NCBI GenBank assembly: GCA_020726505.1
Contig: JAHLEZ010000031.1
Span: 372,001 to 436,000, forward strand
Source of the DNA: Leptodontidium sp. MPI-SDFR-AT-0119
Taxonomy: Eukaryota; Ascomycota; Leotiomycetes; Helotiales; Leptodontidiaceae
Direction: 5' to 3'
DNA length: 64,000 nucleotides
Shown here: positions 1 through 64,000 of the stretch, one piece after another
Position numbering within the stretch: position 1 is the first letter of the stretch
Layout of the letters: every line of letters starts with the position of its first letter
Translations under genes and position numbers: made by a program
The notes under the pieces: model-generated
The model's input: only the letters and a program-made list of their open reading frames with translations
What the model was told of the DNA's origin: nothing
The model's database searches: none

Positions 1-87
1 TAATTATACGGAAGTATAAGCATCTATGGCTACTTTTGGATTAATATCGTTAATTATTAGACACTTCGACTAGAACAATAATTGTAT

Positions 88-1560
88 ATTACTTAATTAA
101 GCCAGAAATACGTCGGCTTTATAAGCGTTTCGGGCACCCTTTAGTAAGGCGCCTATAGCACTTACTAGACTAAGCTGGCCATAAGCATGACTCGGACGTT
201 ATATTAAGGGTCAAGGATATAAGAATACTAGCCATATGCGAGCCTAATAACCGATGCGAGCCTTTGATACAAAGCTAGTAACTTGATATAAAGCTAATAA
301 CCGATGCGAGCCTTTGATACTCAAAGTAGTTATATAGACCTAGAAATGCCCCCTCAATAGAATCATCATTCACACCATCATTCTTTATTTCACAAAGGAA
401 ATATGTAAGTACTGCTAAAAACACGTAGATACTCTGCATAAGTTCCACTTTAAGTTATAAGACGACGTCGACTTTAATTATATAGTCTACGTCAATATCA
501 CAATATTTAAAGAACGATATGCCCTTTATATAATAAATAAGGCAACGGGTTTTAGTGCGGCGAAACTACTTTAAAAGGCCCCCGGTTCGGCTATAGCTCA
601 GGCTACTTTTAACGTATTTAAGTTAATATAAATTAACACTTACTTTAGGCTCCTAGACTTCGTCGTGTATAATTATAGTATTAATTTTAATTCTAAGGAG
701 TTTCGGAGTGTACTTAAATCTATAAGTAATACCCTTAGGTTAGTACTTGTAAAGGCACACTATTTAATTAGTAAAGTTAAGCGATACTATCGCTTACTAC
801 GCTGTGCTTATAAAATCGTTATAGAAGAGTACTTTAAGTTAAGTGACAAGGACTAATTATAAATAGTAATAAAAGTAGTAAACAATATAGCTAGACTTAA
901 TAGGCTTATCTTTATATTACTTGTTTTTGGCACATACCTTAAAATAATAAAGTTAGACCTCTTAAATCTGTTAGTCGAGTAATATGTAACTATAATTAAG
1001 AAAGTTATAAAGGAGGTATAGAAAATCTATATTACGCGTAAAGTAAACAATACGTTAGTTATACGAAATAGCCCTAGAACTACTTATATTTACAATCTTT
1101 ACCTTAATAATTAAGTTCTAATGTATTAAGAGGGTAAAAAATAGACAGGACCTTATAATTTCTTAAGTATTAAGGGGGAATTATATAAAATTAATATAAG
1201 AAATAAGAAAATATATACGTTTTAATAGACGATAGTTTGTTCCTTTAAAATAAACACCTTTAATATTAAATAACAAAAAGAAAACGCCACTAATATAACA
1301 CTAAATCTACCTTAAATCGCTATTTAAATTCTATTTATAAAATACTTCTTAGATTTATTAACTATTAATAACGATTATAATATTAAAGTGTTTTTAATTA
1401 AGAAAGAGACGAGAGACTAAGAGTTATTTATTAAACTTTAAGTTAAAGGGAAGATTATAATACTTAAGTTATTATTTTAATAGTCCCGAAGGACGGAATA
1501 TAAAGCACTTATTAAAAGGGGTGTTTTTGTGCTTATTTATAAGGACGACCTTAGAGTAAG
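88..1560 (+). pseudogene. Copia A pre-integrase and integrase remnant
   Basis: The degraded polyprotein reads on the plus strand. A GAG-pre-integrase signature (RRLYKRFGHP) lies at about 107-136 and is followed, after the solo LTR, by the integrase core. An open stretch at 665-856 contains HYLISKVKRYYRLLRCAY. This matches the conserved integrase region of fungal copia polyproteins (usual form H-N/Y-S-I-G-K-V-E-R-Y-H). Stops are frequent and mostly TAG or TAA at expected Trp or Gln positions. The catalytic Asp/Glu residues cannot be assigned confidently. It is certainly not functional. Confidence 0.75.
218..394 (-). repeat. Solo LTR, family S, shortened copy
   Basis: An insertion interrupting the integrase reading frame of element A. 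It is flanked by the 5-bp TSD AAGGA (213-217 and 395-399). On the minus strand it starts TGTGAAATAAAG and ends CTTATA (an original CTTACA after a CA-to-TA change). It shares GGTGTGAATGATGATTCTAT and TTTCTAGGTCTATATAACTA with the 384-bp copy at 23929-24312. It is shorter (177 bp), so it carries internal deletions, and it contains a short internal duplication (CCGATGCGAGCCTTTGATAC at about 251 and 302). There is no internal element, so it is a solo LTR. Confidence 0.8.
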
Positions 1561-1572
1561 AGGCCACTGTAT

Positions 1573-1734
1573 TGTTGGAAATCATGTGATCCAAGAATCA
1601 CGTGGATGCCGAAGGCTCTAAAAGCCTTGATTTGTCAACACATGGAAAGCTCTCGAAGCTTTCCCTCATGTATATAAACTTACTCTCACTCTGCCTTTAG
1701 AAGAGTGAGGCATGTAAATAGTCAAAATGTGACA
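1573..1734 (+). repeat. 5' LTR of TRIM B
   Basis: A 162-bp LTR starting TGTTGGAAATCATGTGATC and ending AAATGTGACA. It matches 15180-15341 at the same length, with only about three transitions seen by eye. A TATATAA box (about 1671) is the likely promoter core. Flanked on the left by TSD TGTAT. Confidence 0.9.
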
Positions 1735-1746
1735 TAGTAGCAATTC
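1735..1746 (+). promoter_or_regulatory. Primer-binding region of TRIM B
   Basis: TAGTAGCAATTC directly abuts the 5' LTR. The identical 12-mer abuts the 5' LTR of B2 at 2113-2124. The position and identity indicate a shared tRNA primer. I could not name the tRNA. Confidence 0.65.
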
Positions 1747-1992
1747 GAGTAAGATCTCTTCTTTCTCTATATGCTCTCCTGGTAGAGCTCCTTATCGTCA
1801 ACTAAAGCCGTGATTCCCTACGATAACAGGAGACCTATTCAGTCGCAAGAGGACTTCCATCTTTAAACTAGTAGGAGTCGGTCTCCTAGAGAAATAAGAA
1901 CCGGAGGAACAGCTACCTCGTTAAATATAAGCAAAGACGAATGAATAGAAGAGCTAGAGCCACAGAGCCTGTGCCAAAGCCAGAGTTAGCCA

Positions 1993-2112
1993 TGTTAGAA
2001 ATATGGGCTGTAGCGTAGATCTCAGTACCTACGTACATATGATCACGCTGCCCCTATTTCCCCTATTACTCTATACGCTCTCTCAGATAGAATTCTACAT
2101 GCTTTTCTATTA
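1993..2112 (+). repeat. 5' LTR of B2
   Basis: A 120-bp LTR starting TGTTAGAAATATGGGCTG and ending TTTTCTATTA. Its partner at 14780-14899 ends TTTTCTATCA; the final CA became TA here. Only about two transitions separate the pair. Confidence 0.9.
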
Positions 2113-2271
2113 TAGTAGCAATTCTAATTGTTTGGAAATTAACCTTAATACTACTTAGAATTAATTAACACTCATTATAATTGACTTTACACACGTCATA
2201 CGTCATATACTTCATCTACGAATCAAATCAAGCCTCTATAACACGTCTATTAAGTCAACTATCGGCCTACT

Positions 2272-5200
2272 ATGCCTGTCGTATTAAAATTATCGGAATC
2301 ATCGACTGAGTCGTCAAAGCTAGTCTACGATAACTTCTACGAATAGAAGCTAGAGACTCAAAAGGAGCTCGCTGCCGCCGGAATCTCAGAATAGGTAATT
2401 GACCCTCCGGCACTACCGGCAACAGCGTCTCTTTAACTAGCCTAGAGAAAGGAGTAAAAGGAGGCTCGGAAAATCGTCGTTTCTAGTCTCTCTACCGTTA
2501 TGTTTAAGAAGTATTAAGATCTTATAAACGCCGGGAATATAAAGGTGCTGTGGGACGTACTTTAAGCCGCAGGGACTGCTTACTCGTCCGGAGCTCAATA
2601 CATAGCCAATATCAAGGAGGAGCTAGGCAAAGAGGTGTACAACCCGTCTATCGAGAGTGCCAACGACTATGTCTCTCGTCTGCGGAAGTATAGACTCAGG
2701 CTCTCTAGCGACACTCATCTATTCACTAATGCCGATATCAAGGCAAAGCTAATTATATCACTGCCAAGGCTAGGAGATTAGAAGATAGTACGCAGCGCAC
2801 TATAAAACAACCCTAGAGACTTGGAAGCAGTGCTCCATTAGCTAATTAAGTACTAATTATAATAGAAGGACGAGCTAAAGGTAGTGCCGACTGCAGAACT
2901 AACTGTAATGGAAGCTAATTAGGTGGCGAATAGGGGCAGAGGCAGGGGCAGAGGCCATGGAGGCTATGGAGGCCATGGAGGCTACAGAGGTAGAGCCAGG
3001 GGTAGAGGAGGTTAGAGAGGTGGAAAAGCAACCGGGGACTACAGGGACACATCAAGAAGGGTGCAAAAGACTGCAAAATTGGACAAGAACTAATGCGCGA
3101 AGTGCAAGAAGTTTGGCCATTAGAAGAACGAATACAAGAGTAGAGAGACAGCCAACGTAGCCGCAAATTAATTAGAGACCTTTAAACCTTACTTTACGGA
3201 CCGTATATACCTTATAGAAGAAGTGTAACAGGCCTACACTAGCATTACGGCCGCAAATCAATAGAAACTAAACGCCGGAGCGACTAAACACTTCTCTAGT
3301 GTGTATGCCGACTTTATAAGCCTTAAACGCTAAAGGGACAAGCAAGTGAAGACAGCTAATAATTAATATTCATTTGCGGAAGGCTATAAAGACGTGCAAA
3401 TTAATGGCATAATATTATATAACGTCTAGCATGTGCCTGACTTTAGAAGTACTAGGCTACTGTCGATTAGTGCACTTGCAGAGGACGGAATCAGCATTAT
3501 ATTTAATAACACAGGGGCAAAGTGTTACAAGGACAATAATTTAGTGCTCTTTATGACGAAAGCTAATAGCCTATACGTCTTAGACTCAAATATAAAGGCA
3601 AATACGTCGGAAATACTAGTGCCGGAAACACATACTATAGAGAGCTCATACGACGACCAAAATCAGGAAACGATGCCGGACTTAATACACAGACGGCTTG
3701 GCTATATAAACTATTAGGAAATAGTTAAATTAGAGGCAGTATTCGAGTACGGGATAAAGCTAGGAAAGCGGATAATTTATAAGGGGGAAAAGAGCTACGA
3801 ATCATGCCTGGCCGGTAAGATAAAGGAGCACTTCACTAAAAAGACGGACACTAGAGCCAATACACTATTGCGCCGGCTACACGCCGATATTTCAGGAATC
3901 TAGTGCTAGTCAATTAGGGGGTATAAGTACTACCTAGTCGTAGTAGACGACACAACACGGGTATGTTAGGTACGGCTACTTAAGGACAAAACAGCCGCTG
4001 TAATATAGCCGGAAATTAAGTTGTTAAAGACTTAATTAGAGCTTTAGAAGGGACAAGTAGTCGTGTACTGGCGGACTAATAATAGTAAAGGAGAGTTTAG
4101 AAATGCCTTTATACGCTGGCTATAGGAGCTTAGTATATAGTCAGAGCCATCGCTACTATATAAACAGTCGCTTAATAGAGTATTAGAGCATTAGATATAC
4201 TAACTGTCGAAGATCGTCCGGTCTATACTATACGACGCTAAATAGCCGGACAGTCTTTAGTATTATATTATAGAGCACGTAGCTAGGCTCAAAAACAGGA
4301 GACTAATAAAGGCACTGCTATATTAAAGGGTAAAAGGGCTGACGCCGCTAGAGGCATAAGAAGGTGTACTAGTTAGCTTGTCGTATTACAGAGTATTTAA
4401 AGCAAGAGTATAGCTATTAAGGCCAAAGGCAACGTTCCCTAGGAAGCTAGAGCCAAGAATATAGCTAGGGAAGTACATTTTAGTAAGGATGACTAACTCA
4501 CACATATATAAGCTACTAAATATAAAAAATTAACAGGAGTTGATCTCTACTAACGTCAAATTTGACGAATATATTATATAGCTAGTTACAAGTAAAGCAG
4601 AGACAGTAGTAAGACTTCTAAAGGTTAGAAGGCTAGTTAATAGAGCTGAAAGACCTCTAGTGGGGAGGCCAGACGCTGAAACAGGCTTTGTAGTAAGACC
4701 TCTAAGGAGGCTAGACGCTGAAATAGGCTCTGTAGGAAGACCTCTATAGAGGCTAGACGCTGAAACAGGCTCTATAAGAAGACCTCTAATGGGGAGGCCA
4801 GACGCTGAAATAGGCTCTGTAAGAAGACCTCTAATAGGGAGGCCAGACGTTAAAATAGGCTCTATAAGAAGACCTCTAGTGGGGAGGCTAGACGCTGAAA
4901 CAGGCTCTGTAGTAAGACTTCTAGGGAGGCCAGACGCTGAAATAGGCTTTAAAAGACCTCTAGTAGGGAGGCTAGACGTTAAAACAGGCTCTACAGGGAC
5001 ACTAATTCAAAGACCTCTAGTAGAGAGGCTAACACGTGATGTTAATACGCGAAGGCAAAGAAGTAGTATTACGCAGTCGTTTAATTAGCGATTAGCTAAC
5101 CTCTCTTCTAAGCCTACAGAGTCTAAGTATAGACGACAGCTAAAGCTAAGACGCGTATATAAAGAGTTAATTACAGCTCTAAGAGCTAAAGGCGCGACTA

Positions 5201-6410
5201 CACTACTAATTCAAGACTCAGTTACACTAGAGCAAGCTCTATAGGAAAACAAAGCCGAATAGATGCGCGTAATTAAGGAAGAATATAGCGCGTTGCGCTC
5301 TACTAGGACATATAAAATACAATATAGAGAGCTACTAATTAGAAAGAAACTAATTACCTTAAAGCTAGTATTACGTAACAAGTTACACTTAAATAAGTCC
5401 CTCGCACGGAAGAAAGCTCGCATTACAGCCAGAGGTTTTAAGTAACAGTATAACAGCGACTACTTCGACACGTATACTAGTGTACTACGGCCAATAACAC
5501 TTAGAGTACTACTAGCTTTAGCTACTTATCGCGACTACGAAGCTGACTACGTTAATATTAATACTGCGTTCTTGAACCCGAAGCTAAAGGAGGAAATATA
5601 CATAGAGATATTATAGTTTTTCGTTAAAACAATATACTTAGAGCTAAAAGGAAGAGGAAACGCGTACCTAAAGCTTTTATAGAGCCTTTACGGCTTAAAA
5701 CAAGTACTTAAGGAGTAGTAGCTAATAATGAAGACGGCTATAGAGACTACGTTTGGCCTTACATAGTCAGATACGGATCCAAATCTCTTCATTTATTAGG
5801 GCAAAGTTAAAAAGTCGTACGTACTCGTCTTCGTTAATAATATACTAATTATAAGGCCGAAACAACACGTCAATTACCTCAAGGGCTAAATTTTAAAGAC
5901 ATAAAAAGGTAAAGACTTAAGAGCTGTGACTATGTTTATAAGACTCTAAATCGAACAGAATCAGTTAATAAGAACGCTTAGAATACACCTGTCACTTTAC
6001 ACGTCGAAAGTACTAGAAAGGTTTAATATAGTAAATACGAATAGAGTTAGCTTACCGGCAACTACAGGCATAGTACTACGGAATGGAGATGACGTAACTC
6101 AGCTAAATGTTAAGGAGACCTCACTTTATTAGTAGATTATAGGCTCCGTTATATACCTCTTAAATTAGACGAGACTAGACATTGTATATATTGTCGTCTA
6201 ACTAGTACAGTATATAGCAAAGCCTACGGAAACACACCTATAGTATATAAAGCCTCTCTTATAATACTTTAACGCGACGTTAAACGACGGAATTACTTAT
6301 AACAGAGGAAATACGACTGATTTCGGCCAATTCGACTGTTTTATAGACGTTACATAGGGGACCGAAGGTGAAAGGAAGTCACTTTAGGCATAGTTAATCA
6401 AGGCTAATAA
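2272..6410 (+). pseudogene. B2 gag-pol polyprotein, N-terminal to RNase H start
   Basis: Starts at ATG 2272 (MPVVLKLSESS). It reads almost without frameshift through gag, an RG/GGY-rich stretch (about 2925-3030) and a CCHC zinc knuckle (CAKCKKFGH then K-N-E-Y, last Cys changed to Tyr, about 3085-3130). A pre-integrase region follows (VPDF..LLSISALAEDGISIIF from about 3433; LIHRRLGYINY at about 3684). Next is the integrase core (LHADISG..YYLVVVDD at about 3880-3950), a repetitive linker (4651-5030), and copia RT (about 5440-6100). Stops are mostly TAG at Trp positions. The frame continues after the C insertion at 14047, consistent with a single ancestral ORF. Long copia polyproteins of this type are around 1,300-1,450 residues. 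Confidence 0.88.
4651..5030 (+). repeat. In-frame minisatellite in the B2 integrase-RT linker
   Basis: About eight tandem units of 39-57 bp, mostly 45 bp (15 codons). Each begins AGACCTCTA and contains GACGCTGAAA and CAGGCTCTGTA or variants. Translated, the units read like RPLVGRPDAETGSVV. Most length differences are multiples of three, so the array stayed in frame while it expanded. There are no unique spacers, so this is not a CRISPR array. Confidence 0.9.
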
Positions 6411-6415
6411 CGTAG

Positions 6416-6600
6416 TGTCGTACAGGCACGGGCTGATGCTCGGTTAGCTGCGCGCTACGCTGGATATGGCTTCTGCCACGTTATACCGCTTTCAGGAGAA
6501 CAACGTGTTCCCCTGATTTCCTCATGTATTTTAGAGAATAATTAATCACTTTAATTCTCCCTACGTTAATCGCAAGGCTCTACTCTACTTCTGTACTATA
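6416..6600 (+). repeat. 5' LTR of Copia C
   Basis: A 185-bp LTR starting TGTCGTACAGGCACGGGC and ending CTGTACTATA (partner ends CTGTACCACA). Differences from 13857-14041 are transitions, for example TGG to TAG and GCC to GTC. Confidence 0.93.
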
Positions 6601-6621
6601 GTTATAAGCCCTGTGACGAAG
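6601..6621 (+). promoter_or_regulatory. Primer-binding site of C (half-tRNA type)
   Basis: GTTATAAGCCCTGTGACGAA abuts the LTR. The less mutated form in element I is GTTATGAGCCCCGTGACGAA. Its complement contains GGGCTCATAAC, the anticodon stem-loop of initiator tRNA-Met. This implies priming by a tRNA 5' half, as established for Drosophila copia and yeast Ty5. The assignment is by recall of the tRNA motif, not by a search. Confidence 0.65.
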
Positions 6622-6809
6622 TTATTAAGTTAGTATTCTTCCTTTTGTGCTCTGTAGATTTAAGTAGAGCTGTTAACGGAGGATTGTTTACACCGCCATT
6701 TTCTCTTCAACCTCTCTAGAAAAGGGTAAATCGAGCACTTGTACTCGATATTCTCTTCTCTTCTTTAACAAATCTATTAAACCCTCGAGAAAGTAACCCT
6801 CTCTTCGCC

Positions 6810-9800
6810 ATGGCAGATTCAACTTTAGTCTCCTCTTTTAATAATCGAACGCCGCGTAACTACGACAGGCAAACCTAGACTCTATAGTACTAAGCCTTTA
6901 AATCCTTTTATATCTTCTATAAGGTATAGACGTTAGTTAATCTAGAGCTACTAGTCGCTCTAAATATCCTCGAAAACAAGCCTTAAGTACAAACGATCGA
7001 CTAAGTGAAGGCATAATAAGACAAGGAGGCTCTCGATTTTAACTTTAAGGAGTAAGTAAAGTAAGATAGAGATTAACGAGCACCTAAACTCAAGGGACTT
7101 AAACTAAGTGTAATACCTCTTATACTATTTAATATTATTATAGTTACTCTAATATATACTACCTTAATAAGGGAGTATACTATAAAACACGCACAATAGT
7201 CGGAAAAGGCTTAGGCCTATAAAGTAGTATATAAGTAGATTTAAGAGACGGTTAATCCTTTAATCTACTAAAGTGCTATTCGAGAATATGAGATTAAGGA
7301 GGAATAAAGAGCGAAAGAGTAACTTAACAAGATGACAGACGAACTAAACGACCTACGATCTTAGACTCTGTAAATACTCTTTAAGGTATTAAAGAGAGAT
7401 TACGCCCCTTCAGAAACAAGTAATATCACTAAAGCTTAAGTTAAATATAAAGAGAAGCTCGAAATCGTTAAAACAGGACGGGTTAATCTTAAGGTGTGGA
7501 TTTAAGAGTGGCGATTAGCCTATTAAAATACTCTGTTATACGACATTCTAGACGTTAAGGGCCCCTTAGTAATCATTAACTTCATTAAGGTAGTGCAAGA
7601 GAAGCTCGCACCTGAATAGGCTCGCGAACGACTATCTAAGGTCCTTAGAGACGATGCTCTTAGGGTTATTTATAAGTACACGTTACTTTAATACGTTAAT
7701 TAATTATTAACGCTTAACAAAGAGTCTCTTACGGCTACTAGAAGAAATAAGATAGTTAGATTATACGCTATACTTAGAGGGAGATTAGATGTTCTAGGAG
7801 TACTACTAGTACTAAAGACTCTTTCGCTAAATACTTCGCTTAATACTTACCCTTATAAGGTGGGCTCTCACTGACATAAAGCGATCGAGTATTACAGACT
7901 TCGATATTACTACGACGGCTTAATTAGGGACAAACTGCGTAACTTACTATCTACAGAGGAAATTAAGGAAACCCGAATTAAGCTTAAAAAGGAGTTTCCT
8001 GACTTTAAACGAGTAATTAGTAAGAAAGGGTGGAGACAAGTAGTAATAAAGGAAATTACTAAGGGAATAACTTCCGAAAACTCCTCGTCCTCTCCGACAA
8101 CCTTAGCAAAAGCCTTAGAACTACCGAAATATCCCGGTAATATTAATATATATATAATTAGTCCGGAGTTACTTAATAAGGCTCTTGTCACCTTAGGAAT
8201 TTACGCTACTATCGATATAGATTAACACCCGCTCTTAGAGAGTACTTTGTTTAGTAACGGCGCTGCCACTTATTTAGTTAATTCGGTTGCTCTCTTAGAG
8301 CCTAGAACCTTTGTTAAATCAACTAATGATAATAGTATTAAAGCCGGAACGTCGAGCCTTATAGTTAAGGGTCAAGGTACTCGTGTTTTTAAGGGTGCTC
8401 TTAATGGCCTTAATAGACTAAATACTAAAGACTTAAGGCTCTCTAACGTCGCTATTGTCAAAGGATTTAATATTAATATTATTTCGGAAGCTCGTTTGTT
8501 AAAGGCTAGACTTTAGTATAATAGGTTAGACTGTACATTGCGCGTTAGATTAGCTGAGAAGAGTATCGTGTTAAAGTAATTAGAGCGACAGTTTAACTTA
8601 ACTTTCTTTAAATATAAGCCTTTTAATTACTCTTTAGCTCCCGTAATAGCTCTTAACTCTTTAATTCGCTTAACTTATACCTTTTTAATATTCCTCACGC
8701 TTTAAAGGAGTATCTAGTAAGGCTTTTAATTAAGTCGACGATATTTGAGACTGCGGCTAAACGACGCTAGGTTATAGCACTTATAAGTAAGGCACTTAAA
8801 GAAGGAAGCGTTAGAGAATTTAGTCAAAAATGCGCGTAACGTCGAGATCTTAGGCACTACTTAAATTAAGTGTGAAGAGTGCTCTCTAACTGTCGCGTAA
8901 TAAGTCGTTAGTCGAAGACCTTCGGAGAGAATAGTTACTCGGCCTTTTTATTACATTTCTTAGGACTTATTTAACTTCCCTATTAAATTTAATAAGAACA
9001 GCTGGCTCTTATTAGTTAAAGACTAATATAATAGGAAATTTTATAAATAGCTCTTAAAAAATAAAAGGTTAATCACTATCTTAGGAGTTCTTAAACTGTT
9101 TAAGGCGTAAACGAGACGTTAATTTAGACTTTTGATTTGTAAAATACACTAAGATAACGATATATTAGTTATAGGAATTAATAGATTAACTAAGTACGAA
9201 AAGTAGTGTACGGAGAATAGTATTAATATTAAGGGTACCCCTTCGTATACGTACTAACTTAATAGGGGAGTTAAGTGCGTGGGTAAGGAAATTATCGAAA
9301 AGTCTATTAAGATGCGCCTTTTAGTAAACTTACTAGAGGAGCTTTAGACGGAAGTAGTTATAGCGGCAATTACTCTTTATAATATAAGTCCGGCTGCTTA
9401 GAAAGGCTTTAAGAGTCTAAATAAGATCTTCTATGCCTAGTTTAGGCAATATTTTCGGTATTACGACCTTAAGCTTATTTAAAAGCTTAATATTAATATA
9501 CGACTTGACTGGAGTAATATATAGGCGTACGGCTATAGAGCCTACCTTATAATTAAGGACTAAGAGGCTCTTTAATAAAAGAGAGTATTTAAAGTCAACT
9601 TAAGAGCGTACCTTAGATACTTAGTAGGATACGTCTCGTCTAATATATATAGGGTCTAAGTACCTTAATTATAGCGTGTAATAGTGACTTAGAACGTTAC
9701 TTTTAATAAATCCCTCTTTTATTTAGGTTCTTTAAACGTGGAGAGAGTGGTCGGCTAGCCGCGCTTAATATTAAGAGATCTTACTAAAATGTTAGAAGAA

Positions 9801-12390
9801 GAAGAGGGACTCTAAGACACTAGAACTAATATAATTAATTGACTGAGCGCACTTAATATATTAGAATCAATAATAAGTACTACCTTAGAAAGGGAATAAC
9901 TAAGTCAAGTAATAAGTTTTATAGAAACTACTGAGTTTGTAACCTTAGGGGTGCCACAGCCTTTAATTAAGCTTTTAATTACAGGGATAAAGTAACTAAT
10001 ATTACCCTTAGAAAAGTCAGGATTAATAGAACTTGTTAATAAAAACTCGGGGGTAAAACAACTAAAGAAGAGTATTAGACTTCTTACTTATAAGTACCTT
10101 AATTAAGTCTTAAAACAAGTCGACAAATTAAAATAGTTAGTGTCTTAGAGCACAACTAAGAGAGATGTCTTATGTAGCGCACTAAACTTTAAGAGAGATA
10201 TAGGAACTAAGCGCTAATTAATACTATAAGTTATTATATACTCTTAAGGGCTATACGACCGAGAGCGTAGTCTTAAGTGTTAGGGAGCACTTACTTAAAG
10301 TGCCGGCCCTAAGTAATCGAAAGCTCCGCCTTAAGTAATAAAATATAAAGAGTATTTTAATTCGTTAGACTTAAGGGAAGAATTAAGTATAAAGTAATAC
10401 TTACTACTTCCGGCCTTAACTAATAATAACTTACTTAAACTTCTACAGAGGAAGAAGGTAAAAGATCGAGTAACTGGCGACGGTCGAAAGACCCGAGTTA
10501 GTAATAAGATTATAAAACCGAATCGAAGCGTCTATATAGTAACTGTTAAAGAGTTAATTACGGAATTATTGAACTTGTCGAGTAACCGTGAGTATTTAGA
10601 GGATTTTCTAGGGACCTTTTGGCCTAGTTAAGAGCTAGTATAAAGAGACGGAAAAGACTTAAGTATAGTCTACGCTATTATCTCAGCGTTTATTCTTCAA
10701 AATATCGAAATTCGACAACCAGTTAATCTCCCACGAATACACTAATCTTAATTACTAAAGGACCTGTTGAATTAGAGAGACTTTAAGAATTACCTTCTAA
10801 GAGAGTACTTCCGAGCTGACGTAATTAAGGAAATTATTAACTTAGAGTCGCGTAACTACTAGAGAGTTGTTAAACAAAGCTTTGCTACTAAATAACTAAT
10901 ACTATTAAAATAAGTATTTCACGCTAAAGTCGATTCGTTAAGGTATTTAATTAAGTGTCACTCGCGAGTTGTTATTAAGGGAGACTTATAACCCGAAACG
11001 TTAATTCTCTTAATATATACGGCTACCTTAGCTGCTCGCTCTTTTAGGACCGTTATAATAATAGTAGCTTAATTTAATTTAAAGATAATCTAATTTAATA
11101 TTATTAACGCCTTTATTAATACTAAACGGAGTGAATCGAGTACTCGCGTACGTTGTTACTTACCGGACGGATTTAAATAAGACGGTATAGTAGTAGAGGT
11201 TAATTATGTGCTCTACGGACTTAGAGACTCGCTAGTACTATAGTATAGAGATTTTATTAAGACTTTATTAAAGTTAAAGTTAATTCCTTATAAGGAGGAG
11301 CCTTGTATCTTTATAAACGAGTAACGTTTAGTCTTTGTTATTTTTTATATTAACGATATTTAAGTGTTATATTACGTTTTAGCCCTTAAAGACGCTTAAC
11401 TTATTATTAACAGCTTAAATATAATATACGAGCTCACTAGAGGAGAACTAACAGAGTAGTTTTTAAGTGTTCGCGTTATTAGAGATTATTAAATAAAGAC
11501 TATTTCTTTAGTATATAATACTTATATTTAAAAGGTTACTTTGTGATTTGACTTAGTAAATGGAAATTGCTTAAGTACTCTATTACCTTAAGTTAAGCTA
11601 CTAAAGAATCAAGGGCAAGTAATCCTAGCTTAAATTAAGGAGTATTAAAAAAAGGTTAGCTTAGTACTTTATATAATAATTATATTACGCGTAGACGTTA
11701 CGTTTACAGTTTTAAGACTTTCTTACTTCTTAACTAACCCCTCTTTAGAGTACCTTGCGGTAGTCAATTAGACTATTCGTTACCTCTTCGGAACCCGATT
11801 TTTAGCGATCACTTATAGTTATAAGTTACGCGACTCTTAGCTTATTATAGCTTCAGATGCTTCATTTGTAGACGATCTCGATACTAGGCGCTCTTCTAAT
11901 AATTATATTATAATACTTTTTAAAGGTTTAATCTTGTAAAGAGCGGCCTTATAAGATATAGTTACTACTTCGACTACACAGGCTAAGCTTTTAGGCGTTA
12001 AGCGCACGGCTAAAGAGATTATGACTTTATAGTGTTTCTTTTGAGAGTTATGTCTTGAGTTAGGGGAAATTTAGAGAATCTTTTACGATAATTAATAAAT
12101 AATATAGTTAATTATTGGGGAAAATCAGTGTATTTCTACTAAGTTACGCCACGTTAATATTTAGAATATATAGTTATACTAAGAGTTTCAAAAGGGCACT
12201 TTTTTAGTTAAATATTTGCTTATAAGTTATATACTTGCTAATAGACTTATAAAGAACTTCTCCCGGCAGAAATTTGAGAGTTTTGTTACTCTTATTAACT
12301 TAGTAGATGTTTGTGTTTAATTAGAGTAACTTACTTTAGAAGCTTCGCTTTAAAGCCGGCTTTTATACACGTTCTTTACCTTTCTTTTGT
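6810..12390 (+). pseudogene. Copia C gag-pol remnant
   Basis: ATG at 6810 (MADSTLVSSFNN) begins a gag-pol frame with many TAG and TAA stops. Recognisable parts: a protease-like stretch (LFSNGAATYLVNSVALLEP, about 8250-8310) in an open segment at 8247-8516; pre-integrase and integrase (about 8700-9500; RLTKYEKWC and NRGVKCVGKEI); RT with NAFINTKRSE (about 11104) and the catalytic loop degraded to INDI+stop+VLYY (about 11350); and RNase H with IIASDASFVDDLDTRRSS (about 11840-11900). The matching minus-strand copy in I confirms the reading. It is clearly non-functional. Confidence 0.9.
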
Positions 12391-12656
12391 TATAAGAGTA
12401 GTTTAATTATAAGCTTACCCTGTGAATACATAATATATTTTCTTATGTATTTGTTATTCTTTTATAAATCTCTTACTATTTTATTTACTTAAAGAGCAAC
12501 TGAGCTCGGGGGTGAAATATACGGCATTTAAAAGACTTAATTACTCTTAATAGTTATTTAATTCTATAGTAAAAAGCAGCGCAAGAAAGTAGTTATAAGG
12601 GGACACTTAGTTATTTAGAGGTTCCTAAGCCTCGCCGAACACAAAAAACGAGTAAC

Positions 12657-13577
12657 TTATATAATTAGAAGGCCTAAAACCTCCCGAACTAAGTCACCTA
12701 ACGCACTAGTAATCACCCCAACAAGCTCCTTAACCCGAGTAGCTTAAGCTTCCTGCTCTAGTGTGAGAGTAACTCTAGGAGGCTTATTAGCCATTAAGGC
12801 CTAGAAAGTAACAAGACTAGTACTAATACTAGCGGCCGTAATAGTAGCTCCACTAGCTCCACTTATAACTATAATAGGAGTAGCAGCCGCAGGAGTAACA
12901 GGAGAAGCCGGAGTTGTTCCCTGAGGAGTCTCCTTATTACCCTCTGACTCCGAAGAGGTCTTAACGTAGAAAGTAGCCGTAGCTGTACTTAAAGCACGAC
13001 TGGCTCTATTAGTAGTTCTACTAGTAACAACTTAACCCTTAAGGGCCGTAAAAACTAGAGCTTTTAACCGCTTAAACTCCTAGGGAAATTAGTAATTACA
13101 CGCTAAAAAAAGAATAACTAAGGGAATTTACTTTATCGCCCGCGTTATTTAAGAGCGTAGTGTAATAGAGGAGGAAGGGGGCCTAGGTAGCAGAGGGAGT
13201 AGCCTTATATAAGTGGCCTGACGAGCAAGCGAAATAGCGAGTACTCCGACTAACGACATCGAAGCACTCGCTAGTACTTTTAGTTTGAAGGGCGCTATTG
13301 ATATAACTTAAGCAAATAACCGCACGTTTAGCTCCCTTGACACGAGGGGCACGGGTAGCACAAAGAGTAGCCGCGGGAGCAGCCTTAATAGCCTTGGTAG
13401 CCTTCTTAGAGGCGGTCTTTTTCTTGGCCTTCGCCTATTATAATTAGTAAGTTATACTTAGATCGGCAAATTCTTTAAATCAATAATTAACAATTAATAA
13501 ACTTTAACTTAATAACTTATAGTAATAGTAACACGCTCAGCTTTAACGGCCTTAGCAGATCGATTAGAGACACCTAT
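12657..13577 (-). pseudogene. Antisense zinc-motif gene of Copia C
   Basis: This gene lies on the strand opposite to gag-pol, between RNase H and the 3' LTR, and is transcribed towards pol. The start is ATA (an expected ATG after RIP) at 13577, reading GVSNRSAKAVKAERV. An intron ends with ..ATTATAATAG before 13434. The next exon is Lys/Ala-rich (AKAKKKTASKKATKA). The motif at 13314-13207 is C-x2-Y-x12-C-x9-Y-x2-C-x3-H-x-Y, where each Tyr is one TGT-to-TAT change from Cys. A C-terminal helical segment (TRVKELVGVITSALGDLVREV) is followed by a stop at 12657. The same gene occurs in E, G and J. Function is unknown; a nucleic-acid-binding role is an inference from the basic N-terminus and Cys/His motif. 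Confidence 0.8.
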
Positions 13578-13844
13578 TTTAAAAATGAGAGCAATTAATT
13601 AGTTAATTAATTAATTAATTGTTTATTTAGTTAGTTGATTAATTGGTAGATCGAAAAGTCGATTTATATATATTGTGGAGAGGTTACAGGACCAAGAATT
13701 AAGTAGGGGCTGCGCCACTTTAAATAAGAGGGTTATTTGCCTAACTTAGTAGTATAGGAATAGTTGTGGCCTAAGTATTTAGTTTAGTATTTGCTCTCGC
13801 TTAGCGCAGCTAACCATAATACTAGTGGCTTACTACTGTCACTT

Positions 13845-13856
13845 GGCTGGGGGGTG
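13845..13856 (+). promoter_or_regulatory. Polypurine tract of Copia C
   Basis: GGCTGGGGGGTG immediately precedes the 3' LTR. Equivalent tracts directly before TGTCG occur in G (TAGGGGTG), I (CTGGGGGGTG) and J (GCGAGGGGGTG) on their own strands. Confidence 0.75.
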
Positions 13857-14041
13857 TGTCGTACAGGCACGGGCTGATGCTCGGTTAGCTGCGCGCTACG
13901 CTAGATATAGCTTCTGTCACGTTATACCGCTTTTAGGAGAATAACGTGTTCCCCTGATTTCCTCATATATTTTAGAGAACAATCAATCACTTTAATTCTC
14001 CCTACGTTAATCGCAAGGCTCTACTCCACTTCTGTACCACA
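13857..14041 (+). repeat. 3' LTR of Copia C
   Basis: A 185-bp partner of 6416-6600, ending CTTCTGTACCACA and followed by TSD CGTAG. Confidence 0.93.
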
Positions 14042-14046
14042 CGTAG

Positions 14047-14432
14047 TCACTAGCTAGTCTGCTAACGTTCAGAAGTCGACAGCTCTTAATAGTAAGTATT
14101 TAGAGATAATAGTTACTAGCGACGGATTAAGGGAAGTAGTATAAATGTTAAAGTTATAAAAAGACCTAAGAATTACCCCTACAAAGCCTCCGACTCTTTA
14201 CCTCGATAATATAAGTACTGAAGCCCTTACTAAGGAGCGCAAATTTACACTAAAATCTAAGTATATCGACATTCGCCACTTTTATATTCGCGATGACATA
14301 GTTTTAGTTAGGAAAATAACTATATAGTATATACTAAGGAATGACAATATAGTAGACGCTCTTACTAAGGCGTTGCTAGGCCTTACTTTTGAGAGATATA
14401 AGGGTTATATAAGCCTACCATCGAAGAGCTAA
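14047..14432 (+). pseudogene. B2 RNase H, C-terminal part
   Basis: Resumes the B2 frame after element C. It contains LYLDNISTEALTKERKF, then a stretch ending DNIVDALTKALLGLTFERY, typical of the end of copia RNase H. Several TAG codons fall at Trp positions. Between it and the B2 3' LTR lies about 350 bp with no recognisable coding, so B2 has no room for the antisense gene found in C, G and J. Confidence 0.85.
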
Positions 14433-14779
14433 GAGTAGAGGCTACACCGGAATAGAGGCCAAAATAGAGGCCGGAATAGACACATATAAAGGCTATAAGG
14501 GAATGCAAACACATAGAAGACTTGAAGATAGTCAATTAAGGTACTCTTATACTATAACGCAAGCAAGAAGGCTGCGGGGTAGCTGAACTTCCTCCAAGAG
14601 GGAGATGTACGCGCCATATAAGCTAAGAAAGTCATATTACAGGAGTTAATGAGGCCCAAGAAACCCGAATACGAGCCTCAACGTCAGAATACGAGCCTCA
14701 ACGTCAGGGATACGAGCTTAATTAGAGAGCTCAAAATACTGTATTTAGAATTCAATATAGAGCTTCAGAGTAGGGGGCA

Positions 14780-14899
14780 TGTTAGAAATATGGGCTGTAG
14801 CGTAGATCTCAGTACCTACGTACATATGATCACGCTGCCCCTATTTCCCCTATTACTCTGTACGCTCTCTCAGATAGAATTCTACATGCTTTTCTATCA
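14780..14899 (+). repeat. 3' LTR of B2
   Basis: A 120-bp partner of 1993-2112, ending TTTTCTATCA, followed by TSD AGCCA at 14900-14904. Confidence 0.92.
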
Positions 14900-14959
14900 A
14901 GCCAAAGAGCCAGAACTAAAGCTAGAGCCAAGGGACAAAGGCCAGAGCTAGAGCCCGTG

Positions 14960-14996
<37 letters not shown>

Positions 14997-15130
14997 CAAG
15001 GGACAGATAGGTTAGAACCAGAGCCTTGAGCCAGAGTCAGAACCATAGGTCAGAGCCAGAGCCATTGAGCCAGAGCCAGAACCAAAGGCCAGAGCTAAAG
15101 CCCAGGCCAAGGGATAGAGCCAGAGCCACC
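14900..15130 (+). repeat. GAGCCA microsatellite of the TRIM
   Basis: A degenerate tandem array of the hexamer GAGCCA with AAGGGA and TTGAGC variants, purest around 14950-15000. Its left end lies at about 1946-1992, on the other side of B2. It fills much of the TRIM's internal region. It encodes no plausible protein. Confidence 0.9.
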
Positions 15131-15179
15131 ATTTTGTCGTCTTGATATCGAGTTGGAGGATGCTTGGATTAAGGGGGCG

Positions 15180-15341
15180 TGTTGGAAATCATGTGATCTA
15201 AGAATCACGTGGATGCCGAAGGCTCTAGAAGCCTTGATTTGTCAACACATGGAAAGCTCTCGAAGCTTTCCCTCATGTATATAAACTTACTCTCACTCTG
15301 CCTTTAGAAGAGTGAGGCATGCAAATAGTCAAAATGTGACA
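15180..15341 (+). repeat. 3' LTR of TRIM B
   Basis: A 162-bp partner of 1573-1734, followed by TSD TGTAT (15342-15346), after which element A resumes. Confidence 0.92.
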
Positions 15342-15346
15342 TGTAT

Positions 15347-16789
15347 CTTTAAGTCAAGAATAATAAACGAGGTTAAAAGCAAAGAGACGTTAACTTTATA
15401 TAAGAAATTAAGACTAATAATTTAATAATTTAATTAGTAGTTACTTATATTTTTGGCCGTTACTATTAAGTACTTAAATCGCCTCTGAAACTAGTCTAAA
15501 TCCCATTTAGCTATTAGGGACATTATTTAAGCTTACGTCTAAGTAAAAACAAGGCTTCTCTAGGACATTTTTATATAGTTACTAAAAGAGATCGCAAGAG
15601 ATTTCCCTCTTAGTATAATATTTATAATAATAATATTATTATATAATATACTTAAGTCTAGAAACTATTAGTTTAATATATACTATAAACATCACGTGGA
15701 GAACTTATAAATAGAGACCTTAATATATAACCTATACTTGTTAATTAGTACTAAAGAAAGCTATGACTTTAGTATCGTGGGAATACAAATAAACGACACT
15801 TTAATTTTAGGAAATAAGGACTTTTTAATAAGAGAGTAAGATAAGATTACTAAGGCCGGTTTTCTAATAAAGCCGATATAAATATTACTTCTTATTAAAA
15901 TTATTACGTTTAATAGGTGTACTATTATTATAAACGGGGACAGCCTTTATATGTCTTAAAAGGGTTAGGGAGTAAGGCTAGAGTTAGTAGACGCTAGAAA
16001 AGAGGACTATAAAAAGGTTTATAGAGAGTAGCGAGCTTATATAGCTTATATTGCTATTATATATTAACTAAAAGTAATATTTAACCTCTCGGTCGTAGCG
16101 TAACACTAAGATCTAACGGAAGACGATATTAAGGCCTTAAACCTACGTCTTAAATAATAAATAAATAATTTAGAGAGGGGACTCTAATACGTACTAGTTA
16201 ATTTACAGTCCGCGAAGGTCTACGTTTTTATAGACGGTTCTTTTATTAATAATAAAGACTTAAGTTCATAGATAGGTTTCATATTAGTAATTAGTACTAA
16301 AATAGTAAAGGATACGTAATTTACCTTAATTATATATATTATATATATTGGCTTAATAAAATACAAGAGAGTAACTCGTGTAGTGCTTGTATCGGAGTTA
16401 TATACTATAGTAGCTAGTATTAATATATTAATTTCCCTTAGTATTACTATTAATACAGTAATTAATAAGCTTAGTATCTCACGTCTTCTTATTATTATTT
16501 ACACGGATTCTTTGTCCCTTTATAAGTATATTGTTAAGCTTAATACGACGAAAGAGAAGCGCCTAATAATCGATATTATAGTTATTTGTTAATTATATAA
16601 ACGTAAAGAGTTAACAGAGGTTTAATAAATTAATAGCGCTAATAATCTTACTGACGTTATAACGAAGAGTGCCCCGAATAAGGCTCTTCGGGATTTTATT
16701 AACACTAACATCCTTATTATTAAAATAGAGGGTTAAGTTTAACAATTAACTAGAATTAATTCGGACTAGAAATAAAGGGGTTTCTTATA
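15347..16789 (+). pseudogene. Copia A RT and RNase H remnant
   Basis: Continuation of element A after the TRIM stack. RT is heavily degraded. The RNase H part is clear: VYVFIDGSFINNKDLSS (about 16220-16270), then IYTDSLSLYKYIVKLNTTKEKRL (about 16497-16565) and NNLTDVITKSAPNKALRDF (about 16640-16700), ending near 16735. The same motifs in element D read VFIDGSFTNNTDYSS and IYTDSKLIYDYIVKLSTTQEK, so A and D are the same family. Element G is inserted 55 bp after the end of this frame (TSD CTTAT). Confidence 0.85.
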
Positions 16790-16794
16790 CTTAT

Positions 16795-16988
16795 TGTCGT
16801 GTAGAAGAAGAGCAGAGGTTTAAGGGGTTAAAAGATTCTACGATCAGATGAAGTTCTAGAAAGTGTATTTAGAGATTGATTAAATTAAGCGTTATTCTCT
16901 TAAAGAGAGGAGCTAGAGACTAAGTTTATATACTTAGAATACTTACGCAAGTATACACTAGACTAAAGAACTGCGCTAGTGCGCGACA
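16795..16988 (-). repeat. 3' LTR of Copia G
   Basis: A 194-bp LTR; on the plus strand it starts TGTCGTGTAGAAGAAGAGC and ends GTGCGCGACA. It has the same length and layout as 35591-35784, with transitions between them. On the minus strand the purine tract CTATAGGGGTG precedes it. Confidence 0.92.
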
Positions 16989-17776
16989 CACCCCTATAGC
17001 AAGCTGTAGTCATAAGGACGTTAAGCTTGGCATTAAAAGGCGTACTAAGGAGATTAAGAGATACCTTATACGTACTCTAAGTAGACAAATAAGGCTCTAA
17101 GAAAAAACTAACTAAGACTATTATATAGTCGTCAAGTGAGTTATAACAAAAGAAAGTATAATGCGCAGCTAAGCGCGTAATCGGGAGCTCGTTCGCTAAT
17201 AAACGTGTACTCCCTAAAAAGTAAATAATAACACGGGCCGCCGTGTTAAGATCTTAAACATTAAATAAGAATACGTAAATAAGGCGTATTATAAACACAA
17301 GAGTATTTATATGCCTATCTTAAATTATAAATATAAAAATATAAGATAAAGTTTCTAAAAAGAGAGTACGATCTATAGATTATAAGGCTGAGATTTTATT
17401 ATAAGACAAATAGCCTAATCTATAGCAAGACAAGTGTAGTTAAAGTGTTAATTAGTTAATTGGACGTCGTTAGTAATTACGTCTAGGTTAAGAAGTGGCG
17501 CTTAATACTCTAATTAGCTAAGTTACGTCGGGTTAGTGTAGAGGTTTCCACTTACTTAGTAGGTAGTGTTAATTAGTGGACTGTGCGCGCGATTAGTGAT
17601 CGCGAGCCTTCTACTTATAACTATAAATATTACTTTCCTTTCTTACTAATAATAACCCTTTTCTAATATTATTAACGCTAATATACACTTTTACATCTAC
17701 CCCTCTATTCCTTTCCTCTTCTTTTATATTATTAAATTTATTATCGAGTATTCTAAGATACTTAATAAATTTACTC

Positions 17777-19044
17777 CTTTTAAGACTACTAAGAGTCTAT
17801 AAGAACGTTCTAGGGCTCTCACTAATCGAATGAATCGCTAGATTACCTGCGAGGAAGGTGGCTCTAATATAAAGTGCAAAGTTATATAAGAATAACGTCG
17901 CTAAAGACTTTAAGTTATAAGTATTTATTTCCTTATCTTTGATTATTTATTTTTATACTTTTATCTTTTACCCCCTTACTTTCGAGTATTAAATTAACTC
18001 TTTAAGTAATAAATGATTACTATAGAAGTATCCGCCTTATTATCTCTTATCTAAGAAAACAATAATAATAAGCTTAAGGATGTCTTTAGTAATATTAATA
18101 ATAATAAGGATGAGCTTACTAGCGGTGCTTCTTTTACTCCTTTTACACTTTCTTATTTTATTATTTCCTTAAGCGATCCCCTTTATTTTATAGACGTATC
18201 CGACTTTAATAATGACATTTTACTTGTCCCTCGCCGCTTTCGTCGTACTTTTATTCGCCTCTCTTTACTAAAATCTTCACTTCTTATTCGCGTTACTCGT
18301 ACGTTATTTAAGATAATTATTTAAGTTTCTTCTAGTACTTTAAAGACTCCTAAGAGAGTATTAAATAAAGTTCTTAATCTTTAACCTCGTAAGCGCGTTA
18401 GTGTTTTTACTTCTCCTCGCTAGTCTCGTAAGAGTTCTAAGGGATCTTCATTAGTAAGAAGAACTTGTGGTATATATTCCTTTTTATTTATTTAAATCTC
18501 ACTTTCATTAATTAATTATTAAAGTATATATTAATAATACTATAGGCCGCGAATTTACTAATCCTTGTTTATTATATATCCGAGCTACTGCCTTCAGCAA
18601 AGGAGATCGAGGCCACTATTATATAAATACTACTTCGGCTAGTAATTACTACTTTACTTATATTAGTGGCTATATATACTCTCTTGCTACTGACGATCTT
18701 TTAAAGTACAGTAAGAGACTGGTCCGCGCTATTAATACTAACGATTAAAAGGTATATGAATTCTTCGATGAATTATTAGCGATTATTAGGCTAACTGTTT
18801 TAAGTCTATTAAGAAGTATCGCGTCACTATTAAGACTTTCCTCGAGAATTTAAGTAAGTCTTCGAGCTCCGAAGAGGAGACTAATAAGATCGTTCCCTCT
18901 TCTTCGCGCCGTCTTTCTCTTAAGTATAATAAGAAGGATAACTCAGATAATAAGGCTAAAACTGGAGTTAGTGGAGTTACGGGAAAGCGCAGAAAGTCTA
19001 TAAGTATTATAAATATATTTGAAAATATAATTAATATACTTTAG
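17777..19044 (+). pseudogene. Antisense zinc-motif gene of Copia G
   Basis: A plus-strand gene inside the minus-strand element G, between RNase H and the 3' LTR. Probable exon 1 is at about 17777-17925 (TPFKTTKSLQERSRALTNRMNR). A long central exon starts at ATG 18013 or upstream. An intron lies at about 18474-18544 (GTATAT..CTATAG). The next exon carries the motif at 18566-18679: C-x2-Y-x14-Y-x9-Y-x2-Y-x3-Y-x-Y, with Cys/His-to-Tyr changes at RIP-type sites. A final exon, 18790-19044, is open for about 85 codons; it is Lys/Ser-rich and ends in a hydrophobic helix. The 38-bp intron before it (18752-18789) is unusually short and uncertain. Exon borders are my reading. Confidence 0.65.
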
Positions 19045-19199
19045 TCTAGAGAGCTTTAGGTTTAAGTAGGATTTAGCTGGGTTTACTGTAGGATTTGAGC
19101 GGAATTAGGTGGATTTCTAGTGTTTTAGCTATAGAGATACTTAATTTATTAAGTAAAAAAGTTTTTATAAATAAAAATAACATAAAATTTCTTTATATA

Positions 19200-20964
19200 C
19201 TTTTAATAAATATATTTAAAGCTCTTTAACTTGAGATCTATAATTACTAGAGTTCAAGAGAGCTTTAAATAGCTCGAATTTCTAGCGAGACAAATTCTTT
19301 GTGAGACTATTAATAAGTATATTAGTAGTTAGAAAATATATTACTTTAAAGGATCCGCGAGTATACTCTTACTTTAGCTATATGTTATAAATATTAATAT
19401 AGCGTAGCTTTGTCGCGATCCTTTTAGTATTATTTACAACGAGCTTAATAGTTTATTAATTATTATATAAAATCTCTTACGTCTCACTTAAATTAAGAGC
19501 TAGATTTTTGAAGAAGCGCTAAAGAGCTATAGTTTCTTTACTTATATACTTTAATATAAGTAGTTCTATTTCAGTTATTAAAGTAATAATTATTACTTGT
19601 CTTAATACTTTCTAGATCACTAGCCTATTAAATAAAAAGATCACGTAACCTTAGGATAATCGTCGTGTATTCACATTATTAGCGAAAGAGGTATTAAAGG
19701 CAATAATAATTGCTCTGCCTTAGTGCCTACTATAAATAATACCTAGGAAGCGCGTACTAAATAAGTAATAAATGAGCTAGTGTATTGTAGTGAAATAATT
19801 AGGCCTAGGATTTGTTGCGAATTGTGAGAGTAAAGTAATTATATATGTAACATCCGGTCTTATAATAATTACTGTGTATAAGACAGAGCTTACTCTCTCC
19901 TAATATACTTTAATATATTTCTTAGAAGTTTGTCTTGTGTATTTAATAAGATTGATTTATGGCAGTAGTGTCGTTAGACAATTACTATCTGCCTATTTAA
20001 ATTTACGAGTGATCTTCTTAAGGTACTAGTTATAGACTAAGGAAATTGTTTTGCGCTTTTAATCACGTAATACTTTAATCCCTAAGAATTATTTAATATC
20101 TCTAAGATTATATATATTATATACCTAATTTAGACGCTTAATAAAATCTTGTCTAAGCTTTTAATTATCTCGGTGATAGAGCACTTAGATGTCGTCTATA
20201 TAAAAGAGGACTAAGATTTTGTGTTTAAGATTTATAAATATATAGGGCTCCTCTAAGTAAGGAGAGAGCCCTAGATCGGTCAGAGTCTTACTTATATACT
20301 TATACTAGAAGTAAGGGGAATCACGTATTTTATAGAGCGCGCGATTAACTCATAATACTTGGCTAGGCTATTAGAACCCGGGTAGAAATTAATAATACAC
20401 TATTTCGCCGTTTATATCTCTTAAGGCATTAATAAAGGCATTAATCACGTCGAAGTACTTGACTTCTAAATTAAAATAAGCTGCGAGCGCTATAGTGATT
20501 TTAAAAGACTTTATAGAGAGCGTATTAGCGTATATTAATATAATTATTACTTTACTTTAGAGATTACCCTAAACTACTATTCAAGGATAATAGTAAGCGT
20601 TATAAATACTTTACTACCTTTACTCCCTCTACGCGGTCTCCCTCCTCTTCTCGTGCTTCTTACTAACTTTTCTTAAGCACTTAAGGCTTTAGATTGAGCC
20701 GTAGCGGCCTTAACCTTTATTTAAGAACGTATTATTACTCTCGTCTATTTCGTACGTTTAACTAAGCTCTTAATACTTTAGTCCGAGAGCGCGTCACTGC
20801 TTTCAATAACGAATCTGAGGTTCTAGAAGCTTACTCTTAAGAAGTTAATTACTTTAAACTTTTATCCGCAACTTCTAAAGTTACTTAACTAGAGTTTTTA
20901 GTTAGTTCCTTTAATATTTCTTTTAATAATAGTAACTTTACTCGCGGGTAATCCGCTTTTAAAG
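19200..20964 (-). pseudogene. Copia G RT and RNase H remnant
   Basis: The minus-strand frame shows copia RT: KYFDVINAFINALRDINGE (about 20460-20400), a region like NRALYKIRDSPYF (about 20350-20300), EEPYIFINLKHKILVLFYIDDI (about 20250-20190; catalytic YIDD loop intact). RNase H follows, with ATKLRYINIYNI (about 19395-19360) and INSLTKNLSRQKFELFKALLN-like residues (about 19310-19230). TAG and TAA stops are frequent. The RT is cut from its integrase by the D insertion. Confidence 0.85.
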
Positions 20965-20969
20965 TAAAT

Positions 20970-21257
20970 TGTGTGAATAATGATATTCACGTAATCGGCG
21001 AATTATGTGAATACGGAGGACGGGCAAAAACAGGGGTTGCAGGACATAAAGAGGAGCACTTGACACTAGTTAATTCGGGACTAGCCTACGATGAGAGCCT
21101 CTTATATAGAGCTCTCTTCGACACTTTAGAGTAACTCCTTAGACTTTACTAAATACATATATATAACTACAGACTTTGTACTGTGTATTGAAGCCTCAAA
21201 CGATTGACTAAGTTGTTACTTATTGCGGGAGCTCTAAGTAATATAATATAATTAACA
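20970..21257 (+). repeat. 5' LTR of Copia D
   Basis: A 288-bp LTR starting TGTGTGAATAATGATATTCAC and ending ATAATTAACA. Its partner at 31623-31910 differs by transitions only, as far as I can see. Confidence 0.94.
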
Positions 21258-21639
21258 CTGATCAGCTTGTAGATCAAAGCACTCGAATCGCGCTGTCTAA
21301 CTAAAGACAGTAAAAGGAGAGAGTTATTAAGAATACTACGAGGGTAGTACTTTGAACTTACTACTACGACAGCTTTACGTAGGAATCGGGAGATACTGTA
21401 TTAACTGAATTCGTAAAGGCAAACCGACCCTAGGTTTAACTAACGATTCCTACTACTTCACGCGGGCACCGGGATAATACTGTATTAGTAGGACCTTCGG
21501 AATTAAACTAAATAACAAAAACTGGCAAAAATAACTCACTAAACTACTCCTTACACTTATAATCGTATAAAGAGACTAACGCGCGCGACGATTATGTAAA
21601 AACACTAACTTTCGATATCAAATTCGATATCTGACATTT

Positions 21640-23850
21640 GACATCCCGCCCCTACTTTACTATAACACTTTAAAAGACCTCTACCCTTACACAATTACGA
21701 TATACTAAACCTTAATTACTTGAATATAGCCCGATTACGCTATAATTTAAATAACTTTAAGGACGTACTACTATTTAGTGAACTACTTAACTGACCTCTA
21801 TCGGAATACGACAGACCCCTTAACGAACTACTTTTAGAGAACAACAGATCACTTAGTTATAATATGTTCTACTAACCACAGTCAAGAGAAGGTTCTTAAG
21901 CTAAAGACTTCTATAAGTTACTTAAGAAAAAGAAAGGAGATAAATATTCGCTACTTGTACTAACTAAACGCGACTACTCTGACTTCGACGACTACACCTA
22001 GAGATATCTCGACGGACAATACGACGACGAAGATCTACGAATAGAGTTTTAGGACGACTTTATCGAATAGAGCTTACAATTATAAAGCGTTATACACAAG
22101 GGCAAACTCAATAAGATAATTAAAGTACTAAGATCAAGAGGAGTCAACGTTAACACGACATAACCACTAGCACAGGCTTTATAAGAATGTCAAACTAAAG
22201 AAGACTTACTAGTATAAGAAGACGATAAGATAGTAGCTATATAAGAAGACCTTCTTCCTTTTAAGTCAGTATACTTTAATCTCTATCTTAAGAAGATAAA
22301 GAAAGCTAATTATATATTATTTAACTAAAGAACCTCTCTAAAATTACTAGAAAACGATAATAACTAATCTACGTAACTACTAAAGGTTTATTATAACTCT
22401 TTACTAATACGCAAGGACATAACGACTCAAGTTCGACTTTAATATTAAGAGACACTAAGTCCGCGACTTCTACATTAAGAGACACGTGAGCCGCGACTTC
22501 TAAATCTAGTATCGGAACAATAAAATACAACACCTCTAAGGAATTAACGCCCCCTGCCCTATATTGACTAGCTAGAGTATTTAAACACACGTACTCACTA
22601 GGAGGAACTGTTCCCTCGATAACAACGGCAGGGCGACGTCGAGCTAATATATAGGGAGTAACGGGAACTAAGTCAATAAAAGACTTAGTAATACCCTAAT
22701 ATATAATAATAACAGTAACAGGCCAACGAGTATTATAACTAGCTACCACCGCCACTACTTATACAAGGATACAAAGGGCTCGGGCAAAAGCTAATACAGT
22801 TAGAGAAGATATACTAAACAGAAGACAAATATACCGGCACTAGGGATATATTTAATCTTAAGCTTAACATCTTCTACGATTATTGCATAAGAGCCGATAT
22901 AAGCAGAGACGACTATGCGAAGGCCTTTCTAACGATACTACGAAGAGACGTATAGACATATTACTATAATACCCTAATATATCTTCAGGAGACATTTGAA
23001 TATATATTAAAGGCTATTTCTTACTACTTTAAAGATGCGAGCTTTAAACGTGCGAACCTGACTAAATAGAACTTAGTCAACCTTAAGGTATATAAGTAAA
23101 AGACCCTAGATAAGAGCCTTATAAAATACTTTACGCAAATGTTAAACGACCTTGCGTATATACGCCATAGCCTTACATACGACCTTTAGAGCGACAACTT
23201 CATATATAGTAAGCTTATATAAGCATGCCAAGACCTACCTAAATGCCAAAACACCTGTTCCGCACTACCTACGACACTTACAGAGCTAGTCAATTCACTC
23301 AAGAACTCTATTTAGACATACGAACACGTTTACGGCTCCGTGAGCACGACCGAAACCTTCTTTACGGACCGCGAGTATTATCACCGACTAAAGGACAAGA
23401 ACTACGGCAAATTAAGTTACAATAAATATAAATAAAAACTTGAGAAATAATATATTATTTGTAAAAAGCTAAGCTATTAGTTAATAGAGTATCTATAACA
23501 CGAATAAGACGCCGCAAAAAAGGCATAAAAACGCCGGAATAATACTAAATTTAATAGTAAGTTCGGAAAAGGCTTCGACAAGAGATTCTAATAGTTTATC
23601 GTCGACTATAAAGGAATATAAGAGGAGTATTACGACTAATTCTTCGCCGATAATATTACCTTTAGCGGCAGTGACATATTTATGTCATGTGACTTAAGTA
23701 GAGACTCACCAGAAGTACTATTTTACAGAGAGATTATATAGGAAGAGGCTGAGATTATAACTATAGAGCTTGTAAACTAGGCTTTATTATATATTAGGTT
23801 AGGAAAGTAAAAGACGCTAGAACCACTTACGGAACTGACACAAACACGAT
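21640..23850 (+). pseudogene. Copia D gag remnant
   Basis: The leader after the 5' LTR (21258 to about 21640) shows no coding. The gag frame is then recognisable by DIFNLKLNIFYDYCIRADI (about 22850-22905), a region like YYYNTLIYLQETFEYILKAISYYF (about 22960-23030), ACQDLPKC (about 23224-23250) and YFTDREYYHRL-like residues (about 23350-23390). These match the usual fungal copia gag landmarks (the C-Q-x-V-P and Y-F-T-D-R-x-Y-H blocks). A degraded basic region and zinc-knuckle region follow at about 23500-23640. Many stops are present. Confidence 0.78.
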
Positions 23851-23859
23851 ATAATTCAC

Positions 23860-26173
23860 GTGATTTTTATGGAATCTTAATCGACACTAGTGTAGCTCGT
23901 AAATTAACAGTAGGTTATAACTAGTACTTGAAAAGAAGTGATACTTGGTGTGAATGATGATTCTATTGTAAAGGGGATTTCTAGGTCTATATAACTACTC
24001 TAGCTTATCACGTGTGTATTCGCTTAGGTAGCCGAATTAGGTAAATGTAAGCTCAAACGAGCTCAAACGAGTCTTTACCAAATACAGTTGCTTTCCGGTA
24101 GTTTGAGACGCAGAGCCCGGAGCTTCGTACAACCACTGTTTTAGCCTAGGAAAGCCGTGTATCAGAAGCCTTGGATTTCATGGCTGTAACCTGTGGACGT
24201 CAGAGCTTTGTATCAGACGTATGTGGCTTGTTTTAAACTATTTCCGGCTGATTAGGCCTAGAATAGGTTTTGTTGAGTATATAAGCAAGGTAGTTATATT
24301 ATAATCTTTATAGTACTTAGCTTATAATAAGCTGTACCCTATAAAAATCAATGAATCTATGACGATTAGCGTTAAATTCGGCATTGGCGACGTTACTTCC
24401 ATCGGCTTTATCGACATTAATATACTAGTAGGAAAGCTCCGATTTTACGTCTTCTATATAAGGACTTTATTTTTACTTTCTCTTGTTGATATAGATAAAA
24501 ACAAGCTCTACTTCAATAACCTGACGAATACACTTCGTAAAGACGAACAGAGAGAGGTACTAATTATCTGACGATTTCGCCACCCTTAGCTTTTCTAAGA
24601 CGAATCACTTTACACTTTTCTTATAGAATCAATTAAATAGAACGAATGTTACCTCATAGAGCTAGAAATACGCCGCCTTCATAAGCGCTTCGGCCACCTG
24701 TCAGTAAAACGCCTTTAGAAGCTTCTTGATAGAGTAGGCTATAATATTGATATAAATGCGCTAAAGTATATAACTAAGTATTGTGAGGAATATTAAAAGC
24801 ACGGCAAATCACCTAATAGATTCCACTTTATATTAAGAGACAATACTGACTTTAATTACTGCGTTTTTATTAATATCGCTGTAATCGACAGCACTAATAT
24901 AGTATATATAGTAAACTAATCGACACGCTTCCAGGCCAGACAATAGCTCAAGAATACGACAGTAGAGCACGTATAGGAGAAGATCAAGGAATACTAGATT
25001 GACATATACTTAAGACTACTAGATATACTTATATACGACTAAGGACTTTAATTCATTAGTAGCGAATTTAATTAATACGTCACTTCCCTAGGAATTACAA
25101 TAAAACCTGTACTTACAGAAGCCTACTATTTTATTAGTTAAGTGGAGCGTTACTACGCCATCTTAAAGCGTATCTACGACATAGTTAAATCGGAATCACT
25201 AAGTTTATTAAAAGAGAGTACACTATAAATAGCCCTTAAGGCAATTAACGACACAGTAAGACTAGACGGCCTAATACCGACATTACTCGTATTCGGCGCC
25301 TTCCCTCGTATAATAACAAACGATACTCTATCAAAGACCGTATCAGAGAGAGCCGCCACATATAAGAAGGCTATAATAGAGGTTCGTAAGCTCTATACGC
25401 AATCACAAGTCGACAGAGTATTATATACCCGTAACGGACCGAGTACAGTAACTGTCAAGGACTTACTACTTTAGTCTCTAATTATAACGTACAGAGAGAG
25501 ACCTAGAAAGAAGAGCGGCGAGTAGACAGGACTATATATACTATTAGCGACTTAAGGAGAGGACTATATCGTGCAAGTCAACGATAAGGCCGTAACTTTA
25601 CGCTTAACGTCTATACGACCGTTTTTATAAGACATATAATAAAGCGCCACCGAACTAGAGCATAGAGACTACTAAGAACTAACACAGGAGAATCGCCAGG
25701 AACTACAGCTAAAGTTAACTGACGATGTTATACTACTAGACGCGACTCTTATACCTATTCGACGACGCAAGGGCAGACCACGTGCCGTACGACACAATGC
25801 CACTATACACGTTAATAGAGAGCCAAGTTACGAGCATTCGCGACAAAAGGAAATCAACGGACTAATTGACAACTAGACCTTTAAGTTTATAAACTACTAC
25901 GATATCCCCGTTAGTACAAGAATATTTAACTCACACTTTATTAACGAAGTTAAAGACGTAAGCACACTAAATGCTTATAAAAAGTTAAGACTTATTATCT
26001 AAGTATATAATAACGAAAGAAAGACGATTATATAAACTTAATTACTAATAATTTAACGTATAAGCCAGAGAATCTTACTTTACTTAATAGTAATGTTCCC
26101 AGAGTATAAGCTTTACTTATAAGACATAACCTAAGCTTACACACAATTAAATATAAAGCTCGTCTAAGAAATC
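23860..26173 (+). pseudogene. Copia D protease and integrase remnant
   Basis: The protease active site reads YGILIDTSVARKLTVGYN (about 23868-23920; usual D-T-G-A changed to D-T-S-V). It continues after the solo LTR with ISVKFGIGDVTSIG (about 24365-24406), then YFNNLTNTLR. Pre-integrase EIRRLHKRFGHLSVKRL is at about 24665-24715. Integrase follows, including VERYYAILKRIYDIVKSES (about 25140-25200), an open stretch LKAINDTVRLDGLIPTLLVF (about 25230-25290) and AATYKKAIIEVRKLY (about 25355-25400). K interrupts the frame at TA 26174. Confidence 0.88.
23929..24312 (+). repeat. Solo LTR, family S, full copy
   Basis: A 384-bp insertion in the D protease frame with TSD GTACT (23924-23928 and 24313-24317). 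It starts TGAAAAGAAGTG and ends AATCTTTATA (CA changed to TA). Removing it and one TSD copy rejoins the reading frame from the Q-Y after GYN into LAYNKLYP-like residues. It is visibly less AT-rich than D and shares blocks with the solo LTR at 218-394. Confidence 0.85.
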
Positions 26174-26175
26174 TA

Positions 26176-26205
26176 CAGTCCGTCCACCTCAAACACGGTA
26201 AAATT
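26176..26205 (+). repeat. Left terminal inverted repeat of K
   Basis: Thirty bases that are the exact reverse complement of 30387-30416. First twenty: CAGTCCGTCCACCTCAAACA. Confidence 0.95.
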
Positions 26206-26255
26206 GAGAATTAAGTAATATATAATATCTGTCTAAACCATATTATACAGTTAAT

Positions 26256-26289
26256 TGCTAGCGTTCGAATGGACCCATTTTTATCCCAA
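26256..26289 (+). repeat. Subterminal direct repeat of K, left copy
   Basis: A 34-bp motif (TGCTAGCGTTCGAATGGACC onward) that recurs in the same orientation at 30157-30190 with only a few changes. A GGGATCAAAA motif also recurs nearby (about 26338 and 30233). Direct rather than inverted orientation is unusual for transposase-binding subterminal repeats. Confidence 0.75.
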
Positions 26290-26991
26290 TTAAGCTAGCG
26301 GATAAGAAGTTATTATTAGATAAGTAAGGTCTTGGCGGGATCAAAATATTTTGAGATTTTATTTTTTATATAATTATATTTTTTAAATCTGTTAATTATT
26401 TTTTAGGAATTATTTTTCTTTCTAAATTCATTATTAAATATTTTACATTATATAGTAAAAGAAAAGTTAAAGATTTATTAGTCTACCCCACTTTATTCTA
26501 AAACATTTTACTTCCCTGATAATATAAGAACTAAAAAAGTATTAACTTAAAGTTTATTAAATAAAATAACTTATATAACAGCATATTATAAGTTTAATAA
26601 ATAGTTAATAAGTGAGTGACTACTGATGCTTAGTCATTAGCTTGAAAGTACTAGTTTAATTGCTTAAAAATCCTTTTTCTGTCTAGAAACTTCTTTCTTA
26701 AAATATTAATAACTTCGCTAAATTAACCCTACTGTAACACTTGATAATAATAGCTGATCAAGTAACAGTTATTTATAAGTAATTAATCTATTTTAAAGAG
26801 TATTACTGATAATTCATTTTACGCTAGTCGTATTAAGGGATTTTTCTAATTCCTATTGATTTACTATTAGCGAGAGTTACAATATTAAATATTAAACGAT
26901 TACTTCTTAAGAAGATTCTAAATAAAGCACTTTTATAACTGCTAAGCTAGCTACCGTACTAACAAATAAATACAAAATCTAACTAATGAAA

Positions 26992-29972
26992 TCAAGCTAA
27001 GTGATCTACCTCTAAGGGGTTACCCTCTAGTACTATATCGAACTCTTTTATCCACGCTTCCGTAATATACCTATGGCCGCTTTGCTTTTTAACACACCAA
27101 GCTGCTTGTTTTACGCTAAGCCCTTTCCGGTAAGCGTCCATAAAGCGTAAAGCTCTATTAATATACCTTCGAAGTGTATTAAGAGGGCAAGAATCAAGAG
27201 CTTTAAAAGCAGCTTCTCGAGCCTATAAAATAAACAAATATATAAGTAAATATATTAAAAGGGTAGGTAAAAAGTGATATATACGTCGTCAAAGGTAGTC
27301 TTCCAAACCTGTCGATAAAGGTTTTTACAGTAGGCCCAATACATCTCAATCGGGTTTAGCTCGCAATAAAACTTCGGTAAAAAGAGACACTTATGGCCTC
27401 TAGCCAATAGTATCTCTTCTAAAGCTGACTTTTGCTCAAAGAAGTCTTTGTGATTAGCTAGAATCCTTACTAAACAACAAGTAGCTTTCTTAGTCGGAGG
27501 CCAAGAGAGGAGGTTATTACACCTCTTTTTTGCTTCTCCGGTACACTTAGCGACTAGAAGCTTTTTCCCTATAATTAGTTAATAAAATATTCCAAAACTA
27601 ACTATTAATAACGTACCGGTAAGTAAACACCCTCTCTCTGCGAGAATCTATTTAATTCCCTTTGGTGTTTCTTCGATTATTGTCTTTTTGACCCTCTTTT
27701 TTTTGCTAGGAATTTCAACCTTAATAACCTTCTCTACCTTATAGTTGAGCTCTTGAATAGTACCAACTAGCCCACGAGCTTGTTTAGCTTCGCTAATATC
27801 AGGGGGAAAGTATGTATCCTAAAATTAAGTTAGTATTTCCTAAATAGGAAGGTATAACTAAAATACCTTTTGAGGTAAAGGAGCTCCCCCTTCTCCAAGA
27901 TTCATAGCGAAAGCGTTCAACGCTCCACTTCCCTTGCTAGCGTGAGCACTTGATTGGTCAAAAACAAAGACAGCTACCTTATTAGGGTGCTTTTCTTCGA
28001 ATATATCAATAGCTTCCGCCACTTGCTCTAAGAGCTGCTTTGTATCCCAATATTCGACTTTTTGCGGCCCTCCCGGATATATGATTTTCCGAGCATCCTT
28101 TTGACCAATAGTAAGCCTCCCTTCAAGACTTATAAAGTCAGAAACGTGAATAAGACCTCCTTTACTTTTAGAGGGCATTTTTTGTTGATTATCGTCTAAC
28201 CAAATACGAGTAGAATAGTCTTTAGCGTGAAAACAACTCTCGTCGTGGTAGTAAATAATGTGCTCTTTCTCCCCCGGTGGTAGAGTTGGTAGAATTGGTT
28301 GTAATACTTTATCAGCGTCTTCTTCGTAATTCGTAGTTAACGACTGGTAAAGAGCTATTTGCGGTAGGAATTCTTTTTGACGATATTCAATAACGTCTTC
28401 TCTCTCGTGGCCGTCAACGTAGACTCCTTTCTTTTCTTCGGTAGCGTAAAAGCCAAGACGATTTAACCACTTATAAGTAGACGTTCTACCAAGTGGTTTC
28501 CATTCTTTTGGCTTTTTACCGACCTTATTCCGTGTACTAGTAGTATTACTAAGAAGAGGTTTTTTAAGCTTTCTAGCCGAAGCAAGTAGCCGAGGCATGA
28601 TCTGCGTATTAAGGGCGTGTCGAAACCCCTTTGGTGTAACTGTAGCTAGCTTTTGAGCTAATAACCAAGCTCTACAAGCTTTATAAACGTCTTCGTTATT
28701 AAGATAAGAGCGATTTTTTTGCTTGCCACCACGAGTTTCAATTGGTAAATAGCCGTAAGTTCGATAATAGAGATATAAAGCTCTAATCTTTCGGGCAAGG
28801 GTTTTTCCGTTTCCAGTAGGGTGATTACTTTCGGCGACAAGTAAAGAAGCTTCGATTCTACCTCTATGAGGATTTCTTTTCAAGATATTTTGGACGTATT
28901 GTTGAATAAGCGAATATTCAAAGCGTACGCGAGGAAGTAGCGGAAGGTGTTTATTATTGACTTGTTTTTTAATCGAATCGAGTACTTCTCTATAAGTTCT
29001 TGGCGTAATAAGAGACTCAGAGGTAAGATCAATAGCGTCGCTAATAAGAGAGTCTAATAAAAGCTCCCTTCGTCCACTATCAAGAAACTCAACGTCGTTA
29101 AGATTATCTAACTCAATAGAGTTATCTTCGGCTTCGAATTCAGCCTCTACTTGAGCGTCAAAATCAGAATCTTCGTCGTCGTCGTTATCGTCGCTCGAAT
29201 AGATATCTTCGAATATATCTTCTTCTTCAGGAGGTAAAGGTAAAGGTTTTAGCTTAAAAAAAGCAGAAAGAGGTTGTTGAGTTATTGACTTAATAGCTGA
29301 AGAGCCAACTGAGCCAGAGGGTGTTTTGTTGACTTTTTGAAGCGAAGTTTGTCGATTTATCTCTCGTTGAGCCGCTCTAGCTCGTTTACGAGTTACTGAG
29401 GATTTCTCTTCAAGAGGGGCTAATTTACTCTTATAAGAGCCTTTGGATTCTAAATTAGAAGTTAGTTATATTATATATATATATAAAGATATTAAACACT
29501 TACTGAAAGTTGGTAGATCAATCACTTTCTCAAGTGGTACAATTAAGTTACCCTTTGAGTTGATTATTGACTGACGAAAGTACTTAGAGGTTTTAAACTC
29601 TTCGGTAACTTCCTTCTCAATATCTGATTCGTCGATATCCTCCCTGTCTAGCCTATCCGGGCCTAGCTCTTCAAGATCTTGATCTAAAAACTCGTTGGCT
29701 TGAGTTATATTATCTTCTTCTTCGTCCTCGCTCTCTGATTCGCTAATCACTTGAGCTCTCCTTTCTTCCTCAAACTCTGATTCGTCGACTTGACTACTAT
29801 TAAAAGCAGTAGGTGTGGTAATAGCAATAAGCTTCGTAGGGCGTAAAGGTAAGGGAATTGTAGAAGAAGATTCAGGTGTTTGTTGACGTAGCCGCTTTGC
29901 AATTGGCTGAATAGGCGACTTAGGAGGTGATTTAGCGAGTGTAACGCTTTTATTACGCTTTGAAGGAGCCAT
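26992..29972 (-). CDS. Transposase of K, DDE family, five exons, one RIP stop
   Basis: Cuts and joins the ends of K in the nucleus. I read complement(26992-27222, 27285-27568, 27617-27818, 27867-29449, 29504-29972): 2,769 nt, divisible by three, 922 residues. The introns are 48-62 bp with GT-AG ends and branch-like TACTAAC or similar. Start is ATG (MAPSKRNKS). The N-terminus is basic, then two acidic Asp/Glu stretches (about 75-125 and 240-275). The DDE core has YYHDESCF (Asp about 559), VFVFDQSSAH (Asp about 654) and CELNPIEMYW (Glu about 821 or 826). The C-terminus has a conserved MDAYRKGL block. One in-frame TAG at 27650-27648 replaces a likely Trp. Similar long transposases occur widely in fungi; I cannot name the exact family. 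Confidence 0.88.
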
Positions 29973-30156
29973 ACTAAGTGTCGTAGAAGTGGTAGTTGAG
30001 AGAATAGTGGTGGTGGTGCTAATATTAAGGTAGAGTTGACGTTGAAAGTTGAAGATATTTCAGCTCGCTTAATATTAAGCTAAAGAACACCAATAATCCT
30101 TAATTATTAAAACTCCACGTTTAATAAAACGTTCTAATCTATCTTATAGATCTAAC

Positions 30157-30190
30157 TGCTAGCTTTCGAATGGACCCACTTTTATCCAAA
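30157..30190 (+). repeat. Subterminal direct repeat of K, right copy
   Basis: Same-orientation partner of 26256-26289. It lies upstream of the transposase start, so it may also sit in the promoter region. Confidence 0.75.
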
Positions 30191-30386
30191 TCGGGCTTAG
30201 TACTATAAAGTTATATCGTTGCCAAGACAAAGGGATCAAAAATTTTGAAAAATATTTTTTTCGTGATATATTTGATAATAACTTTTTAATTACATAGTAA
30301 AATAGGAAAAGCTAAGAAGCCAAATAGCTTTATATATATAAACGCAGCTTTTCATAAGAAAATATCTCTACTTTTATAAGGTTTGA

Positions 30387-30416
30387 AATTTTACCGTGTT
30401 TGAGGTGGACGGACTG
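30387..30416 (-). repeat. Right terminal inverted repeat of K
   Basis: Perfect 30-bp inverted partner of the left terminus, followed by the TA duplication. Confidence 0.95.
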
Positions 30417-30418
30417 TA

Positions 30419-31608
30419 CGTCCGAGCACTAAAAGGCGTACCTTAATAAAAAGGCTACTTCTTCCGCATTAAAAAGCCACTATATAAAGTACTAAAGTCA
30501 GGAAACTATTAGTTTAACACCTAGCATAAGCACTATAAAGTCAGACTTAACACTAAGGACTTAACATTCGATCCTTGCCTTATATATATTAATAACGAGA
30601 ATAGCTTTAGTATTATAAGATTACAAACTGACAACACACTCTTCTTGGCTAATAGCGAATTTATAACAAAAGAAGAAGAGGAGCTACTAAAGTCAGGAAA
30701 GAAGGTAAAACTATGTAAGGAGCTTATAGTAGACTATACCCTTAAGTTTAATAGAGGCATAATTACTCTTAGCTCTAACGGCAGTATATATCTAGACTAA
30801 GTATAATAGACTAAGTCTCTATAACTCGTTCAAGAGAAAGTAATAAATATAACTAGTACTAGAGGTAAAGTCACTAAGAAAGTTACTCTACGAGAGTAAT
30901 ACGTCGCATAACGAGCCCGCGGAGCCTACCTTAGTACTATTTCGTAACCTGAAGCCGCGTTTGACCTGTCACGGGCAGTACAAGTAACTAATATTTAATA
31001 TCACTATATTAAAGAACTAAATAAGAGACTTTAATAGTAGAAGGATAATAGCGGCAGAGGCTTACGATTCGTTAAATTAAAGACTACTAGTGTGTAAATA
31101 GCTGTCTTTATAGACGGAAGCTTCACTAATAACACCGACTATAGCTCACAAATTAGTTTCGTTATTATTACTACTAATAAGGACGGAAAAGCTAATATAC
31201 TCTATTAGTTAAGCACAAAATATAAGAGAATCACTCGATCCGTATTAGCCTTAGAGCTCTTCGCTATAAGTAACGGCTTCGACATAGTATCAGCTATTAA
31301 GTCGACATTTGAGGCAGTACTTAATACGACTATTTTATTACGCATTTACACGGATTCTAAATTAATATACGACTATATTGTCAAGTTAAGTACAACACAA
31401 GAGAAGAGACTTATAGTCGACCTTATGTGCCTTTGCCAAAGCTACGAACGTAGAGAAATCGATAGAGTCGATTAGATTAACAGAACTAACAACTTAGCCG
31501 ACGCTATAACTAAGTCAAAGGCTTACTTAGCACTACGTGAGCTAATTGAGACTAATAAGTTCGACGTCAAGTTGACTAAATAGGTAGAGAGAAAGGCAAG
31601 CTCTTAAA
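30419..31608 (+). pseudogene. Copia D RT C-terminus and RNase H remnant
   Basis: Resumes the D frame after K. RT remnants lie at 30430-30900. RNase H is clear: AVFIDGSFTNNTDYSSQISF (about 31097-31160), TRSVLALELFAISNGFDI (about 31230-31285), RIYTDSKLIYDYIVKLSTTQ (about 31340-31400), then NNLADAITKSKAYLALREL (about 31486-31545). The frame ends near 31606, about 15 bp before the 3' LTR, so D has no space for an extra gene. Confidence 0.88.
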
Positions 31609-31622
31609 AGAAGAGTTACTAG

Positions 31623-31910
31623 TGTGTAAATAATAATATTCACGTAATCGGCGAATTACGTAAATACAGAGGACGGGCAAAAACAGGGGTTACAGGACAT
31701 GAAGAGGAGCACTCGACACTAGCTAATTCGGGACTAGCCTACGATAAGAGCCTCTTATATAAAGCTCTCTTTGACACCTTAAAGTAGCTCCTTAGACTTC
31801 ACTAAATACATACATACAACCACAGACTTTGTACTATGTATTAAAGCCTCAAACGATTAACTAAGTTGTTACTTATTGCGGGAGCTCTAAGTAACATAGT
31901 GCAATCAACA
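31623..31910 (+). repeat. 3' LTR of Copia D
   Basis: A 288-bp partner of 20970-21257, ending GCAATCAACA and followed by TSD TAAAT. Confidence 0.94.
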
Positions 31911-31915
31911 TAAAT

Positions 31916-34900
31916 AATAGTATTTAAATCTCAAGTCTAGAAGCTCGAGACGGACCTCTAGCTTAGCCCTACAGTACGTTCGACGCCTGATCTGTGAGTT
32001 ATATATTCTCACTCAGACACGATCCCTCTAAGTCTTGTTTTATACTTAACGTAAGCCTTAAGTTATACGCACTCGACCTCTACTCCTTGCCCTCTACTAG
32101 TATTTCAACCGGCGTATTATCTAGTATAAGAGTAACTTCAAGAGTCAGAAGTCCTATTATAATACTCGGTTTTTTAGTATTCTTTACCCCCGAGTTTTAA
32201 CTCTCTAAAGTAATAATTAGTCCCTTAGCGGGCTTAGAAAGTGATATTAGAGCGCTTTTAATTATAGTAGTCGCTTCCTTAATAGTCTTATTACTTATAA
32301 TATTCTTTAAGATTCCGGCCTAGTTTACGACTAATTTTTTTTTAATAAGATTATAAATCGACTGAGCTTTTTTAACTATAATTATTACTTCTTTTTAACT
32401 TAACGTGTAAAATAAGTCTTTATTAAAGCGTATATTACGCGTGACAATAATTCGGTCGAGACGCGGCACTTAAATCTAGTAAATATTAGAAGTATAAAAA
32501 CTTATTAAGTATTTAATATACGTACGCGTATTCACTTTAAACGCTCTTTTCTCTTGCCCTTTTACTCGTTTTACTATTAATAGATATATTTTATACCTAA
32601 AGACGTAAATCTTATTCTAATTTAGTCTGAGATTTATAATAAACTTTATAACGAGCGCCAAATTATATTATTAAAAGTAGTTACAAAACTACTAATCTAG
32701 TGTTTTTAATAGTAATTATTAATTATTTACGCGCCTAAGGCTCTTATTATATAAGTAGATACCTCTTAGTGCGTATTTAATAGTTAGTTTTATAAGGAGA
32801 TTTACTAAGAGCCTTATTTTAATTCCCTTATTAATTACTTCTTAGTTAACCCTTTCGGCGCCGCTATTTAGTTCATAAGTTAAAGTAAGTGAAAGCTCGA
32901 GTTTAATTCTGAGCTTCTTAGCCTAGTTCTTATATCTCGTTAATCTACGAATAATAATAACTGCCTTTTCTTAATCGTGTTTCAGTCTATATATTAAGAG
33001 TCTAAACTACCTACGAACTTAACGTTTAAAGCTTTCGATACATTCAAAGACTATATTATACTTCTTGTTTTAAAGGGCATAACTCACGAGTAGTCTATTA
33101 TACTTATTTTTAAGTAAAAGGAGCTAGGAGTTATTCTTAAATCTAATTAAATAATCGAAGAGATCTTAAGTGACTCTTTAAAATAGTCTAAGTGATTGTC
33201 TCTCGATTAGGCGTCTAGAGATTACTTGAAATACGTGGGTTAAAGCGTAATACTTATACTTGATTCTCCCTACTACTTTAGTAATCTTGACATTCTTAAT
33301 TAAGCTTATTAACTTTCTTAAAGTATTTAGCCTTAAGTATCTAGAGCGTAAATACTAATATATTTTTATATTTATTCTTAGTCTCTTATACTCTCGCGAT
33401 AGTCTGTGGGATTTGCTAATACTTTGTTTAAGTGTTAGAAATATTACGGTACTTATAATACTAAAAGGGATCTCACGGGAGTTTAACGAATAATTAAAAA
33501 GCTTATTAAATTTAAAGAATATAAAGTTTTACTTACAAACTAATTGTCGTATAATTAAGTAGTCCCTTATAAGATCGTTTTCTTTCTTTTAGTATAGAAT
33601 ATAGTTTATTTTATAGTACTAAAGCCCGCTATTATAAAGACGAGTTTTAGAGATAATATTAATATAAAAACCTTTTATAATAGTAATGTCGTAGAGGGTT
33701 AGATTAAATAACTTATTATTTGAGTTCTTAAGAGACTCTTTTATAACGCGAATTCTGTGTCTTATAATTAGAAGCTAGGAGCTTCTATACTTCATAATGT
33801 CCTCTAGTTTAGACTTAACAAATAATCTTAGCTCTAGGAGTGAACGATCGTTAACTAGATTAGTTACACTATAATTATTAAGAAGAGTACTTAACAATAA
33901 GGGGTAAGCTAAGTCTTATATAAAATAGACACTAAATTAGTAATCTTTTATAAGGCTTGGAAGGATTACTACTTGTGTTTGTGTGCCGCTCTTCGCCCCT
34001 TTATTTAAGATATTTCTAAGGAACGTAGACTTACTTTTGCTTTTATTACCGGCGCTTTTGATAGTGTCTTTAGTGGCTTAAAGTAGTGGCTTATCTAATT
34101 TAATTTAGTCTCGTAATATCTTCTATTTGTTACTAATAAAGCGTTATTAGATTTACTTTATTATGGCGTCGTCAATTAATAAGTTTAGTTTAATATTACC
34201 CTCGGGGTCTTTTATATAGACCTTCTTATAAATAATAAGTTGAAGTCGAGTGTAATTTAAAGGGCTCTACCTGTGGGTCCGATTATTCTAGTAAGGGCAT
34301 GACTTCTTAGAGGATTTCCTTCTTAAAGGTTTGTGAGTGTCCTTATTAGCTTCCGAAGTCGCTCTATTATTAAACGATTGTTCGCTAAGAGTGGCGAAGT
34401 GTCTATGACCTCGGGTTCTATAACTTAATAAAAGAGCTTAATACTAAGGACTTAATATATTAGCGTAAAAGAAACGAGCTAGTTAATTAATAGTGTAAGG
34501 AGGAGGAAGACTAAGGGTCTTATACTTTTAAATTTTCTTACTTTAGCACTTTACTTACAAGCGATTAAAGTTCCTTATTATAACTAAGAAATTAACTATA
34601 CCGATCGTTCTTTCTACGTCTAATACTCTATATAACTGAGCTTTCCGAATCAGCTCCTAGTAAGACATAATCTATACGCGAGGGTTACTCTTCCCCTTAG
34701 TCTTAAGGGATTCCCGGTAGTCGTTTCGTGTCTAAGTTTAAATCGACATTTCCGTTTAGTAGAGCACCTCCTTAAGAGAGCGAAGGATCGCTTAGATATT
34801 TATGCGCTTTTCTTGTATTACTCGAGCTACTATAATACTAAAGAATTACTTAGTTATACTCCTCTCGATCTAGTTATAGAGTTTAAGGTAATTAGACGCT

Positions 34901-35560
34901 CGGGACTACTAAATTACACTTTAGAGGGCGTGCTCCTTAGTCTTAGCCTCCGCCTACTCTTAGAGTGACTTAGGGGTTATAGGGTTAGGCCTTGTTAGTA
35001 ATACTAGGAGTAGTTTAAACATTCTGGAGTTACCCCCTACGTTAGGGGTTAGAGGCGTAAACGTTTGATTGCCTCCGCCCTCGGAACTTAGGCTAACGAT
35101 AGTTATATTAACTACTGTAGTACTCGAGGATCTAGGAGCTCTCTTGGCGTTTCCTAGAATTATTACTTAATTATTAATTGCCTAGGTCTTAAGCTGTTTT
35201 CTGTAAGTATATATAAAAAGCTAGTAATTTATGTTGTTTTTGGCATTAGCTTCCTCCGCGAGCTCTTTAGTAGTTAAAGGAATAGTGTTAAAGATTTTAA
35301 ATAGAGACGTAATATCTTTTCTATTAAAGTCGACGTATAACTAAAGTCCGAGTATATTTGCTATAAGCGTAAAGTATATAAACTATACTAATTAATCTTT
35401 TAGTTTATTATATAAGATCTTAGACGATAAGAGCTTAGTAGGTTCGTTAATACTTATAAAAGATATATCAAATGATCGATATGTAATTATAGAATTAAAA
35501 GTAGAGGTTAAATAATCGTAGAACTTATTAACTGAAAGTTCTTTTACGAATGCGCCGTGT
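31916..35560 (-). pseudogene. Copia G gag to integrase remnant
   Basis: The minus-strand frame of G upstream of the D insertion is heavily RIP-degraded. Gag-like residues AEAKTKEHAL, then SRASNYLKLYN and SIIVARVI, are readable at about 34980-34800, and resemble the gag region of C. The remainder down to 31916 fits protease and integrase by position, but I could identify few conserved residues. The open plus-strand stretch at 31994-32200 is a shadow of this frame. Confidence 0.65.
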
Positions 35561-35590
35561 AACTTAAATAAGACAAGTGTAGCTCTTAAC

Positions 35591-35784
35591 TGTCGTGTAG
35601 AAAAAGAGCAGAGGTTTAAGGGGTTAAAAGATTCTACGATTAAATAAGGTTTTAGAAAGTGTATTTAGAGATTAATTAAATTGAGCGTTATCTTCTTAAA
35701 GAGAAGATATAGAGACTAGGTTTATATACCTGGAATGCTTACGCAAGCATACACTAGACCAAAGAACTGCGCTAGTGCGCGACA
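35591..35784 (-). repeat. 5' LTR of Copia G
   Basis: A 194-bp partner of 16795-16988. TSD CTTAT follows at 35785-35789. On the minus strand the next bases are GTTAAGAGCT, which resemble but do not equal the primer-binding site of C, I and J. Confidence 0.92.
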
Positions 35785-35789
35785 CTTAT

Positions 35790-36815
35790 TAATTTGTTTT
35801 TATATATTTCTTTATAACTCTTATTTTATTAATTTATTACTTGCGATTATTTTTATATTTAATTAATTTACGAAGTCAAAAATACACTCGATTTAGTTTT
35901 AAACACCTTTTAATTTAAAGTATTAATAGGCAGCCTTATAATAACACTTTAATAAAGACAAACTACCGGTTTTACTATAGGGGGCTACTCTTATATAATA
36001 ATATAAAGAAAGTGCTACTACAAAGATCTTATTATAAAGTTAATCTAAAATAAGGCCGAATCCCTTACGTATATATATTTAAGAGAGGTCCCTTGTCTTT
36101 TTCCTTTATATTATAACGGTGACTTTGGCGGGGACACTTAGTAAGAGGATTATTCTTATCGCCGTCCTCCTTATTATACTTAGTGGCGGTAAAGGAGGCG
36201 ATAATAAAGAGCCGGTTTAAGATTAGTACTATCTCTTATAATATAAAGTGTTAATACTTAGGAGCCTTAATATTAAAAAGGAATAAGGGGGTTAACTTAC
36301 TACTTACGAGCTGGCTAAGCTAGTGATTTCTCGGCGTATAGCGCGCGTTTCTTTTAATAACGCTAATAATAACTCCTTAATAGTCTTTAGTTCACTAGCG
36401 GCGACGACTAATAATACTGAATTAATTAATTTAGTAGCAGTAATAATAGCTTCTTTATCTTTTGCCTCGAAGGTAGTAACTAGACGAAAGTACTCCTTAG
36501 TTATAAACTTAGGGATTTATTATATATTAATAACTATATATTCGGAGCACTTTTGGCGGTGATTTAGATATAATTTAAAATAAGAAAAGAAATAGGAATA
36601 CTTATTAAATTATATTAGGACTTTTTTTTTATATAATATACGTATTTTTTACTCTTAAGATTATTAAAGGCGCATTCGTAGGATAGGTTCTTTACGAGGA
36701 GGCAAATACACTAAATATAATATTTGTGGTAAGCGAGATCGAGCGCTCTTGTGGGTATTAGTATAAGTACTGTTTTTAGTTAATATACTGTTTCCCTATT
36801 GAACTATCTCTAAAG
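35790..36815 (-). other. Unrecognised AT-rich remnant with an old coding stretch
   Basis: This should be the continuation of whatever lay downstream of Copia A, but I find no LTR of A. On the minus strand about 36540-36330 reads as an uninterrupted Lys/Glu/Ala-rich segment (KFITKEYFRLVTTF, then ELKTIKELLLALLKETRAIRREI) that could form a coiled coil. It may be a gag or ORF1 N-terminus of another retroelement. The rest (35790-36320, 36560-36815) is AT-rich with no feature I can support. Confidence 0.4.
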
Positions 36816-37812
36816 AGTATATTTACTTTTAGATTATTAATTTAATTTAATATAGTCTTCTTAGAAATGTCAGTTTTTGAGTTATATTAAGCGAATTCAA
36901 GAGATCAGAAAGTAATATATATATAATAGTTATATATATATTTACTAAAGAGATTTTAAACCTTTAGAGGAGGCGACATATATATATCTATTACATTATA
37001 TAATATTAAGGGTTCTTATTATTACTAGTTCTCGCTTAGCTTCGCTACTGCGCCTCGCTATATTCGGACCCCTTTTAGAGTACTTTTAGGACACTATTAG
37101 GCCGGGATTAGACACTGTTAGACATTCTGTTATTTTATTTATTATTTCTTATATATTATTAGTTATTTACTTTTATATATATTAGAAATGTTTTTTTTTT
37201 CTAAAAGAAGTTTTGCTTATATTAGTTTACAAGTCCTTATATAAGTATACTTTAGTCTAAGAAAGGGGGTATCCCCTTGAGTGCCATACGCACACTTTGC
37301 CAAGACCCTAGAGCGCTGAGGCGGGGCACTACAGGGCACTTTACAGCCAGTGCGCGGAGGTATTGGGACCGCCCACGGAAGAGAGTCGCGGTAGCTCAAG
37401 TTACGGTTGTAAACAGTGTGATGTCCGCCTTTGCGAGTATAATAATTACTTTACGTTGTATCATCAAAAACAGTAGTAGAATACACTGAATTTCAATGAT
37501 TCCCTGAAATTCTGGTGTTCTTCGCTTAATTTAGGGTCGCGACACGGACCTCTTTCAGGCTCTTTAGGCGTGTGCGGCTGGTGGCACTCTAAGGGATAAT
37601 TAAGATCAGGGGCCAGAACTTAGCTAGACTAAGTTCGGAGGACATTCGGTGGGGTTTCGCAGGGGTTCCGTAGTATATAGTCTGGCCTTCCTCGCACTCC
37701 CTTAGAAATATATAGATTTTAAAACCACACTTTATTACTTTATCGCCATACACGTATTTAGAATATATTCACACTTGCGGCGTGGTGTATAAACCGGTAT
37801 TACACCGACATA
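36816..37812 (+). repeat. Repeat R, first tandem unit
   Basis: A unit of about 1 kb directly followed by a second unit at 37813. Both start (T)AAAGA.TATATTTACTTTTAG-like and share about 440 bp, including CTCGCTTAGCTTCGCTACTG and the block from CACTATTAGGCCGGGATTAG. The last 170 bp (GGTGGGGTTTCG ... ACACCGACATA) recur at 46653-46825 and, inverted, at 63730-63990. About 340 bp in this unit (37265-37605) are GC-richer, less RIP-mutated, and absent from the other two copies. I do not recognise the family; long LTR or satellite are both possible. Confidence 0.7.
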
Positions 37813-38310
37813 AAGAATATATTTACTTTTAGGGTGTTTATTTGATTTAATATAATCTTCTTAGAAATATTAATTTTTAAGTTATATTTAACGAATTAGG
37901 GAGATCGAAGAGTAGTATACGTATAGTAATTGTATATGTATTAACTAAAGAGATTTTAAACCTTTAGGGGAGAGCGACATATATATATTTATTACGTTAT
38001 ATAATACTAAGGGTTCTTATTGTTACTAGTTCTCGCTTAGCTTCGCTACTGCGCCTCGCTATATTCGGACCCCTTTTAGAGTACTTTTAGGACACTATTA
38101 GGCCGGGATTAGACACTGTTAGACATTCTGTTATTTTATTTATTATTTCTTATATATTACTAGTTATTTACTTTTACATATATTAGAAATAGTTTTTCTA
38201 AAAGAAGTTTTACTTATATTAGTTTATAAGTCCTTATATAAGTATACTTCGGTTTAAAAAAATAGAGTGCGGGTTAAAGTCAGGGGTTAAAGCTTAGCCG
38301 GATTAGTTTC
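37813..38310 (+). repeat. Repeat R, second tandem unit, left part
   Basis: Second R unit, interrupted by Gypsy element H; its right part is 46653-46825. It lacks the 340-bp GC-richer segment of the first unit, going from the GTCCTTATATAAGTATACTT block straight to the TCAGGGG block. Confidence 0.7.
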
Positions 38311-38587
38311 TGTCATATGTACGCGCACTTGTTTCCTCTGAGCCAAGGAGCCTGAGGACCGATGCTGATGCGGGGGTGCAATAAACTCTATTTGTCTAAA
38401 TAATAATAGGGCATGTCACGACTGCGTATGTCCTCGCACGCCGGTGCTTTAGTGCCCTGCACGGGACACCCCCTCTATATATATACTTCCCCTTTAGACT
38501 TCTTAGAAGGCTAGAGATTAGTTTTAAATACATTTTCTAAACCGTAATTCTATAAGCTTTACCTACCGTAATACTTAACACCTTACA
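38311..38587 (+). repeat. 5' LTR of Gypsy H
   Basis: A 277-bp LTR starting TGTCATATGTACGCGCACTT and ending ACACCTTACA. Partner at 46371-46647 starts TATTATATGT after RIP. TATATATATA at about 38477 may be the promoter core. Confidence 0.93.
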
Positions 38588-38650
38588 AGCTAATCTCTCT
38601 ACTTATAAGGAGGTAATATAAAGAAGTAGAGTAACGGTTCTTTGTTTACT

Positions 38651-40385
38651 ATGTCCGGCAGCGCTAGACCTTCGGGCAACACTTACTCAGGCGGTATAAC
38701 TCGTAACATATTACATTTAATAGTGGAATTTAATGATTCCCCTCTTATTAAGAACACTAAGGGTATGTCTAATAGCGAAATAGCCTTAGGCCCTTATAGT
38801 AAAGGTAATAGAGAATCATCTTATACTTATAGCCAACTTACTTTTACTCGCGAAGAGAAAGGTAAAGGTCGTGCCTCTACTAAAGAGGACTTAGATATGT
38901 CCGATTACGTGACAGATAATATAGTCTTCTTAATTCCTAATACTAATTCTAATCTTACGGCTATAAGTATCCCTACTAAAGAATAAATTAATTAAAAGCA
39001 ACGCGAGCTCGAAGAGCAGATGTGTTTACTAGTTAAATCTAAGGCGTAAGACGCGCGCGCGAAGGCTAGGCTAGTCTATTATAAGAATAGTACTACTAGG
39101 CTTCGCCGCCTTCGGGCCGTGTCTGTCGCTAATACGGATATACTAGTAGAGCGTCGAGTTGTCAAAGCAAGTCTTTTACGAACTCGTAACGCGATACTAG
39201 ACTCTATAGTAGCGTCCCTAATTAGGGACAATAATGTACCTCTAGTAGAGCGTAACTTTAACTTAGTAATAGGGACTAATATATTAAGTTTATAATACTC
39301 GACCTCACGTTAAGGTATTATAAAGCCTAAGTTTCCCCTTCCCCCGGTTAACCCTTAAGTAGCCGCCGCTTTACTTACGACAAATAGCGTGGCTTATAGG
39401 CTTAGTATAATGCCACTTATTTACTTAGACCCTAATACGCACATTTTATTAGAATATAACGTAAGCTAAGCGAAAGATAAGCGTGATCGTGAAAAATGCC
39501 TTGTAATTATAATCCCTAAAAAATATAAAGGGGAGAGTTTTAAAAGCCTACGTAATTAAAAGAATACTTAAGAAGAAATCTTTGAAGCTTACTTATATAA
39601 CTATAATACGTATATTAATTAAGTGCGCGTCGTAGTAGTAAACATAGAAGGCGATCTATTAACTTATTAAGGTAATATAAAGTAAATTATAAGTAGACCT
39701 AAAGGAATTCCGCTTATTTAGAACCACTTTATTAAGTTCTTAAAAGGGCTTTATACCTCTAAGGAGACTTAAAGTGTAGAAGTGACGAAAAACATTAAGT
39801 GATTCCGTTAGTAATAAGGCGAGTCTATGTAAGCTATATACTAACGATTTATCACTTTAATTAAGGGTCGTAATAGTAAAATGACTAATAAAGATATTAT
39901 TACTAACCTCCGCGAAGTAATTACACACGCTATAACGGCTACGTAGATTAACTCTTACGTATTTATAAATCCGCTTAAAACCTTTTAGTAATAGAAGAAG
40001 CTGGCAAGTAATACTAAGTCCTTTATTAAGAGGACTTAAGAAATAAACTCACACTCGCTAAAGGCGGAAAATAATAGTAATAGAAGTAAGTAAGGTAGTA
40101 ATAATATTAGCGGTAGTTACAAAAGACACCGTGAAAAGTAATTTAGGCATAGTAATAAGAAGCGTGTAACTAGCGGAGCTCCCTCGAACTCCTCCTAACT
40201 AAAGTATAATAATAAAAATAGAAGGAAGAGTAACAAAGGTAATATTACTTATTACTTTTGTAGACAAGAAGGCTATTAGTCTAAGGACTATAAGTGTCTT
40301 AAGTTTGTAAAGTAGGCGTAAAACAATCCTTAAGCTATTAAAGCTAAGGAACGTTTTAAGACAATAAAAAAAAAACCTCTAAAAT
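38651..40385 (+). pseudogene. Gypsy H gag
   Basis: The first 112 codons are open (MSGSARPSGNTYSGG to about 38986); TAA and TAG stops follow. A capsid-like central part is followed by a basic Asn/Ser/Lys-rich stretch (about 40060-40240) and a zinc knuckle, YFCRQEGY..SKDYKC (about 40252-40300), where the expected CCHC has one Cys and the His changed to Tyr. It encodes the structural protein of the virus-like particle. Degraded. Confidence 0.8.
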
Positions 40386-40394
40386 AAATAAAAG

Positions 40395-43300
40395 GTATAC
40401 GCTATTATACGCTCTAGGGAATAAAAGCCCTTTAGCTTTAATAAAGATACGAGAAAAGGCAATACTAAGTCTTAAGCGTCGAAGGCTTAGGGGATGTTCT
40501 AAGACGCTTATATATTGTGGCAGGTCTAAAGTAGCTTAAGATAGATACGCAAGTGTTACTAAATAGTTTAATAGATAGTGGCTTAAATTATAACTTTTTT
40601 AATAAGTATAATACTAAAAAATTAAGGTTTTTCCCTTTATTTAAATATAATTAAGAGTTCGTGACCTTTAATAAGCACCGCTTCTGGGTAACTAACGCCT
40701 ATGACCTTAATGTGAGTATATAAGACGACCGTGGGATTTCGAGAACCTTTCGAGAAAGATTCTATAGTTATAAAGATTTAGGGTATAACTTAATTCTTAG
40801 AATAAAGTTCCTAGAACACAAGGGAGCCAGGTACTACGACTGGAAACTCAAGAAGTAGGCTTACGCCTCGACTTGGAATAAAATTTAAATCGTGGCAGTA
40901 AATAAGTTTATTAAGGCCCTTAATGTCGACCCTAAAACGGTATTATATATTATATTCTTATTTTAATTTAAATATAATTGCCTAAGATAATAAGGATCTT
41001 ATAGATATTCGAGGCAGTCGTGGGATATTCGTTTACGTACCGCCGGCGGAGACTCGTCGTAAGTGCTAGCGTTATAGATTAAAGATCTTAAGTTAATATA
41101 GTTACTAGACTAGCTCGTAGATTTAATAGATATATACGACGATAATCCGCCGACTGCCCTCCTCGAAGAATAAGTCGGATTCGAATATGTGATTAACACT
41201 AAAGTACTACCTTTATACGGCCCCCTTTATAACCTCTTTAAGCCACAACTCGCCGCGCTTTAGGAATATTTAATTATAGTATTATAAAAGGGGTGGATTC
41301 GACTATTTAAGAGTCCTATAAGTGCGCTAATATTATTTGTGTCGAAAAAGGATAAAGGTTTATAGTTATATGTAAATTATTGTAGATTAAATAAGGTGAC
41401 AATTAAAAACTACTACCTTCTTCTACTAGTCGATGAGACGTTAGATCGGCTCGGCGGAGCCGTAATCTTTACGGCGCTAGACTTAAGGGATATATATTAT
41501 TGTATTAAGATTAAAGAAGGACACGAATAAAAAACAGCCTTTTATATAAAATATAGACATTTTAAATATCTAGTAATGCCTTTTAGGTTATTTAACGCTT
41601 TGGCTACGTTTTAGGCGTATATTAATAAAGCGCTGGCGGGGCTAATTAACTATTTCGTAGTAGTCTACTTCGATAATATCCTTATTTATTTTAAGAATAA
41701 GAAGGAATATTATAAGTATGTTCGGGCCGTCTTTGAACGCCTGCGTAAGTATAAGCTCTTTATTAAACTTAGTAAATGCGAGTTTGAGGTAAATAAAGTC
41801 GAGTTCTTAGGGTTTAAAGTTAGACTTTTTGGGATTTAGGCGGACTTTAAGCGGATCTGATTTATTTAAGAATAGCTAGAACTAAAGTCTTATAAAGATA
41901 TTTAGGTTTTTTTAGGCTTTGCGAATTTTTATTATAGATTTATATTAGGGTACTCTAAGATAGCCGTAGGCTTAACGGGGGCTTTCTAGGGTATAGAGAA
42001 CGGAGTTAAGAAAGGACCCTTTATATTCTTTAATATAACTAAGAAAAGCTTTATTAATTTGAAAACAGCTTTTACTAGTATACTAATTATAATATACTTT
42101 GACCTTACGAAGCGTATACGGCTTGAAACCGATGTATTTAGGTTTATAATCGCTAGTACTATCTCTTAATAAGCTAATACTTCGTTAGAAGGATCTAGGT
42201 AATATTAAAAGCCCGTGGCGTATTAGTCCCGCAAGATGACTAGTACCGAGCGGAACTATACTACCCACGATAGAGAGCTACTAGTTATCGTGGAGTGTTT
42301 TAAGAAGTAGAGACATTACTTTAAGGGTAGTTTATATATTATTAAAGTGTTTACGGACTATAATAACCTCTACTACTTTATAATAGCGAAGTATTTAGAG
42401 AGTCGACAAGTACGGTGCGTAATGTATCTTGTTACTTATGACTTTGAAATCTATTACCGCAAGGGGGCCGCAAACCCCGTAGATAGACTTAGTAAGAGAC
42501 TAAATTATTAGGAATTTAAAGGCCTTATTAATATCGCTTGGCTATTAATATTTTAGAATAAACTAAAAGGAGCTTTTACGAGTGCTTTACGTAGTCGAGG
42601 AGCCGACACTAAAGCATTCTTAGACGGGGATTATAAAATAATAATAAGATATATGTCTATTATTATTAGAGATCTTATTAATAGAAGGCCGAACTTAGTG
42701 CTAATAAAACTGGTGTGGGCTACTTAAAAGAGAATTCTAGAAGCTGGGTATATAAAACCTAGTCCTTTAGACAACGTCCTTAGGGTAGTGCCTTTATTCG
42801 TGGAGACATTATTATATATAAGGAGTAAAGGCTAGCCGCCTGTCGTAGGGATTAATAGTTATAAATATTTAATCTTAATATTATAAATAAGAATAGTAAT
42901 AAAAAGACAGACTACTTTGGCCTTAATAATAAAACTACTATAGGACTTAATTATCCTCGCTTAGTGTAATAATAAAAGCTATAGAAGTATAACTAATATA
43001 GTAAGTAAACATAAGTCTTAATAGGATAATCGGTGAAATCTGGATATATCGGGGCTTTTCTAATAAGATAATCGATTTTATATTTTAAATAATTTAGTAT
43101 TAAGAACAGAAATTATAAAACTTTATTATAATGACCCGTTAGTAGGGCACTATAGTGTTACGAAGACCTCGTAGCTCTTCTATAGAACTTACTTTTAGGA
43201 GAAAATAAAAGACGATATTAGAATATATTTTAAAAAATATAATATTTGTTAAAGGATTAAATCGAAACGACATACGTCGTATAGACTTTTAGTAAGTCTC

Positions 43301-44520
43301 CTAAGGACTTCGCGGCCTTAGTCTGAGATTTTAATAGATTTTATTACAAAGTTGCCGCCTTATAGAGACTTATATAGTGGCCTAGATCTTAATTATATAT
43401 TAGTAGTTATTAACTAATATTCGAAGATGGCCTAGTACTTAATATACTGCAAAACGATTAATACTCCTAAACTTGCGGAATTACTCTTTAAGAGGGTGTT
43501 TTCCCTCTTTAGTGTACCTTAGGGTATCGTATTTAATAAAGGTATAGTGTTTACTAGTAAATTCTAGTCTGTACTTTGCTTTTATATATATATAAAGTAA
43601 AGACTAAGCTCTACTTACTATCCGTAAACTAATAGCTAAATAAAACGTTAGAATTAAAATCTAGAGATATACTTCCGCGCCTTTTATAGAATATCTTAAA
43701 AGAATTAAGTAATTAAACTACTATTCGCGGAGTTTACGTATAATAATTCTTTATATTAGTCCTTATAGACAACTCCTTTTTATATATACTATAGTTATAA
43801 ACCGGTAATACTATAAAACCCTAAGGACAGGATTTAGGGAGGAGATATACTAGCTACTCGAGACAGAATAAAGTTACTAAATAAATAAAGGGCTAAACTT
43901 ACGGAAGCCTAAAGTCGTGTGTAATAAAGTCGGGAAGTATACTATAATGCTTGATACTTAAAGAAGCACTTTCAAATTAAATAATAAGTGATATTAAACA
44001 CTAAAAACATATAATTAAAGACTAGAAAGCTGTCGCTAAAATATATTAGTTTATTTTAGATTATTAAATGCGTAAGTAATGCGGCGTATACCCTAAAGTT
44101 ACTAAGCTTATATAAAAGACTACATTTAATATTTTACGTCTTATTACTAAAAGAATATATAGCGCGAGTTAGTAACGAACTGGGGAGTTTCCCCCTCGGG
44201 GAGCTTTCGGAGTTAAGTGATAAAGACGACTTATAAGAGTAAGAAGTCGAAAGTATCCTTACGTATAAGTAAATTAAAAGAAGCAAAACTAAGTAATACT
44301 TGATTAAATAAAAGGACTTTCCGGAAAATTATAATACTTAGCTCCTAGTATACCTAAATTTAGAGAATATTAGGGAAACCCTAGACGTATATAATAAAAA
44401 CTATAGGTTAAAAAGTCAAATACTAGTTATGAAGAGGCGCAAAACCTCTAGGCAACTTATAAGGAAATCTAGTAAACCTCGACGTAAGGTCAAGAGGCTA
44501 AGAAAACACCGCCGCTTATA
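40395..44520 (+). pseudogene. Gypsy H pol: protease, RT, RNase H, integrase, chromodomain
   Basis: Protease region about 40530-40600 (weak). RT: about 41330-41850, with the catalytic loop YFDNILIYFKNKKEYY (second Asp changed to Asn, about 41660) and KLSKCEFEVNKVEFLGF (about 41768). RNase H: YTTHDRELLVIVECFKKWRHYF-like (about 42260-42320) and YRKGAANPVDRLSKR (about 42455-42500). Integrase: zinc region around 43140-43290 (GHYSVTKT; one C-x2-C partly lost), core DFITKLP (about 43340), FNKGIVFTS (about 43530), QTNSQIKR (about 43628). Chromodomain: EVESILTYK to LENIRETLDVYNK (44244-44400). Several catalytic residues are mutated; it is not functional. Confidence 0.9.
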
Positions 44521-44529
44521 AATAAAGAC

Positions 44530-46370
44530 ACTCTTTCCTTATATTTTCTTACGAAGGTTTTCTAGGGTTTTATTAAGGCTTCCGGTATAGACTTAGTAAT
44601 AGTGTAAGAAGTATAATAAAATCGCGAGGAATAAGAATGTTATAATATATAATTAATAATATAAAGGGCAAAGAAAAGTTTTATTCTAGCTACAAAGTAG
44701 TAGCGTAATACTATTATAAAGTACTTAAGGTATAAGGTATCTACTTTATAAAAACAAATTATTAAAAAACCCCCTAAAAACTTTAAAGTAAATTAAACCC
44801 GACCTATAAGCGCTACTAAGTAGTAAAGTACTATAGAATATCTCCTAGGATAGCTCTAGTCGTGTTATTAAAAGTAATATTACCTTAGTATAATATTAGT
44901 ATATATTAGTTACGAGGAGGTTACGGATAACTTATTATAGCTATTATAATTTCGCGGCACATCTGAATCTCTACTACGAGTTCCTTTAATAGTCTGTGTA
45001 AGATCTAGTTAAACTCGGAGGCGGAAGTAGTAATATACGCGTTCTTGAACTTAATTATATTATTAATTAAGCGTATTATTTCTTTATAAAACTTGCGGAA
45101 TTCTTAAGACTCTGTTAGTATACTGCCGGCGAATCGCTAAGGGAATAAGACTTACCTTAGGGGCACCTTTTAAAGGGGAAACCTAGTTAAGATCTTTCTT
45201 ATTAGGCTTAAAGGTAACGCGTGAGGAGGAGTCGGTTATATTATACTTTAAGAGCTAAGCGAAAAAGTTTTAAATACCCTTAGGGATTAAAAAGTTAATA
45301 TTATTCGTAGAGTTATTAGAGGGAAGCTATTAATTGTCTTAGAGCTAAATCTAGAAATCTAAAGTAAGGTTCTCTATAATGTGGACATCTTTATAAAGGG
45401 CACACGGAATTTATTTACTTTATAGTTAATATACGGTTTACTTCTACTAAGTTAGAACGCGTTATTATTAGTAAAAGCCTATAAGAGTAAGTACGTACTA
45501 AAATACAGGCGTTCTTTATAATAAAGTAACGATCACAATTTTTCTTACTTTCCTTGTTAATATAGTAGATAGTTAGATTAATTAGTATTACTTTAAAACA
45601 CTAGCCACAAGAACCGCGCTAAGGCTAATTCACTAAGTCGTTAAAGGCAATATTCTTAGTAAGACGAGTGAAGTTTATAATAATAATAGTATAAACAAGG
45701 ATAATTGAATAATTTATTAAGAGAGGCAAAGGCACTAGGGCAATTATATAATATAAGGGAGTTAAAGAAGAGTTATTATTGTGATTAAGACGCGCTATAT
45801 ATACACGTCCTTAGCGAGGGCACAGAGCCGCAATTACTAAACACCTGTTTATATTATTTACACCGCATTTACTTATTAGTTAGCCACGAACGCGCTATTA
45901 AGGAGCACCTTCCTTGCCGCCTAGCTAAAGTCGAATTAACTCTCTACATATATTTACACATTCTATAAGTATAGGAAATCTAGTATAATTATACTAAAGT
46001 CCTTTAACTAAAAACAAACTTCTTTTGTCAATTATAAAGTTATCTCTAGATACTAAGTCGAAATTCTAATAGGTTTCACGCTAATATATATAGGGCCATT
46101 GGACGACGTCTGACGGACTAATGGCGGTGTAGTGTCGTAGTCTTGGCGTAGTAATCTAGATATATATATCGCGATAATTGGCTGCACCTAATTATTAGTT
46201 CCTAATTACCTAATAAGCACTTAGCCCCACTGACGGTAATGTGATCGTGTATCACACCCTAATTAGTTCTTGCTTCCCGCGTAGTTACCTTCTAGAACGC
46301 CTACACTAAATTATAACGATTAGTCAGGATCTTTAGTATCGCGGACGTTACCACGGGGAGAGGGAATAGT
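44530..46370. other. Post-pol region of Gypsy H
   Basis: About 1.8 kb between the pol stop and the 3' LTR with no sense-strand coding I can support. The minus strand has moderately open stretches (for example 45300-45060, reading VTFKPNKKDLN then SPLKGAPKVSLIPLAIRRQ), which could be an antisense gene remnant but show no known motif. The last 15 bp before 46371 form the purine tract. Confidence 0.45.
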
Positions 46371-46647
46371 TATTATATGTACGCGCACTTGTTTCCTCTA
46401 AGCCAAGGAGCTTAAGGACTAATGTTAATGCGGGGGTGTAATGAATTCTATTTGTCTAAATAGTAGTAGGGCATGTCACGACTGCGTATGTCCTCGTACG
46501 CTGGTGTTTTAATACCCCGCACGAGACACCCCCTTTATATATATACTTCCCCTCTAGACTTCTTAAAAGGCTAGAGATTAGTTTTAAATATATTTTCTAA
46601 ACCGTAATTCTACAAGCTTTGCCTACCGTGATACTCAACACCTTACA
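46371..46647 (+). repeat. 3' LTR of Gypsy H
   Basis: A 277-bp partner of 38311-38587, ending ACACCTTACA and followed by TSD GTTTC. Confidence 0.93.
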
Positions 46648-46652
46648 GTTTC

Positions 46653-46825
46653 GTTGAAGATTTAGTGGGGTTTCGTAATATATAGCCTAGCTCTTTTTAA
46701 GTTCTCTTAGAAAATATATAAATTTTTAAACTATATATTTATTACTCTGTCATCACTATATTCGCATTAGAATATATTTACATATGCGGCGTGGTACATA
46801 AACCGGTACTGCACCGACATAAACA
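46653..46825 (+). repeat. Repeat R, second unit, right part
   Basis: Continuation of the R unit after the H insertion: GTGGGGTTTCGTAATATATAG to GGTACTGCACCGACATA. It is equivalent to 37640-37812 with RIP-type transitions. It ends where the truncated Copia E begins. Confidence 0.75.
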
Positions 46826-46827
46826 AG

Positions 46828-47850
46828 TAACGTTTAGTTTTTATTATCTTTTATGTCGACGATATTTAAGTGTTATATTACGCTTTAGCCCTTAGAAACG
46901 CTTAACTTATTATTAACGGCTTAAATACAGTATACGAGCTTACTAAAGGAGAACTAATAAAGTAGTTTTTAGGTGTTTGTGTTATTAAAAATTGTTAAGT
47001 AAAGACTATTTCCTTAGTATACGACACTTATATTTAAAAAGTTACTTTGCGATTTAACTTAGTAGATGAAAATTGCTTAAGTACTTTATTACCTTAAGTC
47101 GTGTTATTAAAGAATTAAGAGTAAGTAACCCTAGCTTAAATTAAGAAGTATTAAGAGAAGGTTAGCTTAGTACTTTACACGGTAATTATGTTGCGTATAA
47201 ACGTTACGTTTGCAGCTTTAAGATTTTCTTACTTCTTAACTAACTCCTCTTTAGAGCACTTTGCGGTAGTTAATTAGACTATTCGTTACCTTTTTAGAAC
47301 CCGATTTTTGGCGATCACTTATAGTTACAAGTCACACAACTCCTAGCTTATTATAGTTTCAGATACTTCATTTGTAGACGATCTTGATACTAGGCGCTCC
47401 TTTAATAGTTATATTGTGATACTTTTTAGAAGTTTAATCTTATAAAGAGCGGCCTTATAAGATATAGTCACTACTTCGACTACACAGGCTAAGCTTTTAG
47501 GGGTTAAGCGTACGACTAAGGAGATTATAGCTTTATAACGTTTCTTTTAAGAACTACGTCTTAAGTTAAAGGAAATTTAGAAGATCTTTTATAATAATTA
47601 ATAAACGATTTGGTTGATTATTAGGGAAAATTAGCGTATCTCTATTAAGCTACGCTACGTTAATATTTAGAATATGTAATTACGCTAAAAGTTTTAAAAG
47701 GGCATTTTTTTAGTCGAATATTTACTTATAAATTATATGCCCGTTAATAAACTTATAAAAAACCTTTCTTGGCAAAATTTTAAGAGTTTTATTACTCTTA
47801 TTAACTTAGTGGATATTCGTGCTTAACTAGCGTAACTTAATTTAGAAGCT
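46828..47850 (+). pseudogene. Copia E RT C-terminus and RNase H remnant
   Basis: Begins at the RT catalytic loop (YVDDI, then stop, VLYYALALR; about 46850-46890). RNase H is marked by IVSDTSFVDDLDTRRSFNSYIV-like residues (about 47358-47420), then ATLRYVNI (about 47650) and TKNLSWQNFKSFITL-like residues (about 47755-47810). Heavily interrupted by TAG and TAA. Confidence 0.85.
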
Positions 47851-48122
47851 TCGCTTTAAAGTATGCTTTTATACACGTTCTTTACTTTTCTTTTATTTTT
47901 CTTATATATTTATTATTCCTTTGTAAATTCTCTTACTATTTCATTTACTTTAAGAGTAACTAAGCTCGGGGGTGAAATTCACGGCATTTAGAAGATTTAA
48001 TTACTTTTAATAGTTATTCGTTTCTATAGCAAAAGTAACGCAATATAAGTAAATTACAAAGGGACACTTAGCTGTTTAGAGGTTCCTAAGCTTCGTCTCA
48101 AAAAAAAAAAAAAAAGAGCAGC

Positions 48123-48930
48123 CTAATTATCTTTAGGTGGCAAGCCCCGAACTTCCCTAGCTAGAGCAGCTAAGGCACTTCTAATCACACCACAAAGCTC
48201 GTCAATGCGAGCGGCCGAAGTTCTCTTCATTTAAAAGAAATTAACTGAATTAGCTTTAATTTTGCGGGAAATTTAAAATTAAAATAATATACTAAACTCC
48301 TTAATAGTAGTACTACCTTTATCTTCCTTTTCCTCGTTACTTCCTCTAAAGCCAGTTACTCTACTAGTAGCGGTAGTAATAACCTTACTTTAAAAGGTAA
48401 TAAAAACGGGAGCTTTTAGGAGCTTTAATTTTTAAAATAATTAATAATTACACGCTAAAAAGGAATAACTAAGGGAATTTACCTTTTTACTTACGTCGTT
48501 TAAAAGCGTAATATAGTAAAGGAGGAAAGAGGCTTAGGTAGTAGCGGGAGTAATCTTATAAGAGTAGCCTAATAAGTAAGCGAAACAACGAGTACTTTAA
48601 TTAATAATATCGAAGCACTCGCTAGTACTTTTAGTTTAGAGGGCGCTATTAATATAACTTAAATATATGACTAACCGCTTATTTCCCTTGACTCGAGGAG
48701 TACGAGCACGAGTAATAGGAGTAGCCGCAGTAGCTCTCTTTAAAGTAGAAGTAGCCTTTAGAGACTTCTTGGCTTTCTTCTTTTTCTTCGCCTATTATAA
48801 TTAGTAATACTTAAATTAATATATAGCCCCAAAATTAACGATTAACTTAATAAAAATTAATTTAATAACTTATAATAATAGTCGAACGATTAGCCTTAAC
48901 GGCCTAAGTAGAGCGTTTTAATATACTCAT
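48123..48930 (-). pseudogene. Antisense zinc-motif gene of Copia E
   Basis: Second copy of the gene at 12657-13577. Here the ATG start is intact (48930: MSILKRST). The intron acceptor CTATTATAATAG-like precedes a Lys-rich exon (AKKKKKAKKSLKATST). The motif region shows Y-x2-Y-x12-C-x9-C-x2-Y-x3-Y-x-Y. Positions that are Tyr here are Cys or His in copy C at two sites and vice versa at one, so together the copies support all but two of the seven ligands. The C-terminal helix RIDELCGVIRSALAALAREV (48213-48155) is uninterrupted. The start lies about 250 bp from the 3' LTR. Confidence 0.75.
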
Positions 48931-49182
48931 AGTATTAATTAATTAATTAATTGTTAATTAGTTAATTAGTTAGTAGATTAAAAAGTCGATTTATATAATA
49001 TAAAGTGGTTATAAGATTAAGAATTAAGTGAGGGATATGCCAGTTCAAATAAAACGGTTGTTTGCTTAACCTAGTAATACAAGTATAATTAGTAGCCTAA
49101 TAGTTTTCTTTTAATATTACTTTCGCTTAGCGTAACTAATTATAATATTAGTGGCTTATTATTATTACTTAATTAGGGGGTG

Positions 49183-49367
49183 TGTCGTATAGGCACGGGC
49201 TAATACTTAGTTAGTTGTGCGCTATGTTAGTTTTAGATTCTACTAGCGTACACCGCTTTCAGGGGAATAACGTGTTCCCCTGATTTCCTCATGTATTCTA
49301 GATAACAATTAATCACTTTAATTTAACCTACGTTAATCGCAAGGCTCTACTCCACTTCTGTACCACA
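49183..49367 (+). repeat. 3' LTR of Copia E
   Basis: A 185-bp LTR of family C (TGTCGTATAGGCACGGGC to CTTCTGTACCACA), preceded by AGGGGGTG. Confidence 0.92.
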
Positions 49368-49902
49368 AAAGTGTTATTGTAGTTAATACTAAATTACAAG
49401 AGCTAGAGTCACAAGTGTAAGCCGGCACCGATTCAAGATAATTCCGGATTTATATCTTAATATAATCTTCTAATTACTTATTCTCTTTAGCTTAAACTAT
49501 TTTTATTAAAGCATCTGCCGTTCTCGTTCCTTTAGCGCATCACATAAATATACTAAAGGCTCATAAGTTATTCTTAAAGTACGTATATTCCGTTGCCTTA
49601 ATTAGCTTAAACTTATTTGCTATCTAACTATTAAAGTACTCTTAAAAATCCTAGAAAAGGAATTCTTTCTTAGCAGCCGTTATAAAAGTCTTCTCTAAAC
49701 TTCCGCGAGTATATTATTACGTTTACTAAGAAATCAGGATTCGTATTCTTCTTAAGTGCAATCGTATTATTAATAGTTTCCAAAGTTAGTCTTAGCTCCG
49801 GTATATAATCTAAAGTATCCGTTATTATATTGGATGCGATTCGTAAGTGATATATTACTCGAAAGATCTAAAGTTCTAGATTTAAGGATATTAACTTAAT
49901 AA
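49368..49902 (-). other. Unrecognised RIP-degraded sequence hosting Copia I
   Basis: A minus-strand reading shows a partly open stretch (KEFLFWDF..EYFNS to CAKGTRTADALIKI) interrupted by TAG at Trp-like positions. This suggests an old protein-coding repeat of unknown type. It continues beyond Copia I at 63532-63725. Confidence 0.35.
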
Positions 49903-49907
49903 TCTTC

Positions 49908-49997
49908 TGTGGTACAAAAACAGGCCTGCAGTTGTCAAACTGCAGATTACGGTATATAACCTTTATCCCTAAGCGAGCACGTGATTCCTGCACGACA
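49908..49997 (-). repeat. 3' LTR of Copia I
   Basis: Ninety bp, plus strand TGTGGTACAAAAACAGGCCT to CCTGCACGACA, with an internal palindrome CTGCAGTTGTCAAACTGCAG. By eye identical to 63437-63526. Confidence 0.93.
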
Positions 49998-50390
49998 CAC
50001 CCCCCAGAGGTCAACTGATTAAGTTAACCTCTGACACTCGAATCACGTTCCAGTCTCGTGACGTGTACCTGGGGTAGGAGAGCTAAGGACGGTAGCGTAG
50101 ATGTAGCGCGCCCCTAGGTGCCTATGACGTAAGAGGTCAATTTTAGTGCACGTGCACTCGTGGTTCGCCCGTACCCGTTCCCGTATTCGTAAATACCCCA
50201 ACGTCACGCCAACCCGCGCGACACGGACTAGCCTAAAAAAGGCACAGACAATCATCAACCGGCCCGACCATGAGCCCGATGGCTCGGCTACCGGCTGCTC
50301 CTCGGAAAAGAAAAGGCTAAAAGAAACCATAAAAAGCAGTCCACAGAGGCGCAGGGAAGTGTGGCTCTTGACCACTGCGCTAACGGGGCT
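49998..50390 (-). other. GC-rich foreign leader segment at the 3' end of Copia I
   Basis: About 390 bp of GC-rich, largely un-RIPed sequence between the I purine tract and the LTR piece at 50391-50453. On the minus strand it begins GTTATGAGCCCCGTTAGCGC, i.e. a primer-binding site directly after an LTR end, as in the 5' region of a related element. Open frames on both strands (190 and 96 codons) run across it but do not resemble any protein I know, and one is a chimera with RNase H. Confidence 0.6.
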
Positions 50391-50453
50391 CATAACTGTG
50401 GTACAGAAGTGGAGTAGAGCCTTGCGATCAACGTAGGGAGAATTGAAGTGGTT
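50391..50453 (-). repeat. Partial family-C LTR inside Copia I
   Basis: The minus strand reads the last ~63 bp of a family-C LTR, ending CACTTCTGTACCACA. It is joined abruptly to RNase H sequence at 50454. Confidence 0.8.
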
Positions 50454-53400
50454 GATTGTATCTTGTAAGGCCGCTCTCCACAAGATCAAACCTCTAAAAA
50501 GTATCACAATATAACCATTAGAAGAGCGCCTAGTATCGAGATCGTCTACAAATGAAGCATCCGAAGCTATAATGAGCTGAGAGTCGCGTAGCTTGTAACT
50601 GTAGGTGATCGCCAAAAATCAAGTTCTAAAGAGGTAACGAATAGTCCAATTAACTGCCGCAAGGTGCTCTAAAGAGGGGTTAGTTAAGAAGTAAGAAAGT
50701 CTTAAAGCTACAAACGTAACGTCTGCGCGCAATATAATTGCCGTGTAGAGTACTAAGCCAACCTTCTCTTAATACTCCTTAATTTGAACCGGGGTTACTT
50801 GCCCTTAATTCTTTAGTAACTTAACTTGAGGTAGTGGAGTACTTAGGCAATTTCTATTTATTAAGTCAAATCGCAGAGTAACCTTTTAAATATAAGTATC
50901 GTGTACTAGAGAAATAGTCTTTACTTAACGATCTCTAATAACGCGAACTCCTAAAAACCACTTTGTCGGTTCTCCTTTAGTGAGCTCGTATACTGTATTT
51001 AAGCTATTAATAATAAGTTAAGCGTCTCTAAGGGCTAAAGCGTAGTATAACACTTAAATATCGTCGACATAAAAGATAACAAAGACCGAACGTTACTTGT
51101 TTATAAAGATATAAGGCTCCTCTTTATAAGGAATCAACCCTAACTTTAACAAAGTCTTAGTAAAATCTCTGTATTATAGTACTGGCAAGTCTCTGAGTCT
51201 ATAGAGCGTACGATTAACCTCTACTACTATACTGTCTTGTTTAAATCTGTCTAGTAAGTAATAGTATACACGAGCACTCGATTCGCTCCGTTTAGCGTTA
51301 ATAAAGGCGTTAACAATATCAAATTAGATTATCTCTAAATCAAATTAAGCCGCTATTACTATGGCGGTCCTAAAAGAGCGAGTAACCAAGGTAGCTGTAT
51401 ATATTAAGAGAATTAATGTTTTGGGTTGTAAGTCTCCCTTAATAATAACTCGCGAGTGACACTTAGTTAAATACCTTGACGAATCGACTTTGGCGTGAAA
51501 TACCCATTTTAATAGTATTAGTTATTTAGTGGCGAAGCTTTGTTTGACGACTCTTTAGTAATTACGCGACTCTAAGTTAGTAATTTCCTTAATTACGTTA
51601 GCTCGGAAGTGCTCTCTTAAAAGGTGATCCTTGAGGTCTCTCTAATTCAACGGGTCCTTTAGTAATTAAGATTAGTATATTTGTGGGAGATCAATTAGTT
51701 GTCGAATTTCGACATTTTTAAGAATAGACGCTGAGATAATAGCGTGGACTGTGCTTAAGTCTTTTCCGTCTTTTTGTACTAGCTCTTAACTAGGCTAAAA
51801 GGTCCCTAGAAAATCCTCTAAATACTTACAGTTGCTTGACGGGTTTAACGATTCTGTAATTAGCTCTTTAATAGTTGTTATGTAGACGCTTCGATTCGGT
51901 TTCGTAATCTTACTACTAACTCGGGTCTTTCGACCGTCGCCAGTTACTCGATCTTCCACCCTCTTCCTCTATAGAGGTTTAGGTAAGTTGTTGTTAGTTA
52001 GGGCCGGAAGTAATAAGTGTTACTTTATATTTAATTCTTTTCTTAAGTCTAATAAATTAGGATACTCCTTATACTCTATTGCTTAAGGCGGAGCTTCCGA
52101 TTACTTAGGGCCGGCACCTTAAGTAAGTGCTCCCCGACGCTTAAGACCGCGCTCTTAGTCGTATAGCCCTTAAGAGTATATAATAACTTGTAATATTAAT
52201 TAGCACTTAACTCTTATATTTCTCTTAAAGTTTAATGCGCTACGTAAGACATCTCTCTTAGTTATACTCTAAGACACTAACTGTCTTGATTTGTCGACTC
52301 GTTTTGAGACTTAATTAGGGTACTCGTGAGTAAGAAGTCTAGTACTCTTCCTTAGTTGTTTCACCCCCGAGTTTTTATTAACAAGTTCTGTTAATCTTGA
52401 CTTTTTTAGGGGTAATATTAGTTACTTTATCCCTGTAATTAAAAGCTCAATCGAAGGCTGTGGCACCCCCGAGGTTATAAACTCAGTAGTTTTTATAAAA
52501 CTTATTACTTAGCTTAGTTATTCCCTTTCTAAGGTAGTACTTATTATTGATTTTAGTATATCAAGTGCGCTCAGTCGATTGATTATATTAGTTCTAGCGT
52601 CCTAGGGTCCCTCCTCTTCTTTTAGTATTTTAGTAAGATCTCTTAATATTAAGTGTAGCTGGCCAACCGCTCTCTCTACGTTTAGAGAGCCTAAATAAAA
52701 GAGGGATTCGTTGAAAGTAACGTTCTGAGTTACTATTACACGCTATAATTGAGGTACCCAGACCTTATATATGTTAGACGAGACGTATCTTACTAAGTAT
52801 TTAAGTTGCGCTCTTGGGTTGACTTTAAATACTCTCTTTTATTAAAGAGCCTCTCAGTCCTTGATTATAGAGTAAGTTCTATAGCCGTATGTCTATATGT
52901 TACTCTAGTCAGGTCGTATATTAGTAGTGAGCTTCTAAATAAGCTTAAGGTCGTAGTACTGAAAATATTGCCTAAACTAGGCATAGAAGATCTCATTTAG
53001 ACTCTTAAAGCCTTTCTAAGTAGCCGGACTTATATTATAAAAAGTAATTACCGTTATAGCCGCTTCTATTTAAAGTTCTTCTAGTAAGTTTACTAAAAGG
53101 CGTATTTTAATAGACTTTTCGATGATTTCCTTGCCTATACGCTTAATTCCCCTATTAAGTTAGTGTATATACGAAGGGGTACCCTTAATATTAATATTAT
53201 TCTCTGTATATTACTTTTCGTACTTAATTGATCTATTAATTCCTATAACCGAGGTATTGTTGTCTTGGCGTATTTTGCAAATCGAGAGTCCGAATTAACG
53301 TCTCGTCTACGTCTTAAACGGTTTAAGAACTCCTAAAACAGCGATTAACCCTTTGTTTTTTAAGAGCTATCTATAGAATTTCCTGTCGTATTAGTCTTTA

Positions 53401-55309
53401 ATTAATAAGAGCTAGTTGTTCTTATTAAATTTAATAGGGAAGTCGAATAAGTCCTAAGAAATGTAATAAAAAGGCCGGGTAACTGTTCTCTCTGAAGGTC
53501 TTCGACTAACGACTTACTACGCGACAATTAGAGAGCACTTTTTATACTTAATTTGAGTAATACCTATGATCTCGACGTTGCGCGTATTCTTGACTAAATT
53601 CTCTAATACTTCCTTCCCTAGGTGCCCTGCCTATAAGTGCTATAACTTAGCGTTGTCTAGCCGCGGTCTTAAATATCGTCGACTTAATTAAAAGCCTTGC
53701 CGGATGCTCCTTTAAAGCGTGAAGAACATTAAAAAGGTATGAGTTAGGCGAATTAGAGAGTTGTAAGCAATTGAGGAGGCTAAAGAGTAGTTAAAAGGCT
53801 TGTATTTAAAGAAAGCTAAATTAAACTGTCGCTTTAATTGCTTTAATATAATACTCTTTTTAGCTAATCTTACGCGTAACGTATAGTCTAACCTATTATA
53901 CTAAAGTCTAGCCTTTAATAAACGAGCTTCCGAAATAATATTGATATTAAAACCTTTAACGACAGTGACGTTAAAAAGCTTTAAGTCCTCGGTGTTTAGT
54001 CTATTAAGGCCATAGAGAGTACCCTTAAAGACACGAGTACCTCGGCCCTTAACTATGAGGCTTGACGTTCCGGCTTTAATACTGTCGTCGTTAGTTGACT
54101 TAATAAAGGTCCTAGGCTCTAATAGAGTAACCAAGTTAACTAAATGAGTGGCAGCGCCGTTATCGAGTAGGGTGCTCTCTGAAAGCGGGTGTCGATCTAT
54201 ATTAATAGTGGCATAGATTCCAGAGGTGGCGAGAGCCTCGTCGAGCAACTCCGGACTAATTACACAAGTATTAACACTGCCGGGATACCTCGGTAGCTCT
54301 AAGGCTTTTGCCGAGGTTGTCGGAGAAGACGAGGAGTTTTCGGAGGTTGTTCCCTTAGTAATTTCCTTTATTACTACTTATCTCTACCTTTTCTTGCCGA
54401 TTACTCGCTTGAGGTCAGAAAACTCCTTTTTAAGCTTGATTTGGGTTTCCTTGATTTCCTTCGCGGACGGTAGGTTGCGTAGTTTATCCCCGGTTGAGCT
54501 ATCGTAGTAATATCGAAGTCTGTAACACTCGATCACTTTGTGTTAGTGAGAGCCCACCTTATAGGGGCAAGTGTTAAGCGTGATATTTGGCGAAGGAGTC
54601 CTTAGTACTAGTGGTGCTCCTAGAGCATTTAATCTCCCTCTAAGTGTAGCGTATAATCTAATTGTCTTGTTTTTTCTAGTAGCTATAAGAGACTCTTCAT
54701 TAAGCGCTAATAATTAATTAACGTATTAAAGTAACGTGTACTTGTAAACAACTCTGAGAATATTATCTCTAAGGACCTTAGACAGTCGTTCGCGAGCCTA
54801 TTTAAGTGCGAGCTTCTCTTGTACTGCCTTAATGAAGTTGATAATCGCTAAGGGGCCCTTAATATCCGGAATGTCATATAATAGAGCATCTTAGTAAGCT
54901 AATCGCCACTCTTAAATCCACACCTTAAGATTAACCCGTCCTGTTTTGACGATTTCGAGCTTCTCTTTATATTTGGCTTAAGCTTTAGTAATGTTACTTG
55001 TTTCTAAAAGGGCGTAATTTCTCTTTAACACCTTGAGGAGCATCTATAGAGTCCAAGATTGTAAGTCGTTCAGTTTGTCTATTATCTTATTAGGTTACTC
55101 TTTCGCTCTCTATTTCTTCTTAATCTCGCACTCCTGAATAGCACTCTAATAAATTAAAGGATTAACTGTCTTTTAAATCCACTTATATATTACCTTATAG
55201 GCCCGAGCCTTTTCCGACTATTATACGTGTTTTATAGTATATTCTCTTATTAAGGCAGTATATATTAGAGTAACTATAGTAACATTAAATAGTATAAGAG
55301 GTGTTGTAC
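50454..55309 (-). pseudogene. Copia I gag C-terminus to RNase H
   Basis: Minus-strand frame downstream of the J insertion. An open stretch at 54248-53901 carries the protease-like LLDNGAATHLVNLVTLLEP (about 54160) and ends VVKGFNINIISEARLLKARL. Then come pre-integrase (LWHLWAGHLGKE-like, about 53645-53610), integrase (SIKYEK, NRGIKRIGKEI; about 53220-53120), RT (about 51700-51000) and RNase H IIASDASFVDDLDTRRSSNGY (about 50580-50515). The frame breaks at 50454. TAG codons replace Trp. It is less damaged than C. Confidence 0.88.
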
Positions 55310-55314
55310 TTAGT

Positions 55315-55515
55315 TGTCGTGCAAGAGCACGCCTAGAGGCTCCACAGAGGCGTATTTGACGTATTATTGAGGTATGCGCAGTACTGTAATTGATGGTTGT
55401 ATTTTTTTTTTACGTATGGTGTATTCGAGCTCCCTGAATATGGAGCTCGCGGGCGCTTTGGCTATAGTGCCTATGATTGGCCTCGCTTAGTTGGCCTACC
55501 ATAACCTGCACGACA
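55315..55515 (-). repeat. 3' LTR of Copia J
   Basis: A 201-bp LTR whose two ends form an inverted repeat (TGTCGTGCA ... TGCACGACA). It contains GAGCTCCCTGAATATGGAGCTC, a near-palindrome. On the minus strand it is preceded by GCGAGGGGGTG. Confidence 0.93.
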
Positions 55516-55747
55516 CACCCCCTCGCCAAGGACAATATTAAGCTTTGGCGAAGTAAACAAGTGCTTAACAAACATAATAGACAATAGGAAATCGACATAT
55601 AATATATGACTGACAATAGTAAACCGACAGACAGTAAGGAAAAATAATAAATAGTAGTTAGAGCAAATATACTAAACGTACAAACGAGAGTATATAGACA
55701 ACTGCTCCCCTATCGTAACTTCCTTCTATAAGTATACTAAATTCAAA

Positions 55748-56640
55748 ATAGGTCGTGTCTCCGCCGCTAAGTTGGCCGCCCGCGCCTCCCGCCGCTCTAA
55801 CCTCGCCGTTGCTCGCGTAGCAAAGAAGGTACGTTTCTCTTGTGTTTTATTGATTTGAGATTAGTTCCGACGTTGTCTAAGTCAAAAGGTTGAGAAGTTG
55901 GGTGGGTTAGAGTATGCTGACTAGTTGTAACAGTCTACCGCCGCCCCCCGCCCTCGCCCTCGCACCCTTACCCCCTCTCCTGCGCCCCTAGCCGCCCCCG
56001 CCACCCCCTCTCGCCGTCGCGCTGAGGCAGGTGCTGATAGGGAGGTCCCCTGCTCGGCATGCGTTAAAGCTGCCTTAAAGGGTGACCTCCCTGTCAGTAT
56101 CTGTCAAGATGCTACTGGCTCGGCCCGGTGCCTTCGGTGCCACGGTCAGAATCATAGTTGTGCCGGTCCTGTTAGGCCTACTGTTGCGGTGGCTTTTGCC
56201 GCCTTTCTAGAGGAGAAGCGTGGTACCTCGCGCACCCGCGTAAGTTTGACTTTGGCTCTTGTGTTTTTGAGTTTGGCTAACTTTGAGTAATAGTTGAGAA
56301 CTCTCTAGGCCGCGGTCCGCGAGGCTCTTGCTACCCCCGGTATATTTATTCCGTCTTTGTAACAGCTTTTATAGAGACTGACTTTGGTTGTCTAGCCGCT
56401 GCCGCCCCCGCCCCCGCCGTTGCCCCTGCCCTTACCCCCGCCCCCCGCCTAATCCTCCCACCCGTTCGGGTTAGTGCTAGTACTAGTGTTAGTGCTGTTG
56501 GTGCTGGTGCTAGTGCTGTTAGTGCTGGTGCTGCTACTGCTGATAGTGCTAGTGATGTAGCCGCCTGCCGCCGCCGTATCAAGGAGTTATTAGTAGAGCT
56601 AGTAGACTTGTTAGTGGTTTAGTTCGCGACTTGATAGCGG
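55748..56640 (+). CDS. Antisense zinc-motif gene of Copia J (best copy)
   Basis: Plus-strand gene in the minus-strand element J, between RNase H and the 3' LTR, convergent with pol. Exon 1, 55748-55828 (27 codons; start ATA where C also has ATA and E has ATG), is Ala/Arg/Lys-rich (GRVSAAKLAARASRRSN). Intron GTACGT..AACAG is 55829-55933. Exon 2, 55934-56239 (102 codons, fully open), is Pro/Ala-rich, then carries the motif at 56051-56161: C-x2-C-x13-C-x8-C-x2-C-x4-H-x-C with all ligands present. Intron GTAAGT..TCTAG is 56240-56308. Exon 3 starts AAVREALATPG and meets stops. An Ala/Ser-rich frame ending RRRIKELLVELVDLL (to about 56625) probably is the C-terminus in another frame. No family recognised; zinc or nucleic-acid binding is inferred. 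Confidence 0.7.
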
Positions 56641-56887
56641 CTTAGGAACGTGCCCCTTTAGAGTCATAGTTTGCTACCTTATAAGCAACTTAGGAACGGG
56701 CCCTCATGTACTTGCTTTGCGTTAGTTTAGTTGTGGCTTCGGCCGGAATAGAATTCCTGCCCTCTAACAACTTGAAAAGAACGTGCTTGACTTGACTATA
56801 TTAACTTAAAAAGTACTTTGGAAATACAAAGGAAAATAAAAGAGTGTATTTGTAGTAAGTTACAAGCTTATATAGTGGTTTTATACT

Positions 56888-59800
56888 TCAATTAAGCTCT
56901 TCTACCGACGCCCTAGCGTCTTGTAAATTGAGTAATGCGACAAAAGTCTCAAACTTCTGGCGTGGGAGGTTTTTAGTGAGGCCATCTACGTACATCTCAC
57001 TTGTGGGCAGGTATATAACCTCAAAACTGCCCTTTTAGTGCTCCTAGCGTAACTATATATTCTTAATATTAACGTGCTTAAGCTTAGTTAATATACGCTA
57101 GTTCTCTCCAACTATAAGCCTAATCGTCTATTAGTTGTCGCAGAAGATATTCCAAGGGCACCCTACATTAAGGTGCATTTCTTTAAAGAGCCTCTATAGT
57201 ACTATAACTTCCTTTGTAGTTCGCTCTACCCCTAAGAGCTCAGCTTCTGTAGTCGAGGTAGTAACTGTGTCTTGCCTAGATACTTTCTAGAGTATGACAC
57301 CCCTAAACAAAAGAATAATGAGCCCTTATAAAGAACGCCTAGTTTCTAAATCATCTACGAAAGAGGCATCAGACGCTATTATAAGCTGCGTTTCACGCTG
57401 TTGACAGCTGTAAACGATCCTTAAAAAGCGTGTACCGAACAAGTAACGTATCGTCTAATCGACAGCCTATAAGTACTTCTAGCTTGGGTTCATTAAGAAT
57501 TGCGACAGCTGTGAAGCTACAAAAGCTACGTCTGGTCTAATTATAACAGCCGTGTACAGGACGGATCCGACCTTTTCTTGGTACTCCTTGATTTGTGCCT
57601 TCGTCACTTTACTAGTGTTTTTGACTAAGTCGTAGTACGGCAGAGGGGTACTCGGGTAGTTGCTATCTACTAAGCTGAATTTCCGGGCCACTTTCTTTAT
57701 GTACGTGTCGTAGACTAACGTGACTGTTTTCGTATGTCTGTCCCGTACAATTCGCACCCTTAGAAACTACTCCACGTTACCTATTACAGTTAGCTCGTAG
57801 GCTTTATTAAGGCTATCGGTGATTTTGGCCGCTATAGCGAGGTTTAACTTGTAATATAACACTTATATGTCGTCTACGTAAAAGGCCACAAACACTGTGC
57901 GCTTGTTGTTTGTAAATATATAAGGCTCTTCTACAAGTGGCTCTAGACTAAGGCTTTTGAGTGTAGCTGAGAAGTCGCCATACCATAGGGCTAAGGAGTC
58001 GCGTAGGCCATACAGGGCTCTATCGATCTCTACAACTATGCCGGGCTACTTAAAACCGTCAGGAAAGTAACAGTAGACGGGTGCACTTCGTTCGTCTCGT
58101 TCTATATTAACAAAAGCGTTCACGACGTCGTACTGCTTAACTTCTAGGTCAAATTAGGCTGCCAGGGCCATCGCAACACGAAAAGACCTCGCCGCTAGTG
58201 TAGAGGCGTACGTGGAGAATATAGTAGCATCCTCTTGTAGGTTACCCCTAGCAACGATACGCGATTTAGTGCGTATAAGCTGTCTAGCTGAGTTAACTTT
58301 GTAAGTAAACACTTATTTCAGTAGTATAGGCGTCGTTTTAGCATCTGCCCTAGGCATAATATGCCAGTATTTCTTAGCCTAAAGGTTCTTTATCTCCTTG
58401 CGTGCGTCCTCTCGGAAGCGTTCTCCCCACGGGTATTAGTCTAGGTTCTACTAGTACTTTAGTACTGTTGGAAGCTTTGCCTAATGTAGTTGTGTTATTT
58501 CAGAGCTTGTAGTTTCCTGTGCTCTAATCGTTTCGCTACTAACTGTAGCTACAAAGACAATATACACAGTTCTATAGTCTTTACTATCTTCTCGCGTCAC
58601 GTCTTTATTCTAGAACGTCGTGATAAAGGATGCGATTTGCGTATAGTTCTTGTCTTTTGGGTCTATAGACTCGGCGCTTAAGAGCTCCCTTGTCGTGAAG
58701 GAGTATACTCCCGGCCTAATCTTTAACTGTCTATTCAACTGTATTGTCTCTCTGGCTCGCCTTCTCCGCTGAGCTCGAGTGACAGGGTGCAGTTGACTTT
58801 AGTTAAGTGCCTGCAACACTTCGTCTAAGGTCTCTTGAGATATAGTTTCTTTTAATAGGGGTTATGTTGTTGTCTCTGACGGTGTGTTTTCTAGGAGTAG
58901 TTGTTGTTCTTCTTCTGGCTCGTCGTCGTAATCCTCCTCAGACGAGGTGTTTTCGTGCTATAGTGCACTTCTTGGGCCTGCACTGGTTGCTTCAGTTTGG
59001 CGCAGTAGTTGACTCTGGCTGTCTCGTGCTTTACTCTAAATTACAACTTGAGGTATTGATTTGCGCGCACCCTCAATTTGGCGTAGTTGTTTCGCACTTA
59101 GAGTACTCCTCCTAGGCTCGATATATTCGTTTTGTTGTGTCTGGCTTCGAGTCTGTCTTAGTGTGCTTAGGCTTTTTGTTGTTTCTAGAACTACTGTGTC
59201 GTCTTTGTCAAGTTACATGTCGTCCTCCGACATGTCAATTCGTGAATCTAACGGTACTATCTCATTCTAGTGCTCTCGTGGAATAGGCAGTCCCGCCTCA
59301 GTAATTACGTGTAAGACTACTTCCGTAAAAACTTCGTCGACTTCCATTAAGTTAGACAGTAGCCTGTCTAATTTAGTACTGTTTTTCGCTTCCGTATACT
59401 CGTCCCTTACGTGTTCGATAGTTAACTCGGCGTCCTAAGCGGCCTTAGGCTCTATAAGTATATTAACGACCTGTTTGAGTATCGGCAGTGGTTAGCCGAC
59501 TACTGCCTACTTACTATAGAACTGTGCCTTATTAAAAACAACGTTTTAAGTACGTATTACACGCTTTAGTAGGGGTATCCAGATCCTATATATATTAGTT
59601 ATATAGTAGCCAACTAAGTAACCGACGTGCCCCCTTAGGTTGACCTTAAAGCCTCTCTTGTCACGGAGAGCTTGTCGGTCTTTGATCATCGCGTAGGCTT
59701 TAGCGCTATACGTAAAAGTATTACTCTAGTTAGGTCTCAAATTAACTAGTTACCTCTTCACTATGTATAGATCGTACTACCGAAAATACTGCCTAAACCA

Positions 59801-62629
59801 TACTTCTAGAACTTCGTTTAGCGACCGTATGGCTCTCTTAGCCAATGGCGACATATTGTATAAGTATGTAGCTGTCAAAACAGCCTCTGGCCACAACTTA
59901 GATAGTAGATTAGCGCCTGTTATCATTTTTAAGGCCTTAGTAATTAGCTCCTTACTAGCTCTTTTTACACCTCTATTTGGCTCATGCGTGTAAACAGGAG
60001 TAGGCTCTAAGTCGATGCCATTATCTAACGCCCATTAGTCGTACTGGGTCTAGTATCTTGTGTTAATTATAGACGTGTCGTTGTCGGACCTGACTTTGCA
60101 TATAGCCAGACCGTATTAGCGTCTGGTCCATACCTCAAATGCTTTAAGTACTCCTATAATTGACTCGTTAGCTTTACTCGTGAGTGTAAATGTAAAAAGC
60201 TTTCCACTGTATTCGTCCTTAATTAACAATAGCTAGTATGTGCCATTGTAGCCTACAGGGTAGTCAAATAGGTCCCATGTGACTCTAAAGAAAGGTCTCG
60301 GGGACTTGTTGTCTGACTCTCTACGCGATAGTCGTTGATTTGAGTGTGTCATAGTACAGCTTTCGCATTATATACTAGTGATTCCATCGATTTGGACATT
60401 GCGGGCATGCTTCACAAGAGCTTCTAGGGCTATTTTGCCGAGGTGACTAGCCCGTAAGTGCCACATTTGTGCTGTATTGCTATAAGGCCGTAGGAACCGG
60501 CGAGTTAACTGAAAGGTATGCTTCTTGAGAGGGTATAGTCGTCTACTAATCGTCGGGTATATCATTATAGTAGGAGATCTACGTGTCTTTATGAATGCAT
60601 GTAGTTGTGGAGAGCGCGAGTAGTTGTTAATAGGCTTGTATTCAAATACTATAAGGTTCTACTTACGCTATAGGGTTCTTACTACATAGTTCTCTTTAGT
60701 ACTACTTACGCGTAAAGTCGTGTCAGCACTATTATATTACACCCCCGACTATACGAGGAGGCTCTCTAAGATAATATTAACATTGAACCCCTCTATAACA
60801 GCCACATTAGACAGTGTCAGGTCCCTGGTGTACGGTCCGGCAAGTCTATATATAGCGTTTTCAAAGATGCGTGTACCTCTCCTAATGATTAGTAAGTTTG
60901 AGGTGCCCGCGTCAACTGATTCTCCTGTGGTGCGTTTAAAGTTGCTAAGGACTAGTTTATTAATGTTGTTAACTAAGTGAGTTGCGCCGCAGTTGTCAAC
61001 TAGAGTACTGTCTGATAGAGGGTGGCGTTAGAACTCCATAGTACTATAGATGCTAGCGTTAAGAGTGTCGTCCTAGATCATATCGTCAAGAAGGTTTGGG
61101 TCAAGTATAGCTGCGTTAATGCTCCCTATTCCTTCCTATATAGCTTTGCCTTTGTCTTTGTTTCCTGTAAGTGCAGTGGCATCGGCTGTTTTGGCGTTAG
61201 TAGTAGGTTTAGAGGTGCTAGTACTGTTGGCTCTAGTAATTTTAGCTATTGCAACGTACTTCTAACCTTCTTTAGTTATAGCGGCCTTAAGCTCCCTAAA
61301 GTCTACAGTCTCTAACTTCTTACGGGTTGTAGTTACCTCGTCAGCGTTTGGCACATGCTTCATGCCTTCAGTAGTCGTTCTATTAACTATATAACGTAGT
61401 CTCCAGCACTTGAGCGACTTAAAGAAGTGTTTGCTGTTCATGCCGCATAGGCATAAGTTATCTTGGCCGCGAGAGCGAGATCTGCTAGAGCTTACGCCCG
61501 ACATACTATCGTCTATTCCTCCAAGGGTTGAGTATTAACCGCTACCCCCTCCTTGACGCTTAGGCTTCCTGAACATAGTGTGCTCTTGGTCTATGCTAGG
61601 GAGCACTTAAATATAGTCGTCAAGAGTAAAACTATACTCTTTTCTAAGTTAGTCGTCGTGTATAACTGTGTTAAGGATAGGATTTGCCCAGTCAGGGTAC
61701 ATGTGAGCTCCCACCGCACGTAGCCACTTCTTTAGAGCCACAGTGCCCTTGACTTTAGGTATGTTATACGCTTTAGTATTCCTGTAAGCCTTTAAGAAGT
61801 CCTTTATTTACTAGTTGACGTTGACTTTTCCCTTATGTGCCTCCTTCAAAACCTTGTCGTATTCCGTGACTACCGTTGTAAGGACTGACGATTCTAATAG
61901 TATTATGTCGCGCTGAAGTGTATTAACTAACGTTTGTAAGCTTAGGTCGCTCTTGCCGGCTAGTTCCCTAATCGCAGAGTCCAAAAGCGAATCGTCCACC
62001 GTTTCGGAGAGCCAGTTATATAGAGCCATGTACTTGTTGTTTTGGCTCGTCCATTTAGTAAGCGTGTACTAGTACTCCCTGGCTTGTGCTGCGTAGATCT
62101 GCTGCACCTCTACAATTGTCGGGTATAGAGGTGGACCAGCTTCTTCTGGACTTGTCCCTCTTATTAGGGCATCTGTCGATATGGCTGGGGCAGGTGTAGC
62201 CTACGCGTTGTCGGACGACTCAGGCGTTGAAGACGGTTGTGGGTTTACTGCTTTCTAAGCTGCAATATTAGCGTAATACTGGCTCAACTGAGTCTTTGTA
62301 ACCTCTTACGTAGTGCTTTTAAGCGTTAGAGCCTTAGGTCGGTGGTTTAGGATATGGCCTGTCGCAGGAGCGCTGGGGTCTACTATATTTAGTGCACCTA
62401 TGAAGCTAGTATAGAATGTCAAGCGCAAGTGCCATGTCGCCCAATCCTTCCGCGCCTTCAAATTACAGTCCGCAGGTAGCCTTAGAAGTGACATTGTCGG
62501 TTTTAGGTATATATATGATGATTTCGAGGAGGTTTTGGTGATTTGAGGGTTATTGACGGGCTTTTGAGTACTGCTAGTACGTGTGTAAGGCAGCGGTGAG
62601 AAAGCCTCTACATGCCTCTGTGGAGCCAC
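56888..62629 (-). pseudogene. Copia J gag-pol
   Basis: ATG at 62629 (MAPQRHVEAFS), with an alternative at 62494 (MSLLRLPADCNLK). Gag continues to a zinc knuckle, CLCGMNSKHFFKSLKC (about 61455-61405). Protease region: STLVDNCGATHLVN (about 61010-60970). Pre-integrase: MWHLRASHLGKIALEALVKHA (about 60468-60405). Integrase: VRSDNDTSIINTRYWTQYDWWALDNGI-like (about 60105-60025, Trp codons TAG). RT: QYDVVNAFVNIERDE (about 58130-58085), then FYVDDI (about 57880). An open RT/RNase H connection lies at 57757-57479; RNase H QLIIASDASFVDDLETRRS (about 57390-57340); end TGA at 56888. Stops are few and almost all TAG for Trp. Confidence 0.92.
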
Positions 62630-62664
62630 GTCGGCGCGTGTATGCGACTAGGAAGCTTTAATAG

Positions 62665-62681
62665 CTTACGGGGCTTATAAC
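62665..62681 (-). promoter_or_regulatory. Primer-binding site of Copia J
   Basis: The minus strand reads GTTATAAGCCCCGTAAG directly after the 5' LTR. It is the same half-tRNA-Met-type site as in C and I, with one G-to-A transition. Confidence 0.65.
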
Positions 62682-62883
62682 TGTCGTGCAAGAGCACGCC
62701 TAGAGGCTCCACAGAGGCGTATTTGACGTATTATTGAGGTATGCGCAGTACTGTAATTGATGGTTGTATCTTTTTTTTTACGTATGGTGTATTCGAGCTC
62801 CCTGAATATGGAGCTCGCGGGCGCTTTGGCCATAGTGCCTATGATTGGCCTCGCTTAGCTGGCCTACCATAACCTGCACGACA
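62682..62883 (-). repeat. 5' LTR of Copia J
   Basis: A 202-bp partner of 55315-55515. Confidence 0.93.
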
Positions 62884-62888
62884 TTAGT

Positions 62889-63181
62889 TTAGGTCCCTTA
62901 AGTTCGGGTGCTCGTTAGTCTTTATCTTACTTTACTTACTCCCTAAAGTTGAAATCGAGAGCCTCCTTGTCCTATTGTGCCTTCACTTAGTTAATTGTTT
63001 GTGCTTAAGGCTCGTTTTCGAGGATATTTAGAGCGACCGGTAGCTCTAGATCAACCGACGTCTATACCTTATAGAAGATATAAAAGGATTTAAAGGCTTG
63101 GTACTATAGAGTCTAAGTTTGCCTGTCGTAGTTAAGCGGCGTTCGATTATTAGAAGAGGAGACTGAAGTTAAGTCTGCTAT
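62889..63181 (-). pseudogene. Copia I gag N-terminus
   Basis: A minus-strand frame starting at an ATA (expected ATG; C has ATG at the aligned position) at 63181 and reading ADLTSVSSSNNRTP-like residues. It is cut by J after about 97 codons. Matches C gag 6810-7100. The open minus-strand frame at 63467-63150 starts in the LTR and is not the gene. Confidence 0.8.
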
Positions 63182-63416
63182 AGCGAAGAGAGGGTTGCTC
63201 TCTCGAGGGTTCGATGGATTTGTTGAAGAGGAGAAGAGAATATCGAGTACAGGTGCTCGATTTACCCTTTTCTAGAGAGGTTAAAGGGAAAATGGCGGTG
63301 TAAACTGCACTTGTTAATAAGTGGAAACTCCGACGTTGTTCGTTACTTACTAATCCTCCGTTAATAGCTTTACCTAAATCTGCAGAGCACAGAAGGAAGA
63401 ATACTAACTTAATAGC

Positions 63417-63436
63417 TTCGTCACGGGGCTCATAAC
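63417..63436 (-). promoter_or_regulatory. Primer-binding site of Copia I
   Basis: The minus strand reads GTTATGAGCCCCGTGACGA after the 5' LTR. Its complement contains GGGCTCATAAC, the anticodon arm of initiator tRNA-Met. This is the least mutated version in the window. Confidence 0.7.
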
Positions 63437-63526
63437 TGTGGTACAAAAACAGGCCTGCAGTTGTCAAACTGCAGATTACGGTATATAACCTTTATCCCTA
63501 AGCGAGCACGTGATTCCTGCACGACA
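63437..63526 (-). repeat. 5' LTR of Copia I
   Basis: Ninety bp, by eye identical to 49908-49997, followed by TSD TCTTC. Confidence 0.93.
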
Positions 63527-63531
63527 TCTTC

Positions 63532-63724
63532 GTAAAGTAACTATTAATATTATTATAACTTCTTATAACGTATTTTAGTATTAAGGCGAATCTCTAAGAA
63601 AAAATATCTCCTTTAATCTAGCCTTTATAAAAGAGCCTTATTAGAGATACAGTAAAATACTTTAAAATTTATCATTTAAGTCTATTCTATAACCTAAGAC
63701 CTTTTTTATTTGTAATAAGGTTAA
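63532..63724. other. AT-rich sequence, continuation of 49368-49902
   Basis: Directly continuous with 49368-49907 once Copia I is removed. A minus-strand reading is partly open (ARLKEIFFLEIRLNTKIRYKK) but I recognise nothing. Confidence 0.35.
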
Positions 63725-64000
63725 CGATATAAGCTTCCTACTAATTAGTATCGGTGCAGTACTAGTTCGAGTACCACGTAATATATTAATATATCAGTAT
63801 AATAACAAAGTAATAAAGTGTAGTTTAAAAATCTGTATATTTCCTAAGAGAGTGCGAGGAGAGCTAGACTATATACTACGAAACCCTACCGAATACCCTC
63901 CGAAACCAGTCCGGTAAGGGTCTGGCCCCTGATCCTAATCTTCACCTCCTTTTCCAGACAAAAGTATGCTTATGTAAGGACCTGTGGACTAACATAAACT
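63725..64000 (-). repeat. Repeat R, third copy, inverted, cut by window end
   Basis: On the minus strand it reads like R: GTCCTTACATAAGCATACTT, GATCAGGGGCCAGA, GGTAGGGTTTCGTAGTATAT and CTCGCACTCTCTTAG. It has neither the 340-bp segment of the first unit nor strong RIP. It therefore gives the least altered version of the R right half. Confidence 0.7.

Follow-up and report, generated by a model that had tools for sequence, protein, structure and literature searches.

Antisense genes in the Copia elements of the window

The DNA analysed here, referred to as the window, is a stretch of 64,000 nucleotides from Leptodontidium sp. MPI-SDFR-AT-0119, and the whole 77 Mb genome of this fungus was searched for further copies. 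Four Copia copies in the window, named J, C, E, and G, carry a gene on the strand opposite to gag-pol. An earlier note on this DNA had proposed this orientation, and in each of the four tblastn with the open J-family pol places pol on the other strand. Likewise, the translations agree with the Cys/His motif spans that had been reported for J, C, and G.

Copia J is full length (55315-62883, minus strand) and is bounded by LTRs (55315-55515 and 62682-62883) that are 98.5 % identical. It interrupts an inverted Copia C copy, which occupies 50459-55315 and resumes at 62884-63305, the repeat arms continuing one another. The end of RT and RNase H lie at 56891-58168 on the minus strand, with 85 % identity by tblastn to the J-family pol of L003. 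The antisense gene, on the plus strand, was delimited by alignment to the open copy L002. Exon 1 (55748-55828) encodes a basic N-terminus, and its start codon position reads ATA instead of ATG. Exon 2 (55934-56239, ends set from L002) lies in an open frame at 55931-56287 with homologues P0001-P0003, and its translation contains the motif CX2CX13CX8CX2CX4HXC at 56051-56161. Exon 3 (56294-56339) is followed by exon 4 (56396-56622), which encodes an Ala/Pro linker and the C-terminal stretch RIKELLVELVDLLVV, judged by eye to be a helix.

The antisense genes of the other three copies are interrupted by stops and show RIP-type damage. In Copia C the gene is at 12657-13577 on the minus strand (motif 13314-13207), one of 40 scored genomic places; the relatives L048 and P0111 have a start codon. 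The RT end and RNase H of C are on the plus strand at 11061-12311 (54 % identity to J pol by tblastn), and a part of the 3′ LTR at 13856-14037 (plus strand) is 95 % identical to the 5′ part at 6415-6596. Copy E has a C-type gene at 48123-48930 on the minus strand, recognised by translation and by the repeat shared with C, with outer ends taken from the earlier note; its pol is on the plus strand at 46810-47841 (50 % to J pol by tblastn). The Copia G gene (17777-19044, plus strand, ends also from the earlier note) was matched to C by profile, has its translated motif at 18566-18679 on the plus strand, and faces an RT end and RNase H on the minus strand at 19219-20490 (45 % to J pol by tblastn). 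An LTR pair for G was looked for in the window and not found.

Elsewhere in the window, long open frames of 535 and 197 aa lie in a damaged region at 27858-30059 on the minus strand, the first giving the impression of a transposase-type protein, and a 42-base tandem repeat with an open frame is present at 4608-5002.

Position and strand across the genome

For each family 40 candidate places were scored, from 53 for J, 112 for C, and 57 for G, and the counts are therefore lower bounds; the G motif exon alone was scored at 54 places. Proximity to RT was assessed against 150 listed RVT_2 places, after 16 short fragments of J and one of G had been set aside, and 81 of the 120 J, C, and G places are without a listed RVT_2 within 3 kb. 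Where one is listed within that distance, the gene is antisense to RT and 0.93-1.32 kb downstream of it (30/30 for J, 8/8 for G, and 1/1 for C). In the C/E type, pol is on the opposite strand in all 30 loci read from the 40 places. Assignment of J to Ty1/copia is based on the Pfam match of its RT (RVT_2, 87 bits). The sole exception in orientation that was seen is a partial G-like zinc exon (C67:2793162-2793296, L065) that shares its strand with the nearest RVT_2, possibly the result of a rearrangement.

Gene structure and selection in open copies

Two further J copies, L002 and L003, have open antisense genes that are identical over 853 bases. Their RT matches sit in stop-free frames of 1889 aa (L002) and 1925 aa (L003), the former being without the last 36 aa of the latter. 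A third open gene, in L061, belongs to a subfamily (J2) and also adjoins a frame of 1889 aa. Once spliced, the J gene would have four exons and encode 206 aa, and that of J2 five exons and 201 aa.

A scan for donor, branch site, and acceptor found fungal-type introns on the antisense strand only: three in J, three in J2, and two in K, the more distant lineage described below, and none on the sense strand of any of the three. Shuffled sequences matched these antisense counts in 0/500 (J), 2/500 (J2), and 12/500 (K) cases, with a pattern that was defined after the introns had been read by eye and that misses intron 1 of J2. Among public gene models, the exon joins predicted here recur in P0002 and P0111; P0003 shares the first join and uses a different acceptor at the second, and P0003 and P0111 each omit part of the motif. 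The exon layout of C is like that of J, with a basic first exon, a zinc exon, an exon opening with ELKRLRA (LKSLRA in J and LRRLRA in J2), and then a helical-looking C-terminal stretch. At 653-797 of L061, J2 has two units resembling intron 3, the donor sequences of which are nearly identical.

The earlier note had named dN/dS as a check, and the comparison of J with J2 gave 0.31 over 191 codons and 0.19 in the 63-codon Cys/His core (Fisher p=6e-8 and 4e-4, respectively, computed on rounded counts). The J-type protein is therefore under purifying selection. This bears on whether it is the antisense transcript that matters and not the protein, the RNA pairing with that of gag-pol and so limiting copy number or feeding small-RNA silencing. 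The gene is convergent with gag-pol, and antisense RNA of this kind is discussed as regulatory in the available part of a review (PMC7264820). However, a dN/dS of 0.31 in the J type, the conserved Cys/His places, and a K-type family with a confidently modelled fold all argue for the protein, and a role of the transcript in its place is considered unlikely.

Cys/His ligands and RIP-type mutation

The motif of C reads CX2CX12CX9CX2CX3HXC, and that of G, with its Tyr residues taken for Cys or His, would read CX2CX14CX9CX2CX3HXC; the first loop is thus of 12-14 residues across J, C, and G. Every Cys and His is present in the open J-type copies L002, L003, and L061. In the C/E type, all seven ligand columns hold Cys/Tyr or His/Tyr only in the 30 copies compared, those of the window included, and no copy is free of a ligand Tyr. 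Among the three G copies read, Cys was seen at three of the seven ligand places, and the other four hold Tyr in every copy. Among the public models, P0001 has all ligands, P0002 has Tyr at three, and P0110, apparently annotated in this very genome, has five of seven.

Differences between copies are largely of the RIP type. Compared to L002, 61 of the 91 differences in the J gene of the window are C-to-T or G-to-A, as are 419 of the 444 in five other damaged copies (L004, 61/70; L005, 44/54; L006, 91/94; L007, 102/102; L008, 121/124). The preponderance of these changes supports the earlier suggestion that the Tyr residues were derived from Cys or His by RIP.

The same data speak to the idea that the protein shields its element from RIP or silencing. 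The open J copies and those of K look undamaged though repeated, but RIP-type changes are seen in 6/8 J, 30/30 C/E, and 3/3 G carriers read (window copies included). With damage in the majority of these carriers, such protection is highly improbable.

Relationship of the J, C, and G genes

Profile comparison gave E=5e-6 for C with G, and for J with C 5e-4 using the zinc exon and 8e-5 using the longer protein; no column shuffle, out of 60 or 100 run, equalled these matches. The J-G match alone was not significant, with 2/60 shuffles as good. Named homologues of the J and C genes are from Leptodontidium and Leptodophora only, and a Pfam search with the J, C, and G exons returned no DUF3716 match at E≤10. 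One gene common to C, E, G, and J had been claimed. The open copies, canonical introns, purifying selection, and C-G and J-C matches stand in favour of this and support a real antisense gene common to the four, between RNase H and the 3′ LTR, although the direct link of J to G is not significant.

A DUF3716 gene in a second Copia lineage

The domain DUF3716 (PF12511), named in Pfam as a protein of unknown function, was found at 28 places in the genome, 16 of which carry one common frame of 183 aa. Thirteen of these 16 have one score, the cluster being unchanged as judged by score, and three score slightly lower. The encoded protein matches DUF3716 with 52.8 bits (cut-off 22), and its gene belongs to an element named K, where it lies on the strand opposite to gag-pol, between RNase H and the 3′ LTR. 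Base-by-base comparison of six of the ten loci fetched, those on the plus strand, showed no difference for at least 1,215 bases on the upstream side of the domain and 1,500 on the downstream side; the frame of L010 reads the same. A gag-pol frame of 1732 aa is present in four copies, three of which have identical 275-bp LTRs and 5-bp target duplications, and the lineage has apparently been active recently.

K is a Ty1/copia element, with integrase before RT and RVT_2 at 1020 (33.8 bits, cut-off 31.6); the matches to an H2C2-type zinc domain (at 592) and to rve (at 664) are both under the cut-off. Its pol is only 21 % identical to that of J over 435 columns, therefore K and J are regarded as two distant Copia lineages. 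Four regions of the window (404-1606, 15291-16733, 24356-26179, and 30468-31595) match K gag-pol with 30-37 % identity. Kinship of the antisense proteins is a separate matter: the J-K profile match was equalled by 4/60 shuffles, and homology is not shown. The C-K match is weak (E 0.0076), being better than 60/60 shuffles and yet given a probability of 5 %.

At E≤0.001, the K-type protein has 106 homologues, of which the named ones are all ascomycete, with Botrytis, Histoplasma, Aspergillus, Trichoderma, and Usnea among the genera. An alignment of 73 shows no variation at Cys120 and Cys134 and conservation of 90 % or more at His153 and the four remaining Cys. The start codon in K is predicted to arise through splicing only (AAT|G), and Arg precedes ALxLxN in 24 of the 26 homologues, among the 106, with a recognised start region. 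Such an Arg would be expected if a conserved AG|G acceptor were read through in the unspliced state.

The Zn2Cys6 (GAL4-type) cluster has the pattern CX2CX6CX5-12CX2CX6-8C. Identity with it was considered for these proteins and rejected: the first loop is of 12-14 residues in J, C, and G and of 8-17 in the K type (from the 56 of 106 homologues fitting the pattern used), and there is no Pfam match to such a family.

Structure prediction, which had been suggested for the Cys/His cluster, succeeded for one type. The J model is poor (pLDDT 56), whereas that of the K-type protein P0004, 98 % identical to K, is confident over residues 41-160, forming a domain of about 120 residues. The P0004 model found no match in the PDB, and nothing there speaks for binding of nucleic acids by the K fold. 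Another reading is a nucleocapsid supplied in trans for particle assembly: small proteins with Cys/His are typical of that role, and the J-type protein is strongly basic, with a net charge of +21 over 206 aa. Against it, the K-type fold is a domain of about 120 residues and not a knuckle, and K Gag already has its own CX2CX4CX4H knuckle, which weakens a sole role of this kind. In the J Gag frames, which are damaged, scanning brought up no knuckle, and such a role may hold there. Overall, an assembly role is judged improbable.

Over about 6.3 kb, a single base separates each of three K copies, L027-L029, from L021; the three share this change, which turns the last zinc Cys of the DUF3716 cluster into Tyr. 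As their left flanks are all different, the variant has moved, and an intact cluster in cis is thus not needed for its spread. This fits either action in trans or dispensability. The spread of this variant speaks for a captured host gene, carried as a passenger without function for the element, and so does the presence in the same genome of DUF3716 genes, at L025 and L026, for which the 9.9 kb of sequence read contain nothing that matches K gag-pol. A passenger sits poorly, however, with one open frame at 16 K places, with purifying selection between J and J2, and with retention of the gene across J, C/E, and G despite pol sequences only 45-54 % identical to that of J. The passenger reading is rather doubtful, and a function for the element is preferred. 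The genes at L025 and L026 also have an LQRQLDSL-type C-terminal stretch, and L026 has two DUF3716 places close together.

Proposed function

In two Copia lineages, then, an open Cys-rich gene lies antisense to gag-pol, with intron signals on its own strand and conserved Cys and His, and in one of them its product is a DUF3716 protein. It is proposed, with a probability of about 0.5, that this gene has its own spliced transcript and encodes a small zinc-binding accessory protein, likely to act in trans on the nucleic acids of the element in the nucleus.

On the basis of the intron signals, the gene is predicted to be transcribed and spliced, and this would occur separately from gag-pol. The orientation has a likely logic in the retrotransposition cycle. 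Were the gene in the sense direction, its introns would be removed when the genomic RNA is spliced and would be missing once that RNA is reverse transcribed. In antisense they would go unrecognised in the genomic RNA and hence persist through retrotransposition; introns would thus survive only on the antisense strand. Since the predicted start in K needs the AAT|G splice, its protein would come only from spliced antisense RNA.

In the J and K types alike, the product would be a small zinc-dependent nucleic-acid-binding protein acting in trans. For the J type a nuclear location is probable, because the protein is so strongly basic; the K protein differs from it in having a net charge of 0, which counts against the proposal. 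The likely effect would be to regulate or support the nuclear stage of the element, be it expression, import, or integration, from a layout comparable to that of HTLV-1 HBZ. A broader view is offered tentatively and may well be wrong: that fungal Copia elements gained a third, antisense, and hence intron-keeping gene at least twice, and that the DUF3716 subtype found widely in ascomycetes is in essence an accessory gene of retrotransposons, the product of which has a new fold and an HBZ-like trans-acting regulatory role. Deletion and ligand tests are possible, because K is open at 13 places and a natural variant with the loss of one Cys exists. K also places DUF3716, which Pfam lists without a function, in the setting of a retrotransposon.

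Comparison with known antisense genes

Grande and RIRE2 are elements of the Ty3/gypsy kind. Descriptions of antisense genes in LTR elements go back to the 1990s, and in the excerpts available of a 2020 review (PMC7264820) they are said to have no known function. Those between pol and the 3′ LTR (aORF-3R) include gene23 of maize Grande and the genes of rice RIRE2, Silene Retand, and PvRetro13, and the Retand proteins with a TRP28 domain are predicted to bind DNA (PMC7264820, PMC11963269). As far as these excerpts go, the J, C, G, and K genes resemble the plant genes in place, in orientation, and in being kept in many copies. At all 39 J, C, and G places where an RT is listed no farther than 3 kb away, the gene is on the strand opposite to pol, and it lies between pol and the 3′ LTR in J and K, where both LTRs were identified, and in C, which has an LTR pair. 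The plant genes differ in their hosts, Retand being Ty3/gypsy, and in their protein domains, whereas in this fungus the elements are Ty1/copia and the genes have a Cys/His cluster, several predicted introns, and, in one lineage, DUF3716.

A closer parallel in host is brtn, an antisense gene of the Boty-like elements of Botrytis cinerea (Zhao et al., 2011, Virology 417:248). It resembles the J and K genes in being antisense in a fungal LTR element; according to the accessible passages, Boty itself has a chromodomain (PMC4227169) and is classed as Gypsy (PMC8365987). Further additional ORFs appear in a figure on Botrytis Gypsy and Copia classes, in a passage that gives neither strand nor family (PMC8365987). 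K-type homologues are also present in Botrytis (P0014, P0024, and P0055).

The earlier note held that Copia elements normally encode only gag-pol, which is fair, although antisense genes in this position form a recognised group in Ty3/gypsy, to which Boty adds a fungal case. It also knew of no described copia lineage with such a gene, and the literature searched here, chiefly open-access, likewise yielded no Copia antisense gene at the aORF-3R place. In that literature no link of Copia elements to DUF3716 was found, and DUF3716 itself was mentioned in none of it. The aORF-3R class is already established, and what is new relative to the literature searched is the Copia host and the link to DUF3716.

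HTLV-1 HBZ is an antisense, spliced gene near the 3′ LTR, the product of which is a regulatory bZIP protein. An antisense promoter in the 3′ LTR of HTLV is mentioned in the source text available. The Copia antisense genes are like HBZ in layout; HBZ being a bZIP protein, the likeness is one of arrangement, and no kinship of sequence is claimed.
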